Shown here: positions 1 through 64,000 of the stretch, one piece after another
Position numbering within the stretch: the first letter of the stretch is position 1
How the letters are laid out: the number at the start of each line of letters is the position of its first letter
IMG/VR virus record: IMGVR_UViG_3300009155_000059
Location: 1-64,000 of that record
Source: a virus
Length of the DNA stretch: 64,000 nucleotides
Direction: 5' to 3' (one strand)
Notes under the pieces: generated by a model
The model's database searches: none
Told to the model about the DNA's origin: nothing
The model's input: the letters and a program-made list of their open reading frames with translations, nothing else
Translations under genes and position numbers: made by a program

Positions 1-2
1 AT

Positions 3-131
3 AGGATTCCGCCAGAGCACAAGTCCATTGTTTTTGGAAAGGCCAAGCATATACTTGACCTCGCCTTACAAAAGGCCGCTGAGAAGATCGGCGGCAGCGC
101 CATAGTCTATAAAGCCCCAAATACACCGTAA
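3..131 (+). CDS. C-terminal fragment of an unidentified protein
   Basis: The window opens inside a plus-strand reading frame in phase with base 3 that runs to TAA at 129-131. The 42 visible residues look protein-like: Lys/Ala-rich, probably helical, ending KAPNTP. The start lies upstream of the window. It converges on the cupin gene, with 22 bases between the two stop codons. No family is recognisable from this tail, and no function is assigned. That it is coding rests on frame openness and residue composition only. Confidence 0.45.
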   Translation, partial: RIPPEHKSIVFGKAKHILDLALQKAAEKIGGSAIVYKAPNTP

Positions 132-153
132 TAAAACGATGACGTCCATTTGG

Positions 154-546
154 TCATCTGTTCTTATAATGTCTTATATTCCTAACAAACTGCTCCAAGT
201 CTAAACACACTCCACCCTCATTAAATCTGACAATATCTTGCTCATCAACTTGATGTCCAAATTGAGCACAATAGATCTCGTGTGCAGTGACGTTCGAGAT
301 AGCGTAGAATGAGTGTACCAGCAATGGTGGAACACTGTAATAATCGCCAGCCGTTAAGAGTACAAAACTAGAGTTTAGACCCTCATAATTTATTACAGCT
401 AGTTCGCCAGAGTCGATTGCAAATATATTAGTCTTATACTTGTGGTAATGTATACTGCAATGATGATTTGCATTAATAGAAATGCTGTGACGTGACACCG
501 TTGGGCTATGATAGACCTGCTCAGTCGTGCCCCAAATTTTATGCAT
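154..546 (-). CDS. Cupin-fold protein
   Basis: A 130-residue single-domain cupin. A histidine-rich strand (residues 28-36, HHCSIHYHK) is followed by SGELAVI, LTAGDYYSVPP and a later His (LVHSF). This matches the H-x-H ... G-(x)n-P-x-x-x-H pattern of small metal-binding cupins such as sugar isomerases and epimerases. It is the last gene of the virion transcript, two bases after the gp6-like gene. The phage also carries nucleotide-sugar genes near 39-49 kb, so a sugar-processing role is possible, but nothing here fixes the substrate. A structural or regulatory cupin is equally open. Confidence 0.6.
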   Translation of the reverse strand: MHKIWGTTEQVYHSPTVSRHSISINANHHCSIHYHKYKTNIFAIDSGELAVINYEGLNSSFVLLTAGDYYSVPPLLVHSFYAISNVTAHEIYCAQFGHQVDEQDIVRFNEGGVCLDLEQFVRNIRHYKNR

Positions 547-547
547 C

Positions 548-2233
548 TTAACTCCTAACGGTTGGTTGATTGCTCACTTTCTCGTAGAAATAACTAATCT
601 GGCTATTGCCTAGAGATATCAATTCGTTTAAACCAACTAAATAAGGATCATGCCCGGCGGTTCCGGTGCCTTCGTTAAACACTTCATTAGTGGCAAGAAT
701 ATTTCTATTTGGCGCATACATGTCTACATACTGAATGCCATCGATACCCTCTAATGTGTTAATAAAGTTGCTTAAAAACAAGCCCTCACCAAGTTCCCAG
801 TTATTATAATTAAAGAATTCATTGATAGTCCGTTCTACTTCCTGCCTTACAATAGTGCCATCGGCAGTGCGACTAATAATGATGCTAGCTTTGATGTCTA
901 CCGCCTTTAACCTGCCGCCCAGAACCTCAACAGTATCAGTAGCATTATTGTATAACCTTATCTTGCTGCTCAAGCCGTCTCTAAGACCCAAACTTGGTAG
1001 CTCCAGTGCATCCTTACCAAATGCTAAGATATACACTTCAACTAAGTTAGCATTTATGTCAGTCCTGCAGATAGCTGTTGCTTTTGCCACAGCTCCATAT
1101 ACAGGACTAGCAAACGTCTTAGCGAATTGACTATAATCGCTGATCGTAACGATCCTGTCGTGCAATGAGAAATCTTTAGGCGCTCGTCGCTTTGCGTCCT
1201 CGATAGATTCTTTGTCTGTACCGCCCTGACTCGATGTGACATTACTGAAAGTCACATTGACCAGCAAAGATTGCGGTGGGTCAGACACATACTGGTTGGT
1301 TTGACTGATGGTGTTAGCGGATATCCTACCCCTTAATCCTCCGCCAACTCTATACCTTATTAAAATGCTGCTTCCGCTCGCCGGTATTTTGCCAGTCCGA
1401 TTATCACCAAAATTTACCACCATACGGTCACCATAGAATATGGTCTCAGCGACCGTATCATTGGGTCCGGCTTTTTGAATTGGATAATCTATTGCGGTGT
1501 AATCTATGATATCGCGCCCATTAGAAACTTTAATGAACACGGGATAAGATAAAATGTTATTGTCTCTTATAGTAAATGATTGGTTAGCTGTCCCATCTGA
1601 AGAATAGCTTACTGGTTGCGTGAATTGACCTTCGATACCGAATGCAATAGTGCCCTTTTTACCACTTGGTATGATAATTTGACTGGTCCAATCATCAGGC
1701 GCCTTGTAAACTTCATAAATCAATCTCTTGCCATCAGCTCCAGCGATATTAAAGCTCGTTCCAGCATTTATCCTGATGTCACTGCTAGCGATTCTGCTGA
1801 CCACACATTCAAAATCTACGGTGGCGGCTGTTTGCCGTAGGATTTTTTGGTTAATCAGACTTAAATGATTTAAAACCGATTCCTCTTGCGTGGCTGTGGC
1901 TAGCGTCGCTTCTTGCGCCAGTAGATCAGATCTTAAGCTTAGCTTGGCGACCGCACTGGCCACCAACTCTGTCATCATTACGATTCCATTTGCAGCTACA
2001 AAGTCATTAAATTTATCTGGAAAGTACGTCTTAATGTATTCTAATAACACCTGTCGCGCAGTATCAAAGTCTAGCCCACTGAAATCGAGCGAACGTAAGC
2101 TGCTGTCTGGTGTTAATAATCCTATCTGTTGTGGATCCGGTGGTAATTGAAAATAGATGGATCCTGCGCCATACTGTTTCACCAACTGATCGTTAACAGA
2201 ATTGTTAGGCAAGGTGATTATTGCGTCAGCCAT
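548..2233 (-). CDS. Baseplate wedge protein, gp6/J-like
   Basis: A 561-residue protein of the baseplate J/gp6 family, which joins wedges into the ring around the contractile-tail hub. It has the family layout: an alpha-helical N-terminal third (residues about 35-135), a beta-rich middle with RVGGGLRGRISANTI-type sequence, then a stretch near residue 340 (GGTDKESIEDAKRRAP) matching the conserved G-G-x-D-x-E-S-x-x-x-x-x-x-R-A-P element. It lies directly after the gp25-like gene, as in many myoviruses. ATG start at 2233. T4 gp6 is 660 residues, so this is a somewhat shorter version. Confidence 0.85.
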   Translation of the reverse strand: MADAIITLPNNSVNDQLVKQYGAGSIYFQLPPDPQQIGLLTPDSSLRSLDFSGLDFDTARQVLLEYIKTYFPDKFNDFVAANGIVMMTELVASAVAKLSLRSDLLAQEATLATATQEESVLNHLSLINQKILRQTAATVDFECVVSRIASSDIRINAGTSFNIAGADGKRLIYEVYKAPDDWTSQIIIPSGKKGTIAFGIEGQFTQPVSYSSDGTANQSFTIRDNNILSYPVFIKVSNGRDIIDYTAIDYPIQKAGPNDTVAETIFYGDRMVVNFGDNRTGKIPASGSSILIRYRVGGGLRGRISANTISQTNQYVSDPPQSLLVNVTFSNVTSSQGGTDKESIEDAKRRAPKDFSLHDRIVTISDYSQFAKTFASPVYGAVAKATAICRTDINANLVEVYILAFGKDALELPSLGLRDGLSSKIRLYNNATDTVEVLGGRLKAVDIKASIIISRTADGTIVRQEVERTINEFFNYNNWELGEGLFLSNFINTLEGIDGIQYVDMYAPNRNILATNEVFNEGTGTAGHDPYLVGLNELISLGNSQISYFYEKVSNQPTVRS

Positions 2234-2234
2234 G

Positions 2235-2612
2235 TCATCCCCTCGTGAAGAATTGTTCGATATTTATGAACGTGTTCGGCTGATTTCTCATATTCGAAAA
2301 AATCTGAATATTTAATCCATTACGCGCTTCATCAGGCGTAAGTGTCACTCGGACGTTAATGACTCTAGGTTCATTCTTACTGATCTGATCAATAATCGAT
2401 AATCTGAGTCTGTTTAAGAGCACGTTGTCTAATGGCTCAAACAAATAATTCCTGATGCCAACGCCAAAAGCAGGCTTGTAGTACCTCTCGCCGGGCACCG
2501 TTAGCAGCAATTGCAAAATGTCATTCTTTATCAGGCGTTCATCTTCCTGCCTAGGCAAGATCGAATACTTGCCGTCATAGAAAGGAGGATTGTAACCATA
2601 TACACTTGCCAT
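2235..2612 (-). CDS. Baseplate wedge protein, gp25/GpW-like
   Basis: A 125-residue member of the gp25-like lysozyme-fold family (T4 gp25, GpW), a small wedge protein that contacts the sheath. Diagnostic features are the N-terminal region leading to LLLTVPGERYYKPAFGVG, then the conserved LFEPLD segment and the EPRVINVRV strand. Its ATG overlaps the stop codon of the upstream gene (TAATG), indicating translational coupling. Only two bases separate it from the gp6-like gene downstream. Confidence 0.85.
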   Translation of the reverse strand: MASVYGYNPPFYDGKYSILPRQEDERLIKNDILQLLLTVPGERYYKPAFGVGIRNYLFEPLDNVLLNRLRLSIIDQISKNEPRVINVRVTLTPDEARNGLNIQIFSNMRNQPNTFINIEQFFTRG

Positions 2613-3331
2613 TAGTTCACCAGAGTGGCTACGGTTAATAGATCATTACGCAACTTCGATGCATTTAGCGCAGTCTCATTAGCGATGATAGTTTGGGCAG
2701 TGATTTCTGCCAGCAACTGCTGCTTTTTAGCTTCTAAGGTCTTGATGATTTCGTCATATTGCGTGGGCCCTATCAGTGTACTGCCAATGACTTTCGCCGC
2801 CGCCAACGTTTTTTCGCAATCGCCAAGGTTAGTCTTAGCTAGTCCTATGCCAAGTTCAGCGTCCTTCCTTGCAGCAATAGCTTGGCTTAACTGCACCCGC
2901 AGCTGCTCAAACGCTTCAAGCCCACTAAATGTCAGAGAATTAGACTCTACAAAAGTTAGACCAAAGCTTTGCAGGTCTAACACATTTTGGTCATGTAGAT
3001 ATTCAACGCCAGTTGAAACGTACATCTGTTCAACGCTAGCAACTGGTACCGGAGGCGTTAGTTCAATGGCTTGACCATACGCATATTTTTTTGTGGTCGA
3101 CCCTGTAGCGGCAGCATTTGCCTTTGTGACAGTTGCGATTTGTTGGCCGAATTGAGGCCTACTAGAAATGATAGTGCCCTGTTGAGCTCTAGGGTTTTGA
3201 GCAATGATGCCCTCTGGGACCTTAGCTATATTGCTACTTCCGAAGAACGGCATAGCTGAACTAACAGTAAATGTGATATTCTGCGTAAACTGGCTTCGAG
3301 AATAGAATCCAGTGGGGAATTTAATTATCAT
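2612..3331 (-). CDS. Putative baseplate/tail protein with coiled coil
   Basis: A 239-residue protein of no family I recognise. The N-terminal half is beta-type with PRAQQGTIISSRPQFG-like sequence. The C-terminal half (residues about 135-235) is a long charged helix consistent with a coiled coil. I chose ATG at 3331: GAGG lies just upstream and the preceding stop codon is at 3333-3335, while the frame could only be extended using TTG. Sitting between the gp5-like and gp25-like genes, it is probably a baseplate component. Confidence 0.6.
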   Translation of the reverse strand: MIIKFPTGFYSRSQFTQNITFTVSSAMPFFGSSNIAKVPEGIIAQNPRAQQGTIISSRPQFGQQIATVTKANAAATGSTTKKYAYGQAIELTPPVPVASVEQMYVSTGVEYLHDQNVLDLQSFGLTFVESNSLTFSGLEAFEQLRVQLSQAIAARKDAELGIGLAKTNLGDCEKTLAAAKVIGSTLIGPTQYDEIIKTLEAKKQQLLAEITAQTIIANETALNASKLRNDLLTVATLVN

Positions 3332-3332
3332 T

Positions 3333-5768
3333 TTACCTCGCAAAGCCAGGGAGCCAGCCGTCTACTTGACTGAATAACGAATCAAGCTGATGCTTAATCT
3401 CTGCATCCGGACATGATTCGAACGGCCCATTATAAGTAGCGCCACGGTCAGTCGGCTCTAGCTTACCAGGTATATTTGGTACTGGAGGCGGTATTATCGG
3501 TGCACTTATTAGACCGATTGACGGTAACCCAGTGACATGCACCCCGATTCCTTCCATTCCAATCTTAGCTGCTCCGCCTGACAAAACCATGCTCTGAGGT
3601 GTAGACATGCTGATGCCTTGACCTGCGTACATGTTTATACGCTTCTCAGCTCTCATGTTAATATTGCCAGCGCTGTATATTTCAATAGTTCCAGTGGGAG
3701 CTCCATTAACGATGCTTATCGTGTCATTAGAATCGTCAATAATAAAATAAGTCCTTTTGCCTTTTTTCCCACGCCACACGCCTATGTTATGTTTTTTACT
3801 AAACCAAAACCCACGAGCTTCGCTGTCCACCAGCTCTACCCAAGGGCCATCACCTTTTTGGCCGTCGTGAGCTTCTAGCCCAGCTTGAATACCGTCAGTC
3901 ACACCAGTAGGGTTAACTGGTCCACCCCTATCAATCTCTGGACCTGGCCCCTGACCGCCCCTTGTTTTAAGCCTTAAATATTCGTTCTGTAAATCGAGCT
4001 TTAAGTGATATGATGTTGATTCTGGGCTATTAACCATCGTAGGCGATCGCAGGAATTCATTCTCCTGTATGCCTTGCCACGGCATGGTATATTTCTTACC
4101 TAGGCCGTTAGTAATGATACTATATTGATACCTATCATTAAGCTCAAAGACTGATCCAAGTGGCGAACCAATAGTCAGATGGTTACTCAAATCATTTTCG
4201 TTCGCTTCAACATAGAAACCACGAGCATACGGCGGTGGTTCAATCTCGACAACTGCTTCTTCATATGAAGCACCCGAAGCAATTAAGATGATGCTTACTG
4301 TAAAACCATCAACAACCACAGCTCTAGCAACCGCCCCCTTGCCACTGCGGTTAGGATCAGTAATGCTGACCTTCGGTGGGTCCTCGTACATACTGCCAGG
4401 ATTAATGATCTCTATGGCGGTAATTCGCCCTTCCGATATCGTTGCTACGGCAGTTGCTCTCTCTCCGGATGCAGGTTTTATGCCAAACGATCCAGCTGGT
4501 CTACGGCCTTTTAACATGAATCCATTGCTACACGGCCATGGATTACCAATAGGATCAGCAACATCTGCGCCACGATCATCCAATACAAATTTCAGCCCAC
4601 CTGGGGTGACGATTCTGGTCATGCGCATATCTTTATTAGCAAAATATTGGTCTTCTTTTTCAGAACCATATCCTGCGTCTTCTAAATTAGTCTTCCTAAT
4701 ATTAATATTAAAAGCTGGATCGTATCCCACATCAGAAGCTTGATAAAGATTGCCTGCTTTGCTACGCCACTTCAGCCACCGCATGTCGTTCTGCGATTCT
4801 AAACTCAAGAATTGGCCCTGCCCATATTCATTCTGCCTAGCAGAATTTAACATAGGTCCAGGTTGAGCATATCCGACATCACGTTGTTCCCATTTATGAC
4901 CATAGCGTGAGAGGAGCGAAATCTTTCTTTGATCGGCACCGGGCACCTCCATGCCGCCAGAAGCAGTGCTGGCTTGGCCTTCATTTAAAAGTCTTTGAAT
5001 ATACTTAAATCTTAGATCTTCAAACGGCTCATCTACAGCAGGATCGCCAACAAATTCACCGAATGACGAAGTATCATCGCTTTTATGCCAGTAGTAACCT
5101 ACATCACTTAACTGAAAAATATTGCCATACTTAGTAATTTCAGCATGATATTTTCTATCAGGAGAATTAACTTCAGGTTTAGCTTTTGCGTTATTATATG
5201 CAGCAGAAGCGTACGGGTCATACTCCGCAGGAGGGTCTGCAAGAGTGTGAGTAACCGGGAAAAACCCCACTGCACTACTGATTACAGTCGTGCCATAGCG
5301 GTCGGTGTAACCGAAATTCATAGGTCTGCCGTCTTTTGGCAGATAATCGGGATCATAATCCTCAGGTGGACCCTGCGGCTCAGCATTAAAACTTAAACTT
5401 ACTGGGCTCGGATTGGTGACTTGGAAGCGCGTGTAATAACGCTGTCTAGTAGGATCAGCGCCTGCAAACCAAATTGGGCCGAATGGATGTTGCTTTTCTA
5501 GCGAGATCCAAACGCCATCCCCGACACAAGGGTTGCTGAATATTCCGCTCCGCGGACCACCAAAACCCGGTGCTGGGACAGCGAACGGCGCATCAGCTAC
5601 CGACATATTACTATTGTGCATTTCTGGGCATAGGAATCGAATACGCCCCATGTTTAATGGATCATTTGTGTCAACAACCATGGCACGATAGAAACCAGGA
5701 AAACGTTCGGCTATTGGGGTAGACCGCTCACGTATTAATTTATTGTAGTATAGCCCAGGCGTATCCAT
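3333..5768 (-). CDS. Baseplate hub/spike protein, gp5/VgrG-like
   Basis: An 811-residue hub or spike protein. Residues about 20-110 match the OB-fold of T4 gp5 and phage base-plate V proteins (YRAMVVDTNDPLNMGRIRF, then GDGVWISLE and GPIWFAG). The C-terminal part has repetitive beta segments (GTIEIYSAGNINMRAEKRIN) like the beta-helix of gp5C and VgrG. Two tandem copies of a G-x-I-x-x-I-x-I-x-N-P-G-S-x-Y element lie near residues 370-450. I see no lysozyme domain of the T4 gp5 type. ATG at 5768 overlaps the stop of the gp53-like gene (TAATG). A longer frame exists upstream but would overlap that gene by 66 bases. Confidence 0.8.
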   Translation of the reverse strand: MDTPGLYYNKLIRERSTPIAERFPGFYRAMVVDTNDPLNMGRIRFLCPEMHNSNMSVADAPFAVPAPGFGGPRSGIFSNPCVGDGVWISLEKQHPFGPIWFAGADPTRQRYYTRFQVTNPSPVSLSFNAEPQGPPEDYDPDYLPKDGRPMNFGYTDRYGTTVISSAVGFFPVTHTLADPPAEYDPYASAAYNNAKAKPEVNSPDRKYHAEITKYGNIFQLSDVGYYWHKSDDTSSFGEFVGDPAVDEPFEDLRFKYIQRLLNEGQASTASGGMEVPGADQRKISLLSRYGHKWEQRDVGYAQPGPMLNSARQNEYGQGQFLSLESQNDMRWLKWRSKAGNLYQASDVGYDPAFNINIRKTNLEDAGYGSEKEDQYFANKDMRMTRIVTPGGLKFVLDDRGADVADPIGNPWPCSNGFMLKGRRPAGSFGIKPASGERATAVATISEGRITAIEIINPGSMYEDPPKVSITDPNRSGKGAVARAVVVDGFTVSIILIASGASYEEAVVEIEPPPYARGFYVEANENDLSNHLTIGSPLGSVFELNDRYQYSIITNGLGKKYTMPWQGIQENEFLRSPTMVNSPESTSYHLKLDLQNEYLRLKTRGGQGPGPEIDRGGPVNPTGVTDGIQAGLEAHDGQKGDGPWVELVDSEARGFWFSKKHNIGVWRGKKGKRTYFIIDDSNDTISIVNGAPTGTIEIYSAGNINMRAEKRINMYAGQGISMSTPQSMVLSGGAAKIGMEGIGVHVTGLPSIGLISAPIIPPPVPNIPGKLEPTDRGATYNGPFESCPDAEIKHQLDSLFSQVDGWLPGFAR

Positions 5769-6088
5769 TACGAAATCCGTGGTAGCAGGTAAGATGCAAT
5801 TGGATATTTTATAACCAATCCAACTGGTGGCCAATTTATTGTATCGACAACATTATTGTATGTGTACAAAACCCAATCGTACTGTGGGTTACCGTATAAA
5901 TAGCCAGCGATAATATCGGCCCGTCCGGCTAACCCTGTGGTGACAACGTATGTTGATATACGATCTTCTGGGATACTGGCTAAATCAATTGGCACAACCC
6001 ACACGCCATAGGTAGATTGCTGCTGGTAGGTCAGCATTTTGGTTTTATTATATCTAGAAACATTGCTTGCCATATTAGTACCACGCAT
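5768..6088 (-). CDS. Baseplate wedge protein, gp53-like
   Basis: A 106-residue protein resembling T4 gp53, a wedge subunit needed for baseplate ring assembly. The recognisable stretch is residues 50-85: GRADIIAGYLYGNPQYDWVLYTYN followed by NWPPVG. This is the D-x-I-A-x-x-x-Y-G-x-P-x-x-x-W-x-L-x-x-x-N pattern of the family. Two ATGs are possible, at 6088 and 6073; the second leaves no overlap with the upstream gene and neither has a strong Shine-Dalgarno. The stop overlaps the start of the gp5-like hub gene. Confidence 0.7.
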   Translation of the reverse strand: MRGTNMASNVSRYNKTKMLTYQQQSTYGVWVVPIDLASIPEDRISTYVVTTGLAGRADIIAGYLYGNPQYDWVLYTYNNVVDTINWPPVGLVIKYPIASYLLPRIS

Positions 6089-6686
6089 AACTTACATTTT
6101 TAAGATTTAAACCACCATCATCATCTACCTTCGGTTGAGGATTAGGATTTTTGGGGTCTGGCTTTGCGCTTTTCGCATCTTCACCAGCCTTTTTGCCAGC
6201 GGCAACATTATACCATAGCTTTAGCGTACATGAGAGATCTACCTTAGTCGGATACACAATCGGACTAGTGTACATCGTGTCAGAGTATTTTACTGACATG
6301 TCACTCATCGCCACTGTCTGCGTGCTATCGCCCGTAATTCCTGGGTATTTGAAATCTATTGCAAATGCATAAGTAGATGCTTCGTCCGCCAGCACACCAG
6401 CATAGATAAAACCTCTGAAATTGCGAACTTGAATTTGGACATCCGCTATGCTCCAGCCATCGAAGCCTGGTAGGTACGTCCATTCTAACTTTAACGTACG
6501 ATTTTTAATTGATTTTGGAAAAAGTATTTCGCCAGTATATGCAGATCCTGCGGTACTATTCCATTCCAAATTGGCGTCGTCGCTCGTAACTTTTGGAGGG
6601 AACTGGAACTCCTGCTGAATTCCATCGGCATAGAGTAACACGCAAGTTTCCGCAGCTGCTTTGTCATAGCTTGTAAGGGTCGCCAT
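6075..6686 (-). CDS. Putative tail-tube-end/baseplate protein
   Basis: A 203-residue, beta-rich protein with a low-complexity Pro/Lys/Asp tail (PKNPNPQPKVDDD, about residues 177-192). It lies between the tape-measure gene and the gp53-like gene. In related myoviruses this position is often held by tube-initiator or baseplate adaptor proteins (gp48/gp54 class), but I see no decisive motif. ATG at 6686 overlaps the tape-measure stop (TAATG) with GGAGAG upstream; the GTG extension to 6695 is less likely. Confidence 0.5.
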   Translation of the reverse strand: MATLTSYDKAAAETCVLLYADGIQQEFQFPPKVTSDDANLEWNSTAGSAYTGEILFPKSIKNRTLKLEWTYLPGFDGWSIADVQIQVRNFRGFIYAGVLADEASTYAFAIDFKYPGITGDSTQTVAMSDMSVKYSDTMYTSPIVYPTKVDLSCTLKLWYNVAAGKKAGEDAKSAKPDPKNPNPQPKVDDDGGLNLKNVSYAWY

Positions 6687-9600
6687 TAAATCCACTCTCC
6701 TAATTGGCTGCGCTGACGCCTAGCAAGATCTGGTAGCATATTTTCCAATAATAACCGCACTTCTTCCAGTTTTTCAACCATCGGAGTGATATCTGTCTTG
6801 TCGTAGCTAGTCGTATTGAAACCAGTCGCAGCAGCTCTCTGCTGAGACCCATACGTTACTGTGGCACGACGATTTGACGCTAGCGGCTGCGCCATCACAT
6901 CATCGGGCATCACATTACCACCAATCACCGGCGACGTCAATGTTTCTGTGCTACTTGCGTAGTCTGAAAGACTAGTAAGCTGCTCCTGTTGCCTAGCCAT
7001 CGCACCACCAATTTCAGCGTCATATCGGCTTAATTCCAACATGGCAGTCACATATTTGTTAATGCTATCTGCCAACTCTCCAAAGGCGCTAGCTATCTTA
7101 GTAATCGGATCAGTAATACTCACAGCGAAAGCAGTAAGATTTTCAACGATGCCGCTGTTGGTTAACTTCCGTATTACAAAGACCAAGGGGTCTACTGTCT
7201 GATTCATAGCCAGCGATGCAGCCTGAAACGCAGCGGACGCCCCAGTGAACGCTTTACCAGCTTCATTCAGCAAGTCGGCAGCAGTACCCAAATTTTTAGA
7301 ACCGACTAAAATACCCTTAGCGACCAGGTTAAATAATAATACTGGGAATATTAACGCAACGCTAGCAACGTAGAAAATAGCAGCTAAACTTAACAGTGAC
7401 CAAGCTCCATAGTATAAAAAGGTCACAGCGAAAGCTAAGACAACTGCTGCATGTAGCAAAATGCGAGCTCCGATTAAAATCTGAATAGCAGCTTCAATTA
7501 ACAGGGCTGAAGATATCAACAGCCATTCGCTAGCAGGGTACATAAACAGCGATGATAGGTATAAGACAGTAGATGCAAATAACAAGATGACTGATGCGTA
7601 TGACAAGATGATAGACCCAGGCACTAATATTATCGCCGCTATTAATAGAAAATATGCTGCAAAGAGCAAGCCAATGCTGGCTAATAATAGAGGCACAGCA
7701 GCCATTAACAATATAGTAGCTGCTTCAAGCAGTAAGGGCGCTGACTCCGATAGCAATATCGCATTATACTGAAGAGCGACCGCACCCTCATACATCATAT
7801 CACCAGCGTTATAAAGCGCAACTGCCGAAACGTAAATCATCATGGCGCCAAACGCCAAAAAACTAGCTCCGATAGACAATTGAATTCCAGCCATTATTAA
7901 TCCATTGACCGATGCCTTAACAGCTTCGATGGCTGGGGTTAGCTCTTCCATGGCGGGACCTAGCAGCTCCGCCGCCTGTTGAATGTCTGTTGCAAACTGC
8001 ATCAAGGCTCCGGCGCTTAAAGCTGTCATGCCATCTGCAAACATCTGCATGCCAGTGCCGAGTTTAAGGAATGCCTCAGACAACCAACCTAATCCTGTCG
8101 CAGACCAAAAAAGCCACGCTATTGCAGCTCCGAGCATAAACAGGTTGCCAATCAGTCCGGCTGAAAATGAGCTAGCAAGATTAGCTACTCCATCACCCAA
8201 AGCAACCATGCCTGAGCCTAGCCACTCCATGCCGTATGCAGCCAACAGCACAGCTGCAGCCACTATCATTAAACTAAAAGCCAAGAACCAAATCCCTGGC
8301 GCACCAAACCACGCAGCTATAGCCAGAACCGCAATGCTAAGAGCAAGCACAAGCATAGCAGACGCTGCCAGTAGCATGTTAGATGCTAATTCAGCAGTAA
8401 GATGCTCAGCAAGGATAGCCACTCCTTCAGCTGCGAACTTAAATCCTAATCCTACCATCATTACTGCTAGACCAATCGCAGCAGCTACCGCTGCCACGGC
8501 TAAGAGCACAGCTGCTATGGCAAATAACGCAGGTATGGCTGCAGTGGCGCCTGTAGCTATGGCTACCAATGCCCAAATAAACAAGCCCAACACCACAACC
8601 GCTACCAAGGCCGTCACTGCGTTAGCGGCTAGCATACCTAAGCTCATAGCAAAGATATACACGCCAGCTGCCACCAATAATACTGCCACGCCGATAGCTA
8701 GTAAAACCGGCACCGCAGGTGCTAAATTCGTAGCTATGCGTCCTAAGACCCTTGACGCCGATAACATTGCATTTGCTATGCTAGTTAGGAATTGACCAAT
8801 GCCTTGCGCTACTCTCGTAAAGAACGTACTTAACGAACCAGACACATTTGTCACAAATGACGTGAAGCTTGTGGCGAGTCTAGAAAGCATCGTAGCGCCA
8901 GTCGTGGCTATTGAACCACCTGAAAAACCTATCGTACTAGCTAACACATTAAAGAATGTGATTAATTGACCACCGACAACTAACCATATCACAACAGCGC
9001 CAAGTACTAACATAATGACTTGCGCTACCATTTTGAAAGCGCTTAAAACGAGTTTAGCAGCCGCTTCGACCCAGGTTAATTCGTTCCAAGCTTTATTCAG
9101 ATTATTACCGAAAAAGTTAAACATTGAGGCAAGATAAGATAGGCCAGAGCCTAACATTCTAAAAAGATCAATTAACGGCGTGGCTATCCCTGTAAAAATC
9201 TCTAATCCGAAAGCCGATTCATTAGTAGCACTTGCAAATGACATAAATGGACCAATGATGGCGGCTAAGGTATATGTTATAGCACGGAAGACCCACAGTA
9301 CAGCTGCTAAAGCATGCATGAAAGTGTAAACCACTGGTAATACAATCGTTTTTATTTCATTCCAGATTCCTTCTACTTGCTTACTGAAGTTTTCCATGCT
9401 TTCTGTGTACATGTCATTGATCTTAGCTGCACTTTTAGCTTGTTCAGCGGCGTCATTAATTTCTTGCTCCATCTTGGCCAATTCAGCGCCAGTTTTCGAA
9501 GATTGGATATATAATAACTTGAACTGATTGACGTTCATGCCGACTGACTCAGCCATCTGCTTCAAGGCTAAGCCTTCGCTCTGACTTAAAGCTGCACCGG

Positions 9601-11299
9601 ATTTTAGCTTTTCACCTAATTGTCCCATCCCATTTACCATGGGTCCAACCACGCTCCCAGCTTTGCGCATTTTGTCAGTTAAGCTATCAGTCTCATTAAT
9701 ATTAGCCATGAGTGACAAGTTACTAGTCACGTCGGACAATTCTCTCACTATCTTACCAGTTTCTTTGGTGGCAATACCGATCTCGCGTGCTGTTTTTGCG
9801 AACGCCAATCCTAACTTGTTAGCTGATTCAACCCCTTCTTTACCAAGAATCGCCCCAGATTCTTCTACCATGGAGTTTAACATTTCGATGTGGTGCCGCG
9901 CATCGTCCGCAGATAGGCCCATCGTACGCATCGCCACTGCGGTAGTACCCATGATGCGGGACGTATCTTCCAGGGACATCCCAACTGATTTCAGGTTCCG
10001 TGCAAGCGCAGCTTGCGTTTGTATACTAACACCAGTCACTCTGGCTAACTGCCCGAACGTGCCTACTAATTTCATAGTTTCAGCGAAATTACCTTTAGTG
10101 GCTACGCCATTGGTGATTAATGCCTTGGTGGCCTCAGTAGCAGCTTGAGATGTAATCCCATAAGCACCAGCCGTAGTTTCCATTGCGGAAGCCAAATCGT
10201 ACTGGCCAGCTATCATCCTGTAATTCGCTTCTATGAAATCATCCGGAGCATCCCACTTCCTTAACTCACCTACGATCGAAGAAGCGATGCTATAGAGCTC
10301 TCGGCTGACCTTTGCAGCCGTAGCCAATTTTGTACCGAAGCCTTCCGAGAGTTTATTAAGGATTAGGAATTGTCCGCTCTCCTTCATCACCATTTCAAGT
10401 TCAGTCTGGTGATTTTTATTTTTTGTCTTGATAGTGTCGGTAATTTTTAACAGCGATTTTTGATGCTCGTTTAAACTACCACCTTCCTTTAAGATCCCAT
10501 TTAACTGTATGCCTTGTAGTCGTGCATACTCAGCGAAATACCTTTGCTGTTCTATAGTCAGGCTAGCCCAGATTTCACCAATGTTTTCTAGACTGCTAGC
10601 CATAAATTCTGGATCAAGGCTACCAGTTAACGCTGCGAACTGCTCGTTGGTTAGCTTAGACAGTTCTCCGAGACTACCGAATTTTTCGCGCATTGCCGCC
10701 AGCGCCGTATTCACGCTTTGAGGAACGATTAAATTACTGACCACTTTATTCGTAGCTTTGAGTATGTCGAAGTGTTCCTTGCTCACTGTGACGCTTTTTG
10801 TCATATTATCTGTAAGGCCTGCAACCGCCGTATTGGTCTGCTCAACCGTACCTAGATAGGTTTTGCTAATAGCTTCAATAGCCTTTGTGCCATCAATTAG
10901 ATCACCGACTCGTCCTGTTGCTTCCGCTAGCTCTTTGGCGTAAGCTGTACTATGTGTAACCAAAGCAGTGCTGCTAGCTACCAAATTATCTGTAGAACCT
11001 TTGGCTCGTTCTAGCGTGTCCGCATATGCTGTGCTATGTGCCACACTCTGTAAAAGAAGCCTATTATAGAACTGTAACGGCATAGTTAAATTATTGGTAG
11101 TGATGTCCTTGAATTTATTAAGCTCTACAGACATGACGCCAACGGTGCCAACCACTTCCATGAATGCTGTATTTATTTGACTTTCAATTTGCTGCTCAAG
11201 CTGCGCAAACTGCTCTGAGACATCGTCGATCGCAGTACGAAGGATCTCTTGATCTAATTGAATCTGCAGCTGAAGTGCGTATTTGTTGATATCTGCCAT
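6686..11299 (-). CDS. Tail tape measure protein
   Basis: At 1537 residues this is the longest gene of the tail block. The N-terminal 600 residues are helical and polar, with heptad-like stretches. Residues about 630-1370 are extremely Ala/Leu/Val/Ile-rich, with many candidate transmembrane helices in near-continuous succession (for example AIPALFAIAAVLLAVAAVAA). The C-terminus is polar again. Tape measure proteins set tail length and often carry membrane-active segments for genome delivery. The start is ATG at 11299 with GAGG upstream. Its position downstream of the tube proteins and hub fits. The hydrophobic fraction is unusually large even for this class. Confidence 0.8.
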   Translation of the reverse strand: MADINKYALQLQIQLDQEILRTAIDDVSEQFAQLEQQIESQINTAFMEVVGTVGVMSVELNKFKDITTNNLTMPLQFYNRLLLQSVAHSTAYADTLERAKGSTDNLVASSTALVTHSTAYAKELAEATGRVGDLIDGTKAIEAISKTYLGTVEQTNTAVAGLTDNMTKSVTVSKEHFDILKATNKVVSNLIVPQSVNTALAAMREKFGSLGELSKLTNEQFAALTGSLDPEFMASSLENIGEIWASLTIEQQRYFAEYARLQGIQLNGILKEGGSLNEHQKSLLKITDTIKTKNKNHQTELEMVMKESGQFLILNKLSEGFGTKLATAAKVSRELYSIASSIVGELRKWDAPDDFIEANYRMIAGQYDLASAMETTAGAYGITSQAATEATKALITNGVATKGNFAETMKLVGTFGQLARVTGVSIQTQAALARNLKSVGMSLEDTSRIMGTTAVAMRTMGLSADDARHHIEMLNSMVEESGAILGKEGVESANKLGLAFAKTAREIGIATKETGKIVRELSDVTSNLSLMANINETDSLTDKMRKAGSVVGPMVNGMGQLGEKLKSGAALSQSEGLALKQMAESVGMNVNQFKLLYIQSSKTGAELAKMEQEINDAAEQAKSAAKINDMYTESMENFSKQVEGIWNEIKTIVLPVVYTFMHALAAVLWVFRAITYTLAAIIGPFMSFASATNESAFGLEIFTGIATPLIDLFRMLGSGLSYLASMFNFFGNNLNKAWNELTWVEAAAKLVLSAFKMVAQVIMLVLGAVVIWLVVGGQLITFFNVLASTIGFSGGSIATTGATMLSRLATSFTSFVTNVSGSLSTFFTRVAQGIGQFLTSIANAMLSASRVLGRIATNLAPAVPVLLAIGVAVLLVAAGVYIFAMSLGMLAANAVTALVAVVVLGLFIWALVAIATGATAAIPALFAIAAVLLAVAAVAAAIGLAVMMVGLGFKFAAEGVAILAEHLTAELASNMLLAASAMLVLALSIAVLAIAAWFGAPGIWFLAFSLMIVAAAVLLAAYGMEWLGSGMVALGDGVANLASSFSAGLIGNLFMLGAAIAWLFWSATGLGWLSEAFLKLGTGMQMFADGMTALSAGALMQFATDIQQAAELLGPAMEELTPAIEAVKASVNGLIMAGIQLSIGASFLAFGAMMIYVSAVALYNAGDMMYEGAVALQYNAILLSESAPLLLEAATILLMAAVPLLLASIGLLFAAYFLLIAAIILVPGSIILSYASVILLFASTVLYLSSLFMYPASEWLLISSALLIEAAIQILIGARILLHAAVVLAFAVTFLYYGAWSLLSLAAIFYVASVALIFPVLLFNLVAKGILVGSKNLGTAADLLNEAGKAFTGASAAFQAASLAMNQTVDPLVFVIRKLTNSGIVENLTAFAVSITDPITKIASAFGELADSINKYVTAMLELSRYDAEIGGAMARQQEQLTSLSDYASSTETLTSPVIGGNVMPDDVMAQPLASNRRATVTYGSQQRAAATGFNTTSYDKTDITPMVEKLEEVRLLLENMLPDLARRQRSQLGEWI

Positions 11300-11332
11300 T
11301 ATGCGGCCTCCAAATTTATATTTGGGTTACCG

Positions 11333-12676
11333 CTACGGCACTTGAACTCCGGTCCCGTTAGAATCCCACCGGCTTACATAAATGTCAGTCAGCCATCCTG
11401 TCGTTATCTTAAACGTATGACGAAAACCATATACACACCAATTACCATTTGCCCAATATGGTCCCTGCTCGTTTGCTAAAGCCCATCTAATGTACACTGT
11501 ATCGACACCAAGGCCTTTGGTGTCTGCAAATTCACCGTCACCTGGAACAGTTATTACGCCTTTCAATTCATTGTTTAGAAGACCGAAATAATAAGCTCTG
11601 GCCTTCCCATCGAGATAATCTTGATATGGCACACCTATCTCACCCCCAGAGTACATTTCTGGCATTGAATTGAAATTCGTCATCCCGATACCAAGTGCAA
11701 TCTGCGTTTGTGGGTTAGTGACAGCATCGACTACTGAGCCAGGGTCCGGACCTTCAAAGCTACCCGCAGGCGATACTTTGGGGATTTGTTTAGTTGCAGT
11801 GTAATTTTCTCCCACTACGCAGTATGAATAAACAGGGTAATTATTAAATACTGACTGGTTATCATTACTGAAATACGCATTATATGTGCTCGGTGTCCCT
11901 GCGCTAGAAATGGCGCCAGCTACTACGAATTGGCTATTGTTAGAAATTATTCGGCCAGTAAGAAGGGTATTGGGCAGACCCTGACCTGCGCTATAAAATC
12001 TCCTCTGTCTGCTAGGTATCTGTCCCTGCGTTCCTATATTAAGAGTGAAACCATCCGTCTCGATAATAATACCAGTCTGATCATATGTTAACGCTGCACC
12101 ATATTCGAGCAAATTCATTAAGAACGTCTTATAATCCATTCTGAGCAAATACCATCTCATTGTATCCGATCCACGGAATTTTGTGACCGTAGTGGTGACA
12201 TATAAGAGCACATTATTAAATAATTTGGTTAATGCTTGGTCAAGGCTGCCTACCAACACACCACCGTCAGCAAAAGATGTACTGAGGAAATAGGTCGCAG
12301 GGTCCACAGCGGTAATCTCGGCTTGGCCCTTCTCAAATGGACCTTGACAAAACTCCATAGTGGTCACGATAGCAGTGCGTAGCGGCGTGGCATTATCCGG
12401 TATAGTCACATCGCCACTTGTATTACGGTACTGAAATTCGATATACAATGGTTCCTTTTTTGCTGTCTTAAGATAATCTTTAGCTATTAAATCGTTAAGC
12501 AAAAGCAAGAATGCATCATTTACACGAAATGTGACACTGTAACCATTATTGACCATTCCGGTGAATTCCGCTGAAAACACCTTTGAGCCGTAATCATCAG
12601 TCGGCGTACCGAAGTGTCCCACTTGAAATGATACATAAAAATATGATGCTTTAGATGTCGGTGGTGATCCAGCCAT
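11333..12676 (-). CDS. Putative baseplate hub protein (gp27/gpD-like)
   Basis: A 447-residue protein immediately upstream of the tape-measure gene. It is beta-rich, with strands such as YSVTFRVNDAF and ITAVDPATYFLSTSF plus a helical insert (LDQALTKLFNNVLLYV). It resembles in layout the tandem-barrel hub proteins (T4 gp27, Mu gp44, P2 gpD) that sit on top of the spike. No single motif proves this; the call rests on size, position and fold-like pattern. Its ATG shares bases with the ATG of the divergent gene at 12675. Confidence 0.5.
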   Translation of the reverse strand: MAGSPPTSKASYFYVSFQVGHFGTPTDDYGSKVFSAEFTGMVNNGYSVTFRVNDAFLLLLNDLIAKDYLKTAKKEPLYIEFQYRNTSGDVTIPDNATPLRTAIVTTMEFCQGPFEKGQAEITAVDPATYFLSTSFADGGVLVGSLDQALTKLFNNVLLYVTTTVTKFRGSDTMRWYLLRMDYKTFLMNLLEYGAALTYDQTGIIIETDGFTLNIGTQGQIPSRQRRFYSAGQGLPNTLLTGRIISNNSQFVVAGAISSAGTPSTYNAYFSNDNQSVFNNYPVYSYCVVGENYTATKQIPKVSPAGSFEGPDPGSVVDAVTNPQTQIALGIGMTNFNSMPEMYSGGEIGVPYQDYLDGKARAYYFGLLNNELKGVITVPGDGEFADTKGLGVDTVYIRWALANEQGPYWANGNWCVYGFRHTFKITTGWLTDIYVSRWDSNGTGVQVP

Positions 12677-12950
12677 GGAAATTTGGAACCTTTCTTACGT
12701 ATTACCAGGAAAGCCACCTAGTGAAGTGCTTATATTATATTTAGGTAACAAGAATAACAAATATTGCGGAGTGTTATCCACAGCGTTCGGTAGTGAAGAA
12801 GTCGCTGCGCTGAAAGCTTTAGCAGCAGAATGGAAAAACTACTCGGGTAAAATGCGATATCATACACTGAAAAACATGATTGATGTAAATGCTAATTACC
12901 GTGAATACAAAATGGAATACGCAAATATCATTAAAAAACACGTCCTATGA
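12675..12950 (+). CDS. Small protein of unknown function, embedded on the opposite strand
   Basis: A 91-residue plus-strand frame filling the only gap between the hub and primase genes. Its ATG (12675-12677) shares the CATG tetranucleotide with the ATG of the minus-strand hub gene. Its stop overlaps the primase stop by six bases, so both ends are shared with neighbours. The product is soluble and helical in its second half (EEVAALKALAAEWK). A weak GGTGG precedes the start. No family is recognised. The frame explains the gap well and no minus-strand frame competes. Confidence 0.6.
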   Translation: MEIWNLSYVLPGKPPSEVLILYLGNKNNKYCGVLSTAFGSEEVAALKALAAEWKNYSGKMRYHTLKNMIDVNANYREYKMEYANIIKKHVL

Positions 12951-13991
12951 TCTCTTTTTTTTGTCTTTTTCAGCTGCAGCTATCTGTCTTGTTATTTTAA
13001 TTAATGCCTGCATATCTAAAAGCTGTATGCTATCAGCCATCGCCCTTCTGATACTTGGTTTATCTAAACCGCACTCAGTGATACACTCGTTCCAATCTTT
13101 AGCCCCCGATGGTGGTATCGCATAGAACAACTTAAAGCCATGGGGTTTTAAGATGCCATGATTGGATATGATGCTCCTAAGCCCAGCTAAATCATTATCG
13201 ACCGCAAGAATGATGCCAGACTTAGGCTTAAGAAAACAGACTTTACGAGCTTGCTTCTCAGTTAGCATCGCACCGCCGATGGCACAGCATTGATCACCCA
13301 ACGTCATTTTATCGAAAATCGCCTCTACCAAAATCAGATACCGGTTTGGCTCACAATCATCGAAGCCATATAAAAAATCACTCTTACCAATCTTACTACC
13401 GTCCACATCGACTACATTAGTAGGAAAATTAAATGCTTTATTAATCACACTTCGGCTTTGCCAATAGACCAATTCACCGAACTCGTAGTATGGCCAAAGA
13501 ACCGTGACGCCATTGACATGCAGATTTCCTTTCGTTATCTCAACATCCGAGTATCCTCTTTTTAACAAGTACATTAAAGAGATCAATGACTGCTGGTCTT
13601 CTGTATCTCCACTGATCGGCTTGAACTCCGCAGGTATTGCTATGATTCTAGGATCCGGCTTGCTAATTTGCTCTTTGCTGACCGCATACAAGTCAGCATG
13701 GTCTCCTAATACTGACTTCAACGCCTCTCTGATACTGCACTTTAGGACTTTCGATACGAAATTCAGAAAACTAGTATTGCGTTTTCCAGTATGAGTGATT
13801 GGGCCTGCCCACTCGTTACCGCGCCAATCACCGCAGACACCTTTCTCGATGTTTATGCTAAAATGCTCACCGTCATCATACGTTAAGGGATTGTTTAATA
13901 CTAATTCTACGCCATCTTTCCTTTCCTTGAACTGAAACCGCTTAGCTACCCATGCTTTTATCTTACCAGCTGGTATGTTCGATTTTCCCAT
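12945..13991 (-). CDS. DNA primase, TOPRIM-type
   Basis: A 348-residue primase-like protein that would lay RNA primers for the DnaB-type helicase at 36 kb. The TOPRIM core is visible: VEAIFD (222-227) carries the catalytic Glu, then GGAMLTEKQ (239-247), and AVDNDLAG (263-270) supplies the D-x-D metal motif. The N-terminal 80 residues resemble a primase zinc-binding domain in pattern (HFSINIEKGVCGDW) but lack the four-ligand Cys set. It lies among virion genes, far from the rest of the replication module. T4 gp61 is of similar length (342). Confidence 0.8.
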   Translation of the reverse strand: MGKSNIPAGKIKAWVAKRFQFKERKDGVELVLNNPLTYDDGEHFSINIEKGVCGDWRGNEWAGPITHTGKRNTSFLNFVSKVLKCSIREALKSVLGDHADLYAVSKEQISKPDPRIIAIPAEFKPISGDTEDQQSLISLMYLLKRGYSDVEITKGNLHVNGVTVLWPYYEFGELVYWQSRSVINKAFNFPTNVVDVDGSKIGKSDFLYGFDDCEPNRYLILVEAIFDKMTLGDQCCAIGGAMLTEKQARKVCFLKPKSGIILAVDNDLAGLRSIISNHGILKPHGFKLFYAIPPSGAKDWNECITECGLDKPSIRRAMADSIQLLDMQALIKITRQIAAAEKDKKKRS

Positions 13992-14004
13992 AGCTAGTTC
14001 AATA

Positions 14005-14865
14005 CTATTGGATGCTCAACACGTAGCGTTTTGACACACGTGATTGACCATTTGGTAATACTAATTTAATCTGATAGTTATAGGTGCCCTTCAGAAAATC
14101 GGTAGTATTTAATGGATATTGAATCACATACGGATTAGCCCTGAATGACCCTTGTCTTAACCCTATGGTGCAAGGAGCGTCTTTTATTATCGTCTCGCAA
14201 TTTTGCGTAGTAATGGTGATGTAAGGTTGAAGAAACGGTATCATGGGGTCGACCAGATTATAATTGTAGTCATATAATGGCAAAGGCATCAGCCCAACTT
14301 CGAGTGGCCGAAATTCCGGACTGTAGAATTTTTGGTCTAAAGGTTCGAATCCGAATCTTACAGTCTCTAACCCATCGTCGCAGAACCAGTTATTTGGGTA
14401 GACCCAAAACTGGTGACAACACTTAAGCAGCTTTGCTTCATTGGCTGGATCATCTAATGGACACGTAGGGCAACCTGTGCCGTAATCACAAGGGTCAGTA
14501 GCATAGTAATACCACAGGTCAATATAGACTTCTGGGCATGCAAAGTCATTCGGTATATGAAAGTAGAGATGATACTGTCCCTCTAACGGACCGCTCGGTG
14601 TTGCTGTAACATCGCATGGTGAGACAGGAGTGATAGCATCAGGCTGGCACAATGGAGCCGGATATAATGGGTCACATGGATCCACTACCGGAATGGCTGC
14701 GATTAAATTTCCTGGAATGACACTTGTTTTATAGATCTCGACTTTACGAATTGCATATGGATTGGTTGGCCTACCGCCGAGAAAAAATTCATTATTCAAG
14801 TCCACTATTTCGCCACGGCGAGCTGAGATACGCGGAAAAAAAACAGCAGGTACATTGCATGCCAT
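14005..14865 (-). CDS. Cys-rich virion-associated protein, unknown function
   Basis: A 286-residue protein with many cysteines between residues 60 and 170, including CDPLYPAPLC, CPTCPLDDP and LLKCCHQF. It is also rich in Tyr and Pro. The beta-type C-terminal part ends in a strand pair (YNYQIKLVLP). No family is recognised. It lies between the gp26-like block and the primase and shares the direction of the virion genes. The cysteines could bind metal or form disulfides in an extracellular particle; this is inferred from composition only. Confidence 0.55.
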   Translation of the reverse strand: MACNVPAVFFPRISARRGEIVDLNNEFFLGGRPTNPYAIRKVEIYKTSVIPGNLIAAIPVVDPCDPLYPAPLCQPDAITPVSPCDVTATPSGPLEGQYHLYFHIPNDFACPEVYIDLWYYYATDPCDYGTGCPTCPLDDPANEAKLLKCCHQFWVYPNNWFCDDGLETVRFGFEPLDQKFYSPEFRPLEVGLMPLPLYDYNYNLVDPMIPFLQPYITITTQNCETIIKDAPCTIGLRQGSFRANPYVIQYPLNTTDFLKGTYNYQIKLVLPNGQSRVSKRYVLSIQ

Positions 14866-14892
14866 AGGTAAACCCCTTTATGGTATTTTTAC

Positions 14893-15162
14893 CTATCGCC
14901 TAGGCATAGAAGGCATAGAAGGCATGGAAGGCATAGAAGGCATAGAAGGCATTGACGACGAATAGCCCTTTTCACGCTCTTCGCGATCTCGATTTTCTTT
15001 TTCTAGTCTTTTGATCCACCATTTACGATCTTCCGCAGTCATGTTATCTTGTTCAAATAACGTAAGACCGCCATGTTGCTTGAGCAAAAATTGCTGCTCA
15101 AGCAATGAATCGTACTGTTTTTCTAAACTATCAGCGCTTTGCTGGGCGAAAGAAGCCTTCAC
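14893..15162 (-). CDS. Short ORF overlapping the gp26-like gene, candidate frameshift extension
   Basis: The frame gives 89 residues from a GTG at 15162, inside the 3' end of the gp26-like gene. The only nearby ATG (residue 41, MTAEDRKWW) and the GTG both lack a Shine-Dalgarno sequence. Residues 40-66 are a charged helix with a WWIKRLEKE motif. The C-terminus is a pure Ser-Met-Pro repeat (six copies) ending RR. Its frame is +1 relative to the upstream gene, and it is open only within the overlap, so it may be expressed as a ribosomal-frameshift fusion of about 401 residues. It could also be a coupled stand-alone protein. Confidence 0.55.
   Translation of the reverse strand: MKASFAQQSADSLEKQYDSLLEQQFLLKQHGGLTLFEQDNMTAEDRKWWIKRLEKENRDREEREKGYSSSMPSMPSMPSMPSMPSMPRR
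14903..14956. repeat. 9-bp tandem repeat, six units
   Basis: Six consecutive 9-bp units with consensus GGCATAGAA on the plus strand; the third has G for A and the last is diverged. On the coding (minus) strand they encode the Ser-Met-Pro repeat at the end of the short ORF. A unit of nine bases keeps the frame, so copy number can change without breaking the protein. Confidence 0.9.
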
Positions 15163-15165
15163 TTA
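15131..15165 (-). other. Candidate +1 programmed frameshift window
   Basis: Between an in-frame TAA of the downstream frame (15163-15165) and the TGA of the gp26-like gene (15131-15133), the minus strand contains TTC TTT CGC (15154-15146). A tRNA-Phe on TTT (15151-15149) can re-pair on TTC one base downstream, moving into the frame of the short ORF, which continues as Phe-Ala-Gln-Gln. UUU-C is a known type of +1 slip site. No stimulatory structure was identified. The call is an inference. Confidence 0.35.
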
Positions 15166-16099
15166 TTGGCAACTGTGCCGAATACTCGTTTTCGCAATCA
15201 GGGCAAGCCACCTTAATCGTAGTATCAATCCCCGGAGTGTTGTCCTTTAACCATTCCCTAATCGCAGAAGTATCCTGAGCGTGCAGTTTATCGACGAACT
15301 GCTTGATGGCATATTCGTCTGACACCCCCATGATGTCAACAATCACCTTCTCAAGATTCTCATTCAACGTGTTATCTAAGTCGTCAGATGTGATGGTGGA
15401 TTTGAATCTTGGCTGTTTTGATGAATGTGCCGCTGAATTTTTAGCGATCTTTCTCTTAGCTAACATTCCGGTAGTGTCTACTGATCTGATAAACCTCAAA
15501 TTAACATAGACCTCTCGGCCAGTCGCCTTTGTCAAATATGGCAAGATGACTTTAAATGGTTCAGATCCCAACTCATCGTTAGCGTAGGTCACAGTCCCAG
15601 CTAACTCATTTAAATCGTATGTGTGAGTACTAATGCTACTGCATGCCGTATTAGGGCATGTCAGTTGGAACTCGTACAGATTACCATGTGTGATACCACG
15701 TAAGTAGTACAGCAAAAAGATCCTGTCACCCACTAACAGCATCGAAGGATCAAAACCATCTGGGAACTTACAGCATTCCCTAAAAAGATAATCGATGCTT
15801 TGGCCTGATTGGGCTAACCGTTGCGTAGCCAGCACCTTTTCTGCAGTCTGGCTCATGGCCCGTACTTGGATGATCCCATGACCCCATCCATAATACAGAC
15901 CTTTACTCGGTAACGAGCAGTCTTCCCAAGGGATTAGCTTCTCTTTAGGAGTCGCCAATAGACTTTTTACAAATTCTTCATTTGACGAATTGGGCCCAGA
16001 TATGTCTTCCAATTGTCCATACACTACGCCATCGTTCATCGTCGCATCCGACTGATGCGATGGCATTCGTGTCGAATCCAATAGATTTTCTTCTGACAT
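15131..16099 (-). CDS. gp26-like baseplate/tail assembly protein (T4 baseplate family)
   Basis: A 322-residue protein matching the T4 gp26-type family. After an LPSKGLYY element come the helical block with FRECCKFPDGFDPSMLLVGDR and YLRGITHGNLYEF, then a CPNTAC zinc-type knuckle. A second CPDCENEY knuckle near the C-terminus is followed by LPISEGFF. It lies between the tube proteins and the tape measure, the usual place for tail-assembly chaperones. I chose ATG at 16099 (AGGA five bases upstream, after the TAG of the upstream gene); the frame extends to 16153 but would overlap the tube gene. See the frameshift window at its 3' end. Confidence 0.7.
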   Translation of the reverse strand: MSEENLLDSTRMPSHQSDATMNDGVVYGQLEDISGPNSSNEEFVKSLLATPKEKLIPWEDCSLPSKGLYYGWGHGIIQVRAMSQTAEKVLATQRLAQSGQSIDYLFRECCKFPDGFDPSMLLVGDRIFLLYYLRGITHGNLYEFQLTCPNTACSSISTHTYDLNELAGTVTYANDELGSEPFKVILPYLTKATGREVYVNLRFIRSVDTTGMLAKRKIAKNSAAHSSKQPRFKSTITSDDLDNTLNENLEKVIVDIMGVSDEYAIKQFVDKLHAQDTSAIREWLKDNTPGIDTTIKVACPDCENEYSAQLPISEGFFRPAKR

Positions 16100-16106
16100 G
16101 TGGTTC

Positions 16107-16637
16107 CTACGTTTCAGTTGCTTCGGATGACTCTTCAGCCCAATCATACACAATATCTACATCGATCAACTTCACCTCTGACTCAGTGTAGCTTAAATCG
16201 CCATGGGTGATTGATGCTGGCCAGCTTTGGTATAGATTCCATTTTTGCGATCCTACCTCATCGGGAGTTTTGACCAAGATGCTGCTGTTCTTCTTATAAG
16301 TATCAGGAGTTTTCAAACCGCCACTGAACGACCACACAGATTCTCGCCATTGCTTCATTATCGGCAGTAACCCCACTGTATCATACCAAGTCACTTTGAT
16401 ATTTTCCCAATCTATGCTTTTAGCATGCTTATACTTATGAGAAGCGCCGACTATCGTTTCCACATCAACTTTAAACGTCGGTAAACTACATGACTTTAAT
16501 GATACCAATACCGACCCAGGAGCGAAAGCTAAGCCGAGTAATTGTTGTATTTCCCAATAGAACTTAGTGTAATAACTGGCATTAGAATCCGCAAATCTGC
16601 TATTGCCACCTATGCCTTCAATTTGGAAACCAGGCAT
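16107..16637 (-). CDS. Tail tube protein paralogue 3 (gp19-like)
   Basis: A 176-residue member of the T4 gp19/phage tail-tube family. It begins MPGFQI like its two neighbours and shares the layout: N-terminal glycine stretch, YWEIQ strand, the IKVTWYDT strand and a late NLYQSWP motif followed by SEVKLIDVDIVYD. It is the third of three tandem paralogues. ATG at 16637 with AGAGG upstream is preferred to a GTG six bases earlier. Because it is the most divergent copy, it may form a tube end or adaptor ring; this is inference. Confidence 0.75.
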   Translation of the reverse strand: MPGFQIEGIGGNSRFADSNASYYTKFYWEIQQLLGLAFAPGSVLVSLKSCSLPTFKVDVETIVGASHKYKHAKSIDWENIKVTWYDTVGLLPIMKQWRESVWSFSGGLKTPDTYKKNSSILVKTPDEVGSQKWNLYQSWPASITHGDLSYTESEVKLIDVDIVYDWAEESSEATET

Positions 16638-16646
16638 ATGCACCTC

Positions 16647-17210
16647 TTATTCAAATTTCTCCACAAATCTATCGTACCGTAAAGTCAATGAGTATGTAGA
16701 AATTTCATTAGAGCTGTAGTCTAACCCATCGGGATCTAAAGTTGACGGCCAGCAATTGTACAATGTGTAATGCCACATGGTTTGTCCACTACCGTCTGAC
16801 ATCTTAATATCGCACTTAGCAGCATAGGCTTCACGTTTTCCATATCTAGAGTCTGCTTGCTGGAAAACGAATTGTGACCACCACGTCGAAAATCTAAAGG
16901 CTGTGGCGTTTACGTTACCGGCTGTCGTGGCAGCCTCATAATACTTAATGCTGATTGGTTTATAAGTCACTTTGCCAGGCCTGTAAATTACATCGGCCCC
17001 ATTATGTATTTCCATTTCCTTAAATTCGACCTTAGGCCGATCACAAGACGCAACGCTAAGATCTACAAAGTTATTTACAAAAGGTATTAAACCAGGAACA
17101 GATATTCGTAAAGTCCACCTGTATTTCCTCATCATCTCAGCGGTATTAGCAGGGCCACCATCGGCTGGTGGCCCTACTAAACCTTCTGTAGGAATCTGAA
17201 AACCTGGCAT
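16647..17210 (-). CDS. Tail tube protein paralogue 2 (gp19-like)
   Basis: A 187-residue gp19-family protein. It begins MPGFQIP, then has KYRWTLRIS, the ISIKYYEA strand, YNCWPSTLD and the closing strands EISTYSLTLRYDRF. These correspond to the strands of the tube-protein barrel and its final T-Y-D-R motif. Its start overlaps the stop of paralogue 1 (TAATG). It is longer than its neighbours by an insertion around residues 95-125 (NVNATAFRFSTWWSQF). Confidence 0.8.
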   Translation of the reverse strand: MPGFQIPTEGLVGPPADGGPANTAEMMRKYRWTLRISVPGLIPFVNNFVDLSVASCDRPKVEFKEMEIHNGADVIYRPGKVTYKPISIKYYEAATTAGNVNATAFRFSTWWSQFVFQQADSRYGKREAYAAKCDIKMSDGSGQTMWHYTLYNCWPSTLDPDGLDYSSNEISTYSLTLRYDRFVEKFE

Positions 17211-17734
17211 TAGAGCACTCGGTTAGCCCTATCGTAAGACATTTCGGCATTTACCGAAATAATCTGGTTCGTTTCATAATTAACGTCGTTGAATGCTATT
17301 TTCTTCGGCCAGCATCCGTACATCGTCCATCTTTCCGTTGGCGAACCAATTCCATTTAACATTTCTAAGGTGGAATTCTTCTTGTGGTCAGCTGGCGAAG
17401 ATACAGCGATCGTCGACATATTTACAATTGACGTACACCAGGTCCACACTTCCTGGCTTACGTTAGGAGATTGTTCAGAATCGTACCACTCAATGCCGAC
17501 AGCATCCCATTTTTGCTTACCAGCATAGTAGATCTCTTCCTGCTGATGATGCATCGTCACAGCTTCGGAGTTCCACGAAGGACGAGTGGCCTTCTTAAGT
17601 AGTAACAGGCAGTTGGTCGGAAAATTACCAGCACCGCGACCCAAGAAAGACATCTGCCAACGGTAGACCCGTTTCATCTCACCGAGATTGTTGGGCCCAC
17701 CGCCACCTAATCCAGCTACGTTAAATCCTGGCAT
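17210..17734 (-). CDS. Tail tube protein paralogue 1 (gp19-like)
   Basis: A 174-residue gp19-type protein directly downstream of the sheath gene, the usual place of the major tube protein. It has MPGFNVAGLGGGGPNN, then VYRWQMSFL, GIEWYDSEQSPNVSQEVWTW, DHKKNSTLEML, YGCWPKKIA and the final SVNAEMSYDRA. It stacks as hexameric rings inside the sheath. Sheath-tube order and family match make it the best candidate for the major tube protein. Confidence 0.85.
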   Translation of the reverse strand: MPGFNVAGLGGGGPNNLGEMKRVYRWQMSFLGRGAGNFPTNCLLLLKKATRPSWNSEAVTMHHQQEEIYYAGKQKWDAVGIEWYDSEQSPNVSQEVWTWCTSIVNMSTIAVSSPADHKKNSTLEMLNGIGSPTERWTMYGCWPKKIAFNDVNYETNQIISVNAEMSYDRANRVL

Positions 17735-17749
17735 TACTAGACTCCTTTG

Positions 17750-20593
17750 TTAGTTAGTGGAAACTACGCCACCAGCCGCCAAGATTTCCTCGGCGGTAAA
17801 TGACGCACCTGTGCGAAGAACGACCAAATTCAGAGCGATGAACTCGACAGCCTTGGTAGGTTTAACAAAGATCGACACCCATAACTCTTGACGGTCGATT
17901 CTTTCAGGGGTGTTATTAGTGTTGTTACAAACAATCTTGTAAGCTGTCACTCCCCTGCGATTCAGCACATCACCGAGCAAAGGATCAAGTACATTTGTGA
18001 CCTGCGCACGCAGAATAGTGTCGTTAGGTTCGAAGATGAACTGACGTAAAGTGCGTGTCAGCAGTTTCTTCAGGAACGTCATCAACAGTCTCACACTAAC
18101 CCTATCAAGAGCAGTAGGCACACGTTGTAAGGTACGTTGACCGAAAACGATAATACCGTCTTGAGGGAAGTCGACGATCGGGTTTACAACGTTTCCGTTG
18201 CCGTAAAGCAAATCACGTTCGCCCTCGGTAGGACTGTACTCGACCGCCAGAGCAGAATTTAACCTGCCACGAGTTATTCCAGCAGGAGCATACCATGGTT
18301 CGTAATCCCTGGCAGTCCTAGCGATCACCGCTGCAACGTAACCACTCGGCGGCACCCATTCGTATTCACTGGTGAATTGATTAAATCGCTTAATCCAGCT
18401 CCAGTAAAGCGCGCCGTACGAAGTGTTTAAAGCATTGCTGGTCGAACCATCTGGCAGAACGCCATTGCTCCAATCCACAACTTGCTGCGGACGTAACCCG
18501 AATGGGGGATCAACTAACATTAGCACATCGCCACGGCTTTCGCAAACTGCAATTGCTGTGCCGATTACTGCACCAGATGTGATCCCTGGCACAGCCAACA
18601 CACTAATATCAATCGATTCCGGATTCTGGAAAGCGTAAAGGCCAGATGCTAAAGCTGGATTGCCCACAATCGCAGCATCCAAGTAGTTAGAATAGGCACC
18701 AGTAGGAATGCCATTCTGGCCACCCTTAAACGCAGCATTGTACTTGGGCGATGGTAACCTAGTTTCGCCTGGTCCGACCGTCGAAGGCCGAGCTTCCCAG
18801 TTGACGTAAGTACTGCCAGTAACCCCGCCGTACTTGCTTCCTGGATTGATCACATTAGCAATGTAGCGGTCAGCAGTAGGATCAAAGTAGACTTCATCAT
18901 AAGACTCTACGACTTGCCCGCTGCTTTGGCTGATCTGCAATGAGTATCTGCCTACCGGCGACCCTGGGCTAGTCGAATTACTGGTCAGATTAATCTTGTA
19001 ACCCGACGACCAAGTGCCAGCGGATGGCGCTATAAAGAATCCGACTATCTCAGAATAGTAGTTAGTATCTTTTGCACATTGATCGCCAGTTGGATCAGTT
19101 ACACAGCTATTAGGAATGCTTGGATCAAGCAAGCTTGGCGTTGGTAGAACTGTCCGTGTATCATTGAATCCACGGTAGCTTCTAACAAATGGACTGTTGA
19201 TGCCTAATTCTGCAGCGAACTGCAATGTAGAAAGGAAAGTGTAATCTGCGTAAAGCTTGATCGTGGCGGTGTTATTGTTAGTGGTCGTGCTGATTAGCAC
19301 GTAAGTGTCACCATTGACATCACTACCAGGCAATTCGACTGCAATAGCGTTGAAATAGCTCACGCCGTCGATTGTTGCATGGTTATTCAATTGCGATGCC
19401 AGATCGGCTGCAGTGTAAGTGCCAGAAGGCAACGTAAAGTCAAATGACTTAACGGTGCTTGAAATCACATCAAGTCTTACGTTGTTATTGGCTGCCCCTA
19501 TGACGTAAGGGCCAGCATTCGTAGCTGTGAAATGGCCACGCACCTGGTCGAGTGTAAAGTTAGGAACACCAACAGTGTTTCCGAAAGCAATGCTGTCAAC
19601 CAATTGGATCAAAGCACCTGAATCAACACTTTGAAGGACCGCCACAGCTGGCGTTGTGTCACTGGTAGTGCAGATGTAATCTTCAGCGCCCAATAGATTG
19701 TTAATCGCAGTCGCTAATGCGCTAGCTGAAGTGTACGTACCGGCTGGAACAGTGATCATGGCGCCAGTCACGTGCTCGACAGCCACGTAGAATTTGCGAT
19801 TATCAGGCGCAGCGGTGAAGACGAACAGGTCATCCTCATGGAGTTCACCACTCGACACAGTTACTCTGAACGATAAGCCTGTAACAACATCTTCACCAGC
19901 CTCAGTGGTGTAGGTTAAAGCTATCGCCGCCGAAGGGCCATTACCGTGATTATTAGTTGAAAATGCACCAGACAGTACAGGAGAAGACTGCACTCCATCG
20001 TACACTTCGTAGAGCGCTCCGCCGATTCTGGCGCCAGCAGTTGGTTCGCTTGGAGCGCCAACTATTTTAACCGAAAAAGTACGTTGAGCAGTGTAAGTGT
20101 ATGTGCCAGTAACCGTCATTGCAGCAGTGGTGGTGCCGTAAGTGGCTACGTGATATTGGTAAAATGTTGGGGTCGAGACGACTGCAGCAGAAAACGCTAC
20201 TGGATTGCTTGAATCAATCAATTTAAACGGTAAACGAGCAACATCTGGACCCTGGAATAGTGGAATCCTGCCCCACCCGTTAGTCTTGGTAGTTGAATCA
20301 ACAGCTATCTGCTTCACTGGATCTGGGAGAATATCACTGTATTCAACTGCTACGCGCTGGATGTAACAGGAAGTGCCTTGCTCGAAGAAGGCTAGTACGG
20401 ATTGCATCAAGTAGCTGATCGGATCGCCGAACGTGTCAATCGCTTGTGCTGCGCTAGTTACTAAAGTCGGGACTCCGATAGGTCCCCTGCTGCATGCACC
20501 GACGAACGCTGGGATCACACCACCATTGCCTTCAGGCAGCGCACTTAGGTCGACTTCTTTTGTAAATACACCAGGGCTAAGGTACACGGCCAT
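17750..20593 (-). CDS. Tail sheath protein, gp18-like, with large insertion
   Basis: A 947-residue contractile sheath protein. The N-terminus (MAVYLSPGVFTKEVDLS) and C-terminal domain (LLMTFLKKLLTRTLRQFIFEPND, then the RQELWVSIFVKP strands) are typical. T4 gp18 has 659 residues; the extra length is an insertion about residues 150-470 holding two copies of a unit with the pattern LPSGTYTAADLASQLNN / VPAGTYTSASALATAINN. ATG at 20593 follows GGAG with seven-base spacing; a TTG four codons earlier is less likely. Confidence 0.9.
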   Translation of the reverse strand: MAVYLSPGVFTKEVDLSALPEGNGGVIPAFVGACSRGPIGVPTLVTSAAQAIDTFGDPISYLMQSVLAFFEQGTSCYIQRVAVEYSDILPDPVKQIAVDSTTKTNGWGRIPLFQGPDVARLPFKLIDSSNPVAFSAAVVSTPTFYQYHVATYGTTTAAMTVTGTYTYTAQRTFSVKIVGAPSEPTAGARIGGALYEVYDGVQSSPVLSGAFSTNNHGNGPSAAIALTYTTEAGEDVVTGLSFRVTVSSGELHEDDLFVFTAAPDNRKFYVAVEHVTGAMITVPAGTYTSASALATAINNLLGAEDYICTTSDTTPAVAVLQSVDSGALIQLVDSIAFGNTVGVPNFTLDQVRGHFTATNAGPYVIGAANNNVRLDVISSTVKSFDFTLPSGTYTAADLASQLNNHATIDGVSYFNAIAVELPGSDVNGDTYVLISTTTNNNTATIKLYADYTFLSTLQFAAELGINSPFVRSYRGFNDTRTVLPTPSLLDPSIPNSCVTDPTGDQCAKDTNYYSEIVGFFIAPSAGTWSSGYKINLTSNSTSPGSPVGRYSLQISQSSGQVVESYDEVYFDPTADRYIANVINPGSKYGGVTGSTYVNWEARPSTVGPGETRLPSPKYNAAFKGGQNGIPTGAYSNYLDAAIVGNPALASGLYAFQNPESIDISVLAVPGITSGAVIGTAIAVCESRGDVLMLVDPPFGLRPQQVVDWSNGVLPDGSTSNALNTSYGALYWSWIKRFNQFTSEYEWVPPSGYVAAVIARTARDYEPWYAPAGITRGRLNSALAVEYSPTEGERDLLYGNGNVVNPIVDFPQDGIIVFGQRTLQRVPTALDRVSVRLLMTFLKKLLTRTLRQFIFEPNDTILRAQVTNVLDPLLGDVLNRRGVTAYKIVCNNTNNTPERIDRQELWVSIFVKPTKAVEFIALNLVVLRTGASFTAEEILAAGGVVSTN

Positions 20594-20650
20594 TTGATTC
20601 TCCAAATTATACTCTGGATTATCTTTGCCCTGTCAATGCCCAAAATGTGA

Positions 20651-20872
20651 TTAACCGATAACGACCAGCATACCCTTGGCTTTTAAGTTAGCAATTTGCT
20701 CGCTGAGAAGATAAGCTTTGGGCACCAAATGGTGCTCGCCAGGGGCTAACCTAATCTGCTGCTCATGAGTGTAGAAATTAGTTCCAGGCTGTTTAACTTG
20801 CAGTGATAAAACCATCTTGCTAACATTATGCACACGAACAGTCTCTACGTTACGACGATCTACACTAGCCAT
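20651..20872 (-). CDS. Small virion-module protein, unknown function
   Basis: A 73-residue protein just upstream of the sheath gene. It is beta-strand rich (VRVHNVSKMVLSLQV) with APGEHHLVPK and a hydrophobic end (GMLVVIG), suggesting a small barrel. An excellent GGAGG six bases before ATG (20872) supports the start and strong translation. The pattern resembles the N-terminal 50 residues of the glycosyltransferase at 43639-45567, which would fit a virion-docking domain. Function unknown. Confidence 0.6.
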   Translation of the reverse strand: MASVDRRNVETVRVHNVSKMVLSLQVKQPGTNFYTHEQQIRLAPGEHHLVPKAYLLSEQIANLKAKGMLVVIG

Positions 20873-20897
20873 AATCAACCTCCGGTAAATAGTTTAT

Positions 20898-21704
20898 TTA
20901 TGCAAAAACACCGTAAGACGACGCTTCAGTGCTAAAATCGATTTCCGTAGATAATTCTATCGTGGACACACGACCTAACACTGTCTTTTGCACCTTCTCT
21001 GGCAGTGGCAACCAACCTTCCACTTTGAATTTATATTCATAACGGAATTTCTGCTGCGTGTCGGATGATACTTCTTTGTCGGAGGCATCCGTCATGCCGT
21101 TGAATTCCATTATAATCGGTGCATTGATATTAGCAATAGTGATATTAAATTGTACTACAGGCATGAATTTAGTCATCACTTGATATGCGATATATTCGCT
21201 ATCTCTTTTATGCTCACTCCATACCACCATTTCATAATCGATGTACAACGGCATGGGACGATACGACAAGGCCATCAGGTCTCTTCGACTACTCAGATAG
21301 CGGCCGGTTATTGGCAAATAAGGCGGACTAAATTTATTACGATTTAACTCATGTGAAGTACGATTAATGCTCGCCACAGGCAGCTTAACACGTCCTTCCT
21401 TAAGCTCATCATTCCAAATCAATAGAGACTTGTCACCGCCAGCTATCTTTGTCCGCAGCAATCTATAGGAGTCTTTAGTCGGCACTCTGACGCCAGAAAA
21501 GTAGTTTTTTATCGCTTCATCTAGTGACCTTAGGCCAGGCACTAGGAACTCATTTAGATATTCAGGTTTGGTCTGGCTGTTCTGAAATCCTGGCCGCTTA
21601 CGGCCTCCTTGGATATCCGCCAACTGCCTAGCGCCGGGCCTCGATGGCAAGCCATCCAATCCGACGCCCGACATGCCGATATCCATGTCAAAGTCGTGAA
21701 TCAT
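20898..21704 (-). CDS. Putative tail terminator/sheath stabiliser (gp15/gp3-like)
   Basis: A 268-residue protein. The stretch about residues 130-190 (YLPITGRYLSSRRDLMA, then PLYIDYEMVVWSEHKRDSEYIAYQVMTKFMPVVQ) follows the pattern of myovirus tail-completion proteins: a YxxxxxMxVW strand, an x-x-x-x-x-I-x-x-Q-x-M helix and a F-x-P strand. In T4, gp15 (272 residues) caps the sheath and binds the neck. Its place between neck-like genes and the sheath agrees. The exact homologue (gp3 or gp15) cannot be settled by eye. Confidence 0.5.
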   Translation of the reverse strand: MIHDFDMDIGMSGVGLDGLPSRPGARQLADIQGGRKRPGFQNSQTKPEYLNEFLVPGLRSLDEAIKNYFSGVRVPTKDSYRLLRTKIAGGDKSLLIWNDELKEGRVKLPVASINRTSHELNRNKFSPPYLPITGRYLSSRRDLMALSYRPMPLYIDYEMVVWSEHKRDSEYIAYQVMTKFMPVVQFNITIANINAPIIMEFNGMTDASDKEVSSDTQQKFRYEYKFKVEGWLPLPEKVQKTVLGRVSTIELSTEIDFSTEASSYGVFA

Positions 21705-21705
21705 G

Positions 21706-21957
21706 TCATGCCCCCTGGATTTTAACCTTGAATTTGATCAACGCCTGCTCTACAGTAGCTTTATCCTCTGGTGCCGCAAGTGGCTTAGAGATATTCAGAT
21801 CAATGGTAATCGGCATGGCGCGCAAGTCAGCAGCATTTTCATCTACTACGAAGTTCTTAGATACTAATCCAAGCTTCAATTCATCGACGTTAGCACTAAC
21901 ATATCTGTACGCCTGCAACACTGCTTCAGTCGTAAACTTATCAGTGTCGAATTTCAT
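21706..21957 (-). CDS. Small virion-module protein, unknown
   Basis: An 83-residue protein between the putative neck/terminator genes; its start overlaps the upstream stop by four bases (ATGA type). It has a helical N-terminus (FTTEAVLQAYRYVSANVDEL) and a strand-rich C-terminus (QALIKFKVKIQGA). No family is recognised. Position suggests a neck or tail-completion accessory. Confidence 0.5.
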   Translation of the reverse strand: MKFDTDKFTTEAVLQAYRYVSANVDELKLGLVSKNFVVDENAADLRAMPITIDLNISKPLAAPEDKATVEQALIKFKVKIQGA

Positions 21958-22571
21958 AAGCTCTCCAAGAAGAAACCAGCATCATCCCCAGTCTGCAATT
22001 GTGTTTGGTCATCCTTGATATCAGGCGCCACAGTAATATCTTGACTGATCACCGTTGCCATGCATGTGAGATATAGCCACTCATAACGGTAATACCCGGA
22101 CGGTGTAGTATTGGTAATCCTATAATTATGCGGACTTACATTATCTAAGATGCTGTTATAAGGGATAACCAACACATCGCCAGCGCGCAATAATCGTGTG
22201 CCGATTTTTTCTAACAGCATCTTATGGCTAAACACCACTTCAATCTTATTTTCTGATTCTAAGCCCCACTTCTTTAATTCAAGCTCTATGGGCTTTGGCT
22301 TAAAAAATGCTTTCAGATCAAATGGAGCCCAGTAGGTGGGGTCAGGGTCTTCGTCCCAAACCGCATCATAATCACCATTCTCAGTGCGAGTATAAACAAT
22401 AATCGGAGCGCCTGAAATGTTTATAGCTTCTTCGGCCAACTTCCTTGCAAGAGAATGTTCTGGGCTTTCAGCATTGAAGATAGCTAATTTAGAATCTGTA
22501 CTGACCTGCTGAGATCCAGCGTCTGGACCTTCCAATAAGTAATCGGCCACTGTGAAATCGTAAATAGCCAT
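21954..22571 (-). CDS. Putative neck/head-closure protein (gp14-like)
   Basis: A 205-residue protein. Residues about 90-175 (ELELKKWGLESENKIEVVFSH, LLEKIGTRLLRAGDVLVIPYN, YRITNTTPSGYYRYEWLY) have the pattern of T4 gp14-like neck proteins: a strand ending KWG, a GDVxxxPY segment, and a strand before G-Y-x-x-Y. Head-closure proteins connect the portal vertex to the tail. ATG at 22571 overlaps the upstream stop (TAATG). The assignment is by pattern and neighbourhood. Confidence 0.45.
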   Translation of the reverse strand: MAIYDFTVADYLLEGPDAGSQQVSTDSKLAIFNAESPEHSLARKLAEEAINISGAPIIVYTRTENGDYDAVWDEDPDPTYWAPFDLKAFFKPKPIELELKKWGLESENKIEVVFSHKMLLEKIGTRLLRAGDVLVIPYNSILDNVSPHNYRITNTTPSGYYRYEWLYLTCMATVISQDITVAPDIKDDQTQLQTGDDAGFFLESL

Positions 22572-23059
22572 TACTTTATCGCCCAAGGTGGAATTAAAGG
22601 CAAAACGCCAGGCGCGTTTCCAGAACCTTCCTGAAAGTATGTGCTGGGTGGTGAATCTTTCGGCTCGAAATTAAATCCACAGCTCAGATCATGACTGTTC
22701 ACACCACACTCATCTTTCGGAGCATCTGGCTCACTCATTTCCGCCAATGATCTTAAGATCCGATACCAGTCAGGATACGACGTGCAAGGACAACCCCACG
22801 GTCGTGGTGGCAATACGAACCACTTTTGACGCACGCCAGTGTTATAATTTACACCAAACTGCACCCAACTACCGGGAATGGCCGCCAACGCTTTTTTCAA
22901 AGGCACTAGGCCACCTGTGCAACCATCTTTCCGCATACTATAACCAAGCATAAGGCTACTTAAGCCACTGCTTGGTTCGCATCCGGGAGGTACAATCTTA
23001 TCTTGGCCAATTACAGCCAATTTTAGATCTACATCAAAAGGGTAAGGAAATTCGTCCAT
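22571..23059 (-). CDS. Virion-module protein, unknown
   Basis: A 162-residue Pro/Cys/Gly-rich protein with WGCPCTSYPDWYRILR near residue 90 and a low-complexity C-terminus. AAGG precedes ATG 23059 by six bases. It sits between gp13-like and gp14-like candidates, so it probably belongs to the neck or tail-completion assembly. No family is recognised, and the four or more cysteines could bind metal. Confidence 0.5.
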   Translation of the reverse strand: MDEFPYPFDVDLKLAVIGQDKIVPPGCEPSSGLSSLMLGYSMRKDGCTGGLVPLKKALAAIPGSWVQFGVNYNTGVRQKWFVLPPRPWGCPCTSYPDWYRILRSLAEMSEPDAPKDECGVNSHDLSCGFNFEPKDSPPSTYFQEGSGNAPGVLPLIPPWAIK

Positions 23060-23080
23060 TGGTTACCTTGATCTAATAGA

Positions 23081-23917
23081 TCATGCAAAATGACTGGTCA
23101 AGTGTAAAACGCTAATGAGCAATGGGATGATACTCCACATTGCAGGTAGCATCGGTTCACCAAGCTCGATGGCCATTTTTATTATTTCTTCCTTTGCTTT
23201 GATACCCTCGCCGACTAACTCACCACCGTCCCAACCTAATGAGCCGCCTTCGGGACTGGGCATGTTGGTCACTTTGCGTCTTGCACTGCCGACTGCGATC
23301 TTCGCTTCGGCTTCCATGTAATCATAAGCTAACTTTCGAGCCTGTGGACTTCTAAAATGTGTTACTACTGGAATATATAGCACGACTACCGGAAAAACAC
23401 CTTTAGGTGTAGGATATAACCTGATCAGCTGATTGGCAGCGTTAATCTGATCACCAGTTACACCAGCCGAGCCACCCTCATTTAGGACTTCCCAATGCCC
23501 CTCGGTGGCCAGCACTTTCTGCGAAAATTTACGATATGACTGCAACAGATGATAGTCAGTTAATATATTCTGGATTCCGGAAATATTACCTATGTTAAAC
23601 AAAAAACTTTCAGCTCCGAATATATCATTCAAAAACGAGGACACCGCATTCCAGTGACAGCTTTGAATCCAATAAGCGTCATTTGGCAGCGGATATGTGG
23701 CCTGCAATGGCTGTGTGTAGAACACAGCCAATTTTTGCTCTCTCGGGAAATATCCAGAAATGAAATCCCCGACGACTTTCCAAATGATTTCAAATTGGTC
23801 TTCACTTATTTCTACAGTTACATTTGGATAGCCTAACTTACTCAGGACGTATTTTTTCATAGGTCCAGAGTTAATCTTGATGATACTGGGCAGGTCATTT
23901 GGAGCTATAATAGCCAT
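23081..23917 (-). CDS. Neck protein, gp13-like
   Basis: A 278-residue protein. The N-terminal pattern IKINSGPMKKYVLSKLGYPNVTVEISEDQFEIIWKVVGDF fits T4-type gp13 neck proteins, which start with a K-x-Y-x-L-x-x-L-G-x-P helix-strand and D-Q-x-x-x-x-I helix. A middle strand region (LIRLYPTPKGVFPVVVLYIPV) and a helical C-terminal part follow, with a hydrophobic end. Neck proteins join the filled head to the tail. T4 gp13 is 309 residues. Confidence 0.6.
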   Translation of the reverse strand: MAIIAPNDLPSIIKINSGPMKKYVLSKLGYPNVTVEISEDQFEIIWKVVGDFISGYFPREQKLAVFYTQPLQATYPLPNDAYWIQSCHWNAVSSFLNDIFGAESFLFNIGNISGIQNILTDYHLLQSYRKFSQKVLATEGHWEVLNEGGSAGVTGDQINAANQLIRLYPTPKGVFPVVVLYIPVVTHFRSPQARKLAYDYMEAEAKIAVGSARRKVTNMPSPEGGSLGWDGGELVGEGIKAKEEIIKMAIELGEPMLPAMWSIIPLLISVLHLTSHFA

Positions 23918-23926
23918 TGCGCCTCC

Positions 23927-24460
23927 TTAAGATGGAAAACCTTGGCCTTTATAACCGAACACTAACCCTGAATAATCCATCTGAAACATCTTGTAAGTCG
24001 AATTTGCAACTGGATAAGCTGTCTGGCAGCTATTAAGCAGTAGCGTTTTTAAAGCGGATACTTCAGTGTAAACGAAAGATTCTATGTTAGTTCTAAAGAC
24101 ATTCGGATATTGCAGATTCCATACCTGATTTTGCGCAAAAATCGTGTTGTCCAATGTAGCAACGGGTGTATTTAAACGATCTACCAAGTACCAACCACTA
24201 ATTGACAACGTATCTGGAAAATCTCCGAATCTTGGCTTTATCCCGAGGCCACCATATGATGTGCTAAACGAGCCATTGTTATCGCCAGAGCCGTTTAAGA
24301 ATTGGCTACCTTCCGGTGCGGGCATCTGTATAGTAGCTTCAGCGCTTAAAGCATCGTAGATGTACACTGCTATCTTTTGAAAATCCCGTAAATATTCCCA
24401 CCTTGTGCCTGGACGAGGTGCCAGTAAGCTTATGTAAGCCTGAAATGGAACTTTTAACAT
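23927..24460 (-). CDS. Virion-module protein, unknown
   Basis: A 177-residue protein at the promoter-distal side of the protease gene. It has no recognised family. It begins with a hydrophobic strand (FQAYISLLAPRPG) and contains a Gly/Asn/Ser-rich linker (NGSGDNNGSFSTSYGG, residues 56-71) followed by beta-type sequence. Two inverted repeats lie upstream in the gap to the protease gene, so it may head its own transcript into the neck and sheath genes. Confidence 0.5.
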   Translation of the reverse strand: MLKVPFQAYISLLAPRPGTRWEYLRDFQKIAVYIYDALSAEATIQMPAPEGSQFLNGSGDNNGSFSTSYGGLGIKPRFGDFPDTLSISGWYLVDRLNTPVATLDNTIFAQNQVWNLQYPNVFRTNIESFVYTEVSALKTLLLNSCQTAYPVANSTYKMFQMDYSGLVFGYKGQGFPS

Positions 24461-24483
24461 GGCATAGTACTCCTTATTTTACT

Positions 24484-24506
24484 TTTGTAGGGAAATTCCC
24501 TACAAA
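24484..24506. repeat. Perfect inverted repeat, 11-bp arms
   Basis: TTTGTAGGGAA, one base, TTCCCTACAAA. It lies in the gap between the protease gene and the next virion gene. The near-zero loop means a cruciform or a dimeric-protein operator is more natural than an RNA hairpin. No T-run follows on the minus strand. Confidence 0.8.
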
Positions 24507-24511
24507 TACAC

Positions 24512-24543
24512 CGATGGCCACACTAATCAAAGCGTGGCCATCG
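24512..24543 (-). terminator. Possible terminator hairpin after the protease gene
   Basis: A 10-bp perfect stem (CGATGGCCAC / GTGGCCATCG) with a 12-base loop starts seven bases beyond the protease stop on the minus strand. There is no clear T-tract after it (GTGTATTTG), so it is a weak or attenuating terminator, an mRNA-stabilising hairpin or a processing site. Confidence 0.45.
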
Positions 24544-24549
24544 CAGTTA

Positions 24550-25464
24550 TTACAGAGTACGCCAATCAATTTGTCGAGCAACGAATCCCTTCACACCGCT
24601 AAAAGCAAAACTGTCGCCCAAACGTAAGATATCTTCGTCAATGACATCGGCTGCAGCCCAAAATCCATCATCAGATGGGTCACCATCGGCAATAGGACCG
24701 GTCAGATACTTACCCCAACTGTTTTTGATCCAACCGTATTCTTTCTTGCCTACTGTTTTGTAACCGAGAAGGCACATACAATGCTCCCACACGCCTCGTG
24801 GAGCACAAACGCCTTCGGAATCGCGCTTAGTAGAAAAACCACGACTACTGCAAATCGAAATCCCGTAACCTTGAGCCAAGCATTTCTTAGCTTGCACCCA
24901 CGACGTGACTGGAGTAGTCTCCATTACTGGGTGTTTTTTACTCTCAGTTTCCAAGTCAAGAGGCACACCTTTAGCACCCCATGTGCGACAAAGAGGAATG
25001 CTGTAATTGGTTAAATCGAATCCAGCCACAATACCACGCGGCAAAATGCCCCATTCTCTGACCCACTTCGCTGCCCAAGCGCCCACTGATCCGTCCTGAC
25101 GGCCTAGCTTCCCCTTACCGACCTCTACACGAGAGCCGCCGTAAATCGCTTCCTGCACGATATCCTTATATTCTTCGAGTTGCCCAAGATAGATTTCGGC
25201 AAGCATAGTTGCTTCTACCGCAGAGGCAGTCCCGAACGAAACACATGAGCCAACATCTCCTTGGCTACGCGCAGGTAACGGCTGACCTAAGACTTTGGCA
25301 GCTATTTCCCACAGAGCCACTCTCTGTGGAATGGCGTCTAGACTAACAGTTGCAGCTGGCGTTTCCGCAAATGACTTAAATGGTAGCTGAGCTACCACAT
25401 TATCAACCGCTTCCTTGTCATCAACCCAGCCTGTGTAACCCACAAAATCTAATTCGTCTGCCAT
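24550..25464 (-). CDS. Papain-like (C1A) cysteine protease
   Basis: A 304-residue protein with the full papain signature: QGDVGSCVSFGTAS supplies Gln68 and catalytic Cys74, WEHCMCLLGY supplies His228, and WIKNSWG supplies Asn248. There is no obvious signal peptide and no long prodomain. I chose ATG 25464 (GAGG upstream) over the GTG at 25476. It sits between a secreted protein and the neck genes. It might process virion proteins, in place of the serine protease (gp21) of T4, or attack a host surface. I recall similar C1A proteins from Planctomycetes; this is memory, not a search. Confidence 0.85.
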   Translation of the reverse strand: MADELDFVGYTGWVDDKEAVDNVVAQLPFKSFAETPAATVSLDAIPQRVALWEIAAKVLGQPLPARSQGDVGSCVSFGTASAVEATMLAEIYLGQLEEYKDIVQEAIYGGSRVEVGKGKLGRQDGSVGAWAAKWVREWGILPRGIVAGFDLTNYSIPLCRTWGAKGVPLDLETESKKHPVMETTPVTSWVQAKKCLAQGYGISICSSRGFSTKRDSEGVCAPRGVWEHCMCLLGYKTVGKKEYGWIKNSWGKYLTGPIADGDPSDDGFWAAADVIDEDILRLGDSFAFSGVKGFVARQIDWRTL

Positions 25465-25472
25465 GATACACC

Positions 25473-26222
25473 TCACTTTGTGGAAGAAAGAGCCTTCGAT
25501 GCACGCTTAAAAAGAGAAGAGGCCTTTTTGGCGGTATCAGCAGTAACTTCCTGAGACCCGTCCCTTGGTAAGATTTTATTTAATTCTTCACCTACCTTTT
25601 CACGCAAAGGCTTCAACGCAATACGTTGCAGATTACCATCCATCAATTTGCCCAATTCACTGTAAAGCGCATCGGCTGTGCCAGTGAATTTTTCTGCTGC
25701 AATAGCACACTCATTGTAAGCTTTAGCCAATTTAACTCTATTTTCTGTCTTATTGATCTCTTCAATGGTATTGAATGTAGCTGCAAGCTCATTTGCGAAA
25801 GCATCTACTGCTGGCTTATCATCAGGCCCAGGCAGCACATCATCTGGCTTCTCAGGCAATTTGCCGCCTTCAGTAACGACGATGACCACTCTGGTTGGTT
25901 CTGTCGGAAGCGCCTTGCCATCCTTAGTCAATGCAGAGAAGCAAAGAACTACGTAACTGCCTGTCTTCGGTGCTGAGAAATAAGCTGATTTGCTTGATTC
26001 TGACGGAATAAGGTCGTAATCGGTAGAGGTCCTGATCCAGTTCACCGAGTCGTATGCCTTATCTTGCACTGCGATCTGCAGAATTCGGCCTTGCTCAACC
26101 GACATCTGTGCTTGTGGTGGAGCCTGTATCGGTGCATTATTATTAGCGATGCCGACCTTTGGCCCAGGCTGCAAGGATTGACCACACACCAGAGCGGCTA
26201 ATACTATCAACGAGATATTCAT
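25473..26222 (-). CDS. Secreted protein of planctomycete type, unknown function
   Basis: A 249-residue protein with a signal peptide (MNISLIVLAALVCG, cleavage around 15-20). A beta domain about residues 40-115 ends in SGSYVVL-like and TEPTRVVIVV strands (Ig-like), followed by a Pro/Asp linker (LPEKPDDVLPGPDD) and a helical C-terminal domain rich in Lys/Ala. This order is one I associate with many Gemmata-group proteins. Together with the protease it suggests host-derived genes. It stops nine bases before the protease ATG. Localisation may be periplasm or cell surface; function is unknown. Confidence 0.65.
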   Translation of the reverse strand: MNISLIVLAALVCGQSLQPGPKVGIANNNAPIQAPPQAQMSVEQGRILQIAVQDKAYDSVNWIRTSTDYDLIPSESSKSAYFSAPKTGSYVVLCFSALTKDGKALPTEPTRVVIVVTEGGKLPEKPDDVLPGPDDKPAVDAFANELAATFNTIEEINKTENRVKLAKAYNECAIAAEKFTGTADALYSELGKLMDGNLQRIALKPLREKVGEELNKILPRDGSQEVTADTAKKASSLFKRASKALSSTK

Positions 26223-26250
26223 CTGAGTACTCCTTTATACATATATACAG

Positions 26251-26282
26251 AAAGAGCAGGTCAGAAAACTGACCTGCTCTTT
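26251..26282 (-). terminator. Strong intrinsic terminator hairpin
   Basis: A perfect 14-bp stem (AAAGAGCAGGTCAG / CTGACCTGCTCTTT) with a four-base loop. It starts about 20 bases after the stop of the gene at 26303-26707. A/T-rich ends on both strands make it potentially bidirectional. It would separate the upstream small gene from the rest of the virion transcript, allowing different expression levels. Confidence 0.8.
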
Positions 26283-26302
26283 TGTTTAGTTGTGCTAACT
26301 AA

Positions 26303-26707
26303 TTATTCGCAGCAGGAAGCATCAGAAAGAGCACCGGCGGCGCCAAAAAGGTCGCCATCGAGACCAGCTGCTGTGTTGGTGATGAACCGATCGCGTCCGA
26401 TGGTAAATCCAAAGTCCACGTCCGAAAGATGCGTTTGAGCATATGCGTAGCTCACGCAAGGACGGAGATCGATGGTAACAGGGAAACCACGGCCAGAATT
26501 GGTCGGGGGGCCCATGTAAGAACTAAGGTCAGAAACGGACGAGTTACGATGACCGTAGACAACGCCTGTTTCTTTTCCTGGGATTACCATCACCAAGGAG
26601 GTCAAGTCCTTGGTGAGGGCCGCAACGCTCGCATTACGGCGGGGATTACGCTGAGAACGCAAAGCCCGGTAAACCGAGATGTCAGTCTGAGCTGGTTGAC
26701 CGCTCAT
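26303..26707 (-). CDS. Small virion-like protein, unknown, probably highly expressed
   Basis: A 134-residue protein that opens the virion transcript. It is rich in Ser/Gly/Arg and ends in DASCCE. Pattern near residues 25-75 (SVAALTKDLTSLVMVIP, YMGPPTNSGRGFPVTIDL) is beta-type. Translation signals are excellent (GGAGG before ATG 26707) and a strong terminator follows, both typical of an abundant structural protein such as a decoration protein. No family recognised, so the role is inferred from expression signals and position. Confidence 0.55.
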   Translation of the reverse strand: MSGQPAQTDISVYRALRSQRNPRRNASVAALTKDLTSLVMVIPGKETGVVYGHRNSSVSDLSSYMGPPTNSGRGFPVTIDLRPCVSYAYAQTHLSDVDFGFTIGRDRFITNTAAGLDGDLFGAAGALSDASCCE

Positions 26708-26782
26708 AGACTATTCCTCCAAGTAAGTAATTTTAGATAGTCACACGCTATCATATACAAATTATATTTGCTTGGATGATGC
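26708..26782. promoter_or_regulatory. Divergent intergenic region with candidate promoters
   Basis: A 75-base region between divergent genes. On the minus strand TATAAT (26766-26761) lies upstream of the virion gene. On the plus strand TATATT (26763-26768) with GTCACA 17 bases earlier lies upstream of the glycosyltransferase. A short inverted repeat GATAG/CTATC is also present (26736-26752). These are matches to generic bacterial patterns only; the late promoter consensus of this phage is unknown. Confidence 0.35.
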
Positions 26783-27385
26783 ATGAAAACAATTGGCTTA
26801 ACTATATCAATAGACTACAGCGATTATCTAGCTTGCACTATAAAACACAACAGAAGTCTATTTGACAGATATTATATTGGCACGACCTCAAAAGACACAG
26901 CTACGATAGAACTCGCTAATCAACACGACGCAACAGTGATCTTTTTCGATAATGCAGTAAAGGCTGACGGTGCTACATTTAATAAGTCAGGCATCATACA
27001 TCAAATGCAGATCATGGCACATACCAACCACAGTGACAATTGGATGCTCATCCATGACAGTGACTGCATCATCTATCTAGATGCAGAGGAAGTAAATGAT
27101 AACACTAAATTGTACGGCGTGACTAGATTGAACTATCCTACATATAGAGACTATACATCCGATCGCTCATATAAATATTATCACCATGGCCACGGCTATT
27201 TCCAGCTCTACTACCAAAAACACTATATATATGATCATTGGTCTATGGACTGCGGATATTGCGATATAGGCTTCAGATCTTTGTGGAAAGGAAACTATGT
27301 GCTGCTGCAGAACTCATCTGTAGAACATTTAGGTCCACCGTTCGTAAATTGGCAAGGGCGCAAAACACCAACTTGGGGACTGTAA
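26783..27385 (+). CDS. Glycosyltransferase-like protein (GT-A type)
   Basis: A 200-residue protein on the plus strand. Residues 1-95 look like a GT-A Rossmann half: a strand MKTIGLTISI, YYIGTTSKDTATI, then DNWMLIHDSDCII, where D92-S-D94 is the D-x-D-type metal/nucleotide-sugar motif. The C-terminal part is rich in His and Tyr. The stop overlaps the ATG of the radical SAM gene (TAATG), so the two are co-translated. Donor and acceptor are unknown; it may modify the virion or a phage peptide. Confidence 0.6.
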   Translation: MKTIGLTISIDYSDYLACTIKHNRSLFDRYYIGTTSKDTATIELANQHDATVIFFDNAVKADGATFNKSGIIHQMQIMAHTNHSDNWMLIHDSDCIIYLDAEEVNDNTKLYGVTRLNYPTYRDYTSDRSYKYYHHGHGYFQLYYQKHYIYDHWSMDCGYCDIGFRSLWKGNYVLLQNSSVEHLGPPFVNWQGRKTPTWGL

Positions 27386-28392
27386 TGACGCTAGACGACA
27401 TAAAATCAACACTCAGAGAAACAAAAATATCGGCAGCGCAAATAGACCCATTTGGCTATTGCAATGCCAAATGCTGGTTTTGCCCAGTCAGATACGAAGG
27501 CAATCCAGAATCCGGCAAAAAACAGATGTCGCCGGAGTTGCTAGAGAAGATCCTGCAGAATTTAGTGTCTGAGAGATCTGGACTGGTTAGCCCAGCATTT
27601 CGATATTTTTACACAGCGCACTACAATGAAGTGCTATTATACAAGCATTTCGAAGAATTATGCCAGCTGGCAGTGAAGTACGATCTACATCATATGATCC
27701 TAAGCAACGGCACGACTCTAACCAAAGATCGCGTTGACACTATTCTGCAATACTCGACACATGTCGCTGGCATCTGCCTAAACATTCCTTCCTTCAAGAG
27801 ATCTGAATGGTCAGCATTTACAGGGTTTCACGAAGATAAATTCGACTTACTGTTAGAAAACATCAATTATGCGGTGCGAACATTAAAACCATTGATGGAA
27901 ACACAAAGGATCACAATACAAGTAAATGGTGTGAACACTGATTTCGCAAACCATGTCGGCACATTGGGGCCAGCAGCGCCTCCATTCGATCTGTCAGATA
28001 CAGGCACACTGCAACAGAACAAACAGCTAGGAGAAAAATACTTTCCATGGATACCAATATATATGCAACCATCTTTGAGTGATCGAGCTGGCCTGATGCC
28101 ATTGAACGTGTTAACTAACACCAAATTAATCGACAAAGCACGACAAGGCAAAACCAGAGTCACGGGATGTACAAACGGCATGGGTGACAAAGGCAGACCT
28201 TTCAGCTGGATACATGTCAATGCTGTAGGGAAAGTATTCCTATGCTGCAATGATTATTCAATGTCGCATGAGATCGGCGATTTGTCAACACATTCCCTTC
28301 GTGATTTCTGGGGCTCAGATCAACACGCTAGCATGATCGACCAAGCCTTCAACGACATCTGCACGAAATGTTCAAGTGCTAAGTGGGATTAA
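27385..28392 (+). CDS. Radical SAM protein with SPASM-like C-terminus
   Basis: A 335-residue radical SAM enzyme. The cluster motif is YCNAKCWFCP (Cys26, Cys30, Cys33: C-x3-C-x2-C). The C-terminal part has further cysteines: TGCTNGMG, VFLCCND and a final C-x2-C (Cys326/Cys329), as in SPASM/twitch domains that bind auxiliary Fe-S clusters. Such enzymes modify peptides, proteins or sugars. I chose ATG 27385 since the longer frame overlaps the glycosyltransferase by 147 bases. Being paired with a glycosyltransferase points to maturation of a peptide, glycan or virion protein. Substrate unknown. Confidence 0.85.
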   Translation: MTLDDIKSTLRETKISAAQIDPFGYCNAKCWFCPVRYEGNPESGKKQMSPELLEKILQNLVSERSGLVSPAFRYFYTAHYNEVLLYKHFEELCQLAVKYDLHHMILSNGTTLTKDRVDTILQYSTHVAGICLNIPSFKRSEWSAFTGFHEDKFDLLLENINYAVRTLKPLMETQRITIQVNGVNTDFANHVGTLGPAAPPFDLSDTGTLQQNKQLGEKYFPWIPIYMQPSLSDRAGLMPLNVLTNTKLIDKARQGKTRVTGCTNGMGDKGRPFSWIHVNAVGKVFLCCNDYSMSHEIGDLSTHSLRDFWGSDQHASMIDQAFNDICTKCSSAKWD

Positions 28393-28424
28393 TATATACG
28401 AACCGTTAATTTACGTAACTTAAC

Positions 28425-28460
28425 ACCTCCTTGGAAAACATAAGGTGAACTCAAGGAGGT
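28425..28460 (+). promoter_or_regulatory. Inverted repeat sequestering a ribosome binding site
   Basis: ACCTCCTTG (28425-28433) is the exact reverse complement of CAAGGAGGT (28452-28460), the Shine-Dalgarno of the metallophosphoesterase, with an 18-base loop. Pairing would hide the ribosome binding site. GGA motifs occur at the start of the loop (28433-28435) and in the Shine-Dalgarno stem (28455-28457), the type of motif CsrA proteins bind. A thermosensor or protein-controlled switch is inferred. Confidence 0.6.
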
Positions 28461-28465
28461 TGATA

Positions 28466-29311
28466 ATGTTCTCGCTACTGCGAACGGACAATAACGTCCA
28501 CAAAGCCACTCTGAATTTACGAACTGCGTCGTCTAAACACAAATGCTTAATCCTTAGTGACGTTCACTGGGATAGCGCCTGGTGTGACCGCAAGATACTC
28601 ACTAAACACCTGGATGAGGCAAAAGCTGCCGATAGTCCTATCTTCATTTTCGGTGATTTCTTTGACGTAATGCAAGGTAAGTGGGACCCAAGAAAATCAT
28701 CCGAGCAACTTAGGCCAGAACACCACGGCCCAAATTACTTAGACCTGTTAGTCAACACTGCAAGCGACTATTTGCTACCTTACAAAGACCAGTTAGCTCT
28801 AATCGGCTACGGCAACCACGAAACAGCTATCATCAAACGCCACGAAGTCGATCTTATCCAACGACTCGTAGGTATCTTACGTAAGGATGGTAGCAAAGTA
28901 GCAACAGGCCAATATTGGGGTTTCGTCCAATTCATCATCCAGTATTCAACACATAGAGACAGCAAGATTCTGCATTACCATCATGGCTACGGCGGTGGTG
29001 GTGAAGTAACCAGAGGTCTTATTGATCACAGCCGAACCAGAGGCCAATACCAAGCTGACATATATGTTTCCGGCCATATCCACAGAAGGAACATGGACGA
29101 AAACATATTGCTACGCTGCAGTAGCAAAGGCAAAATTCGAAGCATAAACCAGATGTTTCTGCGCTGCAGCAGCTACAAGCACGAAGATAGCGGTTATCAC
29201 ATCGAGAAGGGCCGCGCAGCGCGGCCCATTGGCGGATGGTGGCTAGAATTTTCCATGTCACGCAGCGATGACGGAGTGTTTAGTGCTCAAGTAGCAGCAT
29301 TACCCACTTAA
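28466..29311 (+). CDS. Calcineurin-like metallophosphoesterase
   Basis: A 281-residue metallophosphoesterase with all five motifs: SDVHWD (31-36), GDFFD (63-67), GNHE (116-119), YHHG (171-174) and GHIHR (203-207). These bind two metals and hydrolyse phosphodiester or phosphomonoester bonds. The ATG at 28466 follows AGGAGGT by six bases; a GTG at 28445 is unlikely. A leader inverted repeat covers that ribosome binding site. The substrate (nucleic acid, cyclic nucleotide, NAD-like or protein) is unknown. It ends four bases into the dUTPase gene, convergently. Confidence 0.85.
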   Translation: MFSLLRTDNNVHKATLNLRTASSKHKCLILSDVHWDSAWCDRKILTKHLDEAKAADSPIFIFGDFFDVMQGKWDPRKSSEQLRPEHHGPNYLDLLVNTASDYLLPYKDQLALIGYGNHETAIIKRHEVDLIQRLVGILRKDGSKVATGQYWGFVQFIIQYSTHRDSKILHYHHGYGGGGEVTRGLIDHSRTRGQYQADIYVSGHIHRRNMDENILLRCSSKGKIRSINQMFLRCSSYKHEDSGYHIEKGRAARPIGGWWLEFSMSRSDDGVFSAQVAALPT

Positions 29312-29856
29312 TTCGTGCTGCCGAAACCGCCAACTCCCCTGGCGGTTTCATCAACTTTTCCCTCAAGCACGTTGATTTTTAGCGCATGAGTCAATAGCCC
29401 CTGCACTATTCTTTCGCCGTTTTCAATATATTGAATATTTTCATTGTGGTTAGTGATAACTGCCATCAATTCTCCGCGATAATCACTGTCGATTATACCC
29501 ACACTATTCGATAATCGTAACCCTCGCAAACTTGCGCCACTGCGAATAGCAAGCAAAAGAACGTAGTCTGACGAGAATTTAGTCTTAAAGCCGAGAGGAA
29601 TCATGATAGTTTCGCCAGGCTTTACGCCGATTTTGGTCGGCCCGCAGCGAAGCGCCGATAGCCTAGCTACGCTAAGCTTATCGTAATTACGAAATTCTCC
29701 TACGCATTTAAACCAGTGGCGTTTGCCATTTTCATCAATAGCAAATAAGTCCCTGTCTAAACATGCATGAAAGTCTAAGGATGCAGCGCCGACTGTCTGC
29801 TTGACTGGCAAGTCATAAAAATTGTTCTCCAAACGCTCCAGCACAAGTTCTACCAT
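29308..29856 (-). CDS. dut: dUTPase (deoxyuridine 5'-triphosphate nucleotidohydrolase)
   Basis: A 182-residue trimeric-type dUTPase that hydrolyses dUTP to dUMP, keeping uracil out of DNA. All five motifs are present: AASLDF (24-29), RSGAS (105-109), GIIDSDYRGE (120-129), RIVQG (149-153) and the C-terminal RGVGGFGSTN (173-182). A 35-residue insertion between motifs 1 and 2 makes it longer than the usual 150. Its ATG overlaps the stop of the PhoH gene (TAATG). Confidence 0.93.
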   Translation of the reverse strand: MVELVLERLENNFYDLPVKQTVGAASLDFHACLDRDLFAIDENGKRHWFKCVGEFRNYDKLSVARLSALRCGPTKIGVKPGETIMIPLGFKTKFSSDYVLLLAIRSGASLRGLRLSNSVGIIDSDYRGELMAVITNHNENIQYIENGERIVQGLLTHALKINVLEGKVDETARGVGGFGSTN

Positions 29857-30620
29857 TAATTCCCCAATGCAGTTAAAATGTAACTGATCAGACCATGCCT
29901 TTGTATATCTGCCTCTGTCAATACTACCTTACCAATTTGATCATGATCTAGTAAAGCCATCGCCCATCGTAACGGGTTTATGTCCTGATGAGTTAAGTCG
30001 CTTTGATTAGTGTCTCCACAAATCACCACTTTACTATCCTTGCCCATGCGAGTCAGGAACATTTTCATTTGCGTCTTGGTGACGTTCTGCGCCTCATCTA
30101 AAATCATTAAAGAGTTATGGAACGTGCGACCACGCATGGTCTCAAGTGGAACGCTCTCTATCACTTTATCTGTTAATAGCTTCTTTAAACTTACAGGGTC
30201 TATAAAGTCACCCAACGACTCAAACATCGGGTTCATATAAGGATCAGTTTTTTCATGCAAATCGCCAGGTAAGAAACCTAGGCGATGTCCACATTCAACG
30301 ATTGGCCTGCTTATGATAATACGATTGATCTTATTGTCCATTAACATCTGAGCGCCAATTCCACATGCAATATACGTTTTGCCAGTGCCAGCTACACCAG
30401 AGCAAAATGTCACAGTGCACTCGCGCACAGTTTTCATATAATGCTTTTGATTTTCAGTCTTAGCCTCTAACGTTTTGGTCTTTAATTCCTTCTTGGGTTC
30501 CTCATGTGAAGCCGAACTCCGATGTTTTACAGGTTCAATTGCGTCTCTAACGGCTTTCCAATCGGGTTTAGAGTCATCTTCGACCTTTAACTGGTCTTTC
30601 CACGATTTCTTTCTACCCAT
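29856..30620 (-). CDS. phoH: PhoH-like ATPase
   Basis: A 254-residue PhoH-family P-loop ATPase. Walker A is GVAGTGKT (75-82), followed by IIISRPIVECGHRLGFLPGD, the RGRTFHNS segment and Walker B LDEAQN (174-179), then VICGDTNQ. The first 55 residues are a charged, probably disordered extension. PhoH genes are common in phages; RNA-linked roles have been proposed. It is the first gene of the minus-strand dut transcript and has AGGGG upstream of its ATG. Confidence 0.93.
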   Translation of the reverse strand: MGRKKSWKDQLKVEDDSKPDWKAVRDAIEPVKHRSSASHEEPKKELKTKTLEAKTENQKHYMKTVRECTVTFCSGVAGTGKTYIACGIGAQMLMDNKINRIIISRPIVECGHRLGFLPGDLHEKTDPYMNPMFESLGDFIDPVSLKKLLTDKVIESVPLETMRGRTFHNSLMILDEAQNVTKTQMKMFLTRMGKDSKVVICGDTNQSDLTHQDINPLRWAMALLDHDQIGKVVLTEADIQRHGLISYILTALGN

Positions 30621-30822
30621 TTCAGATCCCCTAGAACAGTTATTATAAGTTATCTGGAAATTAGAATATTCGTTTAATATAATTCCTTGCTAAATCTCTT
30701 TGTTAAAAGTGCATCCCATGACCCGATCATTCGAAGAAGGCATCGATCGCACCTGAACCTATTATACCGACACTGCCGCCATTGCCCCTACAAAGATATT
30801 AAAGACACGAGGGTTGATCCAA
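30621..30822. promoter_or_regulatory. 202-base divergent intergenic region with candidate promoters
   Basis: No gene is recognised here. On the plus strand TGGAAA (30655-30660), a 17-base gap and TATAAT (30678-30683) form a reasonable sigma70-type promoter for the gene at 30823, leaving a leader of about 130 bases. On the minus strand TATAAT (30647-30642) lies just upstream of phoH, with a poor -35. Functions are inferred from pattern. Confidence 0.4.
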
Positions 30823-31332
30823 ATGATCATCGCAGATCACGTTAGCTTATCATCTGGGCAGTCGTTTCGTAACATAGAAATCCTAGAACGACAAGACTAC
30901 GACATCTACAACATACCAATGATTGCCAAAGAGATGACCTTTGCATTCATGGCCGACGGCCAAGTGATTGTACTTAATCAATGGAATCTGCGAGTGGTAA
31001 CTCTCGAAAAGAAAGAATTAAAGAACGAAAAATATGCGAAATTTGAACGACTAGTACTCGAAAAAGATATCATCTACCAACATGGCCGTATCATATACAA
31101 AGAATACTGGGAAGAGCTAGGTATAAAGAACCTAATCGGTCCAGAGTTATGTCAGTTCGTATGGACGTCATCAGATGGCTTGATGCTAAGCCATGACGCA
31201 AACATCTGCGCTCTAATGTTCAAAGACACAAGAACCGGACATACTGACAAAATCGTACCACGCTCCGCAATACACACGTTTACCGACATCAAATCAACGC
31301 CACACACTAAGACAATTGCGTCGGAAGGTTAA
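30823..31332 (+). CDS. Protein of unknown function
   Basis: A 169-residue plus-strand protein of no recognised family, mixed alpha/beta, with charged middle (KKELKNEKYAKFERLVLEKD). The ATG at 30823 has GAGGG ten bases upstream; a TTG three codons earlier is less likely. It has its own candidate promoter and ends 26 bases inside the convergent exonuclease gene. Separate control from the replication operon suggests an early or regulatory gene. Confidence 0.55.
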   Translation: MIIADHVSLSSGQSFRNIEILERQDYDIYNIPMIAKEMTFAFMADGQVIVLNQWNLRVVTLEKKELKNEKYAKFERLVLEKDIIYQHGRIIYKEYWEELGIKNLIGPELCQFVWTSSDGLMLSHDANICALMFKDTRTGHTDKIVPRSAIHTFTDIKSTPHTKTIASEG

Positions 31333-32146
31333 TGAATTCTCGCTTTATTAATGCTGAATTTTGATACATGGTGCTGAGTTTATACTTGATGAGCTCAGCA
31401 TTAAATTCAGAAATGTTCGTGGCCGCTGGCTCAAGTAGTACATTGGCCACGTAGATTTTATTTTTTACAATTTCAGGATTCAGGCTTAAATCGATTAGTT
31501 TTCTATTAAATTCGAATTGCTCATTGCCCGCTTTAGCTAGGAAACCACCAATTGCATCCTCTAACACAAGCTTCTCGGCTTTCACAGGACCAATGCCTTT
31601 ATATCCATTGATGCTGTCACTACTATCTCCCATTAAACACTTGACCAATATGGGGCTGGCTTTTGGAGTGGCAAGCATACCTTTCTTGTGATGATAAATC
31701 TTAACATGCTTGTACTTAAATGAAATCTGCGTCATATCTCCATCTGTGCTAAATATAACAACAGGATCCGGCTCTAGGATAATTGATGCAGCAAAAATCA
31801 AATCATCAGCTTCCTGCCTCTCTGCCCAATATTGTCTAACTGGCAATTTCGTAAGTACTTTTCTAAGAATGTCGATGCATCGTTGCAGACTACTGCGAAA
31901 ACCATTTACATAATCTGAATCATCACGGTCTTTATATCCAGGGTACAGATAACGCCTCCATACCTTATTGCGGTCTTCATCCCAGAACACGTGGACATGA
32001 TTGGATTCTGCAGTCTTCTTATATTCTATGAGATGTGTCACGAACATGTGTACTGCTTTATCGATCATGCCTATTTCGTTATCTGCGTTAGCATATAAGC
32101 AGCGGTATAGCAGGTTTTTGCCATCGATAAGAGCGTGTTTGTACAT
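31307..32146 (-). CDS. 5'-3' exonuclease / RNase H-type FEN nuclease
   Basis: A 279-residue FEN-family nuclease like T4 RNase H, which removes RNA primers and 5' flaps. Metal-binding acidic motifs are visible: ALIDGKN (Asp8), EADD (112-115), STDGD (133-137) and LMGDSSDSI (171-179). KGIGPVKAEKLV (183-194) is the helix-three-turn-helix. ATG 32146 is chosen, because the longer frame runs through the hairpin of the intergenic gap. It lies directly downstream of the SSB gene. Confidence 0.88.
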   Translation of the reverse strand: MYKHALIDGKNLLYRCLYANADNEIGMIDKAVHMFVTHLIEYKKTAESNHVHVFWDEDRNKVWRRYLYPGYKDRDDSDYVNGFRSSLQRCIDILRKVLTKLPVRQYWAERQEADDLIFAASIILEPDPVVIFSTDGDMTQISFKYKHVKIYHHKKGMLATPKASPILVKCLMGDSSDSINGYKGIGPVKAEKLVLEDAIGGFLAKAGNEQFEFNRKLIDLSLNPEIVKNKIYVANVLLEPAATNISEFNAELIKYKLSTMYQNSALIKREFINLPTQLS

Positions 32147-32163
32147 GGTTACTCTAAATACGA

Positions 32164-32191
32164 CAATGGCCCCGGGATACCAGGGCCATTG
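32164..32191 (-). terminator. Hairpin between SSB and exonuclease genes
   Basis: A 9-bp stem CAATGGCCC / GGGCCATTG with a 10-base loop begins 11 bases after the SSB stop on the minus strand. The following TCGTATTT is only weakly T-rich, so a partial terminator that lowers expression of the exonuclease relative to SSB is the likeliest role. Confidence 0.5.
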
Positions 32192-32201
32192 CACAATCTT
32201 A

Positions 32202-33188
32202 CTAGTCAAGCGTAGCTAATAACGAATCAAGCGAATCATCTTCATCGTTTGTGGTGACAGGAGCTTTTGATTTCTTTGTCTCCGCAATCGGTGGTAACTC
32301 CTCGTCATCATTGACAGGAGCCTTAGACTTCGGTGTGGGCTTCGGCTGCTCCTCTTCCTCATCATGGAAGCCTACTTTGTTATTACGTTCATCAAGGCTA
32401 TCGTCGCCTTTGATGATTTTATCTGCCAATTGCTTGATCTTGCTTGGATCAGGCGTCTCTACCTTAGAATGCAGGTCGTGGCGTAACTTCAAGATGCCCT
32501 TGATGGCTGCTTCATTAGCTGAACCGTCTGCGTTTTTAGCAATCGGAATTGGTACTCCTCCGCTCGCTAAAAATCTACTGGTTTTATAGCTATTCTGGCG
32601 ACCCTGCTCGGTGATGTCGAGTTCGAATAGCCAAGATTTATACTCATCGAAGAAAATCCCATGGGCCAATGGCTCATCTGGATCTCCTGCGTTGTCACTC
32701 ATCAGGCACTTGGTCCAAATTTCGAAACACGTTTTCGAGGCATTATACCACTTAACCGTATTACGTAGTGCCTCAGGATTCTGTTTCACGTTAGGGAAAA
32801 AGATGTTAACCATATAGTTCTGGTTAGGCATCCAGTCCTTAACTATTTGAGTCCTCTTAGTCTTATCGTCCTTATGGCAATCTTTTAATAGCGCAAAGCC
32901 GAAATCACACACATCGCAATGCGAATTATCCCAGACCCGCGGGCAAGGATGAGGTCGATTCTCGATCCAGTGATTGCCGTGCTTCACAAAGAACTGGTCC
33001 ATTGATTTAGGTGCTTGTCCACCTTTGATAATCTGACCTGCTCCTACAGGTGGCAAAATATAGAACCTGTATTTAAAATTGTCGCCAGGATTCTTTACCT
33101 TCTCTGGGCGAAACTCATCAGGGTCCTGCCTCTTTCCGTCGCCAGCTGATTGCAGCTTTTTGCGAATATCGTTTATATCGTAGCTCAT
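32202..33188 (-). CDS. Single-stranded DNA-binding protein, gp32-like
   Basis: A 328-residue gp32-type SSB. The core region includes FKYRFYILPP, then zinc ligands in HPCPRVWDNSHCDVC (about residues 81-95), as in T4 gp32, and aromatic-rich strands (KSWLFELDI). The C-terminal 80 residues are acidic (DDEELPP, DEDDSLDSLLATLD), the usual interaction tail. Two ATGs (33191, 33188) follow AGGAG; the second has the better spacing. It protects single strands and recruits partners such as the exonuclease and recombination proteins nearby. Confidence 0.88.
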   Translation of the reverse strand: MSYDINDIRKKLQSAGDGKRQDPDEFRPEKVKNPGDNFKYRFYILPPVGAGQIIKGGQAPKSMDQFFVKHGNHWIENRPHPCPRVWDNSHCDVCDFGFALLKDCHKDDKTKRTQIVKDWMPNQNYMVNIFFPNVKQNPEALRNTVKWYNASKTCFEIWTKCLMSDNAGDPDEPLAHGIFFDEYKSWLFELDITEQGRQNSYKTSRFLASGGVPIPIAKNADGSANEAAIKGILKLRHDLHSKVETPDPSKIKQLADKIIKGDDSLDERNNKVGFHDEEEEQPKPTPKSKAPVNDDEELPPIAETKKSKAPVTTNDEDDSLDSLLATLD

Positions 33189-33200
33189 CATAGTCTCCTT

Positions 33201-33710
33201 TTAAGTGTTGAAGCGCTCTTGGACTTTCATCTTAGCTAATTGGGCAATGTTATTGTTTTTTAATTCCACAGATTTTAACAAGCCGAATAGCTTGCTTACC
33301 CGTGAATCAGCATTGAAGCCTAAATCTTCAAGCCGAGTGACTTCCTCGTCTAATTCGACGATCGCTTTTATCTGCTCCACAGTTAATCTTACCTTTTCTG
33401 AACCTCCCTTCTCGTAACATTCTTTAAAAATCTGGCTCCTACGTAGTTTAATACTACGTTCGATGACAGATAATTGCTTTTTGGCTTCTGCATAAACTTC
33501 CGATATGAACGCATACTGAGCTGGCGTGTCACGCAAGTGTCGTTCAATATTATCAACATCAATCTCTACGAAAGTCGGAATGTCGACCGAATGCAAATGC
33601 TTAGCTTTGCTATTGTCGTCTACGAAGCCTATCTTAAATCTACACAATGTGCTTTCGAGAATCTCTGGAGGCACATTGTCAATGAACCATTCCGCTTGTC
33701 CGTCTGCCAT
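33201..33710 (-). CDS. Possible UvsY-like recombination mediator
   Basis: A 169-residue mostly helical protein. Residues 60-165 form long charged helices (RDTPAQYAFISEVYAEAKKQLSVIERSIKLRRSQIF, with GLLKSVELKNNN near the end). This pattern of helix pairs resembles phage recombination mediator proteins encoded next to gp32-type SSBs, though UvsY is shorter (137). Motif evidence is weak; it rests mainly on location upstream of SSB and on composition. Confidence 0.4.
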   Translation of the reverse strand: MADGQAEWFIDNVPPEILESTLCRFKIGFVDDNSKAKHLHSVDIPTFVEIDVDNIERHLRDTPAQYAFISEVYAEAKKQLSVIERSIKLRRSQIFKECYEKGGSEKVRLTVEQIKAIVELDEEVTRLEDLGFNADSRVSKLFGLLKSVELKNNNIAQLAKMKVQERFNT

Positions 33711-33856
33711 TATTCCTCTCCTGCGTCTTCTTTGGCCTTAAAAGCCACTCGATTAAAGTCTGAGGCTGGAATAGGCTTATTGGATCCAAAAGTCTTCTTA
33801 CTGACTCCGGACGCCTTCCTCGCCTTCTGCAACAGTTTACGCTTCTGGCGCTTCAT
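33710..33856 (-). CDS. Short basic protein (48 residues), unknown
   Basis: A small frame filling the gap between the polymerase and the UvsY-like candidate. It begins MKRQKRKLLQKARKASG and ends EDAGEE, so it is strongly basic at the N-terminus and acidic at the C-terminus. CAGGA lies five bases before ATG 33856. Its stop forms TAATG with the next gene and its start overlaps the polymerase stop by 20 bases. The tight coupling supports a real gene. It may be a nucleic-acid-binding peptide. Confidence 0.65.
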   Translation of the reverse strand: MKRQKRKLLQKARKASGVSKKTFGSNKPIPASDFNRVAFKAKEDAGEE

Positions 33857-35006
33857 CTGGATCCTGCGCGAAATCATCTGCATATCCCCTTATGATCTTA
33901 TACGGCTTCCATTTTTTCCACTTCTTGCCCACATTGACTCTGACAGGAAATGATGGATCATCTGGTAAAATACCATTAAACGGGTTTACCATTATTCTTG
34001 CCACTTTATCTATCACTTCATTCAACACCCCTACATGATTAGGAACACTTAACACGACAGAATCATGCATGTCACAGATGAAATAAGTCGGGAAATCATG
34101 CTGTACCTTCGCTATTACATTGTGCATGCCATGAGCTACACTACCCTGCAGCATTGCATTCATAATAGCGTTCTTGGATCGATCAGCTATCTGCTTGTAA
34201 GCCCGACCTAAAATCGTGTAAAACACACTGTCGGGTAACATCAATCTGTGACTCACATCCAAAATCCAGTTTGATAACCCAGGAAAGCATGACTTCACAA
34301 TTACGTCATGCCCGTTTAAACTATTGATAGATTTTAAAAGCCTAATTTTACATTGTTCTCTGGTTAACACTTCATCGAATTCATTAGCTCTATCTGCCAT
34401 ATACTGGTATGGGTCAGAATCCGAAAAGCAATTTATAAGCCCTTCGTCTCCGGACAGTAATCCAGCCATGCGCACATCAGCTGAAATCCAGTCTAACTGC
34501 AGATAGACAGATGATTCGTCATTCCTATCATGTGATACACAATCGTGATGCGGATAATTCTGAAGGTCGAACACAGAGCATTTAGTGCGGCTCGTAAAAG
34601 TCTCTAAAGAAAAAACCGGCGACATACGCTTATGATTAATAAATATACCACGTTGATTTATGGTCTCATAGGCATTGATACACCTAGCCATTAAATGCCT
34701 GTATCTGTTAAAATCAGCGTCACCATCAGGCTTACAGCCACCTTCGAAGTAATAACACATTTGTACATTGGAAATCTGGAACAGCCTAGCCGTCCTTACA
34801 TCATCATAACCGACCCGGATGTTTTTAGCTAAAGCTGAATCGATAAAACCCTTTAACTTATCGATCTTGTCAAATACTTCTTTTAATTTCGCTTTGGATC
34901 CTGCTAAGAAAAGATCTATCCTTTTGATCACAGCTTTGGTGCTGATCTCTACGAACTCAGGCCTACCACTGCGATTGTAGGCGGCATGAACGAAAATAGA
35001 TTCCAT
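33837..35006 (-). CDS. Compact family-A DNA polymerase (Pol I-like), exonuclease-less
   Basis: A 389-residue protein with family-A polymerase motifs but no 3'-5' exonuclease domain. The thumb/palm junction has FTSRTKCSVFDLQNYPH, corresponding to the T-x-x-x-R and LQN elements. Motif A is LDWISADVRMAGLLSGDE (catalytic Asp). The O-helix is degenerate (REQCKIRLLKSINSLNG; Arg and Lys kept, Tyr lost). Motif C is CDMHDSVVL (HD kept, Glu of HDE replaced by Ser). Usual Pol I enzymes are 600-900 residues. It may be the C-terminal part of a split polymerase, a specialised enzyme or a DpoZ-like one. Confidence 0.7.
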   Translation of the reverse strand: MESIFVHAAYNRSGRPEFVEISTKAVIKRIDLFLAGSKAKLKEVFDKIDKLKGFIDSALAKNIRVGYDDVRTARLFQISNVQMCYYFEGGCKPDGDADFNRYRHLMARCINAYETINQRGIFINHKRMSPVFSLETFTSRTKCSVFDLQNYPHHDCVSHDRNDESSVYLQLDWISADVRMAGLLSGDEGLINCFSDSDPYQYMADRANEFDEVLTREQCKIRLLKSINSLNGHDVIVKSCFPGLSNWILDVSHRLMLPDSVFYTILGRAYKQIADRSKNAIMNAMLQGSVAHGMHNVIAKVQHDFPTYFICDMHDSVVLSVPNHVGVLNEVIDKVARIMVNPFNGILPDDPSFPVRVNVGKKWKKWKPYKIIRGYADDFAQDPDEAPEA

Positions 35007-35021
35007 GCCGCCATCAATACA

Positions 35022-35411
35022 CTAAACTACGAAATGAATTGGTTTAGGATTATGCTTATCAGCTTTACGCATATCAGACACCACTTGGTCTACTTCCCCT
35101 GACACGCGATGCTCAGCAAATGGGTCGTTCTTGGTGATTGTGTGAATGTCCATATCTCTCCTAGTTCCAGCTCTATCTAAGAAGCCGTTGCCGCGGATAT
35201 AGCACTGTATATTGTAGTCGTGGAAAGATTTTTCACCTTTGGTCGAACCACAGCGTGGACACACAACCGCATCAAGCAATTCTTGATCTGACGGCACCAT
35301 CGGATGACTCGTCTCATACAACACTAATTCTGGATATGATTCTGATTTTTCGCCAATCCCTGCCTGGATCGCCTTCTGCTCACAATCCAGGCATATGTAT
35401 ATGTAATTCAT
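35022..35411 (-). CDS. Zinc-ribbon protein
   Basis: A 129-residue protein with YICLDCE (residues 5-11) and CPRCGSTKG (about 50-58): two C-x2-C knuckles that form a zinc ribbon, the second followed by a DYNIQCYIRGNGFLDR strand region. Function unknown; ribbons of this FmdB-like look often bind nucleic acid or regulators. Its ATG (35411) overlaps the upstream stop (TAATG). It lies between the polymerase and the GroES-like gene. Confidence 0.6.
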   Translation of the reverse strand: MNYIYICLDCEQKAIQAGIGEKSESYPELVLYETSHPMVPSDQELLDAVVCPRCGSTKGEKSFHDYNIQCYIRGNGFLDRAGTRRDMDIHTITKNDPFAEHRVSGEVDQVVSDMRKADKHNPKPIHFVV

Positions 35412-35830
35412 TATACCCTGCTGCACAAGATGCTTTTATGATTAAGCAAAATGACTGACGAATCTGTCGGATCTACAGAGTCGGACACTATTCCAGACTT
35501 GCCAAATTTAACATAATCACCTGGCTCTACATTCAACACATCACTAGCTATACTCAACACTACGCCTTCGAGTTTAAAAGCAGGTGCATTGTTAACATTG
35601 GTGATGATGATAGATTCTTCTACCGGTTCACACTTAACTATGACCAAACCGTTTAACGGCTTCCATTTAAGCAAATTCGATACTTTCTCCGCTCTGTCAT
35701 CTGGGCTACAGCACTTCACTGGCTTAGTGTCGCAAGTAGAGAAATTTTTCAGCGGCCCATTGCTATCGATCTGCTCCGGCGCAGACGCTACTTCTTCACT
35801 CTGTAATTTAAGCGATTTTGGAATAGACAC
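35411..35830 (-). CDS. GroES-like co-chaperonin candidate
   Basis: A 139-residue protein. Residues 55-139 have the layout of GroES: LNGLVIVKCEPVEE, a mobile-loop-like stretch IIITNVNNAPAF, then EGVVLSIASD, VEPGDYVKFGKSG and the closing NHKSILCSRV, which matches the GroES end (E-D-I-L-A). The first 50 residues are a low-complexity extension. T4 gp31 is a functional GroES substitute for capsid folding, so the same role is plausible. Start is GTG (35830) with GAGGAG upstream. The domain match is by pattern only. Confidence 0.55.
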   Translation of the reverse strand: MSIPKSLKLQSEEVASAPEQIDSNGPLKNFSTCDTKPVKCCSPDDRAEKVSNLLKWKPLNGLVIVKCEPVEESIIITNVNNAPAFKLEGVVLSIASDVLNVEPGDYVKFGKSGIVSDSVDPTDSSVILLNHKSILCSRV

Positions 35831-36015
35831 TACTTAGTCTCCTCTGGCTGGACTCGATCAAATGACACTTTCACCTTACGTTGAGTGATAGCTGGAGCAT
35901 TCGGAACTTGCACTTTAAACTTACTGCCATCAGCACTAAGCGTAAAACCAGTTCTTTCTATTGTATCCGCCAACGTCCTACTCACATCAAGTTCGATTAA
36001 AACTTTCATTTTCAT
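35830..36015 (-). CDS. Small protein, unknown
   Basis: A 61-residue beta-rich protein (MKMKVLIELDV ... RKVKVSFDRVQ). The ATG at 36015 overlaps the helicase stop (ATGA) with AGGA six bases upstream. It sits in the helicase-GroES-like-polymerase string. Function unknown. Confidence 0.5.
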   Translation of the reverse strand: MKMKVLIELDVSRTLADTIERTGFTLSADGSKFKVQVPNAPAITQRKVKVSFDRVQPEETK

Positions 36016-37349
36016 AAAGATTCCTTCACTCTCATTAGGTCGTACAAAATCTCACAATCAATCGTTTTGTTACGCTCACCGTTCCGATTTTTGGCAATGA
36101 ACATCCTAAGTCGCGGTGGAGTAGCTACTCGATCCTGATAAGATTGGTTCAAACTAATTACGTAGTCAAGCGCAAATTGTTTAGCAAAGCTATCTGCCGC
36201 CTTTGTCATGTCAATATTCTCAGCGCTATCCGTCGCACCTGCCCGATTTGTCTGAGTAGCGGTAAAAACCACAGTATTGGTGTTCTTAGCTAAAGCACGA
36301 ATTTCAGTAGCCACATGCTTTTGACGCACATAATCATCTTTATTATAGGCCTTGTGACGACTGACCATGAGATCCATATAATCTAAAATGACAATATCGG
36401 GCTTAAAGCTTTTAGTCCTCTTAAGATTATCTATTAAGGTATAGATGGTGTCTACACTATGCTCATCTGGAGCATATTCATATATAGCCACGTCCTTCTT
36501 AAAGTAATTCTTCACTGTATCAACTTTATTGACACAACGTTCTTTATGATTCTTGATTTGACTAATTGGTACTTGTGACATTGACGAAAGCATACGTGCT
36601 GCAGTCTTTTTAATATCTAGCTCAAAGGAAACGAATAAAACATTCTGGCCAATAGTGCCGTCCACAGAAGCAGCCTCAAGGCTATGAATGGCCGTCTGGC
36701 ACAGCACGATACTTTTGCCTACATTCGTGGGCGCCAAATAGCAGACTACTTCTTTTGGTGATGGACCACCATCATTCAAGCACTTATCTAACTGCTTGAA
36801 ACCAGTTGTAACATGAAGGTTGGCAGATTCCTCGAATAATAGGTCCACGTTCTCTAACAAAAACATCCCACCTTCGCCCACATCAGTTATCTTATGCGCT
36901 TCGTCTACTATCTTTTCCAATGCATCATAGTCTCCATCTTCAAAGCACTGGATCGCTTCAGGGCTGTAGATCATGGAAAAGGCTTTCTTCCTGGCCCACG
37001 ACAGCATTTTTTCTTTAAGAAAAGGGATTTCTCGGTGGTCAGATTCCCGCTCTATAAGCGCTAAGATAGGCTCAAAGTTGTCATCAACAGACACCTGCTC
37101 ATACGCTAACTCACGCACTAACCTCCTCGTCGGCACAGTATTATATTTTTCATAGTAATTCAGTATTAGCGCTACCACTATCTGACATTCGCCGCGGGCA
37201 AACATATCAGGCTTAAGAAATCTTGCAATAGTGCCGAAAAATTCTGGATAATCAAGACTAAGACTGATGATGCCTTCTTCGTAATACTGAGTAAATTCAG
37301 GATTAATCTCCGTCTTGTCGTCCAGAATTTCCTGAATACTGTCTTCCAT
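36012..37349 (-). CDS. Replicative DNA helicase, DnaB/gp41-like
   Basis: A 445-residue hexameric replicative helicase. The N-terminal helical part (about 25-150) is followed by the RecA-type ATPase with Walker A APTNVGKS (206-213), the Glu-containing FVSFELD strand, Walker B PDIVILDYMDLM (about 318-329) and FTATQTNRAG. It unwinds duplex ahead of the fork and would partner with the primase. Length is close to T4 gp41 (475). Confidence 0.9.
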   Translation of the reverse strand: MEDSIQEILDDKTEINPEFTQYYEEGIISLSLDYPEFFGTIARFLKPDMFARGECQIVVALILNYYEKYNTVPTRRLVRELAYEQVSVDDNFEPILALIERESDHREIPFLKEKMLSWARKKAFSMIYSPEAIQCFEDGDYDALEKIVDEAHKITDVGEGGMFLLENVDLLFEESANLHVTTGFKQLDKCLNDGGPSPKEVVCYLAPTNVGKSIVLCQTAIHSLEAASVDGTIGQNVLFVSFELDIKKTAARMLSSMSQVPISQIKNHKERCVNKVDTVKNYFKKDVAIYEYAPDEHSVDTIYTLIDNLKRTKSFKPDIVILDYMDLMVSRHKAYNKDDYVRQKHVATEIRALAKNTNTVVFTATQTNRAGATDSAENIDMTKAADSFAKQFALDYVISLNQSYQDRVATPPRLRMFIAKNRNGERNKTIDCEILYDLMRVKESL

Positions 37350-37673
37350 TTAGAATGTCTCTCCACACTGCGCCGCCAGCGCATGGTCGATGCTTAATAG
37401 CTGCTTCTGCAGAAATTGCTTGGCCAGTGTCAACGCTTCGCAATATAATATGAATTCATCCTCTCTAAACCATAACACGTCGCCAGTAATTAAGCTGTTT
37501 TTGTCCGAATAAGTCCCCAATGATTGACTGGCTGTGCGAGTGCTATTGATCTTATAGATCCAATTGATACCAGAAGATCGCACTCCACTGATAGTGATAG
37601 GATCTAGGAAACCAGAAGTAGCACTAGACCTGTGGTATACTGTCTGGCCGACTTCATACAGCGGATTGCTCAT
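37350..37673 (-). CDS. Small SH3-like protein, unknown
   Basis: A 107-residue protein. The first half (YEVGQTVYHRSSATSGFLDPITISGVR) has the look of a small beta-barrel, and the last third is helical (EALTLAKQFLQKQLLSIDHALA). ATG 37673 is chosen because the earlier codon is TTG. The gene overlaps the end of recA by 20 bases and lies just upstream of helicase, so it is likely co-translated. Function unknown. Confidence 0.5.
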   Translation of the reverse strand: MSNPLYEVGQTVYHRSSATSGFLDPITISGVRSSGINWIYKINSTRTASQSLGTYSDKNSLITGDVLWFREDEFILYCEALTLAKQFLQKQLLSIDHALAAQCGETF

Positions 37674-38766
37674 CGACAAAACCCCCGTCTTCCAATCGAT
37701 CTTCCTCTGTATCTTCAGTTGGCTCTATGCCTCCATCGACGATCAATTCATACAACTTAGCTCTAACACGTTCTATTAGCTTATCATCATCTCTGAATGC
37801 TTTAACCACTGCAGCCTCGCCATTGCCTATAGTCTGATTATCAAACTTATAATGCGAGCCTTTAGTGATCAATACGCCCTTCTTTTCTGCAGTTCGCACT
37901 AAACTAGTGACCCAATCGATACCGTGAACTGGTCGTTCCTTCCGACCGAAACAAATATCATACTCAGCTACTTCAAATGGTGGCGCCACTTTGTTTTTAC
38001 GCATAGTAAGATGTGCAACATTGCCTACTATTTCTTGTCCTACTTTGACAGCTTCCTTTCGCTTTACTTCAGCCCTCACTGATGCATAGAACTTGAGCGC
38101 TTTGCCGCCTGGCGTTGTCTCGGGATTGCCAAACATTTGGCCCACTTTCTCACGGATCTGATTAACGAAGATAATCGTTGTACCTGTGTTATTACATTTC
38201 CCCTTTATCTTGCTGAGACCCTTGCTCATCAATTGCGCTAATGCTGCCATCTGTTGATCACCTATATCTCCATCTAACACCTTCTGAGGCACCAGCGCTG
38301 CAACCGAGTCGACTATAATCAAATCGACTAAACCTGAATCTATACATTGATCTATTATGCTAAATGCATCTTCACCTGAATCTGGCTGACTAATCGCCAT
38401 AACATCGACATCAACGCCAATCTTGATAGCCCACGAGCGATCTAAAGAATGTTCGACGTCTATGTAAACCACAGATCCATAGGCTTTCTTGGTAGCAAAA
38501 TAATGCTTTTGGCATGCTTTAGCCAATTGCAGGCAGGTCGTAGTTTTACCACTGCTCTCTGGACCCCAGATCTCAATAATCCTACCGATCGGAATGCCAC
38601 CGCAGCCAATTGCAAAATCAATGCTAGCTACCCCAGAGCTGAAAACCTGCACCGGACTGATAGCATTCTTGCCTCTTTTGATCGACCCACTTCCGATAGA
38701 TTTATCGATTCTCGCAAACAGCTCATCTAGGTTTTTAGGTTTAGCTGTCTTCTCTGCCTTCGCCAT
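37654..38766 (-). CDS. recA: RecA recombinase, bacterial type
   Basis: A 370-residue RecA, forming filaments on single-stranded DNA for strand exchange. Walker A is GPESSGKT (68-75). DVEHSLD follows, and the L2 loop region FVNQIREKVGQMFGNPETTPGG is close to the bacterial RecA consensus, unlike the more divergent T4 UvsX. The C-terminus is acidic (EDTEEDRLEDGG). ATG 38766 has GGAGG upstream. Confidence 0.92.
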   Translation of the reverse strand: MAKAEKTAKPKNLDELFARIDKSIGSGSIKRGKNAISPVQVFSSGVASIDFAIGCGGIPIGRIIEIWGPESSGKTTTCLQLAKACQKHYFATKKAYGSVVYIDVEHSLDRSWAIKIGVDVDVMAISQPDSGEDAFSIIDQCIDSGLVDLIIVDSVAALVPQKVLDGDIGDQQMAALAQLMSKGLSKIKGKCNNTGTTIIFVNQIREKVGQMFGNPETTPGGKALKFYASVRAEVKRKEAVKVGQEIVGNVAHLTMRKNKVAPPFEVAEYDICFGRKERPVHGIDWVTSLVRTAEKKGVLITKGSHYKFDNQTIGNGEAAVVKAFRDDDKLIERVRAKLYELIVDGGIEPTEDTEEDRLEDGGFVDEQSAV

Positions 38767-39007
38767 ATTCAGATAACCTCCCAAGTAGCCCGTGGATCTT
38801 ATGCATCGACTGATTAATGTCTACAGCCTTCAATACATCAGCCTGCGGTATCCTTACCACAGCCATACCCTTTGTTATTAGCAAGTCATCTTCAACGATA
38901 TTACTTACTGTCCAGTAGCCCTTTGGGCTTATTTCAGCTGGATCAACGCTGATGTATTTAACGTTCTTCGTCGTTTTAAGGAGTACAAGGTCGAATTTGG
39001 CGAACAT
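38741..39007 (-). CDS. Small protein upstream of recA, unknown
   Basis: An 88-residue protein whose last 26 bases overlap the start of recA, so translation is probably coupled. Beta-type N-terminus (FDLVLLKTTKNVKYISVDPA) with KAVDINQSMHKIHGLLGRLSE near the end. No family recognised. The gene upstream ends in a terminator, so this may be the first gene of the recA operon. Confidence 0.5.
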   Translation of the reverse strand: MFAKFDLVLLKTTKNVKYISVDPAEISPKGYWTVSNIVEDDLLITKGMAVVRIPQADVLKAVDINQSMHKIHGLLGRLSEYGEGREDS

Positions 39008-39021
39008 ATTGATTCCGAATA

Positions 39022-39056
39022 CAAAAATGGCACCGCCAGAAGCGGTGCCATTATTT
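39022..39056 (-). terminator. Intrinsic terminator
   Basis: A hairpin AATGGCACCGC / GCGGTGCCATT (39026-39052) with a 5-base loop, followed on the minus strand by TTTTTG. It lies just beyond the stop of the secreted repeat protein (39065) and just before the recA-side operon. This is the most classical terminator in the window. Confidence 0.9.
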
Positions 39057-39064
39057 AAATAAGA

Positions 39065-39322
39065 TTAACCACGAAGATTAGCTACACGATCTCGCAATTT
39101 TTCAGCGCGCTCTTTCAAACGCTCCCTAATCCCAGCAGTTATAGGAGCGGTAGCAGCCTGACCTTTGGTCGGTGCTTGGGCTTTGGGGGCCTGGGCCTTT
39201 GGCGCTTGAGCTTTGGGCGCTTGAGCCTTTTTTACTTCCACTTTAGGCGCTTGGGCCTTTGGAGCTTGTCCTTTAAGTTCCGGAGCCTGAGCAGCCACCA
39301 ACATAATCAAAGAAGTAAGCAT
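39065..39322 (-). CDS. Small secreted Lys/Ala/Pro repeat protein
   Basis: An 85-residue protein. An N-terminal hydrophobic segment (MLTSLIMLVAAQA) resembles a signal peptide, followed by a KAQAP repeat (about six copies near residues 21-50) and a charged helix (RERLKERAEKLRDRVANLRG). The gene is monocistronic-looking because it ends in a strong terminator. It could be a periplasmic or envelope protein; function unknown. The repeats are imperfect and in phase, so copy number may vary. Confidence 0.55.
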   Translation of the reverse strand: MLTSLIMLVAAQAPELKGQAPKAQAPKVEVKKAQAPKAQAPKAQAPKAQAPTKGQAATAPITAGIRERLKERAEKLRDRVANLRG

Positions 39323-39330
39323 TGAATCTC

Positions 39331-40290
39331 CTATGCTTCTAATTGTAAATCATCATCAACCATCATATTTACTAATTCATTGAAAGTAACTGACGGCGTC
39401 CAACCCAATACATCACTAGCCAACGTAGGATCTCCTAACAAAAGATCGACCTCAGCAGGCCTGTAAAAATGAGGATCAACTACTAGATATTGACGATAAT
39501 CTAAACCCGCTCTTTCGAATGCTAATTGAACGAATTCCATTACGCAATGCGTCTCTCCCGTGGCGATCACCACATCCAAAGGTGTATCGTGCTGCAATAT
39601 AAGATGCATAGCCTTGACATAATCGCCAACAAATCCCCAGTCTCTTTTGGCGTCGAGGTTACCTAATCTCAGTTCCGTAGCTTTTCCTTTTTTAATCTTG
39701 GCCACCGTGTTGGATATCTTCCTAGTGACAAACTCCAAACCTCGACCAGGACCCTCATGGTTAAAGCAGATCCCTGTGCTACAAAACATGCCATAACTTT
39801 CACGGTAATTGATGGCCATCTGGTGAGCGAATACTTTAGCGACTCCATAAGGGCTACGTGGATAAAATGGAGTAGATTCCTTCTGAGGTATTTCCTGGAC
39901 CTTGCCGAACATCTCACTACTCGATGCTTGATATATGCGAGCATCAGATTTAGTCAATCTCAACGCTTCTAAGAGATTAAGAGCACCAATAGCTGTGACC
40001 TGAGCGGTTAGCCAAGGCTGATCCCAGCTGGTGCCCACAAAGCTTTGCGCAGCTAAATTATAAACCTCTTGATAAGACCGCGCCATAACAATTCTTAATA
40101 GCGATGATAGATCCGTAAGATCACCATCATGTAGATGCAATTGGTCTAAAATGTCTACTATTCTAGACAAGTTAGGTGTAGATATCCTACGAACCACGCC
40201 ATGCACTTCATAGCCAAGACTAAGCAAGTGCCGAGCTAAATATGATCCCGCCATTCCAGTGATACCAGTAATCAAAGCTCTTTTCATCAT
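39331..40290 (-). CDS. gmd: GDP-mannose 4,6-dehydratase
   Basis: A 319-residue short-chain dehydrogenase that converts GDP-mannose to GDP-4-keto-6-deoxymannose, the first step to GDP-L-fucose or GDP-rhamnose. NAD(P) motif is GITGMAGSYLA (9-19), catalytic Y-x3-K is YGVAK (148-152), preceded by SSSEMFG. The FNHEGPGRGLEFVTRKI segment is typical of Gmd. A partner Fcl gene is at 48478. Two ATGs are adjacent (40290/40287). It is about the usual family size but slightly short. Confidence 0.9.
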   Translation of the reverse strand: MMKRALITGITGMAGSYLARHLLSLGYEVHGVVRRISTPNLSRIVDILDQLHLHDGDLTDLSSLLRIVMARSYQEVYNLAAQSFVGTSWDQPWLTAQVTAIGALNLLEALRLTKSDARIYQASSSEMFGKVQEIPQKESTPFYPRSPYGVAKVFAHQMAINYRESYGMFCSTGICFNHEGPGRGLEFVTRKISNTVAKIKKGKATELRLGNLDAKRDWGFVGDYVKAMHLILQHDTPLDVVIATGETHCVMEFVQLAFERAGLDYRQYLVVDPHFYRPAEVDLLLGDPTLASDVLGWTPSVTFNELVNMMVDDDLQLEA

Positions 40291-40331
40291 GCTGTTCTCT
40301 ACAGTATATATTAATTACCAAGGATCACGCA

Positions 40332-40565
40332 ATGAGAATCAAAAAACGCATAACAAGGTCATTGATTAAAACACTACCTCACGCATTTCCTATGAAATTA
40401 TCGTTAGAACTCAGATCATTTGTCGACGAGAAACCGATACACTACAATATCCATTTCGACAGCTTAAGTGGATATATTGAAGGACAGTTTAAAAAAGAGC
40501 CTGAATTCGACTGGCTTAAAGACGCTCAGCTTGCGATCTTAGCTTTTGCACATCTCTCAATCTAA
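40332..40565 (+). CDS. Small plus-strand protein, unknown
   Basis: A 77-residue frame with AAGGA eight bases before ATG. It is basic at the N-terminus (MRIKKRITRSLIKTL) and acidic at the C-terminal half, which overlaps 50 bases of the convergent glycosyltransferase-like gene. It fills the gap beside gmd. Evidence is the ribosome binding site and the frame only. Confidence 0.4.
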   Translation: MRIKKRITRSLIKTLPHAFPMKLSLELRSFVDEKPIHYNIHFDSLSGYIEGQFKKEPEFDWLKDAQLAILAFAHLSI

Positions 40566-41340
40566 AAAATTTATACTCTCTAGGTCCATAAAGCTTCAAA
40601 TCCGCTTGCCCTTTGATACCCGAGCTCCCATAATGTCTAAAATAGTCAGTGATCTTAACGTAACCAAGCTTAGCTAAATTAAGTGCGATTAACCTTTCGA
40701 AAATATGCGGTATCCATAACCCTACGTCCGCCAAATTAATCCTACTTAGTGCCTTATACAAATTTACCCCAAGCTTCTTAAACACACGCTTAGAACAAGC
40801 GAACTGATGGCTATAAATCATAACTGGATTTTCATTAGACGCCCATTCGTACAGTTCTTTGTCTACCTTCTGCACGATACCCCACACATCTATACCGTGA
40901 TCAAAGCTATGCACGCGATAAGGATCATTTTTAAATCTTAATCGTGCATTATCCACTAACACATGATCCTTAAATTTAAATAGATGATCTGGCGACATAG
41001 TTAGCCCTACATTATGCGTCTTCGTGAACGCAGCTATCTTGCGCCATAAATCAACACCAGCATAATTTTTATCGACATCCGTGTGCAGTATAGCCACTAC
41101 GTCAGACTTAGCCAACTCGTCAATATGCTCCCAAGCAGTTAAGATCACACTGCTCTCGAATAGACATGAATTCAAACTAGCAAAATTTGGGTTAAAATCA
41201 CCTGATTCGCTATACGCTCCAGCCACTACCTTCGACGTGCCACATGCTATTCTATGCACTGTGACGTCTTCGTCATTTTCGATCTGGTTGCCAAGCAGGT
41301 CAGGACTCTGCGGATGATGCAATAATATTACGTCTACCAT
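40516..41340 (-). CDS. Putative glycosyltransferase, unclassified
   Basis: A 274-residue protein in the carbohydrate cluster. Pattern resembles small nucleotide-sugar glycosyltransferases: CLFESSVILTAWEHIDELAKSDVVAILHTDVDKN (strand-helix with D-x-D-like HTDVD) and WIPHIFERLIAL later. No family is firmly recognised. It overlaps the next upstream gene by seven bases, so the cluster is translationally linked. Confidence 0.45.
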   Translation of the reverse strand: MVDVILLHHPQSPDLLGNQIENDEDVTVHRIACGTSKVVAGAYSESGDFNPNFASLNSCLFESSVILTAWEHIDELAKSDVVAILHTDVDKNYAGVDLWRKIAAFTKTHNVGLTMSPDHLFKFKDHVLVDNARLRFKNDPYRVHSFDHGIDVWGIVQKVDKELYEWASNENPVMIYSHQFACSKRVFKKLGVNLYKALSRINLADVGLWIPHIFERLIALNLAKLGYVKITDYFRHYGSSGIKGQADLKLYGPREYKFFRLRDVQKLRSQAERL

Positions 41341-42119
41341 CTTTTCTCCGTATATTCACACCTACTGTTCAACACTTGAATGTTATGATGATTCTTCGAT
41401 TCTATCATATAAGGAATGTGGCTGCTTATCTTGCGATCCCTCCAAGAAAAATGAGTCCCATTCACCTCTGGAAATAAACCGAACCACTTGTCATTTAACA
41501 GCCTCAAATGCCGAAAATACGTTTTGTCAGTCATAGAGTGACTGTACTTACCTATATGCTTGATTGGCATTTCTGCAACTACGACATCAAATTGTGCAGC
41601 TCTTGCTTGCAAACACAAATCTGCACCATAAAAATGAAATCGATTAAAAGAATAATCGAACGTAAAATTCAACTTCCTATTAATGATGAAAAAACATTCA
41701 TCTACTACGTCTACACGATGTATTCCACTAGCGCCAGGCCACGCAATACCAGTTTCATCCATAACTATACCACACAGATTATTATTGCCTTTGCTTACAT
41801 TTGAGATCTTTCCCTTTATCTGGGCCTTTCTACCAGCCACGCCAATAACAGCCCAGTTCTTACCCAGCTTAGATATCGTTTCTTTAATCTTCTGTACTAA
41901 GTCACTAGTAAAAACAATATCTTGATGTGCAAAGATAATCACATCACTCTTGCTCACTTCGCAGACGATATTAAACGCAGCACTGGCAGAATAAACGTTA
42001 TTATCATTAAAAATAGGAAATATCCTTACGTCCTCATCCGGCAATGTATAATATGAATTAAGTATACATTCCTCGAACACGTTAGGCTTATTGTACAAGC
42101 ATGCTATCGTGATTTTCAT
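41334..42119 (-). CDS. Glycosyltransferase family 2-like
   Basis: A 261-residue GT-A protein. The N-terminal strand MKITIACLYNKPNVFEECI, followed by SDVIIFAHQDIVFTSDLVQKI (H-Q-D-I, the family's D-x-D-like site) and a helical central part, matches the small glycosyltransferase-like family. GADLCLQARAAQFDVVVAEMPIKHIG is a typical C-terminal strand. Donor unknown; GDP-fucose or other sugars made by the cluster are candidates. Its start overlaps the sulfotransferase end by 32 bases. Confidence 0.65.
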   Translation of the reverse strand: MKITIACLYNKPNVFEECILNSYYTLPDEDVRIFPIFNDNNVYSASAAFNIVCEVSKSDVIIFAHQDIVFTSDLVQKIKETISKLGKNWAVIGVAGRKAQIKGKISNVSKGNNNLCGIVMDETGIAWPGASGIHRVDVVDECFFIINRKLNFTFDYSFNRFHFYGADLCLQARAAQFDVVVAEMPIKHIGKYSHSMTDKTYFRHLRLLNDKWFGLFPEVNGTHFSWRDRKISSHIPYMIESKNHHNIQVLNSRCEYTEKRW

Positions 42120-42693
42120 AAAAACGGTGAACCACTTGTCTTTCTAATCTTAATATTTTTTGGGCCGTTTCTTCACTGTATTTAATTACATCAACAGGCT
42201 TTAATTTACCGAAATGACTGGCATTGATGTATCCTAACTTGGTGATTCTTGAACGTGAAATCCGATATTTAAAGCTCGTTAGAATAAGATGTAAATCGTC
42301 ATACAGATTCTCTAGGCGACCGATTGTCGGCTTCGTTGGTGCTGAGTCGATGAACGTATTGTATTCATTTGTTAACCAGCCATCGGGGTATTCTTGGCAA
42401 ACATTCTCTACGAATTGATCGAAGTCATTGCTAGCGCACTTAGAATCCAGTGGATGTGAAGCCACCCAGCCATTACGCAACCTGTGCGAAAACCTGCTTA
42501 GATACCAAGTTAAAGGGTGTCTTACAAAGCAAAAGATAGGTCTATTAAGATGGTCATTGATATCTGGGAAATGGGCGTGTATATCAGCCCCAACTATCGA
42601 CACTTTGTCGATAGACTCCAACACAGCCCTGACGAAAGTCCCGGCTGTCTTAGGAATGTGCAGGAACAAGCATTTACTGGTGGCAATAGCCAT
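42088..42693 (-). CDS. Sulfotransferase-like protein
   Basis: A 201-residue protein with the PAPS-binding signatures of sulfotransferases: 5'-phosphosulfate loop HIPKTAGT (12-19) and the 3'-phosphate site with FVRHPLTWYLSRF (56-68). It would transfer sulfate to a sugar or protein. Sitting between two glycosyltransferases, the likely acceptor is the phage-modified glycan. It has no transmembrane anchor, as is common in bacterial enzymes. Confidence 0.75.
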   Translation of the reverse strand: MAIATSKCLFLHIPKTAGTFVRAVLESIDKVSIVGADIHAHFPDINDHLNRPIFCFVRHPLTWYLSRFSHRLRNGWVASHPLDSKCASNDFDQFVENVCQEYPDGWLTNEYNTFIDSAPTKPTIGRLENLYDDLHLILTSFKYRISRSRITKLGYINASHFGKLKPVDVIKYSEETAQKILRLERQVVHRFYENHDSMLVQ

Positions 42694-43651
42694 TTAACTT
42701 TTCAGCTACCTGCAAGAATTTAGTGTATCTGTTATCGACTAAAGCAATATCAGTAAGCAATTTAGCCATTCGATGGTGATAAGTATGATTCTGCAAGACA
42801 TGCACTTGCAATTGCTTGGCTAAAGCCTGCTGTTCTACCGGATTGGCAAGATAATGCAACACCAGCTCTAACATATCAGGCCCTTCACACGCCATCGGGA
42901 TACCAGGCAGCTTCCTCTTCAACGTCGGGACTGAATCTATGATCGGCAATAACCCTACCGCAGCAGCTTTAAACACCCGCTCCGGAACGTCGATACCCCA
43001 TTGGTGCGTGTGCGGCTCACTGATACAAGGCGCAATTACACCAGTGTTGAGGAATGAATTACCATCGGCTTCTGGGCATGGTTCGACGTTATATTTTTCT
43101 GGCCAATGGCCCCAACCCATGACTTTTGATTTGATTCTAGGGTGGTCTAACACAGGAAATAGATATGGTTCGATATTCTTAGCTTTGTATGGCCAATATC
43201 CGCCAAGGTAAATGACATCATTGGTCTTGACTGCATTAAGGTCTTTAAATATCGTAGCGTCACAAGCTGTGGATTGAGCTGTCCATTTGAACCCATGCTT
43301 CTCCTGCCAATGCGCCCAATAAATCACATCGTCATCAAATCCGTATCCGTAAACCACTGTCGGATTAATTTTGGTAACCCAGGAAACATTCTTAGGTGTC
43401 TCCATAATGTCTGGAATAGTGATTGGGCCAAGAGGATTTACATGTAACGCAATTGCCGCTCGATGCCCCTTCGGTGGCTCCTGCGGATGAGCAGCACATC
43501 CTATGTATAGGTCTGGATTAAATTGCCACCATGTGTCAGCTGCGCCATCCCATCTCTGTACAACGCAACCCACAGTCCTTAACGCATTGATGAAACCATC
43601 TGTCACATAACCATATGCAGCAGCTACACGTTTTACAATCAACACTCGCAT
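42674..43651 (-). CDS. Glycosyltransferase, GT-B-like
   Basis: A 325-residue protein with GT-B pattern: N-terminal MRVLIVKRVAAAYGYVTDGFINAL, a middle strand IYLGGYWPYKAKNI, and VPERVFKAAAVGLLPIIDSVPTLKRKLPG, the second half typical of glycosyltransferases that bind nucleotide sugar. Start and stop overlap neighbours by 13 and 20 bases. Donor and acceptor unknown. Confidence 0.6.
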   Translation of the reverse strand: MRVLIVKRVAAAYGYVTDGFINALRTVGCVVQRWDGAADTWWQFNPDLYIGCAAHPQEPPKGHRAAIALHVNPLGPITIPDIMETPKNVSWVTKINPTVVYGYGFDDDVIYWAHWQEKHGFKWTAQSTACDATIFKDLNAVKTNDVIYLGGYWPYKAKNIEPYLFPVLDHPRIKSKVMGWGHWPEKYNVEPCPEADGNSFLNTGVIAPCISEPHTHQWGIDVPERVFKAAAVGLLPIIDSVPTLKRKLPGIPMACEGPDMLELVLHYLANPVEQQALAKQLQVHVLQNHTYHHRMAKLLTDIALVDNRYTKFLQVAEKLNGYCHQ

Positions 43652-45567
43652 TTATAGCCTCTTTCGACGTTTTGAGCATTCAAGTCCTTTAAACGTTTAT
43701 CCATCGCATTAGAGACCAATTTCCTTTCCAACATCTTGTTTTCTTGATGATGATCGATCCAGTTTTCCACTCTTGGATGCCAAAGATGTATGAACGCTTC
43801 CGTACGTTCGTTGCAAAATTTAGTGGTCTGAGACAATCTACCGAAAAATTCAGTATCTTCGTTGCCGTAGCCGTAAAAAGCTTCGTTAAAGCCTCCGCAA
43901 CGCCAATAATCTCTCCGCCTCACACCTAGGCTGCCTCCTTCGTAATAGCCAACCATTCGTTCGAACGAAGGCTCTGATGAGAGACCATCTATACTGACCC
44001 TTTCAGTTTCACCTTGGTCCAAATAGATCACAAATTTACCGATATGGCATGATTCATTGGCCATTAGGATTGATTTGATCTGGCTTGCATAGCTACGGTG
44101 TACCATCAGGTCTGCGTCATGCAAAATGATATCATTGCAAGCGGCTGCATTAACACCCACGTTGAATGCCCTTGATTTGTTAAATAACGTTTGTGCACCA
44201 TCTGCAGCTGTAAATATATGCCTAATTCCGACATGCTTATTATCGAAATTCTGGCTAACGTCATGTTCAGAGATTATAATGTCCACGTGCGGGAACTTTA
44301 ATGCTTTAATATTTCTAATGATCAAGTCAATAGCGTTTTGACGACCGAAAACGCGGATTGGCACCACAATGCTCAAGCTTGGTAGCTCTTCCACATAATT
44401 GCTGCTTCTAGCAAATTTACCGACAGCCAAGTATTTTTTGCTATGCTGCAAATGCATTACGCGATCTGCGACTGCCGAAGCCTCTGCGTGAATTCTGAAA
44501 TACTCGTTGCTATGAGCCACGTCGAAATACCCGGCTTCTTGATGGCCATCTGTGTGAAAACGGTCACTCCACTCTATATGCTCCATCCCATAGACGCCAA
44601 ATCCCTCATCGAAATAGCCGACATCGACTGAGTTATCAAAAGCTAAGACAGCGCCATGTGGTTTTGAATCGACCTTAGATACTTCGACTTCCTTAATATG
44701 GCTGGTTTTGCTATTCCCTTGAATCATCCGATATGCCGTAGCAGCTGATGCTCCGTAGACTCCAATCTCCCGATAAATGAAATGCTTTAAGCCCGACGCA
44801 TTTAAATTATCAGGGTAGAACGAATCCCAGCCCAGCTTTAACACTTCCACATCATCATTTAAAAGCAGCCCGTAACGAAATCGACTAAGGCACTTCAATA
44901 ATCTGTTGCTGTTACCAGCCACGCCAGCTCTGGTCCTATTGCGAAGCACGACATATTTTGAGTCGACTAACGAATCTAACAGGCTGATCTGCTCCGGATC
45001 ATCACTGTTATCATCGCTAATGAACACAACTGTTTTGTCTAGATCCGTAAATGACTCTATGGACTGCAATAATCTTTTAAGAGAGCCTGGCCTGTTATAT
45101 GTTAAAATTCCGATACCAATGTCATTACTGACAGCATATTGATACCTCGCTGCAAATGATCTATAAACCTCTAGGTAGTTCGCATTCACTGCAGTGCCTA
45201 CTCGTGGCCTGGTGGCGCTGTCGGTAATGTTCACAGCTGGTTTTCTTAGCACATCTGATTGCTGTCTTCGCAAGACTTTCGCTGCATTAGGCATGACGTC
45301 GACGGCTTCCCTGACGACATCTTGCACAGGCTTTACAATGCTCTTACCTTGGCGAATCACTTTTTGTGTGACGCTCTTCCTGATACTAGCAATCCTAGTT
45401 TCAGGAGATAAAACATTATCATTAACCTGAGTAATATAACCACGCTGCACGTATTTATGATAAAAATCTGGAAGTTCGATCACCTGTTTACTGTTAACCA
45501 GTACCGTTTGGCCGTCGGGACCATTTAAGTGAACAGTATAGGCATTACGATTGATAAAAGTAGGCAT
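43639..45567 (-). CDS. Tandem GT-A glycosyltransferase with N-terminal extension
   Basis: A 642-residue protein with two glycosyltransferase domains. The first (about 150-390) starts GIGILTYNRPGSLKRLL with DDNSDD (185-190) and LLNDDVEV (235-242). The second (about 397-620) starts LSIVVPIRVFGRQNA with ILHDADLMVH and GGSLGVRRRDYWRCGGFNEAFYGYGNED, a GT2/GT7-like end. The first 50 residues resemble the small virion protein at 20651-20872, so the enzyme may dock to the virion. The region 50-145 is a basic linker. Confidence 0.75.
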   Translation of the reverse strand: MPTFINRNAYTVHLNGPDGQTVLVNSKQVIELPDFYHKYVQRGYITQVNDNVLSPETRIASIRKSVTQKVIRQGKSIVKPVQDVVREAVDVMPNAAKVLRRQQSDVLRKPAVNITDSATRPRVGTAVNANYLEVYRSFAARYQYAVSNDIGIGILTYNRPGSLKRLLQSIESFTDLDKTVVFISDDNSDDPEQISLLDSLVDSKYVVLRNRTRAGVAGNSNRLLKCLSRFRYGLLLNDDVEVLKLGWDSFYPDNLNASGLKHFIYREIGVYGASAATAYRMIQGNSKTSHIKEVEVSKVDSKPHGAVLAFDNSVDVGYFDEGFGVYGMEHIEWSDRFHTDGHQEAGYFDVAHSNEYFRIHAEASAVADRVMHLQHSKKYLAVGKFARSSNYVEELPSLSIVVPIRVFGRQNAIDLIIRNIKALKFPHVDIIISEHDVSQNFDNKHVGIRHIFTAADGAQTLFNKSRAFNVGVNAAACNDIILHDADLMVHRSYASQIKSILMANESCHIGKFVIYLDQGETERVSIDGLSSEPSFERMVGYYEGGSLGVRRRDYWRCGGFNEAFYGYGNEDTEFFGRLSQTTKFCNERTEAFIHLWHPRVENWIDHHQENKMLERKLVSNAMDKRLKDLNAQNVERGYKCEC

Positions 45568-46193
45568 TATCGTGTTACACTCACATAATGTGGAAAATAA
45601 GCACCACCGTCCTCATATAGCCTAAATTTGCTGGGCTTAATGATCAGATTGCCTTCATATGTTCCGGTGCCGTGCCTAATCGCCTCCAAGGCTCGATCAG
45701 CCAAAGGTTCAATGACCAACACTTCCTGCGTGTCTATTATAGGATTAAACACATCACGCAGCATGCCTGGGCCAGTGTATTTATTGAGGCTTAATTGTAT
45801 ATCAACAAGTCTGAATCCTGCGCTAGTGTCAATGAACATTTGTAACATGTCAATTTTAATGTACTTCATTAAAGCATAGACATCATTCAAGTGCTGCTCC
45901 ATAAACAGCTTAGCTGCCGCCGGAGCAGGACCATCCTCCCGTATATCACATAAGTTCCCATTCCAATCACCGAATAAAACTGCAACATCTTCATTTTTTC
46001 TGCTTATAAGAACCGATAGACCATCATCTGCATATTTCCTGATGACATAGCATAATACGTTTTTCAGTGTGTCTAAATAATTAAATGGAAGCGGCTTTGG
46101 GTGCGATAACAGCTTAGCAAGCTTAAACGTACCAGATGTTTGCGTTGTTGGCTGTGTCGTGGCGGAGAACTGCGTATTTACCCTTGGTCGCAT
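45567..46193 (-). CDS. Protein of unknown function in the glycan cluster
   Basis: A 208-residue protein whose ATG (46193) is preceded by AGGAG and lies within the upstream gene (71-base overlap). The N-terminal 25 residues are Thr/Gln-rich. The rest is mixed alpha/beta, with RKYADDGLSVLISRKNEDVAVLFGD. Its stop overlaps the start of the tandem glycosyltransferase (TAATG). No family recognised; co-translation suggests a role linked to that enzyme. Confidence 0.5.
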   Translation of the reverse strand: MRPRVNTQFSATTQPTTQTSGTFKLAKLLSHPKPLPFNYLDTLKNVLCYVIRKYADDGLSVLISRKNEDVAVLFGDWNGNLCDIREDGPAPAAAKLFMEQHLNDVYALMKYIKIDMLQMFIDTSAGFRLVDIQLSLNKYTGPGMLRDVFNPIIDTQEVLVIEPLADRALEAIRHGTGTYEGNLIIKPSKFRLYEDGGAYFPHYVSVTR

Positions 46194-46437
46194 TGTTTAA
46201 TTCTCCTAATGGAATTTTTCGAGTTTCTTTTTTCTGTTCTAGTTCTGACATAGTTACCAACAAAATTGGTAGGCCAGCAAAAATCACGCTCACTTCGAGA
46301 GTCTTAGCATCGAAATCTACTATAAACCCGTGCCACGTAGTAAACCATTTTGACCAGATTAAATAGTCGCCATAAGCGGGTATGTACCGACGCAAATCCG
46401 AATAATGAGCCAAATGTGGCAGTGCGGCCTGTTGCAT
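46123..46437 (-). CDS. Small protein, unknown, overlapping its downstream neighbour
   Basis: A 104-residue protein with RRYIPAYGDYLIWSKWFTTWHGFIV and a KKETRKIPLGELNNATKGKY C-terminus. The long 71-base overlap with the next gene is unusual for this window. The frame is supported by its junction with the upstream gene (TAATATG). No family recognised. Confidence 0.45.
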   Translation of the reverse strand: MQQAALPHLAHYSDLRRYIPAYGDYLIWSKWFTTWHGFIVDFDAKTLEVSVIFAGLPILLVTMSELEQKKETRKIPLGELNNATKGKYAVLRHDTANNANIWYV

Positions 46438-46438
46438 A

Positions 46439-46888
46439 TTATACTCGGGTCAATGTGTGTGTAAAAATGTCGTACTTAAACTTACCGGAGTTCAAATTCC
46501 AAACAATGAATAAACCTTCGCGTGTTGCGCCAAGCCATCTTGCAATATACTGATCCGGCCAATGTAAGCCAAAATTAACCGCTGGCGAAGGGACGATGTA
46601 CTCTTCCAATATTTCATCCCTTTCAATACTCGAAATATATCTGATTTTTTCAAAACCGAATAAAAGCATGCTGCGCTTACTTTTAACCGTCGCAATAGCT
46701 TTGATATCGGTAGGACCTGATTCTTCTGCAAACTCTGCATTCAATGTAACTGATTGATCAGCACTCAGCTTGGGGTCGAATTCCCTCAATAGAGCCTTTA
46801 CATCGTCTATCGATTTAGGCTTCTTGTCAGTAAAAATCCTCGAATCGAATCTCTTAGCGTTCCGCGCTGCTAATTCTTCTTGGTTCAT
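46439..46888 (-). CDS. Protein of unknown function
   Basis: A 149-residue soluble protein with a charged N-terminus and beta-type C-terminus (NFGLHWPDQYIARWLGATREGLFIVWNLNS). It overlaps the upstream gene by four bases (ATGA). It is part of the string of small genes that connects the nuclease to the glycan cluster. No family recognised. Confidence 0.5.
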   Translation of the reverse strand: MNQEELAARNAKRFDSRIFTDKKPKSIDDVKALLREFDPKLSADQSVTLNAEFAEESGPTDIKAIATVKSKRSMLLFGFEKIRYISSIERDEILEEYIVPSPAVNFGLHWPDQYIARWLGATREGLFIVWNLNSGKFKYDIFTHTLTRV

Positions 46889-47301
46889 TTTTTGTTCTCA
46901 ATTATATGGTTAAAGTCACCGCTCAACGTGTGCACTCGCCCATGCTTCACTAACATAAACAATACGTGGAAGAGATTAGATAAACGATGCAGCACCAATG
47001 TAGTGATAAACCAATCAACAACCATGATGCCTGTTATGCAGCAGACGAAACCAAGAGCGACAACTGCTGCAACCCACACCGACATACAATAGCCGCAATT
47101 AATAAAATAATTTAACTTGTAATAAACGTATGCTAACCTTGCGTTAGCACGAGGAACTTGTGGGTAGCACAAGTCCTTGATAAATGACCTGACTTCAGAG
47201 AATATTTCTGAATCTACGAACACTTCTACAGCCGCCTCTACTGCGACAGCCGCTACTAACAGCTGAGCTATTGCACCAATCGACAAGCTGGATTCACACA
47301 C
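46885..47301 (-). CDS. DUF1360-like membrane protein
   Basis: A 138-residue protein with a hydrophobic N-terminal helix (AIAQLLVAAVAVEAAVEVF) and another pair (SVWVAAVVALGFVCCITGIMVV and the following segment). The NCGYCMSVWVA motif between helices resembles the Cys-rich signature of DUF1360 proteins. It may be a holin-like or inner-membrane protein. Start is GTG at 47301, inside the upstream zinc-ribbon gene (34-base overlap) with GGAA upstream. Confidence 0.5.
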   Translation of the reverse strand: MCESSLSIGAIAQLLVAAVAVEAAVEVFVDSEIFSEVRSFIKDLCYPQVPRANARLAYVYYKLNYFINCGYCMSVWVAAVVALGFVCCITGIMVVDWFITTLVLHRLSNLFHVLFMLVKHGRVHTLSGDFNHIIENKK

Positions 47302-47489
47302 TGGGTGCGTTCCTTTCCATTAATGCTGACTAACATGGTTAAACTACTACATGTTCCACATCTATTTATCCGATTATTAATCTGCCTTTGCACCGGCAAT
47401 GGACGTATGTTCAATGGCTGGCTTGGGATGGTATCGTTAACCACTTTAATTTGTCTAGCTGCTCCACCGCCGCAACTTCCACATGCCAT
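47268..47489 (-). CDS. Small zinc-ribbon protein
   Basis: A 73-residue protein beginning MACGSCGGGAARQ. Two further pairs, RCGTCSS and CVNPACR, give a C-x2-C/C-x4-C ribbon around residues 44-69. No known family. It overlaps the membrane-protein gene downstream. Probably a metal-binding or nucleic-acid-binding accessory. Confidence 0.5.
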   Translation of the reverse strand: MACGSCGGGAARQIKVVNDTIPSQPLNIRPLPVQRQINNRINRCGTCSSLTMLVSINGKERTQCVNPACRLVQ

Positions 47490-47492
47490 AAA

Positions 47493-48098
47493 TCACCTCT
47501 CATAGAACAGTGAATCTGATACTATATTTTCAGCAAACGATTTCCATCGACAGAATACAACGTCATCCAAAGCCTGTTCGATAATCTGCTTAGTACGATC
47601 TGAATGTGATACAGACATAGTATATTGGCGATTGTTAAATCCTTCAAATAAAAGCACTGGAAAAACACCTTTGTGTATCAGCTTATCAGAAAAACCTTTT
47701 TTCGACACAGCCACCCAATCCCACGCTGGAATCGGTTTGAACATGACCATCGGGTAGATGGGACGCTTGACTGCCGCTGTCAAAAGGTTAGCATCATATG
47801 TGGCCTGGAACCACCATTTGGTGAATAATGCAGTGTCTGGTGTAGACATAAGTGCATCAAGACTATATCCTTTGCCAGCTTTACCTTCGATGCTAAACGC
47901 ACACAAACCTCTGGATGATATTACATCCGACGTGCTCTCCCTGTCTATAGTACCTTGGTCTCGGCCAGTAACGCGCCGCCTTCTAAATTCCTGACCGGTA
48001 AACTCAGTTAATAGGTGTGCCATCCTTCTTTCATGCGTTTTGCCCATCCGCACGTTGCTTTTACCTATTGCGCTTGCGCTTCTTTTTGGTGTGGTCAT
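47493..48098 (-). CDS. Putative PD-(D/E)XK nuclease
   Basis: A 201-residue protein. MGKTHERRMAHLLTEFTGQEFRRRRVTGRDQGT starts with the Glu-containing helix of restriction-type nucleases. SDVISSRG (Asp58) and AFSIEGKAGKG (Glu71-x-Lys73) supply the D ... E-x-K catalytic pattern. It could be a Holliday-junction-like resolvase or a packaging/recombination nuclease. No sequence specificity is visible. Confidence 0.5.
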   Translation of the reverse strand: MTTPKRSASAIGKSNVRMGKTHERRMAHLLTEFTGQEFRRRRVTGRDQGTIDRESTSDVISSRGLCAFSIEGKAGKGYSLDALMSTPDTALFTKWWFQATYDANLLTAAVKRPIYPMVMFKPIPAWDWVAVSKKGFSDKLIHKGVFPVLLFEGFNNRQYTMSVSHSDRTKQIIEQALDDVVFCRWKSFAENIVSDSLFYER

Positions 48099-48107
48099 TT
48101 TTGGCCT

Positions 48108-48506
48108 TTAGAATGATTTTTCTTCTACTATGGCACTACCTATTTTAATATTTATTTGTTTTTTTATCGATGATCTTAAGTCATCGTTGATATACAGTTG
48201 CCGAGCCAACTGTATAAATTCATCATCAAACAATTGCTCTCTTTCGTGCTCTCTGATATTATTTTGCATATCCCAGATAGCTTTATTGACAGTGCATAAA
48301 CGATCATATAGATTATATAATTCAGTAAGCATAACTGGCTTGATATGTGAATGCATACCTTGCCACGTCTGTGCTAGTAAATTATATTCTTGTTTAATGT
48401 TGTGTAATTTATCGTCGTCTTTGAAGAAGTGCTTTTTGATTCTTAAAATGCTCAACTTGTCTAATAATTCTCCGACGCTAATTGTTACTCGTACTTCCAC
48501 TCCCAT
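48108..48506 (-). CDS. DUF6165-like protein
   Basis: A 132-residue protein. VRVTISVGELLDKLSILRIKK at the N-terminus is the marker of a family often encoded in lipopolysaccharide and glycan clusters (DUF6165), followed by helical residues. Its start overlaps the Fcl gene's end by 29 bases. A role in carbohydrate metabolism or assembly is likely but undefined. Confidence 0.6.
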   Translation of the reverse strand: MGVEVRVTISVGELLDKLSILRIKKHFFKDDDKLHNIKQEYNLLAQTWQGMHSHIKPVMLTELYNLYDRLCTVNKAIWDMQNNIREHEREQLFDDEFIQLARQLYINDDLRSSIKKQINIKIGSAIVEEKSF

Positions 48507-49431
48507 TTTTCACCATCCGTTGGTAATACTTGATCGTATTTAATAACCCCTCAGCAAGAGCCGTCTCAGCGGCAAAGCCTAATTTATGTAACTTTGAAAC
48601 ATCTAAACAACGCCTTAATTGTCCGTCAGGTTTGCTGCTATCCCAAATCACTTCGCCTTTAAAGTCCATTGCATTGCATAATGCTTGCACTAAATCTGCA
48701 ATTGCTACTTCCTGCCCATTACCGATATTATATGGTCCTAACCCTACCATCTCATATGGCATTATGGACAATTGCGTTATGGCCTTCGCACAGTCTCTCA
48801 CATATAGGAACTCTCTGGAAGCTATACCAGTGCCCCATACCACTAATGGTGTGCCAGCTGTTTTAGCTTCATCGATTTTTCTAATTAACGCTGGAATAAC
48901 ATGGCTAGTTCCAAGATCAAAATTGTCGAACGGACCATACAAATTCGCTGGTATTGCATACGTAATCTTACAGTCATACTGCTGCCGATAGGCCATCGAT
49001 CCGAATAATCCATTTAGCTTGCTTACGCCATAAGCAGCATTCGTTGCCTCAGGATAGCCATACTTCATCAAGTCATCTTCCCTAAATGGCGTCGGCGTAA
49101 GACTGCCATAAGAGCACGCCGTACCAATCATCAATAATCTGACATTTGTCTTGCTGCAAGCTTTTAGCACAGCTCCGTTTATATTATTGGTGGTAGACCA
49201 TAACTCTGCTGGTCGTATCTGATTTAATCCTATTCCACCGCATGCCGCAGCTAAATTTACAACAGTCGTAATACCGTCAGACGTTATCACATCTTCTAAT
49301 TGTCTTTCATCAGTTGCGTCCACTCCGTGGCTTTTGCTTACGCCTATAACATCGATGTCACATTTATTGAATTGGTCTATCACAGCACGCCCGAGAAATC
49401 CGCTGTGACCAATCACGCATACTTTAATCAT
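48478..49431 (-). CDS. fcl: GDP-L-fucose synthase
   Basis: A 317-residue short-chain dehydrogenase-type epimerase/reductase that turns GDP-4-keto-6-deoxymannose into GDP-L-fucose. Motifs: IGHSGFLGRAV (7-17), AAACGGIG (61-68), GTACSYG (103-109) and YGVSK (134-138). ANLYGPFDNFDLGTSHVIPALIRK and SREFLYVRD in the C-terminal part, plus KPDGQLRRCLD, are characteristic of Fcl/WcaG. Its partner Gmd is at 39331. The fucose donor it makes could be used by the cluster's glycosyltransferases. Confidence 0.92.
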   Translation of the reverse strand: MIKVCVIGHSGFLGRAVIDQFNKCDIDVIGVSKSHGVDATDERQLEDVITSDGITTVVNLAAACGGIGLNQIRPAELWSTTNNINGAVLKACSKTNVRLLMIGTACSYGSLTPTPFREDDLMKYGYPEATNAAYGVSKLNGLFGSMAYRQQYDCKITYAIPANLYGPFDNFDLGTSHVIPALIRKIDEAKTAGTPLVVWGTGIASREFLYVRDCAKAITQLSIMPYEMVGLGPYNIGNGQEVAIADLVQALCNAMDFKGEVIWDSSKPDGQLRRCLDVSKLHKLGFAAETALAEGLLNTIKYYQRMVKNGSGSTSNN

Positions 49432-49454
49432 TTTAATCCTTACCTGCGCTAGTA

Positions 49455-49607
49455 TTATTTTTTGGTTTTGACGTCGTCACGATATATAGGTATATCTTTA
49501 GGCGCCTCTATTCCAACTCTGACTTTATTACGATCAACGTCTACTATTTTTATTACGACGTTACCGACAGTGAATGTCTGGTCAATCTTTCGTGTTATTA
49601 TTAACAT
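49455..49607 (-). CDS. csrA: CsrA-family translational regulator
   Basis: A 50-residue protein clearly related to CsrA/RsmA. It starts MLIITRKIDQTFTVGN, continues with VVIKIVDVDRNKVRVGIEAPKD and ends IPIYRDDVKTKK. These match the five-strand CsrA fold including R-V-G-I-x-A-P and the I-P-x-x-R-x-x-V segment. CsrA dimers bind GGA motifs in RNA leaders and usually repress translation. ATG 49607 overlaps the upstream stop (TAATG). Its short length hides it from standard length filters. It could reprogramme host metabolism or time phage expression. Confidence 0.92.
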   Translation of the reverse strand: MLIITRKIDQTFTVGNVVIKIVDVDRNKVRVGIEAPKDIPIYRDDVKTKK

Positions 49608-50059
49608 TAAATTTTCTCATATCCTTGCTTTAAAAGTTTCTTCTGTTCCTTCACCACGCAAGCTACCTTGTAGAAGTTCTTACCATCGGCGCCTGCGCAA
49701 AATCCATCAAAGTCTGGCGACTTTTTGTCCTTGCCAAGCTGACCATTATAAGTATTAAAGCACATCTTGCGTGGATTATCATCAATACACAATAGCACAT
49801 GCGCTCGCACATCTATGCGCTCATGGTCAAATCTGATGCCTTTTTTAGTAAACAGCATGCAGTTAGGTCTATCTCTCAACCCCAAAACGCTAAACTCAGT
49901 CAAGCTAGTCATTGCGCTTTGATTCTCCTTAATTCGTGAAGGATGGACAGTATACCTTTCACTGTTGCATCCTTCGACCACCACCAGCCCATTGGCCAAT
50001 GCGGACATCGAAATTATGTCCACACTCGTGCCATCCATCATGGTCAATGTTTTACTCAT
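49607..50059 (-). CDS. Protein of unknown function upstream of csrA
   Basis: A 150-residue protein co-translated with csrA (TAATG junction). ATG 50059 has CGGAG five bases upstream; the longer frame to 50107 lacks this. Mixed alpha/beta, with KMCFNTYNGQLGKDKKSPDFDGF and Lys-rich C-terminus. No family recognised. A link to CsrA function is inferred from the junction only. Confidence 0.55.
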   Translation of the reverse strand: MSKTLTMMDGTSVDIISMSALANGLVVVEGCNSERYTVHPSRIKENQSAMTSLTEFSVLGLRDRPNCMLFTKKGIRFDHERIDVRAHVLLCIDDNPRKMCFNTYNGQLGKDKKSPDFDGFCAGADGKNFYKVACVVKEQKKLLKQGYEKI

Positions 50060-50111
50060 ACTTACTCCGAATAAGTAACGACTTTCGTCATGTTTACAAT
50101 ACATCAATACA

Positions 50112-53100
50112 TCAAGTTAAACAATTTAAGCTTGACGCAGGGGCCAGCAAGTAAGAAGCGGCCTTAGGTGTGTAATGCTTGGGTTGAATCCTACCGGGCA
50201 GAAGATTGGTCTGAGCCCTTACTCTAACATAGAGATTATATGACATTTTGTCAATCATAGCATCTTCATAAACTCCATCGCTATACTTAAAGTTATAAGA
50301 CACACCGTACACGACCTTTTTGACAATCATATAACTAGTTTGGGTCTCAAGCACCGTTTCTAAGCCAACCCTCCTGACTGATCCACTTAAATTATCATAT
50401 TGGTAACCCAAGAAGTCATTAGGGTTACCACTATTGGTCTTTAAAATCATCTGCCGTAATGTCAGTCTCTGCTCAGGATTCACTAATTCCGCCTTGGCTT
50501 TAATACTGGTGCTCACACTTGACAGCTGCTTGGCCGAATAGCCAACGGCTGCAATAGACTCTGGTCCGTCTCCAGTGATGCCACAAAAAGAGAATAACAG
50601 ATCCTCCGGACCCTCTACACAGCTATATGTAGGCAGCTTAAACGGTGGCGGCGGCAACGGCGGTATCGCAACAGGATAGCACCTGATCGTACCAGCAGAG
50701 ATTGATTCTAACAACGGCACTGGTCCCATGAAAGGCGCGAATTCAATGTTGTAGATCTTCACGAGCTTAGGATCTACTGTTTGCACTTGTGTAACAGTGA
50801 GAGAATCGACAGGAAATACGCCTCTGGTATTAAGCAGCGCATATTGCAAATCAACATCTCGGAATGGTATACTTATAGCGTCTGTTGTAGTATTCCTACT
50901 CCCATAAGCCACGTTAACGCTAAAATAACCATCCGTTGCGTTCTGTAACGTTAAAACCTGCTTGCATATCTCATAAGAGCCTGAAGCTGTGTTAGTATAT
51001 TGCACAGTCGCACCGCTCAAACCGGCAGTGTCGACAATCACGGGCTCAATTGCATAACCGGCATTCCATTTTAAGATATAGCTAAAATTACTGCCATCCT
51101 TCTCAACCGTATCTAATTCAACCACAGCATCAGAAGGCGCAGTGTCCTTGAGATCCTTAACAGCTGCTAAAACATCGGAAGCTGCAGCATTAGCCTGAAT
51201 AGGTCGTGTGTAGACATATCCCGCTTCGGGCACTGTCACCTTAAATTTCTTAGTAAATTCTTTACCTGCAGTCGCCTTAATAACCTGACTAAAAACCTGC
51301 GTGAACGTGTTAGTATTTGTGGTGCCATTGTCAGCAAATACCCTGACAATGCAATTAATATCGCAGCTAGGTACAGAACTAGGTATCGGCTCATCAGACA
51401 AATTCACATTAGGTGCAAATGGATAAACCGTAGTTAATGTTAAATCAAACGAATTGACTATTTTACTGATCCAATCACTCATTGGCACATCGAGACTTTG
51501 ACTGAACGAGGTATAAACGTTATTAGCGCAAGCACCATTAATTCCACGTACCGACCACTTTAAATATTGAATGTTTTTGCTGACATTCGGGTCGCAAGCT
51601 AAAAACGCATCGCAACCAGCACTAGTAGTGTTACATCGGTCAGGCGTGATTGCCACCTGATACTGATTATCTTGACCATTGGCATCTTTATCAATCCCAG
51701 ATACAATTATGTTAAAAGGTGCACTGGCTGTATACGTCGATGTATTAGGGAATTCGTAAGACACTAGCAGATAAATGCCACGCGGTGTGACGGTGCCAGT
51801 GTTAGCCGGAAGCCCTAATATGAATGATCCGCCACTAGCGTTGACCATAAGCTTTTGCGATGCAGCAGTCTTGCTACCAAATTGTGATTTATGCACTAGG
51901 TCCACTGGGTCATACGATAGGTTATTCCTACTATCGATCGTGTTGCGATTTGTACCGTTTGTAAGGATAGTTTTAAAGTACAGTTGTACTTTCTCATCCT
52001 TGGCGGGAGCGCTAAATCCTATAGTAAACGGACCATAAGTTGGATCTATACCTGGGCTGACACTCACAAAATCAACGCCGTAAGTGGTTCCGAAAGATTT
52101 GCCACTTGAATCGACCATAGTGTTAATGAAATTCAATATAGCTGATGCTGTAGTACCTGCGCTATTGCTCACGTAAGTGGCAGTAGCATCTGGAGATGAA
52201 TAAGTGCTGTTGCCATATACAAGGTATAATGTAGCATAATATTCATTGAAAGTAGGTGTGTTAGTCGGCGAATTTTGTATCTCTAAGCTATTTTTAAACT
52301 TTACAGTGAAGATATCACGTTGTGCGCCACCTGAAGCTATCACTTCAGTATCAAATGATCCTGCACCACTCAGGCCACTACCGTCGGTGCTCGTAATGCT
52401 ATAACCTATACCTTGAGACCTGCCGACGAATGCCAGCACGAACGGGTCGCTCTTTGTGCCTGTTCCACTTAGACCAATATCGCTTGCCGCTGTCACAAAA
52501 CCAGCCCTAGACGCTAAAAGCTTAACGAGCATCTCTGGCTTTTCACCATTTGCTAATTCAAACACGAACGGAGAATTTACGCCGTTTTTTTGGAATGTCA
52601 CCTTGTAAGTCCCGCCAGTTGCATTAGGCTGACTGAATGACACCACACTATAATCAGCTCTGCCAGCGCTGACCATTTTAAATCCCATTTGCGGTTGACA
52701 TGGTCTCACATTATAGGCATTGCCAGACGCTACTACCGTAGGCGCTGGTTTATTAGCGCCGGGAAACACATACATAGAACCAGTGCCACTGAGGACTACT
52801 TTTAATGGCTTAGAGCACTGATTTAACGTAGCTGCGCCATCTGGCTGCTTACCATCTGGTGTATCCAAAATAAATTGAGCCACGTGCCACGCCGCTTTGT
52901 TCCCACGCACTCCATTACCTAAGCTGGTTAACGTGTCCCATTGACTTGGAAGATTCCGTGTGAAGTCCCCATAAGTCGTAAAGATGTCATTGCGATTAAA
53001 GCTCTTAGAGAAAGTGTGGTTAACTTTCCTTTGGTCATCATAGCTGATCTCTACCGACAGATTGACGCCGGGATCCTCAAACATGGCTGGGTAATCGTCA

Positions 53101-56100
53101 CAATGCTTAGGAGGAAAATCGCCACTCGGATAAACCTGATTCGCTAAGATGTAGACTTCTATGGTATCCAGAATGTTAACTGGATCTTCGTAACTGGGAA
53201 AATAAGCGGTTAATTCGTCATTAATCACTGCGCTCTTACTTTGCGGAATGCTCCAAAGCCAATTGGCGAATCCTTCCACACTGCTTGTCTTATTTTCAGT
53301 CACTCCTTCCATAAGCTTCTTCGTCAAATTCTGCGACAAGATGCTGACTTGCGCCACCGTGCCTAATCCCTGTTGCTTCCAGAAGTCAACAGTATCGCCA
53401 TAATTGCATGTGACACTAACGACTTTTGGTGGATCGCCAATGCACGTATGCCCTTCGCAGGTGGGCAGTAGAAATGTATTCTTAAACTCTGATGGTGTTG
53501 TGGGATTCCGATAAATTAATTTCAAAAATGCGTTAAATATGTTCAATGGTAAACGAGGTATATCGACAGATTCAGGAGTGCCCCACTTTAGTGTCATTTC
53601 TATGTTCTCGACCAGTCCACACACTATTTCTTTGGTCTCGCACACAATAAGATTATTAACCGCTATCTCCTTGCTATCATAAAAAGGACTGACAAAAAGC
53701 TCAATCAGACACGGACCACCCACAGCTTCAAACAATAAAGTAACTGGGCCAGTCCGATGTATCGGATATTGATATGAGACACCAGTGAATCCTATCGTAA
53801 CACAAAAATTGCCCTGACTGCTTACTTGATCTAAAATAACCGCATCAATCGTAAGCGTGTAGGTGCTACCAGCTATCAAATCTAGATATTGCCTGTATGT
53901 AGATCCACCATTGGACACCAGAATATTATCGAAAGATTTATTGCGGTTCGACCAGTTGCTAATGCCACCAAATGGCACGTTATGAACCGACAAAAGTGAA
54001 TAATCTTCAGGGCACGACAAGTTAAGTTTAATGCCGATAAAGTTATCGACTTCCTGAGTGATACCAAGTGCAACACTAGCGCCAGCGAGATCTATGTCGA
54101 GCCAACTGGTACCATTGAACCCAATCAAATGGCCACTATCTTCATCGAGCGTCACCTCGATTAAAGCAACATCATAAACCTGCGTGGCGTTACTCAATCC
54201 ATCAAAGAAATATTCGGCAAGACCATCAAATCTCAATATCTTTTTAGTGAGCGCATCTAAAATGTAAAACCGATTGGTAAATGAATCGAACCCGACAAAT
54301 GAGCCAACATGCGGTAGAACTTCTGTGGCCTGGTTGCCATCAAGTTGCCGCAACGCTATAGTATATCGTAGATTAGATCCACCATCACCATTGACAGCAA
54401 AGGTCAAGAAATCTACATCGACCGCTTTCGGACTATGAAACCTTATGCTGCCTACCGGTATGACGCCATATGAAGAAATGTCTAAAACATATTTTTCTGT
54501 AACTGCTGATAAATCTGACACTTGGATCGATAACACCGATAACGTAGTGCCGACTTGGGTTAACAAACTAAGTTGCAGATACTTATCGAACGCTAACCCT
54601 ACTATCTCGTAATCATAAGTGTACTTAGCGACCAGCCTATACTCAGCCAACTTTATCACTTGCAGTTGATTGCCTGATACGACCGCTAAAAAGTCATTAA
54701 CCGTATCATAGGCACTAAAATCGACCGCAGAGGAAATGGCCAAATTAGCCACATTATTGCCTTTGACCGATTTAACATATTGGCCAGTCTGATATAGGTA
54801 TTGTTTATCGACATTATTGGCGACACTAATGAATAGCCCATCGTAGTACTTTTTGATTTGACCATGGATTATGCTGAATAACTCAGCTGCATTGAACACA
54901 GTGTACGGTTCAACGCCATGATTGCGATAAACATTAAAAGCTTTACTAAAGTCTGATGTCAACTGTCCATTGGTGACAATCGGACTAATGTTAACGCTGC
55001 AATTTACCGCATTATCCAAAGCGCCTTCAAAATTTATGACGCTGTTGTCAGACAGTGTAAAGCTGCGATTAGAGATGACGAATAACTGCAAATACGCCAG
55101 TGATCTTCTAACAAATCGACACGTCTTGATGTCACTAGCCCGCACTACCACGCTATCTGTTATTACCGTACCGTAAGAGAATGACGATTGCCTTATTAAA
55201 TTGTTTATAACTATATCATACGGACAGATCCGACTATTGCTCGTAGTCAGCAGCAGCTTCGAATTGTTCACGTTTAGATAATCGACAATTGACGGTGTAA
55301 CACACGAATACTTGACCAGACTACTATTAGTAAACACCACTGCGTCGACACCAAACAAGATTGCATGAGTTCCGGAAGTTAAAGTCCCCACGCCAGTTGA
55401 CACGAAAGACAAGCCACTGTTGGTCAATCCTTTGCTAACTGTCGTCGCCCACCCAGGTGTTACTGCAGCAGAACTGCCGTCGAAATCGTTAGACCTGGTG
55501 AGAACATACGGTTTACTGCCGCTACCTAAATCAGTTACGACATAAATCCCATTAGCTTGCTGAAGCAATTGATCTTTGACTAATATACGATCATTAAGCA
55601 GTGGCTGATAGCCGTCTATCCTCATCAAGGTGCGATTCTCACTAGCCGTCAATGTTGCTCCTACTCCAAGGTTGCCATTATGATATGATGCTTTCAATGA
55701 ACTCACTGTTGCACAGGCTACCGGAAGATGATATGTGATCCCGGCGGAGTCACCTGTGGTGATAATACTGGGTCCTGCCAAATGCTGTATGGTCCATTGA
55801 GTCGACGTATCAATAACATTATCAATTGGGGTTAAGAAAGTGTAGCTCGCCCTTAATCCTCCACCATATCTCTCTTTCATGCTTACGATCAATTGATCTA
55901 AATATGTGGCAAGATCTCCAACTTGCCGTAAAGCCGGTGTGCTCAGATCTATGATAAAATGTACGTCAAGCGGCGTCGATTCATTCTGACACGCTAAGGC
56001 TTGATCATCGATGCAATTGCCAAGCAACGCATTATCTGTTATCCGCGGAAATGTACTCCTGCTTGTTTTATTGACCTTATCTTGTGTAATTCTGACAGCA

Positions 56101-56285
56101 TTTGTCTGGATCGGCTTACACACTGTCGTGATGTTTTTATGAGCTAATTGATTCGCATACGCTAACAAGGTATCCTGATTATATGAATTATTCTCACAGA
56201 AAGTGTTGCGTGTTTCGATATCGACTACAAGGACCTCGGAATAGTTATTGATCCCGATACCACTACCATTAAGATTTATTTCCAT
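50112..56285 (-). CDS. Very large virion protein, fibre/adhesin-like
   Basis: A 2057-residue protein. Near residues 105-180 there is a von-Willebrand-A-like pattern (DVHFIIDLSTPALRQVGDL). A domain around 200-280 reads DGYQPLLNDRILVKDQLLQQANGIYVVTD with VLTRSNDFD, the repeated tail-fibre motif. The rest is beta-rich with several cysteine pairs (e.g. CEGHTCIGDPP and CDINC), probably Ig-like or beta-sandwich domains. No signal peptide. Long modular phage proteins of this kind are usually fibres or adhesins that contact the host. Its own transcript context is minus strand, far from the baseplate genes. Confidence 0.6.
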   Translation of the reverse strand: MEINLNGSGIGINNYSEVLVVDIETRNTFCENNSYNQDTLLAYANQLAHKNITTVCKPIQTNAVRITQDKVNKTSRSTFPRITDNALLGNCIDDQALACQNESTPLDVHFIIDLSTPALRQVGDLATYLDQLIVSMKERYGGGLRASYTFLTPIDNVIDTSTQWTIQHLAGPSIITTGDSAGITYHLPVACATVSSLKASYHNGNLGVGATLTASENRTLMRIDGYQPLLNDRILVKDQLLQQANGIYVVTDLGSGSKPYVLTRSNDFDGSSAAVTPGWATTVSKGLTNSGLSFVSTGVGTLTSGTHAILFGVDAVVFTNSSLVKYSCVTPSIVDYLNVNNSKLLLTTSNSRICPYDIVINNLIRQSSFSYGTVITDSVVVRASDIKTCRFVRRSLAYLQLFVISNRSFTLSDNSVINFEGALDNAVNCSVNISPIVTNGQLTSDFSKAFNVYRNHGVEPYTVFNAAELFSIIHGQIKKYYDGLFISVANNVDKQYLYQTGQYVKSVKGNNVANLAISSAVDFSAYDTVNDFLAVVSGNQLQVIKLAEYRLVAKYTYDYEIVGLAFDKYLQLSLLTQVGTTLSVLSIQVSDLSAVTEKYVLDISSYGVIPVGSIRFHSPKAVDVDFLTFAVNGDGGSNLRYTIALRQLDGNQATEVLPHVGSFVGFDSFTNRFYILDALTKKILRFDGLAEYFFDGLSNATQVYDVALIEVTLDEDSGHLIGFNGTSWLDIDLAGASVALGITQEVDNFIGIKLNLSCPEDYSLLSVHNVPFGGISNWSNRNKSFDNILVSNGGSTYRQYLDLIAGSTYTLTIDAVILDQVSSQGNFCVTIGFTGVSYQYPIHRTGPVTLLFEAVGGPCLIELFVSPFYDSKEIAVNNLIVCETKEIVCGLVENIEMTLKWGTPESVDIPRLPLNIFNAFLKLIYRNPTTPSEFKNTFLLPTCEGHTCIGDPPKVVSVTCNYGDTVDFWKQQGLGTVAQVSILSQNLTKKLMEGVTENKTSSVEGFANWLWSIPQSKSAVINDELTAYFPSYEDPVNILDTIEVYILANQVYPSGDFPPKHCDDYPAMFEDPGVNLSVEISYDDQRKVNHTFSKSFNRNDIFTTYGDFTRNLPSQWDTLTSLGNGVRGNKAAWHVAQFILDTPDGKQPDGAATLNQCSKPLKVVLSGTGSMYVFPGANKPAPTVVASGNAYNVRPCQPQMGFKMVSAGRADYSVVSFSQPNATGGTYKVTFQKNGVNSPFVFELANGEKPEMLVKLLASRAGFVTAASDIGLSGTGTKSDPFVLAFVGRSQGIGYSITSTDGSGLSGAGSFDTEVIASGGAQRDIFTVKFKNSLEIQNSPTNTPTFNEYYATLYLVYGNSTYSSPDATATYVSNSAGTTASAILNFINTMVDSSGKSFGTTYGVDFVSVSPGIDPTYGPFTIGFSAPAKDEKVQLYFKTILTNGTNRNTIDSRNNLSYDPVDLVHKSQFGSKTAASQKLMVNASGGSFILGLPANTGTVTPRGIYLLVSYEFPNTSTYTASAPFNIIVSGIDKDANGQDNQYQVAITPDRCNTTSAGCDAFLACDPNVSKNIQYLKWSVRGINGACANNVYTSFSQSLDVPMSDWISKIVNSFDLTLTTVYPFAPNVNLSDEPIPSSVPSCDINCIVRVFADNGTTNTNTFTQVFSQVIKATAGKEFTKKFKVTVPEAGYVYTRPIQANAAASDVLAAVKDLKDTAPSDAVVELDTVEKDGSNFSYILKWNAGYAIEPVIVDTAGLSGATVQYTNTASGSYEICKQVLTLQNATDGYFSVNVAYGSRNTTTDAISIPFRDVDLQYALLNTRGVFPVDSLTVTQVQTVDPKLVKIYNIEFAPFMGPVPLLESISAGTIRCYPVAIPPLPPPPFKLPTYSCVEGPEDLLFSFCGITGDGPESIAAVGYSAKQLSSVSTSIKAKAELVNPEQRLTLRQMILKTNSGNPNDFLGYQYDNLSGSVRRVGLETVLETQTSYMIVKKVVYGVSYNFKYSDGVYEDAMIDKMSYNLYVRVRAQTNLLPGRIQPKHYTPKAASYLLAPASSLNCLT

Positions 56286-56389
56286 GACGATTCACTTTGG
56301 CTACTGTAATGTATCACACTTACAATAGATTTAGTTCATATAACATCCAAACGATACTAACCAAAGCCATTGAAATTACAAATGGGCCA
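56286..56389. other. Short gap with no recognisable feature
   Basis: A 104-base AT-rich gap between the adhesin-like gene and the next upstream minus-strand gene. It must contain the start signals for the large gene, but no convincing promoter or hairpin is seen. Confidence 0.3.
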
Positions 56390-56824
56390 CTACGTTTGCA
56401 CTTCGACCCATTTCTTGAATAGCTTCAATATCCTAGACCGTTCTAACGATGCAGCTTGCTTTGTGTCGAACAAGCAAGATTCAGGTATTTCGACGTCGTC
56501 TTCATTTGTATAAATGAATTCACCAGTATGCTTACATCTTTCAATGCCCTTCACACAAAACGGTTGTACTTCTACGCTTGCGGTTATAACCATTATTAAA
56601 TCTTCAAAATCATTCCAGCTGACACGAGGTAGTACGCTTGTGTATTTCCATAGATGCTTGAAAGGCCCACTAGAATATAGGACTTTGGGGTGGACTTCTC
56701 GCATCCATTTGTCTGCTGACGCTAGTCTAGGAATTTTTCCAGTTGGCTGTAACATTACATGATATGCAAGATCTCCGATTTTGTACTTTGCCAGCTCCAT
56801 AACTGATACGATTTTCTTTTTCAT
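56390..56824 (-). CDS. Protein of unknown function
   Basis: A 144-residue soluble protein. The middle (KYTSVLPRVSWNDFEDLIMVITASVEVQPF) is beta-type and the end is helical (AASLERSRILKLFKKWVE). The start overlaps the upstream stop by four bases. No family recognised. It belongs to the short operon leading from the PurZ-like gene. Confidence 0.5.
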   Translation of the reverse strand: MKKKIVSVMELAKYKIGDLAYHVMLQPTGKIPRLASADKWMREVHPKVLYSSGPFKHLWKYTSVLPRVSWNDFEDLIMVITASVEVQPFCVKGIERCKHTGEFIYTNEDDVEIPESCLFDTKQAASLERSRILKLFKKWVEVQT

Positions 56825-57033
56825 CCAAGAATCACACGATTTATTGCCTGGTTTACCATAGACTCTGCTACCTGTTTAGTCACACCTTGAATTACTGTCG
56901 ACCATCCAGCTGACTCTAAAATTTCTATTTGATATAGACCACCATCAACCGATTGTCCTGGGCCCGGAACGATCCTAACTGCCTTTGATCCTGCCGCTTT
57001 TATTTTCAATACTGCTTCATTCATGTTAATCAT
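56821..57033 (-). CDS. Small protein, unknown
   Basis: A 70-residue protein. GGAG lies seven bases before ATG 57033. A helix-strand pattern (EAVLKIKAAGSKAVRIVPGP, then GWSTVIQGVTKQVAESMVNQA) suggests a compact alpha/beta fold. Overlaps the upstream gene by eight bases. Function unknown. Confidence 0.5.
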   Translation of the reverse strand: MINMNEAVLKIKAAGSKAVRIVPGPGQSVDGGLYQIEILESAGWSTVIQGVTKQVAESMVNQAINRVILG

Positions 57034-57730
57034 AATATCGCTCCAACCTGCTTAATACTACATGCATGTTATCTACCTTAGTCTTACCTTGCCGCACTAC
57101 CATAGAATGAGCACACCCCACCAACACGCCGTCGCCGATATCTGAAATGCATCCGGCAAAATCCAATTTACCGTCACCTAGCCATTGTGTTCCATGGCCA
57201 GGTAACACATCAACAGTATCTATTATGGCGACACTTTTCATAGGCAAAGACTTCCTAATACTAATATTGATATTATTCAAGATCAACATAGCTTCTAACT
57301 TATAAGACCTGAATTGTTTTGAATGATTAAGTAACCACCAATAATACGGACACACCACAGTCACACCTAATGGTATTAAAGAACTAGCGAACTCCATCGC
57401 TCTATCATAATGATCATCGTAGTGCTTTCTACTGTCGAATTGTAAGCTCAGCCACTTGACTTTATAATAACCTAATAATCCAGTTAGCTTTGTATTAGTT
57501 AAGTCCTCAACCGTGATATTAAATCCGACCAATGCTAAGTTCGATGCTATCAATTTTCCTTTAATATGCTTGTGCTCATCGTCAGACAACTGAGTAAATG
57601 ACTTATACTTATGTTTCCGATACCACACGCGTGAAAAGGACAAGGCCTTGGTGTGAGCCAAGGCCTCGTCAAGATCATCGCTAATCTCATCTAAATATGC
57701 GAATTTATTAGATGATGCAAACGTCATCAT
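57026..57730 (-). CDS. Protein of unknown function next to the PurZ-like gene
   Basis: A 234-residue alpha/beta protein overlapping the PurZ-like gene by 23 bases. It has KWLSLQFDSRKHYDDHYDRAMEFASSLIPLGVTVVCPYY in the middle and IDTVDVLPGHGTQW plus DFAGCISDIGDGVLVGC near the end, a possible Rossmann or TIM-like arrangement. No family recognised. Tight coupling to the purine enzyme suggests a related metabolic role. Confidence 0.5.
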   Translation of the reverse strand: MMTFASSNKFAYLDEISDDLDEALAHTKALSFSRVWYRKHKYKSFTQLSDDEHKHIKGKLIASNLALVGFNITVEDLTNTKLTGLLGYYKVKWLSLQFDSRKHYDDHYDRAMEFASSLIPLGVTVVCPYYWWLLNHSKQFRSYKLEAMLILNNINISIRKSLPMKSVAIIDTVDVLPGHGTQWLGDGKLDFAGCISDIGDGVLVGCAHSMVVRQGKTKVDNMHVVLSRLERYYD

Positions 57731-58829
57731 AAGCTGGCCCAGTCCCTACCATTACTACTGGTAACCTCAATTCATCTTCGATCTTGTGCACGAACGACTG
57801 CACTTTTTGAGGTAACTTATTGTACTCCTTCACCCCGTAACATGACCAATCGATATAATTAACGAATGTCAGTACCAATTTTGTAGCTCCATTGCTTAGA
57901 GCCGCCTGTTTGGCCTGCTGCGCGCTAAATGAGAACATCCGGCGCTGACGCTTAGTGACCGTGGTAATTTCGATACCACGAATGACATCAGGCGGAGCGC
58001 CACATTCAGCTGCTATTTGCTCTATTGTTAACTCGTGTTGATCGGGGTAACAATCTCCGCTGTAGCCTATGACCTTACCGTCCTCGATTACGTTACCAAC
58101 TCGAATAGGATGACATCTAAGCACTAAGTACACATCACCCATACACTGATGTGGCAATCCAAGGTCACTAAGATTTTGTATTGCGGTGGTGCTACGTGAA
58201 GTACATTGGGGATAATGACTACCATGATTAATATCTAATCCGAACCCTTGGCTACCCTCATGGAGAATTGTCATCCCACCACGCATCATAGTAGTAAGAT
58301 ATTCTGGAAGCGACATTCCACTACATTGTTTGCTTGCCATCAATGGTGCTATTTCAGCATAATCTCTAGCGAGTTTGACGTCCTGCTTGCGCAATATTTT
58401 GTCCGATAAACAGGTGGCGCAACCCTGCATTGTGCTTGCCACATGTTTAGTGCTATCTGACCCACACGCTTCTCGCTCCTGATGCTCTTTCGTGATCACA
58501 GCAGCACGATCATGAATCATTAACTTAATGTCGTGACCAACCTGATCTAATTCCGCCTGCAACGTGTCAAGCTTAAATGCGCTAGTAGCACCCATAATAA
58601 CGGTCGGATCATATTTATCTAACCATTTACGCATTATAGTTGGCGCTGGTAAAGCCTTGCTGACAAATTTGCTCCCATCTGGTGATACAGCTGTATGGCC
58701 AGCATTCGCCATATTCGTGTTGGTAAGTATCTCAGGTCTGTACCTGTACACTAAGGCGCTGCTGACATGACCTTTACCTGTGCTACCGTAGTTGCCGTCT
58801 GTTACCACATTGAATTTTCCCTTTTGCAT
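57708..58829 (-). CDS. PurZ-like adenylosuccinate-synthetase homologue
   Basis: A 373-residue PurA-superfamily protein. The nucleotide loop reads DGNYGSTGKG; PurA has GDEGKG with a catalytic Asp, here Ser16 (GSTGKG, 15-20). NAGHT (42-46) keeps the catalytic His. EGSQGFGLDINHG (191-203) and the STTAI element match the substrate region, and VGTGPAYDD the C-terminus. PurZ proteins, which make the 2-aminoadenine precursor from dGMP and aspartate, carry this loss of Asp, as I recall from the S-2L literature. So the likely reaction is dGMP + Asp + NTP, not IMP. Family members of other specificity cannot be excluded by eye. Confidence 0.75.
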   Translation of the reverse strand: MQKGKFNVVTDGNYGSTGKGHVSSALVYRYRPEILTNTNMANAGHTAVSPDGSKFVSKALPAPTIMRKWLDKYDPTVIMGATSAFKLDTLQAELDQVGHDIKLMIHDRAAVITKEHQEREACGSDSTKHVASTMQGCATCLSDKILRKQDVKLARDYAEIAPLMASKQCSGMSLPEYLTTMMRGGMTILHEGSQGFGLDINHGSHYPQCTSRSTTAIQNLSDLGLPHQCMGDVYLVLRCHPIRVGNVIEDGKVIGYSGDCYPDQHELTIEQIAAECGAPPDVIRGIEITTVTKRQRRMFSFSAQQAKQAALSNGATKLVLTFVNYIDWSCYGVKEYNKLPQKVQSFVHKIEDELRLPVVMVGTGPAYDDVCII

Positions 58830-58885
58830 TTATAACTCCTGCTGTAACAAAAAGTAGACATATCCCGGTGCTACCAATACTAGGA

Positions 58886-59578
58886 TCACACTGGGGTACT
58901 ATGCCGTTCTTCCTGAGCCAGTGCATACTCATTTATAATGACTTTAGCAAAAGCCAAAGAGACACCATATCGAGCAGCGCCTATTAAATCAATGTCTTGT
59001 ATCGTTTGAATATTACCACACATTTTAATAGGAACGCCGACTGCTTCGAACAATTTGGTCCTGATCTCTATATTATATGATCGACTGACCTTATTGGCAG
59101 GCGCTTTGCTAGCAAATCCAAACCGCACATAAGCAGGATTGCGAATACCATGAAACAACCCGGCCAACTCCGCAATAGATGCCACATCAGTCTTGGTAGA
59201 TGGAACTACGAACCTGATCTCCTGCGTCGGACCGAGATACGTCCTAATGAAGTCAGTGCACACTCTAGCTTCATTTTTTAAATCCATTATTGATTTACCT
59301 GAACTCATTACGATCTCGAACGCATCGCCCTCTAAACTATCAATAGTAAGTCCGCGGAATTTTAGATTACCGAAATGATCTCCTTTTGGCCAATCTATTG
59401 GCACTACCACTTTGAACTTGCCTCTGACCTTATTTCTTATGATCAATGCGTCCGAACTCAGTCCCTGGTGGACTACCACAGCAGGCAAATTATGCTTCGC
59501 AGCGAACTCCATGCACTCTAACATTTCGCTAATTTGAAAACAGTCGAGTTCTAACTTACTGATCGGATTGCCATTCAT
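58886..59578 (-). CDS. DeoC-like TIM-barrel aldolase candidate
   Basis: A 230-residue protein. KFKVVVPIDWPKGD, FRGLTIDSLEGDAFEIVMSSGK, then FVVPSTKTD and VRFGFASKAP, and a final KMCGNIQTIQDIDLIGAARYGVSLAFAK are spaced like the strands of a deoxyribose-phosphate aldolase barrel (the last as the G-G-I-x-T segment). Lysines fit at the K-T and K positions but catalytic identity is not certain. It could feed or drain deoxynucleotide sugars for the adjacent purine enzyme. Confidence 0.5.
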   Translation of the reverse strand: MNGNPISKLELDCFQISEMLECMEFAAKHNLPAVVVHQGLSSDALIIRNKVRGKFKVVVPIDWPKGDHFGNLKFRGLTIDSLEGDAFEIVMSSGKSIMDLKNEARVCTDFIRTYLGPTQEIRFVVPSTKTDVASIAELAGLFHGIRNPAYVRFGFASKAPANKVSRSYNIEIRTKLFEAVGVPIKMCGNIQTIQDIDLIGAARYGVSLAFAKVIINEYALAQEERHSTPV

Positions 59579-59614
59579 ATGCTGCTCCTGAAGTGATTAA
59601 CTGTGTATTTATTC

Positions 59615-60652
59615 CTAGAATTCAACTGATGGGCTAACATCAGCGCCCCAACGAGCGATAGCCAACTCTAGTCCTTCTTGCGCAGAGTGGTTGCTGAAAT
59701 GCTTAACGAACGGCCATGTGTTGTATTCACTACAAAAATGAATGTTCTGCCTCCGCTCCTCAGCGATATTATTAACCGCTTGCATGAAACAATCAGCCTC
59801 AGCCTTAAATCGCTCAACACGCACATGAGGCGGCACGTCAGGATTAGTCCCGTAAAAATGCAATTTACCATCGATACCTTTAGCATCCATGTCTACACCG
59901 AACACAAATATCTCATCATACTTCATCCATTCAGCCACTTGCAAAGCTGCGAAGACACTGCTACGACCAATGGCTAATCCTCTTAGTAGATCAGTGCTGA
60001 ACGTTTGTTGTCCCAAATTCCTAAGCCTCAGATGATTTGCGTGACAATTTGCAATACTGCTACCTGTGACAATGATTCCTTTGTAGTCAGCCAATAGCGC
60101 TTTATGCCTTCGATATTGGCTACTATCAAAGAAGCACCAGTATTGAGTTGGCCATACTCTTGTGTCTGGATTATTAATACTGCAAATATCGATCCGTTTT
60201 TTATCCTTGAGCTCTGCCAGATCTACGGTAGCAATGCTCGGTCCGTTCCCAATTATCATCAAAGCACGCCCTACCCCCACGTCTTTCAACCGATTTATGA
60301 AAGCAGACTGAACTGGTAAATCTTTGTCACTCGAATATTGGATTACCGGCCCTCGCCGTCTCGTCACTTGCTGCGACGACGGCTGAGACGGCGACTTGAC
60401 GCCAGCCCTGCTGGCATTATAAAGATTTACTCTTGACTCATTCGCTTGTTCTATGATTTGTGATACTGGCTGTCTAGTACTAGGATCTAATCTGACCACA
60501 GATGGTGCGACGTAATTTGGATTCTGTTGCTGCCTCATTACAGGCGGCTTGGGCGCAGCAACATTCTGTTGATTTTTATTTTGCTCCACGTACACTCGAA
60601 CGGCTTTAGGAAGCTGAATATTTACCTTTTGCCGTCTTGGATTAATCATCAA
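59615..60652 (-). CDS. DUF115-like (glycosyltransferase-fold) protein with disordered N-terminus
   Basis: A 345-residue protein. Residues 1-110 are Gln/Pro/Ser-rich and probably disordered. Residues 125-345 include RALMIIGNGPSIATVDLAEL and YWCFFDSSQYRRHKALL, with GIIVTGSSIANC and FVFGVDMDAKG. This G-N-G-P-S pattern is that of DUF115/6-hydroxymethylpterin or motility-associated glycosyltransferase-like proteins. The acceptor is unknown. It may extend the glycan work of the 39-49 kb cluster. Confidence 0.55.
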   Translation of the reverse strand: MMINPRRQKVNIQLPKAVRVYVEQNKNQQNVAAPKPPVMRQQQNPNYVAPSVVRLDPSTRQPVSQIIEQANESRVNLYNASRAGVKSPSQPSSQQVTRRRGPVIQYSSDKDLPVQSAFINRLKDVGVGRALMIIGNGPSIATVDLAELKDKKRIDICSINNPDTRVWPTQYWCFFDSSQYRRHKALLADYKGIIVTGSSIANCHANHLRLRNLGQQTFSTDLLRGLAIGRSSVFAALQVAEWMKYDEIFVFGVDMDAKGIDGKLHFYGTNPDVPPHVRVERFKAEADCFMQAVNNIAEERRQNIHFCSEYNTWPFVKHFSNHSAQEGLELAIARWGADVSPSVEF

Positions 60653-61386
60653 TCTAGCCCTTGCTTATTTATTCTAAAACTGCGACAATTTGCGGGAGCT
60701 CTACCATTTTGTATAGCTGCACCTAGCTTATATTGCCCTTCCTTTATATGTTTACGCTTATTCATCACACTATAAAGGCACCTATATATGGTAGTTGTCA
60801 ATAAGTTAAATACCGGTGCCTTACCAGGCATATATTTCAATTTTTTATTCTTAAGCTTCTGTAAAACCTGCAATAATGCTTCATGTATTAATTCTAAATG
60901 CTCTTCCTCGCCATTAGGTTTGAATTTTTGCGCTATGCCACTACACATCTGTTTTATGTCGAACAGTAGAGCATGCCAAGCTTCCTGTTCAGGAATCTCT
61001 TGAACATATTCCTCTTGCTCTAACTCTGCCACGATTTTCTCAGATGGCTTACCTATAATAGGGAATGCCTCTGACAGGCTTTTTAGCGAAGCTGTATTGA
61101 CAAACCGGACTGAGTGTTGTATAATGAAAAAATCAACAATCTCGCCGTCACATGTGCTGAAATATACCGGAGTCTCAAATGGTAGGCAATGATGCTTCAA
61201 TGGGCTTGATGGATCGAATAATGGCTTCCCGTTCTTATACAATGCCACTCCATCCTTATGGACGTGGATGTCTGGTTTTGAAAACAATAAACCATGATTG
61301 CGAAAAGGTTCTAGCTCTGGTGTTGCGCTAGCTAACAGCCAAGTAAACCATTTCTGTTCCAACAGATCAGAGTTGCAATACGCCAT
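60649..61386 (-). CDS. Putative late sigma factor, gp55-like
   Basis: A 245-residue protein. Its C-terminal half resembles T4 gp55, the sigma-like late transcription factor: an amphipathic helix (HALLFDIKQMCSGIAQKF), ELIHEALLQVLQKLKNKKLKYMPGKAPVFNLLTTTIYRCLYSVMNKRKH reads like the region-2 core helix with aromatic and basic residues for promoter opening. N-terminal 100 residues have no match. ATG 61386 has AGGGG upstream. It may direct transcription of the virion module. Divergent from a zinc-ribbon gene at 61437. Confidence 0.55.
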   Translation of the reverse strand: MAYCNSDLLEQKWFTWLLASATPELEPFRNHGLLFSKPDIHVHKDGVALYKNGKPLFDPSSPLKHHCLPFETPVYFSTCDGEIVDFFIIQHSVRFVNTASLKSLSEAFPIIGKPSEKIVAELEQEEYVQEIPEQEAWHALLFDIKQMCSGIAQKFKPNGEEEHLELIHEALLQVLQKLKNKKLKYMPGKAPVFNLLTTTIYRCLYSVMNKRKHIKEGQYKLGAAIQNGRAPANCRSFRINKQGLD

Positions 61387-61436
61387 ATTTCGATCCCCTT
61401 TCACATTTCAATACACAGAGTTTCAAGGAGGATATG
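61387..61436. promoter_or_regulatory. Short divergent promoter region
   Basis: A 50-base gap between divergent sigma-like and zinc-ribbon genes. Ribosome sites for both are visible (AGGGG, AGGAGG). The gap is too short for two separate typical promoters, so promoters probably overlap the coding ends. No consensus was identified. Confidence 0.3.
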
Positions 61437-62699
61437 ATGACCATTGTGCGCCAGATGCCGAAGATTTATGTAAGAGGTTCGATTGCTAACATCACGATGA
61501 AGAACCTGTCGCCGACCGACAAAGCAAATATCGACGCATTGGTAGCACGATTATTTAAACACGAAAAGCTGCAGTCATCTAAATCATCATTCGTAAGAGC
61601 CCTACGAAACACAATCGGAGCAGACTACAAAGATGACATCGAAGCAGCATTGGCTGAATTCCAAATCCCTATCTGGAACGCCGTCGTCCAACTTCTCTGC
61701 CACAAACAATATAGTTATCACTGCAGTCACTGCAAGTCATCAGAATATACTAACAAAGAAGGGATATCTAAATTATTTGACCGCACGACCTACGTGCCAT
61801 GTCCAAACTGCAAGCACACCAAAATTTTAATAGAAGATGACTCAAAAATCATTCATATCGATGACTTACCAGACTACATTGTAGCTGGTGAACCGACACC
61901 CCAATGTTATCCAATAATAGAACACTTAGCTGAAGGACCAAAACATGCACAGGCTGAAGCTATTCTTAATGACGAACAGCAACTAATCAAATTCGTAAGC
62001 AGCTATATTCAGAACTACGAAAAACAGATCTTGCGTGAGAACAAACCCGCCAAGACCATAAAGCAAGTATTCACAAACGTAGATGCTTTCGACCATTTCC
62101 AGCCTAAATTTTTAGGCTTATTCGCAAAGCATTCAGCAAAAATAAGCATCTTCTACAACGAGTCTAAAGACTTAATCGTGGTAGTCGATGGCTTACTTAG
62201 TCCCGTTGAACTAACAGAAGATTTACTAAGCTTACAAAAGGAGGCGAGTGCATATGGCATAGTTATGAAATTAACTAACGATAAGGTCTACTTCAATGGA
62301 TCTTATAGTGTCGGTTTCTCAATCAAGGAACGTAAAACTACCTTCGTCTCAGTCAACGATGACTCGACAAGCAGTGCGCGGCAGGACGGAAAATCATCAC
62401 TTGATAATATACCAGGAGGACACGGTATGAGGTACGACGATCACACTGAAGAGCTGGCAATCAAAGAAGGTTGCCTAAAGGTACGCTTGGCCCTAAATGA
62501 CCAAGATAGAGATGTGTTTGATATTCTTGCTTGCACAGGACCTGTGTACGACGCATACGCAGAAACGTTCGGTGAAGGTCGCCCTTGCAACGGCCACATC
62601 GCACGATTTCTAAACCGAAACCGCAAATCGATCAAAGACTCAATCAACACCATCCGAGTAGTCTCGATGGCTAACGATTTGGTCCCCAGCGCTTATTAG
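61437..62699 (+). CDS. Zinc-ribbon protein, unknown, possible transcription factor
   Basis: A 420-residue protein with C-x2-C pairs HCSHCK (Cys96, Cys99) and CPNCKH (Cys122, Cys125), forming a zinc ribbon. The C-terminal 50 residues (GHIARFLNRNRKSIKDSINTIR) look like a helix-turn-helix. Start: ATG 61437 has the better spacing (five bases) to AGGAGG; ATG 61434 is adjacent. It runs opposite to the gp55-like gene, which suggests a regulator of the late switch. No known family recognised. Confidence 0.55.
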   Translation: MTIVRQMPKIYVRGSIANITMKNLSPTDKANIDALVARLFKHEKLQSSKSSFVRALRNTIGADYKDDIEAALAEFQIPIWNAVVQLLCHKQYSYHCSHCKSSEYTNKEGISKLFDRTTYVPCPNCKHTKILIEDDSKIIHIDDLPDYIVAGEPTPQCYPIIEHLAEGPKHAQAEAILNDEQQLIKFVSSYIQNYEKQILRENKPAKTIKQVFTNVDAFDHFQPKFLGLFAKHSAKISIFYNESKDLIVVVDGLLSPVELTEDLLSLQKEASAYGIVMKLTNDKVYFNGSYSVGFSIKERKTTFVSVNDDSTSSARQDGKSSLDNIPGGHGMRYDDHTEELAIKEGCLKVRLALNDQDRDVFDILACTGPVYDAYAETFGEGRPCNGHIARFLNRNRKSIKDSINTIRVVSMANDLVPSAY

Positions 62700-62936
62700 C
62701 GCCTCAGCCACCAGCTTAAAACAGTCAGGGTCGGCCATCGCAAAGCACTTCGGGGGGCCGACCCTATTCTTGACAATTAACATATCATTTAAACTCTCAA
62801 TAATAGCGCCATCATTATACATGAATAAATTGTGGTCATCGCCAACATCTAATATATAATTAACCTTCAATCGACATTTATCAGGCAAATGTCCAGATAT
62901 ATGATCAGCAAAGTAATCGAGCGTGCGATAATCCAT
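62640..62936 (-). CDS. Small protein, unknown, overlapping the convergent gene end
   Basis: A 98-residue frame, weakly supported by the ribosome site, filling the gap before the next gene and overlapping 60 bases of the plus-strand zinc-ribbon gene. Mixed charge with LKVNYILDVGDDHNLFMYNDGAIIESLND. No family recognised. Confidence 0.4.
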   Translation of the reverse strand: MDYRTLDYFADHISGHLPDKCRLKVNYILDVGDDHNLFMYNDGAIIESLNDMLIVKNRVGPPKCFAMADPDCFKLVAEALISAGDQIVSHRDYSDGVD

Positions 62937-62957
62937 AACAAATTATCTATCACTAAA

Positions 62958-63506
62958 TCAATTGCCGTAGCCACTCTTAGTAAAGTACTGTTGCGGTTGG
63001 CCCATTAAGATATTCTTATTCTGCACTATCTCACCAGGCATCCTAAGCCCACGTGCGCTAGCCACCAGATCGACGTAACCATCTTCATGCTCACTCAACA
63101 CTCTAATTATAAATGTTATAATCTGACGAGGTACACACGCGTTTGAGCATTGTTGAGAAGGGTTAGTTGGTACAGAAAAAGTACCACTCCGAATCTGCCG
63201 ACTTAAATCCATCAAATCGCGATGGATCGTAGTTCCCAAATCCATCCTAAAATCGCCTAGCACGAACAAGTTCCACCCTAACGACGCCTTACCCAGCACA
63301 TTGTCGATATCTCTAGCATATGGTATTATTTCAACCTTACTACCAAGGATAGGTATAACATAAGGCAAATCATTTAACAACGCAGGATAAACGCGCTCGT
63401 GCGCAAAATTGCTAAAGCCCTTCTCCATGAAGTACTTTATCAGCAATCTCCTAACGGTATCCGCATTAGCAGCATGCTTAATCGTCGATAACTGTAAATT
63501 ATCCAT
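62958..63506 (-). CDS. Protein of unknown function
   Basis: A 182-residue protein just downstream of the SbcC/gp46-like gene. It begins with helices (KHAANADTVRRLLIKYFMEKGFSNFAHE) and has a Cys pair (QCSNACVP) around residues 118-125. Phages often place recombination or nuclease subunits here, but I see no SbcD/gp47 motif. Function unknown. Confidence 0.5.
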   Translation of the reverse strand: MDNLQLSTIKHAANADTVRRLLIKYFMEKGFSNFAHERVYPALLNDLPYVIPILGSKVEIIPYARDIDNVLGKASLGWNLFVLGDFRMDLGTTIHRDLMDLSRQIRSGTFSVPTNPSQQCSNACVPRQIITFIIRVLSEHEDGYVDLVASARGLRMPGEIVQNKNILMGQPQQYFTKSGYGN

Positions 63507-63527
63507 ATTCTATATTTGGCTGCCATA

Positions 63528-64000
63528 CTACCTGGACTCAAGGACGCTAAATCTTCCTTTCCTAATCACCTTTATTTCTCTCTCGAATACATCATGCATT
63601 TCTGGTCTATGACTGATCACAAATATGGTCTCTACTCTGGGAGCTATCTCATTCTTGATAATACTGATAAAAGATTCTACTCCTTCGTCATCTAATCTAC
63701 CATCTACCTCATCAAGCACCAAGATATTACATTGACGGCCATGCAAGTATTCGTGCATGTCATATAGCGTGAACATGAAGGCCAGATCAACCCTCTTACG
63801 CTCACCGCCAGACATATAATCGTAACCCCAAGAGCTAGAGCTCATCGACAAATTATCATTTAGCGTAATGATAATGTCCATTTTCAAAATCTCCAAGTAT
63901 TTCTTAAGTCGATTATTGAAAGCAGGTACGAATTCCTTATAAATCAGACTTTTTAACTTGTTTTTATCATTGTACGCTTTGTAGATATACATCATGTGCT
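63528..64000 (-). CDS. SbcC/gp46-like recombination ATPase, C-terminal fragment
   Basis: The frame continues beyond the window at its 5' end; at least 155 C-terminal residues are visible. YMSGGERKRVDLA is the ABC/Rad50-type signature motif, NILVLDEVDGRLDDEG is Walker B plus D-loop, and FVISHRPEM the switch His. Such proteins pair with a nuclease subunit (SbcD/gp47) in end-processing and recombination. The Walker A half lies outside the window. Confidence 0.85.
   Translation of the reverse strand, partial: HMMYIYKAYNDKNKLKSLIYKEFVPAFNNRLKKYLEILKMDIIITLNDNLSMSSSSWGYDYMSGGERKRVDLAFMFTLYDMHEYLHGRQCNILVLDEVDGRLDDEGVESFISIIKNEIAPRVETIFVISHRPEMHDVFEREIKVIRKGRFSVLESR

Follow-up and report, generated by a model that had tools for sequence, protein, structure and literature searches.

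A short family-A DNA polymerase, predicted to be thumbless and exonuclease-dead, in a T4-like recombination–replication gene cluster of large phages

The window analysed here, a stretch of 64,000 nucleotides from a 75,177-base virus record that is itself a linear fragment, carries on its minus strand an ATG-initiated open reading frame (33837..35006) for a 389-aa family-A DNA polymerase, which the ORF, family searches and a structural model predict to be thumbless and exonuclease-dead; the plus strand of the same interval reads through stops. The original prediction had placed a 389-residue family-A polymerase at this position, and reading frame, length and family all stand, while the strand had to be added. 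Specifically, the Pfam DNA_pol_A model matches the 389-aa protein alone with an E-value of 2.3e-7 (30.5 bits, just under the 34.3 cut-off), PHROG 17 'DNA polymerase' matches it at 2.6e-9, each of the 61 aligned relatives (61 of 61) gives a DNA_pol_A match (best 2.5e-20), and a PDB search with the family profile found Taq Pol I at 1.8e-16. The features that define family A are present, namely the motif A Asp, the motif B RxxxK, the motif C HD, the presumed equivalent of Q849 and the Klenow fold. A relaxed motif-A DNA pattern gave one match in the window and none in 100 shuffles, and comparison with a 75%-identical relative (L018) yielded a pN of 0.155 against a pS of 0.879, with synonymous sites saturated. 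The polymerase gene is under strong purifying selection, and these values, together with the shuffles, exclude a chance origin of the polymerase signal.

The gene is part of a minus-strand cluster with the order RecA, small ORF, DnaB-like helicase, two small ORFs, zinc-ribbon-like protein, polymerase, UvsY-like protein, gp32-like single-strand binding protein (SSB) and FEN. On this strand, the RecA/UvsX recombinase (37654..38784; Pfam RecA, 1.3e-93) and the DnaB-like replicative helicase (36012..37349; PHROG 19, 6.7e-73) lie on one side of the polymerase, together with the small zinc-ribbon-like protein (35022..35426; weak Pfam and NCBIfam zinc-ribbon matches), whose gene directly precedes the polymerase in most loci. 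On the other side are the UvsY-like recombination mediator (33201..33710; PHROG 231 and model), the gp32-like SSB (32202..33191; Pfam gp32 at 1.5e-5, just under the cut-off, and PHROG 1192) and the FEN-type 5'-3' exonuclease (31307..32209; Pfam 5_3_exonuc_N, 1.3e-20). The RecA, helicase and SSB neighbours named in the original prediction are therefore those that Pfam and PHROG recover. In loci with enough flanking sequence, the same genes recur: DnaB in 50/50, RecA in 44/45, the UvsY-like gene in 56/61, the gp32-like gene in 48/53, FEN in 46/51 and the zinc-ribbon gene in 52/59. PHROG 231 (UvsY) matches 38 of 43 UvsY-like members, and in the PDB the 19 best matches of the UvsY-like protein model (pLDDT 88.3) are T4 UvsY, with a TM of up to 0.80 on the target and E-values of at least 1e-3. 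Judging by profiles and models, the cluster is the T4 gene set for recombination-dependent replication into which a thumbless PolA has been inserted.

A GroES-like small protein is also encoded inside the replication cluster (35411-35830, minus strand), and a dUTPase-like protein of 182 aa outside it (29308-29856, minus strand). The C-terminus of an SbcC-like protein lies at 63528-63995; DinG-like helicase and SbcD-like phosphoesterase ORFs, read from translations, follow outside the window (locus L127, record positions 65312-68168).

A first scan of IMG/VR returned 8 loci and a profile scan 79, corresponding to 65 distinct proteins that share 25-75% identity with the window polymerase and lie on contigs of up to 408 kb. 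In counts over these 65 rows the window row also represents L017, an identical copy; two proteins cut at the 5' end (L060 and L062) are inside the counts and outside alignment A2, which combines the window with 60 of the 62 candidate references (L044 and L052 left out). Not every one of the 33 large records counts as independent: at these genes G000 and G001 represent a single phage, and an identical short PolA is also found within the pairs G011/G020 and G018/G028. Among 50,697 isolated-phage records, tblastn detected no close relative, the 5 weak matches all being annotated as ordinary DNA polymerase I, and among 84,980 prokaryote genomes (bacteria and archaea) 4 stretches fitted the pattern, none of them a relative.

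Every relative for which both ends are present retains the short form (368-467 aa from stop to stop), each with its own exonuclease remnant, which contradicts the idea that the protein is a split C-terminal half. A split polymerase was likewise rejected on the grounds that no relative exceeds 467 aa stop to stop and that PF01612 occurs in 0 of the 33 large records. The DnaQ-type exonuclease PF00929 was found in 7 of the 33 records and is absent from the window's own. In conclusion, the comparison of sequences argues that the short polymerase is a genuine gene, neither a split half nor decaying.

An AlphaFold2 model built from 61 natural sequences (pLDDT 88.1, pTM 0.85) was superposed with VIA-align on KlenTaq, residues 1-368 falling on KlenTaq 302-832 with a Z of 24.2 and an rmsd of 4.7 over 331 aligned residues; the palm, for which the original prediction had looked to a structure prediction, is present. 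Foldseek against BFVD returned other PolAs at a TM of about 0.4-0.65 among the matches listed. The more striking reduction, absent from the original prediction, is the loss of the whole thumb. The slot where a thumb would be expected from alignment and model, G120-R140 (34587..34649, minus strand), measures 18-21 aa in 65/65 family members versus 122-198 aa in nine ordinary PolAs, and between residues 119 and 176 the model contains no helix of four residues or more. The thumb subdomain is thus predicted, by alignment and model alike, to be absent from the short PolA.

The description of the protein as being without an exonuclease domain was nearly right, but a degenerate N-terminal domain of about 90 residues is still there: DSSP of the model and the VIA alignment point to residues 1-90 (34737..35006, minus strand) as a putative remnant of an RNase H-like 3'-5' exonuclease. 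The positions of D355 and E357, which we take to be the exonuclease residues of Pol I, correspond to a gap in the family sequences, in a weakly aligned part of an alignment of 66 rows, one of them an ordinary PolA (LBerry); no exonuclease active site is predicted to be left. The fingers are shortened as well, the slot after the O helix comprising 18-19 aa in the four members measured (19 in the window) against 35-55, a loss of about 16-36 residues. At the other end of the chain, model and charge count define a basic and aromatic C-terminal hairpin (residues 358-373, containing GKKWKKWK; 33888..33935, minus strand), whose residues 358-372 have a median net charge of +4, as compared to -3 to 0 for the 15 C-terminal residues in nine ordinary PolAs. 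This conserved hairpin is an addition that could bind DNA.

In the family alignment, R140, D172, D177, K220, N283, Q287 and D315 are invariant in 65/65 rows, and R216 (64/65), R179 (62/65) and H314 (62/65) are nearly so. We take R140, D172, D177, R179 and R216 to be the equivalents of R668, D705, E710, R712 and R754 of Pol I, and K220, N283, Q287, H314 and D315 those of K758, N845, Q849, H881 and D882. On the minus strand, motif A (residues 172-179, DWISADVR, with D172 and D177 invariant) maps to 34470..34493, motif B or O helix (residues 216-229, R216xxxK220xxxL224xxxN228) to 34320..34361, and motif C (residues 314-316, HDS) to 34059..34067. The aspartates of motifs A and C (D172 and D315), the loss of the O-helix Tyr and the change from HDE to HDS had all been read correctly in the original prediction. 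Specifically, residue 228, at the position of Y766, is Asn in the window protein and in 37/65 rows, Tyr being kept in 28/65, and residue 316, at the position of E883, is Ser in 55/65. Furthermore, the E710 equivalent is Asp in 65/65 and the F762 equivalent mostly Leu (47/65). K225 was considered as the catalytic lysine of motif B for its local likeness to KAIN of Pol I, and rejected: it is Lys in only 33/65 rows, while R216 and K220 have the right spacing and are conserved in 64/65 and 65/65, and HMMER aligns K220 there. As for HDS, it occurs also in the phiVC8 DpoZ and in the T5 polymerase, as described in PMC8599892, and is therefore not a mark of a dead enzyme.

The 33 large records all contain PolA (33/33), with no sign of a second copy; Pol III alpha was found in 25 of them and PolB in 0. 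In the relatives, the Pol III matches commonly fall on two distinct ORFs, which in G007 cover positions 42-439 and 440-1043 of PHROG 405. In both G007 (70263-75747) and G008 (55428-60885), the records behind L009 and L010, Pol III alpha is split between one ORF with the PHP domain (~475 aa) and a second, catalytic one (~900 aa); as both also carry PurZ, they are apparently Z phages with a family-C replicase. Within the window's 75-kb record, neither PF07733 nor tblastn with ORFs from the Pol III regions of three relatives revealed a Pol III, and neither PolB nor a second PolA was found; a DnaG-like Toprim primase is encoded at 12945-13991. The notion that another replicative polymerase is encoded elsewhere thus holds for the 25 of 33 relatives with Pol III alpha, but not within this fragment, whose fragmentary state would account for the absence of Pol III; we assume that the window's phage has as its main replicase a Pol III alpha encoded beyond the 75-kb record. 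Because Pol III alpha is present in 25/33 large relatives, the short PolA is most likely accessory, a term that rests on the relatives, since Pol III was not seen in the window's own record.

The window also encodes a PurZ-type adenylosuccinate synthetase (57708..58829, minus strand), identified by NCBIfam and by the motif GSTGKG, with Ser in place of the PurA Asp. Its best NCBIfam match is amino_Aden_PurZ (1.5e-62, 211 bits, under the 300-bit cut-off), and the protein is diverged from known PurZ, the best counterpart in isolated phages being about 35% identical. Ser for Asp13 is given as the PurZ hallmark in the available text of PMC12884076. PF00709 is found in 22 of the 33 large records, 21 of which have the PurZ serine (GS.GKG or GSSAKG); in the remaining one, G013, the pattern GS.[GA]KG did not find the motif. 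Since 21/33 carry this serine, many of the large relatives are putative Z-DNA phages. In each of the pairs G011/G020 and G018/G028, PurZ is present in one record and missing from the other, which is shorter, so that its absence there is probably due to record incompleteness. A second PF00709 protein, with Asp (GDGGKG), accompanies the PurZ-type one in the 408-kb record G009 (L095), and in G016, G024 and G025 the PurZ gene has a DnaQ-like exonuclease (PF00929) as a neighbour, no more than about 1 kb away. The phiVC8 DatZ-type hydrolase was detected in 0/33 large records, in a search without a positive control. Literature phrase searches returned no relevant paper on Z-DNA jumbo phages with a Pol III replicase, and neither 'polymerase III' nor 'jumbo' occurs in the available text of PMC12884076.

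All together, these data lead us to propose, with moderate confidence, that the protein is an accessory family-A polymerase for short-patch synthesis in recombination-dependent replication, cut down to an exonuclease remnant, the palm and shortened fingers. The possibility of a specialised polymerase, one of several in the original prediction, is supported by the predicted anatomy, by catalytic conservation, by the fixed gene cluster and by Pol III alpha in most large relatives, and the accessory reading has the same basis. The short PolA would be catalytically active and, being without a thumb, would synthesise DNA in a distributive, error-prone and non-proofreading manner; engineered thumb deletions in Klenow lower both processivity and frameshift fidelity. 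In T4-style recombination-dependent replication it would synthesise short patches, elongating invading 3' ends and filling gaps once FEN has removed primers or flaps, with partners (SSB and UvsY) and the basic hairpin at its own C-terminus gripping the DNA instead of a thumb. In such a scheme the short PolA and the separate FEN gene may together do the job of one polypeptide in bacterial Pol I. Catalysis could be weak, given the substitutions of F762 by Leu, Y766 by Asn, E710 by Asp and E883 by Ser.

The gene cluster would fit just as well with a main polymerase of recombination-dependent replication, or with a structural role. That the short PolA serves the phage as its main or even sole replicative polymerase, made processive by partner proteins, would suit its position beside the replicative helicase and a 75-kb record with no PolB, Pol III or second PolA; however, that record is a fragment, 25/33 relatives with the same short PolA have Pol III alpha, and the loss of thumb and proofreading would be odd for a replicase, so we regard this as unlikely. 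Hardly more credible, and if anything a shade less so, is a catalytically dead polymerase fold serving as a scaffold in a recombination complex: shortened fingers, the replaced O-helix Phe and Tyr and the change from HDE to HDS would fit it, but the invariance in 65/65 of the metal-binding Asp pair, the motif B Lys, N283 and Q287 is the opposite of the pattern that loss of catalysis gives, and HDS is shared with the phiVC8 DpoZ and T5 polymerases described in PMC8599892. The top PDB matches are DNA polymerases and a DnaG-like Toprim primase is present at 12945-13991, both of which make it improbable that the enzyme uses ribonucleotides, as an RNA polymerase or a primer-extending enzyme. This reading draws on the Asp at the E710 position in 65/65 and on HDS, which is the motif C of T7 RNA polymerase too. 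The same idea has been raised for divPolA2 (PMC11348598).

A dZTP-selective, DpoZ-like polymerase of a Z phage was the link to the PurZ-like enzyme drawn in the original prediction. The co-occurrence with PurZ is real, in the window's record and in most large relatives, HDS is common to the phiVC8 DpoZ (PMC8599892), and a joint clade with DpoZ was not rejected by the AU test (p 0.44). Nevertheless, the connection to DpoZ is not supported: the family profile scores the phiVC8 DpoZ at -0.1 and the PMBT28 DpoZ at 1.8 bits, at the level of noise, against 52.1 bits for E. coli Pol I, the highest of the comparators. The Tyr-to-Phe change in the O helix, which PMC8599892 describes as common to both DpoZ clades, is missing at residue 228, which is Asn in 37 and Tyr in 28 of 65 rows. 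With PurZ, this residue is Asn in 14 and Tyr in 7 records, and without PurZ, Asn in 4 and Tyr in 7 (counted over 32 of the 33 records, without G001, which duplicates G000); a rule linking residue 228 to PurZ was thus rejected, both residues occurring with and without it. DpoZ, moreover, combines a 3'-5' exonuclease with a polymerase domain, and the backtracking and exonuclease route proposed for it in PMC8599892 needs an exonuclease, of which the short PolA has a remnant only. We therefore consider a dZTP-selective enzyme very improbable.

Returning to the accessory polymerase, a bolder version can be put forward tentatively: across a large clade of jumbo phages, many of them with 2-aminoadenine in their DNA and with a Pol III replicase in split form, a naturally thumb-free PolA might be the polymerase dedicated to strand invasion and gaps in recombination-dependent replication, with UvsY, SSB and the basic hairpin as its grip. 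The family illustrates how small a part of a family-A polymerase can persist under strong selection, and it raises the question of what keeps such an enzyme on DNA without a thumb. With the gene fixed in position between helicase and UvsY, the old question of which polymerase begins synthesis in recombination-dependent replication becomes testable outside T4, and the same records point to many putative Z-DNA jumbo phages with a replicase that is apparently of family C (Pol III) and not DpoZ.

Compared with the Klenow part of bacterial DNA polymerase I, the short PolA has the same fold, motifs, residue set and FEN partner (here a separate gene), and differs in the lost thumb and active exonuclease and in the shortened fingers. 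With the phiVC8 DpoZ, as described in PMC8599892, it has in common family A, a phage with PurZ and the HDS motif C; DpoZ, unlike it, is a full 633-aa enzyme with exonuclease and thumb, and with Tyr changed to Phe in the O helix. The divPolA2 of barbaviruses, by the description in the available text of PMC11348598, keeps the palm and has neither a thumb homologous to that of other polymerases nor an exonuclease, but it has an unrelated N-terminal domain and a variable neighbourhood, with PolB as the replicase. A literature phrase search found no paper on a 'thumbless' polymerase.

The closest published system is divPolA1 of Flavobacterium phage immuto_3-5A and relatives. As described in PMC11348598 (Virol J 2024), divPolA1 has a conserved palm, a truncated thumb and an inactivated exonuclease, lies in a replication gene cluster, all traits shared by the short PolA, and in 14 phages accompanies a regular A, B or C polymerase as an extra PolA; their genomes measure 155-190 kb, whereas contigs of the short-PolA family reach 408 kb. 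We compared a set of 17 of 80 IMG/VR loci plus immuto and 2 GenBank records. The immuto protein (441 aa) resembles the short PolA in its fingers slot of 19 residues and in the adjacent SSB, RecA, FEN and DnaB genes, but its thumb slot has 38 residues versus 18-21, and it has H for D177, Y for R216 and YDA for HDS. It scores 11.2 bits against the short-PolA profile, below Pol I, with a profile–profile probability of 90.5; of its cluster proteins, DnaB scores 145, FEN 82 and RecA 30 bits against those of the short-PolA family, and the SSB, at 0.0 bits, has no detectable relation to the family's SSB. Diverged relatives of the immuto protein, at 29% and 27%, were seen in a 484-kb uncultured phage (L142, LR756508) and in Microcystis phage Mel-JY01 (L143), which annotates it only as hypothetical.

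In a palm tree, the short-PolA family and the immuto group form two separate clades, each with 100/100 support; the tree does not place the short-PolA family among PolAs, and the AU test rejected a joint clade neither with divPolA1 (p 0.56) nor with Pol I (p 0.50) nor, as above, with DpoZ. One published divPolA1 subgroup might be the short-PolA family, set apart here from the immuto group, because five other published divPolA1 genomes lie outside the collection compared. Common descent with long divergence and parallel reduction would both fit the likeness. In conclusion, the short-PolA family appears from the palm tree and slot lengths to be a clade separate from immuto divPolA1 and more reduced.

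Follow-up and report, generated by a model that had tools for sequence, protein, structure and literature searches.

The minus strand of a 64,000-nucleotide stretch of viral DNA (hereafter the window), part of a virus record of 75,177 bases, encodes a 50-residue homologue of CsrA. In divergent relatives of this phage, csrA is mostly found directly behind the gene for a protein termed here P, and it appears to belong to a P-(csrA)-C gene cassette, as an often retained member rather than a one-off passenger. While csrA genes in phages are as such already known, the conserved cassette is new here, and no description of it was found in the literature searched. It is considered fairly probable that the gene product is a functional phage CsrA, coupled to P and self-repressing, which is kept as a cassette member and tunes translation in infection.

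A CsrA family protein encoded by a tailed phage

The initial annotation had placed a CsrA homologue at 49455-49607 and had left the strand unstated. The open reading frame was recovered at exactly this position on the minus strand, where it encodes MLIITRKIDQTFTVGNVVIKIVDVDRNKVRVGIEAPKDIPIYRDDVKTKK (50 aa), and both elements of the CsrA pattern that had been pointed out, RVGIEAP and IYR, are present in the protein. The plus-strand reading of the same interval does not give a CsrA protein. The profile search that had been proposed as a check returned a significant match to PF02599 (59.6 bits, gathering score 27, E 2.9e-16), with residues 1-49 aligned to profile positions 1-50 of 53. The same residues matched phrog_9500, 'CsrA-like regulator' (E 1.9e-12, 48 bits), and PDB chains of CsrA, RsmA, and RsmE were matched at E values of about 1e-8; a chance open reading frame is ruled out by the profile scores. 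The product scored below the cut-offs of both NCBIfam equivalog models, TIGR00202 (51.1 against 70.1) and NF002469 (53.7 against 73), in part because it is short, and it is therefore described as a member of the CsrA family and not as an equivalog of cellular CsrA. It was the single CsrA match in the record.

The RNA-contacting positions of E. coli CsrA, L4, R6, V42, and R44, are occupied by I4, R6, I41, and R43 in the window protein. The two arginines are thus identical, with isoleucine replacing the leucine and the valine, and both arginines were invariant in 14/14 CsrA proteins of the lineage. The window protein shares with bacterial CsrA and RsmA (PF02599; E. coli CsrA 1Y00, RsmE 2JPP) one full-length domain, these two arginines, and an APK motif, but differs from them in its length of 50 residues, in a one-residue deletion mid-protein, and in having almost no C-terminal helix or tail; it stops shortly past the last conserved strand. 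Other members of the lineage are 57-104 residues long. We infer that the protein would form a small dimer, bind RNA leaders that contain GGA, and thereby block or reshape the translation of these RNAs.

That the gene is phage-encoded was upheld by its presence in a virus record and by the other genes of the window, which include those for a tail sheath, baseplate proteins, a DnaB-type replicative helicase, the recombinase UvsX, and PhoH, and which therefore indicate a phage with a contractile tail. As the contigs of several relatives measure 157-408 kb, the 75-kb record is probably a fragment. The tail sheath (17750-20605, minus strand) is 951 residues long, about twice the length of the best PHROG profile, and apparently carries a large insertion. 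One of the few plus-strand genes, at 27238-28392, encodes a radical SAM protein that weakly matches spiro-SPASM and viperin models, reaching the cut-off of neither.

The csrA gene lies in a minus-strand run that encodes, in order, a 2057-residue structural-type protein, P, CsrA, and a GDP-fucose synthase-like protein (Table 1). The stop codon of P overlaps the start codon of csrA as TAATG. CsrA would probably be made by translational coupling to P, on a transcript that also carries structural and sugar-nucleotide genes, and the GDP-L-fucose synthase-like gene is probably co-transcribed with csrA. Related fucose synthase-like genes are likewise found downstream of csrA in two relatives, G001 and G002. 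A GDP-mannose 4,6-dehydratase-like gene (39331-40290) and the fucose synthase-like gene (48478-49431), minus strand, have a glycosyltransferase gene between them, and from these three genes a phage GDP-fucose route is possible. A further minus-strand gene (59615-60652) weakly matches a phage family of alpha-2,3-sialyltransferases.

Table 1. Features at the csrA locus of the window
Feature	Position	Strand	Basis
csrA, predicted CsrA-family RNA-binding protein, 50 aa	49455..49607	-	PF02599, phrog_9500, RNA-contact residues kept
P, 166 aa, no family assignment	49607..50107	-	Upstream homologues in 12 records, alignments, models
Probable virion structural protein, 2057 aa, directly upstream of P	50112..56285	-	Weak matches in PHROGs, among them a virion structural protein
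GDP-L-fucose synthase-like gene, 23 nt downstream of csrA	48478..49431	-	NF047922 243 bits (cut-off 500, not reached); PF01370 E 1.4e-47
CAAGGAT, CsrA-consensus-like site and possible csrA ribosome-binding site	49621..49627	-	Sequence, leader scan, lineage comparison

A conserved P-(csrA)-C cassette

Relatives of the phage were gathered by means of its PurZ-like gene (57708-58829, minus strand), a procedure that is blind to csrA and so avoids selection on it. The csrA gene was present in all of the first four divergent relatives, in which the PurZ-like gene is 47-55% identical, and a wider profile search found it in 10/26 further records, many of which are short, fragmentary, or more distant. 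A homologue of P lies directly upstream of csrA on the same strand, with gaps of -1 to 414 nt, in 12 records, which are the window's record together with G001-G004, G009-G013, G018, and G030 (G011 and G012 being near-duplicates). In nine of these 12, csrA is followed by the gene for protein C, of about 90-105 residues with an EFDLxATKxERD signature.

P and C were also found close together, with no csrA between them, in five related records (G015, G016, G021, G023, and G027). The first of these has a weaker csrA located far from P and C, and csrA is present without P in G019 and G026. Because P and C are kept without csrA in this related group, they form the steadier pair, of which csrA is an optional, often-present third member. 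The distance from the PurZ-like gene to csrA varies from about 8 to 30 kb across relatives, and the cassette therefore stayed intact while its surroundings changed. In the window's phage the cassette is reduced, with P cut to its C-terminal part and no gene C in the record. In the relatives L122, L125, and L128, P and C are adjacent with no csrA, and an epimerase-like gene comes next.

Across the phages, csrA distances were correlated with those of P (Mantel r 0.60, p 0.011) and of the PurZ-like gene (r 0.57, p 0.020), whereas the correlation between P and PurZ (r 0.81) was stronger than that between csrA and P. This pattern fits mostly vertical descent with some replacement of csrA. A FastTree tree of CsrA, built from a short alignment, had mostly weak support, and no origin is therefore claimed for CsrA. 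The PurZ-like gene itself scored 211 bits against NF038379, under the cut-off of 300, and has GSTGKG, its relatives GSCGKG, at the site of the catalytic Asp of PurA. The gene suggests 2-aminoadenine DNA metabolism in this large-phage lineage.

Protein P

The window's P has 166 residues, compared with 221-312 in its relatives, and alignments and models indicate that essentially the C-terminal domain is retained. No family was found for P in Pfam and PHROGs, where scattered weak matches alone were returned, the Pfam ones mostly zinc-ribbon-like. There was no match among PDB sequences, one member (L085) had no match in 50,697 phage records, and no P was found in 59 Planctomycetota genomes in a search that ran without a positive control. 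The predicted full-length model of a relative of P (mean pLDDT 77) comprises an N-terminal beta barrel that is weakly SH3/Tudor/KOW-like (VIA-align Z up to 5.9), a Cys-rich region that weakly matches zinc ribbons, a linker without order, and a conserved C-terminal alpha/beta domain, modelled with confidence, whose nearest folds are triphosphate-tunnel and WGR (VIA-align Z 5.4 at most). With Z of 5.9 at most, these likenesses are too weak for the fold of P to be named from any of them. Foldseek searches at E 0.001 or better gave no match in the PDB with the P models and none in BFVD with the full-length model.

In the FliW-CsrA and CesT-CsrA systems, CsrA works with a protein partner, which offers an analogy only for P. 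FliW-regulated CsrA has a C-terminal extension, and the window CsrA is without one. No relation of P to FliW or CesT was detected, either by sequence, in Pfam and the PDB, or as a significant likeness of fold, in a search that can miss folds. The gene order suggests that P may contact CsrA. One further interpretation is that the whole cassette is dedicated to post-transcriptional control in a lineage of large uncultivated phages, where P and C would assist CsrA in setting how much is translated, or in what order, in infection, the window carrying a stripped-down version; this is regarded as unlikely.

The csrA leader and possible phage targets

The CAAGGAT sequence lies 14 nt before the csrA start, where it falls within the codons that specify GYE, the conserved end of P. 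ANGGA, the core of the CsrA motif, was found within 25 nt before the start in 11/14 csrA genes of the lineage against 12/44 control leaders (Fisher p 0.001), where the controls were homology-anchored and the test ignores the relatedness of the sequences; PurZ leaders alone had it in 11/25. An earlier comparison based on naive longest-ORF starts (p 3e-7) was biased by miscalled starts and was dropped in favour of the homology-anchored controls. The enrichment hints at autorepression of csrA and is treated as a lead, not a result; CsrA would then probably repress its own ribosome-binding site. Rfam models, applied to the window at gathering score, returned no CsrB/RsmY-like decoy RNA, and the record of 75,177 bases was free of GGA-dense stretches.

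It could be that CsrA acts on the leaders of phage late or glycan genes, its own included, and so sets the order in which they are translated. Besides the ANGGA enrichment, the position of csrA between structural and sugar-nucleotide genes, the TAATG overlap, and an AAGGAT sequence in the fucose synthase leader argue for such a switch. Note, however, that GGA also serves ribosome binding, and that the motif coincides in part with the ribosome-binding site, in which GGA is frequent in any case. Moreover, ANGGA precedes just 3/15 of the window genes that have homologues, and the csrA leader has no hairpin with GGA, its fold being no better than that of shuffled sequences (z -0.09). The initial annotation had raised the timing of phage translation as one role for the protein, which is reasonable, the nearest evidence being ANGGA ahead of the csrA starts in the lineage and published work on other phages (PMC8450108, PMC11879866); as the main explanation, a switch directed mainly at phage leaders is a possibility that we hold tentatively and place short of probable.

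Discussion

The initial annotation had made no mention of the conserved gene upstream of csrA. It had called csrA easily overlooked, which does not hold in general, because surveys of phage CsrA exist and one such gene has been the subject of a knock-down experiment. A survey in 2020 found csrA in 30/2517 phages (PMC7366521), and a study in 2021 found many more in GenBank and IMG/VR (PMC8450108). Knock-down of the csrA homologue of coliphage PTXU04 led to smaller plaques (PMC11879866). The window CsrA resembles the CsrA proteins of VvAW1, Vibrio 1.232.O, the JC1/Bcep22 group, PTXU04, and the Pseudomonas RsmM phages (phrog_9500) in being a small protein of the same family in a tailed phage, but is only 33-41% identical to the other phage CsrA records found. 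CsrT of Legionella ICEs and the CsrA of pMBA19a (PMC7366521) are likewise carried on mobile elements; these are, however, conjugative elements and plasmids, whereas the window csrA is in a virus with tail genes.

Host rewiring, the other role that had been raised, is plausible on the same footing. In its strongest form CsrA would act mainly on host mRNAs, such as those for cas, motility, and surface-polysaccharide genes, and would impair defence or divert metabolism. In Serratia, three CRISPR-Cas systems are repressed by RsmA, and RsmA-encoding phages tend to infect hosts that have RsmA (PMC8450108). Within the present lineage, some CsrA proteins are close to planctomycete CsrA. That of G001 shares about 90% identity across the aligned core with the product of a csrA gene (L102:1501-1740) on an apparently chromosomal contig of a Planctomycetota MAG; this likeness is a hint that some members infect planctomycetes, and such CsrA proteins may act on host targets. 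The window CsrA, however, reaches only about 51-53% identity with the bacterial proteins that match it best, which are from Ignavibacteria, Kapabacteria, and related genomes, and an anti-CRISPR role for the phage proteins has itself only been proposed (PMC8450108). A mainly host-directed function is accordingly judged rather unlikely.

The reduced state of the locus could also mean that the window csrA is a degenerate passenger, a shortened remnant without a selected role. The protein is shorter than any other CsrA of the lineage and without the C-terminal helix, P is shortened, and gene C is lost. Against this, the gene has an undamaged reading frame, none of the RNA-contact positions is lost, the protein scores high against the family, and a truncated CsrA chain of 49 residues is present in a solved structure (5z38_E). 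In addition, csrA is identical in a second contig, L002, which matches 20,150 bases around the gene at 99.85%, too close a match to the window for selection to be tested. A passenger is therefore thought very unlikely.

We know of no packaging signal for a virion CsrA. That the protein is delivered with the DNA and acts at once on entry is highly improbable, even though the window csrA follows a structural-type gene and purified virions of JC1, in which csrA lies beside the capsid gene, gave one CsrA peptide, since the JC1 authors considered one peptide insufficient for confirmation and most relatives have csrA in the P-C cassette and not beside capsid genes (PMC9144972 for JC1).

We therefore return to the reading of a functional, P-coupled, and probably self-repressing CsrA, whose main use would most likely be the tuning of translation during infection, on the mRNAs of the phage, of the host, or of both. 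The csrA genes of phages are often taken for stray moron genes. The retention of csrA in divergent large phages, mostly behind P, suggests that some phages depend on CsrA-type control of translation in their own programme. P and CsrA provide a defined gene pair in which to seek a viral CsrA partner, and P, if it binds CsrA, would be a new kind of CsrA-regulating protein.

Follow-up and report, generated by a model that had tools for sequence, protein, structure and literature searches.

Phages with 2-aminoadenine (Z) DNA that are described in the surveyed literature are sipho- or podoviruses (e.g. PMC8599892), and a search of the open-licence literature, a body that most subscription journals lie outside, yielded no paper describing PurZ in a jumbo or myo-type phage. 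Among the described systems, the PurZ0 phages, such as Arthrobacter phage Wayne and Gordonia phage Ghobes, encode DutZ and DmtZ (PMC12884076) and, like the system reported here, combine a PurZ-type enzyme with genes of the dUTPase and NDT families in place of DatZ and MazZ. The fetched PurZ0 sequences carry the motif GSEAKG and fall outside the PurZ group discussed below. Another point of comparison is Bacillus phage vB_BpsS-140, whose PurZ-like protein (GSEGKG) has about 35% identity to the protein studied here and occupies a deep separate branch of the same PurZ tree group. In this 55-kb genome no cassette of the kind described below is annotated around the PurZ-like gene, and the annotation of the fetched 17-kb region lists neither a DatZ nor a MazZ gene.

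The locus lies in a stretch of 64,000 nt, here called the window, which corresponds to bases 1-64,000 of IMGVR_UViG_3300009155_000059, a linear fragment of 75,177 bases. The presence of tail sheath, tail tube and baseplate wedge genes in the window identifies the virus as a contractile-tailed phage. Its purZ-lineage gene (57708-58829, minus strand) encodes 373 aa and shares with known phage PurZ of the same tree group the replacement of Asp by Ser, the Thr tip loop and the guanine pocket residues. In contrast to known PurZ systems, to whose enzymes its identity is only about 32-33% (tblastn) and from which it is separated on a supported branch, the window enzyme retains an arginine at position 294, is carried by a contractile-tailed phage, has no adjacent DatZ or MazZ gene, and belongs to a cassette with DERA-fold, NDT and TIM-barrel neighbours. 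Relatives detected in scans of viral contigs showed 33-55% identity, apart from one at 100%, and came from contigs of up to 408 kb, those of close relatives being longer than 150 kb; all are metagenomic viral contigs and possibly incomplete. In the phage record collection all matches were below 60% identity, with about 35% the best among the matches listed.

Placement of the synthetase among PurZ and PurA

The initial annotation had described the protein as PurZ-like rather than PurA, and this is borne out by the tree, the residues and the best PHROGs, NCBIfam and PDB sequence matches. The protein scored 115.9 bits against PF00709 (cutoff 27), and its best PHROGs match was PHROG 1211, '2-aminooxy adenylosuccinate synthetase', the PurZ family (3.1e-56). 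The top NCBIfam model was NF038379 (PurZ) at 211.5 bits, which falls short of the curated cutoff of 300 bits, and the next was a PurA-type model at 200.8 bits. In a sequence search of the PDB, the PurZ proteins of phiVC8 (1.7e-39) and S-2L ranked above every PurA; likewise, a family profile gave 1e-75 for phiVC8 PurZ and 4e-62 for Pyrococcus PurA. A maximum likelihood tree of 50 sequences (LG+C20) placed the window protein within a branch of 22 large-phage members (support 100/97), nested in a 36-member PurZ group (100/98) that includes the proteins of phiVC8, S-2L, SH-Ab 15497, PSA28, Bm1, BUCT555 and BpsS-140. Outside this group are PurA of E. coli and other organisms, the rhizobial plasmid enzymes, and PurZ0 of Wayne, Hiyaa, Archimedes and Johann. 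Tree placement combined with residue comparison, the check that had been proposed at the outset, therefore groups the protein with PurZ and with neither PurA nor PurZ0, the latter being ruled out by its position in a separate group.

The ORF and both motifs on which the initial annotation had relied, a P-loop with GSTGKG in place of GDEGKG and a retained NAGHT histidine, were verified. The P-loop (15-GSTGKG-20) has Ser16 where E. coli PurA has Asp13, and the conservation of this serine in all 22 branch members excludes a sequencing error or chance. The catalytic His45, within 42-NAGHT-46, is kept throughout the branch as well. Also invariant in the branch are the residues that form the pocket of S-2L PurZ (Ser16, Asn42, Ala43, Thr133, Gln194, Val244 and Thr289-Thr292), and the PurZ-specific Thr273 and Gln/Asn308 (S-2L numbers) correspond to Thr289 and Asn324 of the window protein. 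A PurA function, in which the protein would raise the amount of AMP made from IMP in the host, is very unlikely, since the catalytic Asp, 99% conserved within the PurA group (PMC12884076), is Ser in every branch member and the tree excludes PurA (100/98); tree and residues together rule out an ordinary PurA. What speaks for such a function is membership in PF00709 and the single best structural match. An AlphaFold2 model (pLDDT 86), built from an alignment of 17 sequences comprising the window protein and viral contigs only, retrieved Pyrococcus PurA (5k7x, 9.1e-29) and then phiVC8 PurZ (1.1e-27) in Foldseek, values so close that PurZ and PurA are not separable by fold alone. On the basis of sequence comparison, the protein is a PurZ-lineage enzyme that represents a new supported branch distinct from both PurA and PurZ0.

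Which nucleotide this PurZ-lineage enzyme uses is a separate question. In E. coli PurA, Arg303 contacts the 2'-OH of IMP, and its equivalent is Leu or Lys in the aligned PurZ of S-2L, SH-Ab and phiVC8, whereas the branch keeps it as Arg294 in all 22 members. Loss of this arginine is a described difference between PurA and PurZ and not a family-defining one; its retention makes a ribonucleotide substrate possible. The enzyme might thus use GMP to form 2-aminoadenosine nucleotides that are later converted by ribonucleotide reductase or serve a role outside DNA. We consider this improbable, because the branch falls within a group of dGMP-using PurZ and because all 22 members have the insertion after Val244 (S-2L Val241; starting with Asn246 in the window protein), which in S-2L PurZ deforms a loop and so moves the valine nearer C2'. 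The length of this insertion is not diagnostic, since those of phiVC8 and Wayne are shorter. Use of dGMP accordingly remains the preferred assignment.

The chance that the gene is a decayed or inactive PurZ relic appears slighter still than that of a PurA function. Some positions in the window copy, Gln295 among them, deviate from the consensus of the branch, but the copy has a full-length frame, keeps the compared active-site residues and is 53-58% identical to four intact relatives. Moreover, contig 3300010885_063902, perhaps from the same virus, carries an identical copy.

Several further homologues were observed. Plasmids of Agrobacterium, Methylobacterium and Sinorhizobium (L119, L120, L121) encode non-phage adenylosuccinate synthetase homologues with GSEGKG and Ser for the catalytic Asp, and Rhizobium leguminosarum plasmid pRL23b2 (L122) has a short PurA homologue with the Asp kept, located between folE and purB. 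A PurZ-group sequence with GSTAKG and 38% identity was found on a 6.5-kb Deltaproteobacteria MAG contig from a bacterial bin (JAJFLM010000167.1, L100), which could be a phage fragment. Two purZ ORFs are enlarged. In that of contig 3300045256_000294 (L095:4872-8510, 1212 aa), two intein-like insertions were recognised by eye, the one following NAGH and the other preceding CTSR; in that of contig 3300033153_009805 (L180:13372-15627, 751 aa), this CTSR site is likewise interrupted by an intein-like insertion.

The conserved cassette around purZ

In the relatives, purZ is part of a cassette in the order NDT (PF05014), DERA-fold protein, zinc ribbon, small 'coil' protein, purZ, xylose-isomerase-like TIM barrel (PF01261) and a 144-aa protein. 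Profile searches on mechanically called ORFs covered 20 loci with a DERA-fold gene near purZ; 18 of them have the NDT gene and 16 the TIM protein. A profile search of the window's 75,177-base record detected no zinc ribbon, coil or NDT gene. The remaining components are present on the minus strand: the DERA-fold gene (58886-59578) starts the series 56 bases upstream of purZ, and a gene that overlaps purZ by 23 bases (57026-57730) encodes a diverged homologue of the TIM protein of the relatives (hhalign probability 93.7%, E 1.8e-7), a weak but significant match that rules out an unrelated orphan. Further along lies the gene for the conserved 144-aa protein of unknown function (56390-56824, minus strand), which is found downstream in the cassette of the relatives at 37-48% identity. 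The other flank of the cassette is conserved too and consists of an MptE-like/sialyltransferase-like protein, so named from weak matches (59615-60652, minus strand), and a 251-aa protein (60649-61404, minus strand).

The proposal that the two neighbours of purZ, then described as an unknown gene and an aldolase-like gene, might be pathway partners gains from the membership of both in the conserved cassette, but its description of them needs revision, as the first is a diverged TIM-barrel homologue and not an orphan, and the second carries Arg152 in a DERA fold. The model of this DeoC-like TIM barrel of 230 aa (pLDDT 77) gave deoxyribose-phosphate aldolases as its leading Foldseek PDB matches (best E 1.3e-10), while a comparison with E. 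coli DeoC yielded no significant sequence match. The fold and Lys185, on strand 7 and kept in 16 of 17 sequences, are common to DeoC/DERA and the cassette protein. The position on strand 6 that we take, from strand order and the known features of DERA rather than from a superposition, to be that of the Schiff-base Lys is presumably Arg152, and it is Arg in 17 of 17 sequences. This rules out a plain DERA, and the invariance of the arginine hints at an altered reaction.

The association of the DERA-fold gene with PurZ was recovered by two routes. A scan seeded with the DERA-fold protein brought up 18 contigs, each with a PurZ-profile match in the fetched locus, and a flanking gene led to three more DERA-fold contigs, all encoding PF00709 proteins (21 of 21 in total); some of these contigs are near-identical and hence not all are independent. 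In two of them (G029 and G030) the PF00709 gene, a weak match in G030, lies elsewhere on the contig and far from the DERA-fold gene, so that a constant adjacency to purZ would be too strong a statement. A scan with a flanking gene for relatives without the cassette returned only contigs that were already known. On contig 3300010413_002638 the cassette is intact and the purZ slot is taken by a very diverged homologue (L113:7466-8650) with GSSGKG and an end branch of 1.85, a possible replacement. In another relative (G004), KDO8P-synthase-like and dCMP-deaminase-like genes (L042:1573-2403 and 2434-2940) adjoin the cassette by eye.

Nucleotide-pool genes and polymerases

The initial annotation had reported neither DatZ nor MazZ in the window, and likewise neither was found across the 75,177-base record, a linear fragment, or in the fetched relatives G002-G005. 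HD_3 was found only in the jumbo contigs G018 and G019, whose two proteins score E 6.6e-13 and 9.8e-15 against a DatZ profile. Next to the DatZ-like gene, G018 has a weak match to the MazG profile (0.0027), and a similar protein is seen by eye in G019. Both contigs belong to the same PurZ branch as the window, are without the cassette and encode long family A polymerases. PurB-type lyases were found in G003, G016, G019 and G027.

These observations bear on whether PurZ, NDT, the DERA-fold protein and the isomerase-like protein together make some other base or sugar hypermodification. We regard this reading as unlikely. The absence of DERA-fold and isomerase-like proteins from descriptions of Z phages in the surveyed literature would fit it, as would the invariant arginine at the aldolase lysine position. 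It is opposed by the DatZ-like genes of the branch members without a cassette, which these contigs share with known Z phages, and by the finding that DmtZ, a member of the NDT family, is a known Z-phage enzyme (PMC12884076). The NDT proteins of the relatives lack the Asp/Asn pattern of DmtZ in alignment.

A candidate for control of the dATP pool in support of Z-DNA synthesis is a branch-specific dUTPase-family protein of 182 aa (29308-29856, minus strand), which may be a dNTP pyrophosphatase or an ordinary dUTPase. Nine contigs encode it, and two of them have a canonical dUTPase in addition. Its identification as DutZ is unsupported, since it stood apart from DutZ in a weakly supported tree with few strongly supported branches. 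In one relative (G022, L154:238-1368) this protein is fused to an N-terminal DHFR-like sequence, as judged by eye, a fusion that fits ordinary thymidylate metabolism.

With respect to replication, the window encodes a short, diverged family A DNA polymerase homologue of 389 aa (33837-35006, minus strand), and no full-length DpoZ-like polymerase was found in its record. Family A matches are widespread among the relatives and mostly short. Of 20 contigs, 16 yielded a family C polymerase, which was not found in the window's record. No family B polymerase was found in six records. In G003 the DNA polymerase III alpha subunit consists of two genes split within PF07733 (L024:8275-9699 and 11545-14283), and several other relatives suggest such a split as well. 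According to PMC8065100, the PrimPol of S-2L incorporates both A and Z, which indicates that DpoZ is not required for a Z genome.

Proposed pathway and its implications

Taken by analogy with characterised PurZ families, from which we infer the reaction and hypothesise a Z genome, the enzyme is probably a PurZ-type synthetase, most likely dGMP-using, that would contribute to dZTP replacing dATP in the phage DNA. The enzyme would attach aspartate at position 6 of a guanine nucleotide, dGMP being the likeliest, to give N6-succino-2-amino-dAMP. An adenylosuccinate lyase, either PurB of the host or, in some relatives, a phage PurB, would act on this product, host kinases would then yield dZTP, and a phage polymerase would insert it in place of dATP. 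More speculatively, the dUTPase-family protein could act as a pyrophosphatase that lowers the competing dATP in lieu of DatZ and MazZ, the NDT-family enzyme could cleave dAMP to release adenine and deoxyribose 5-phosphate, a sugar phosphate on which the DERA-fold and isomerase-like proteins could act.

A broader proposal, which we put forward tentatively and do not hold to be likely as a whole, is that large contractile-tailed and jumbo phages make Z-DNA via a third PurZ lineage, with a new route of dATP control that would comprise the dUTPase-family pyrophosphatase, the NDT-family hydrolase/transferase, the lysine-less DERA-fold protein and the isomerase-like protein, and with a family C polymerase copying the Z-DNA. 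If true, the occurrence of this PurZ branch on contigs of up to 408 kb would extend 2-aminoadenine DNA to large phages, and Z-DNA in most carriers of the branch would involve a different family of replication polymerase. The cassette itself offers testable candidates for the removal of dATP without DatZ or MazZ.
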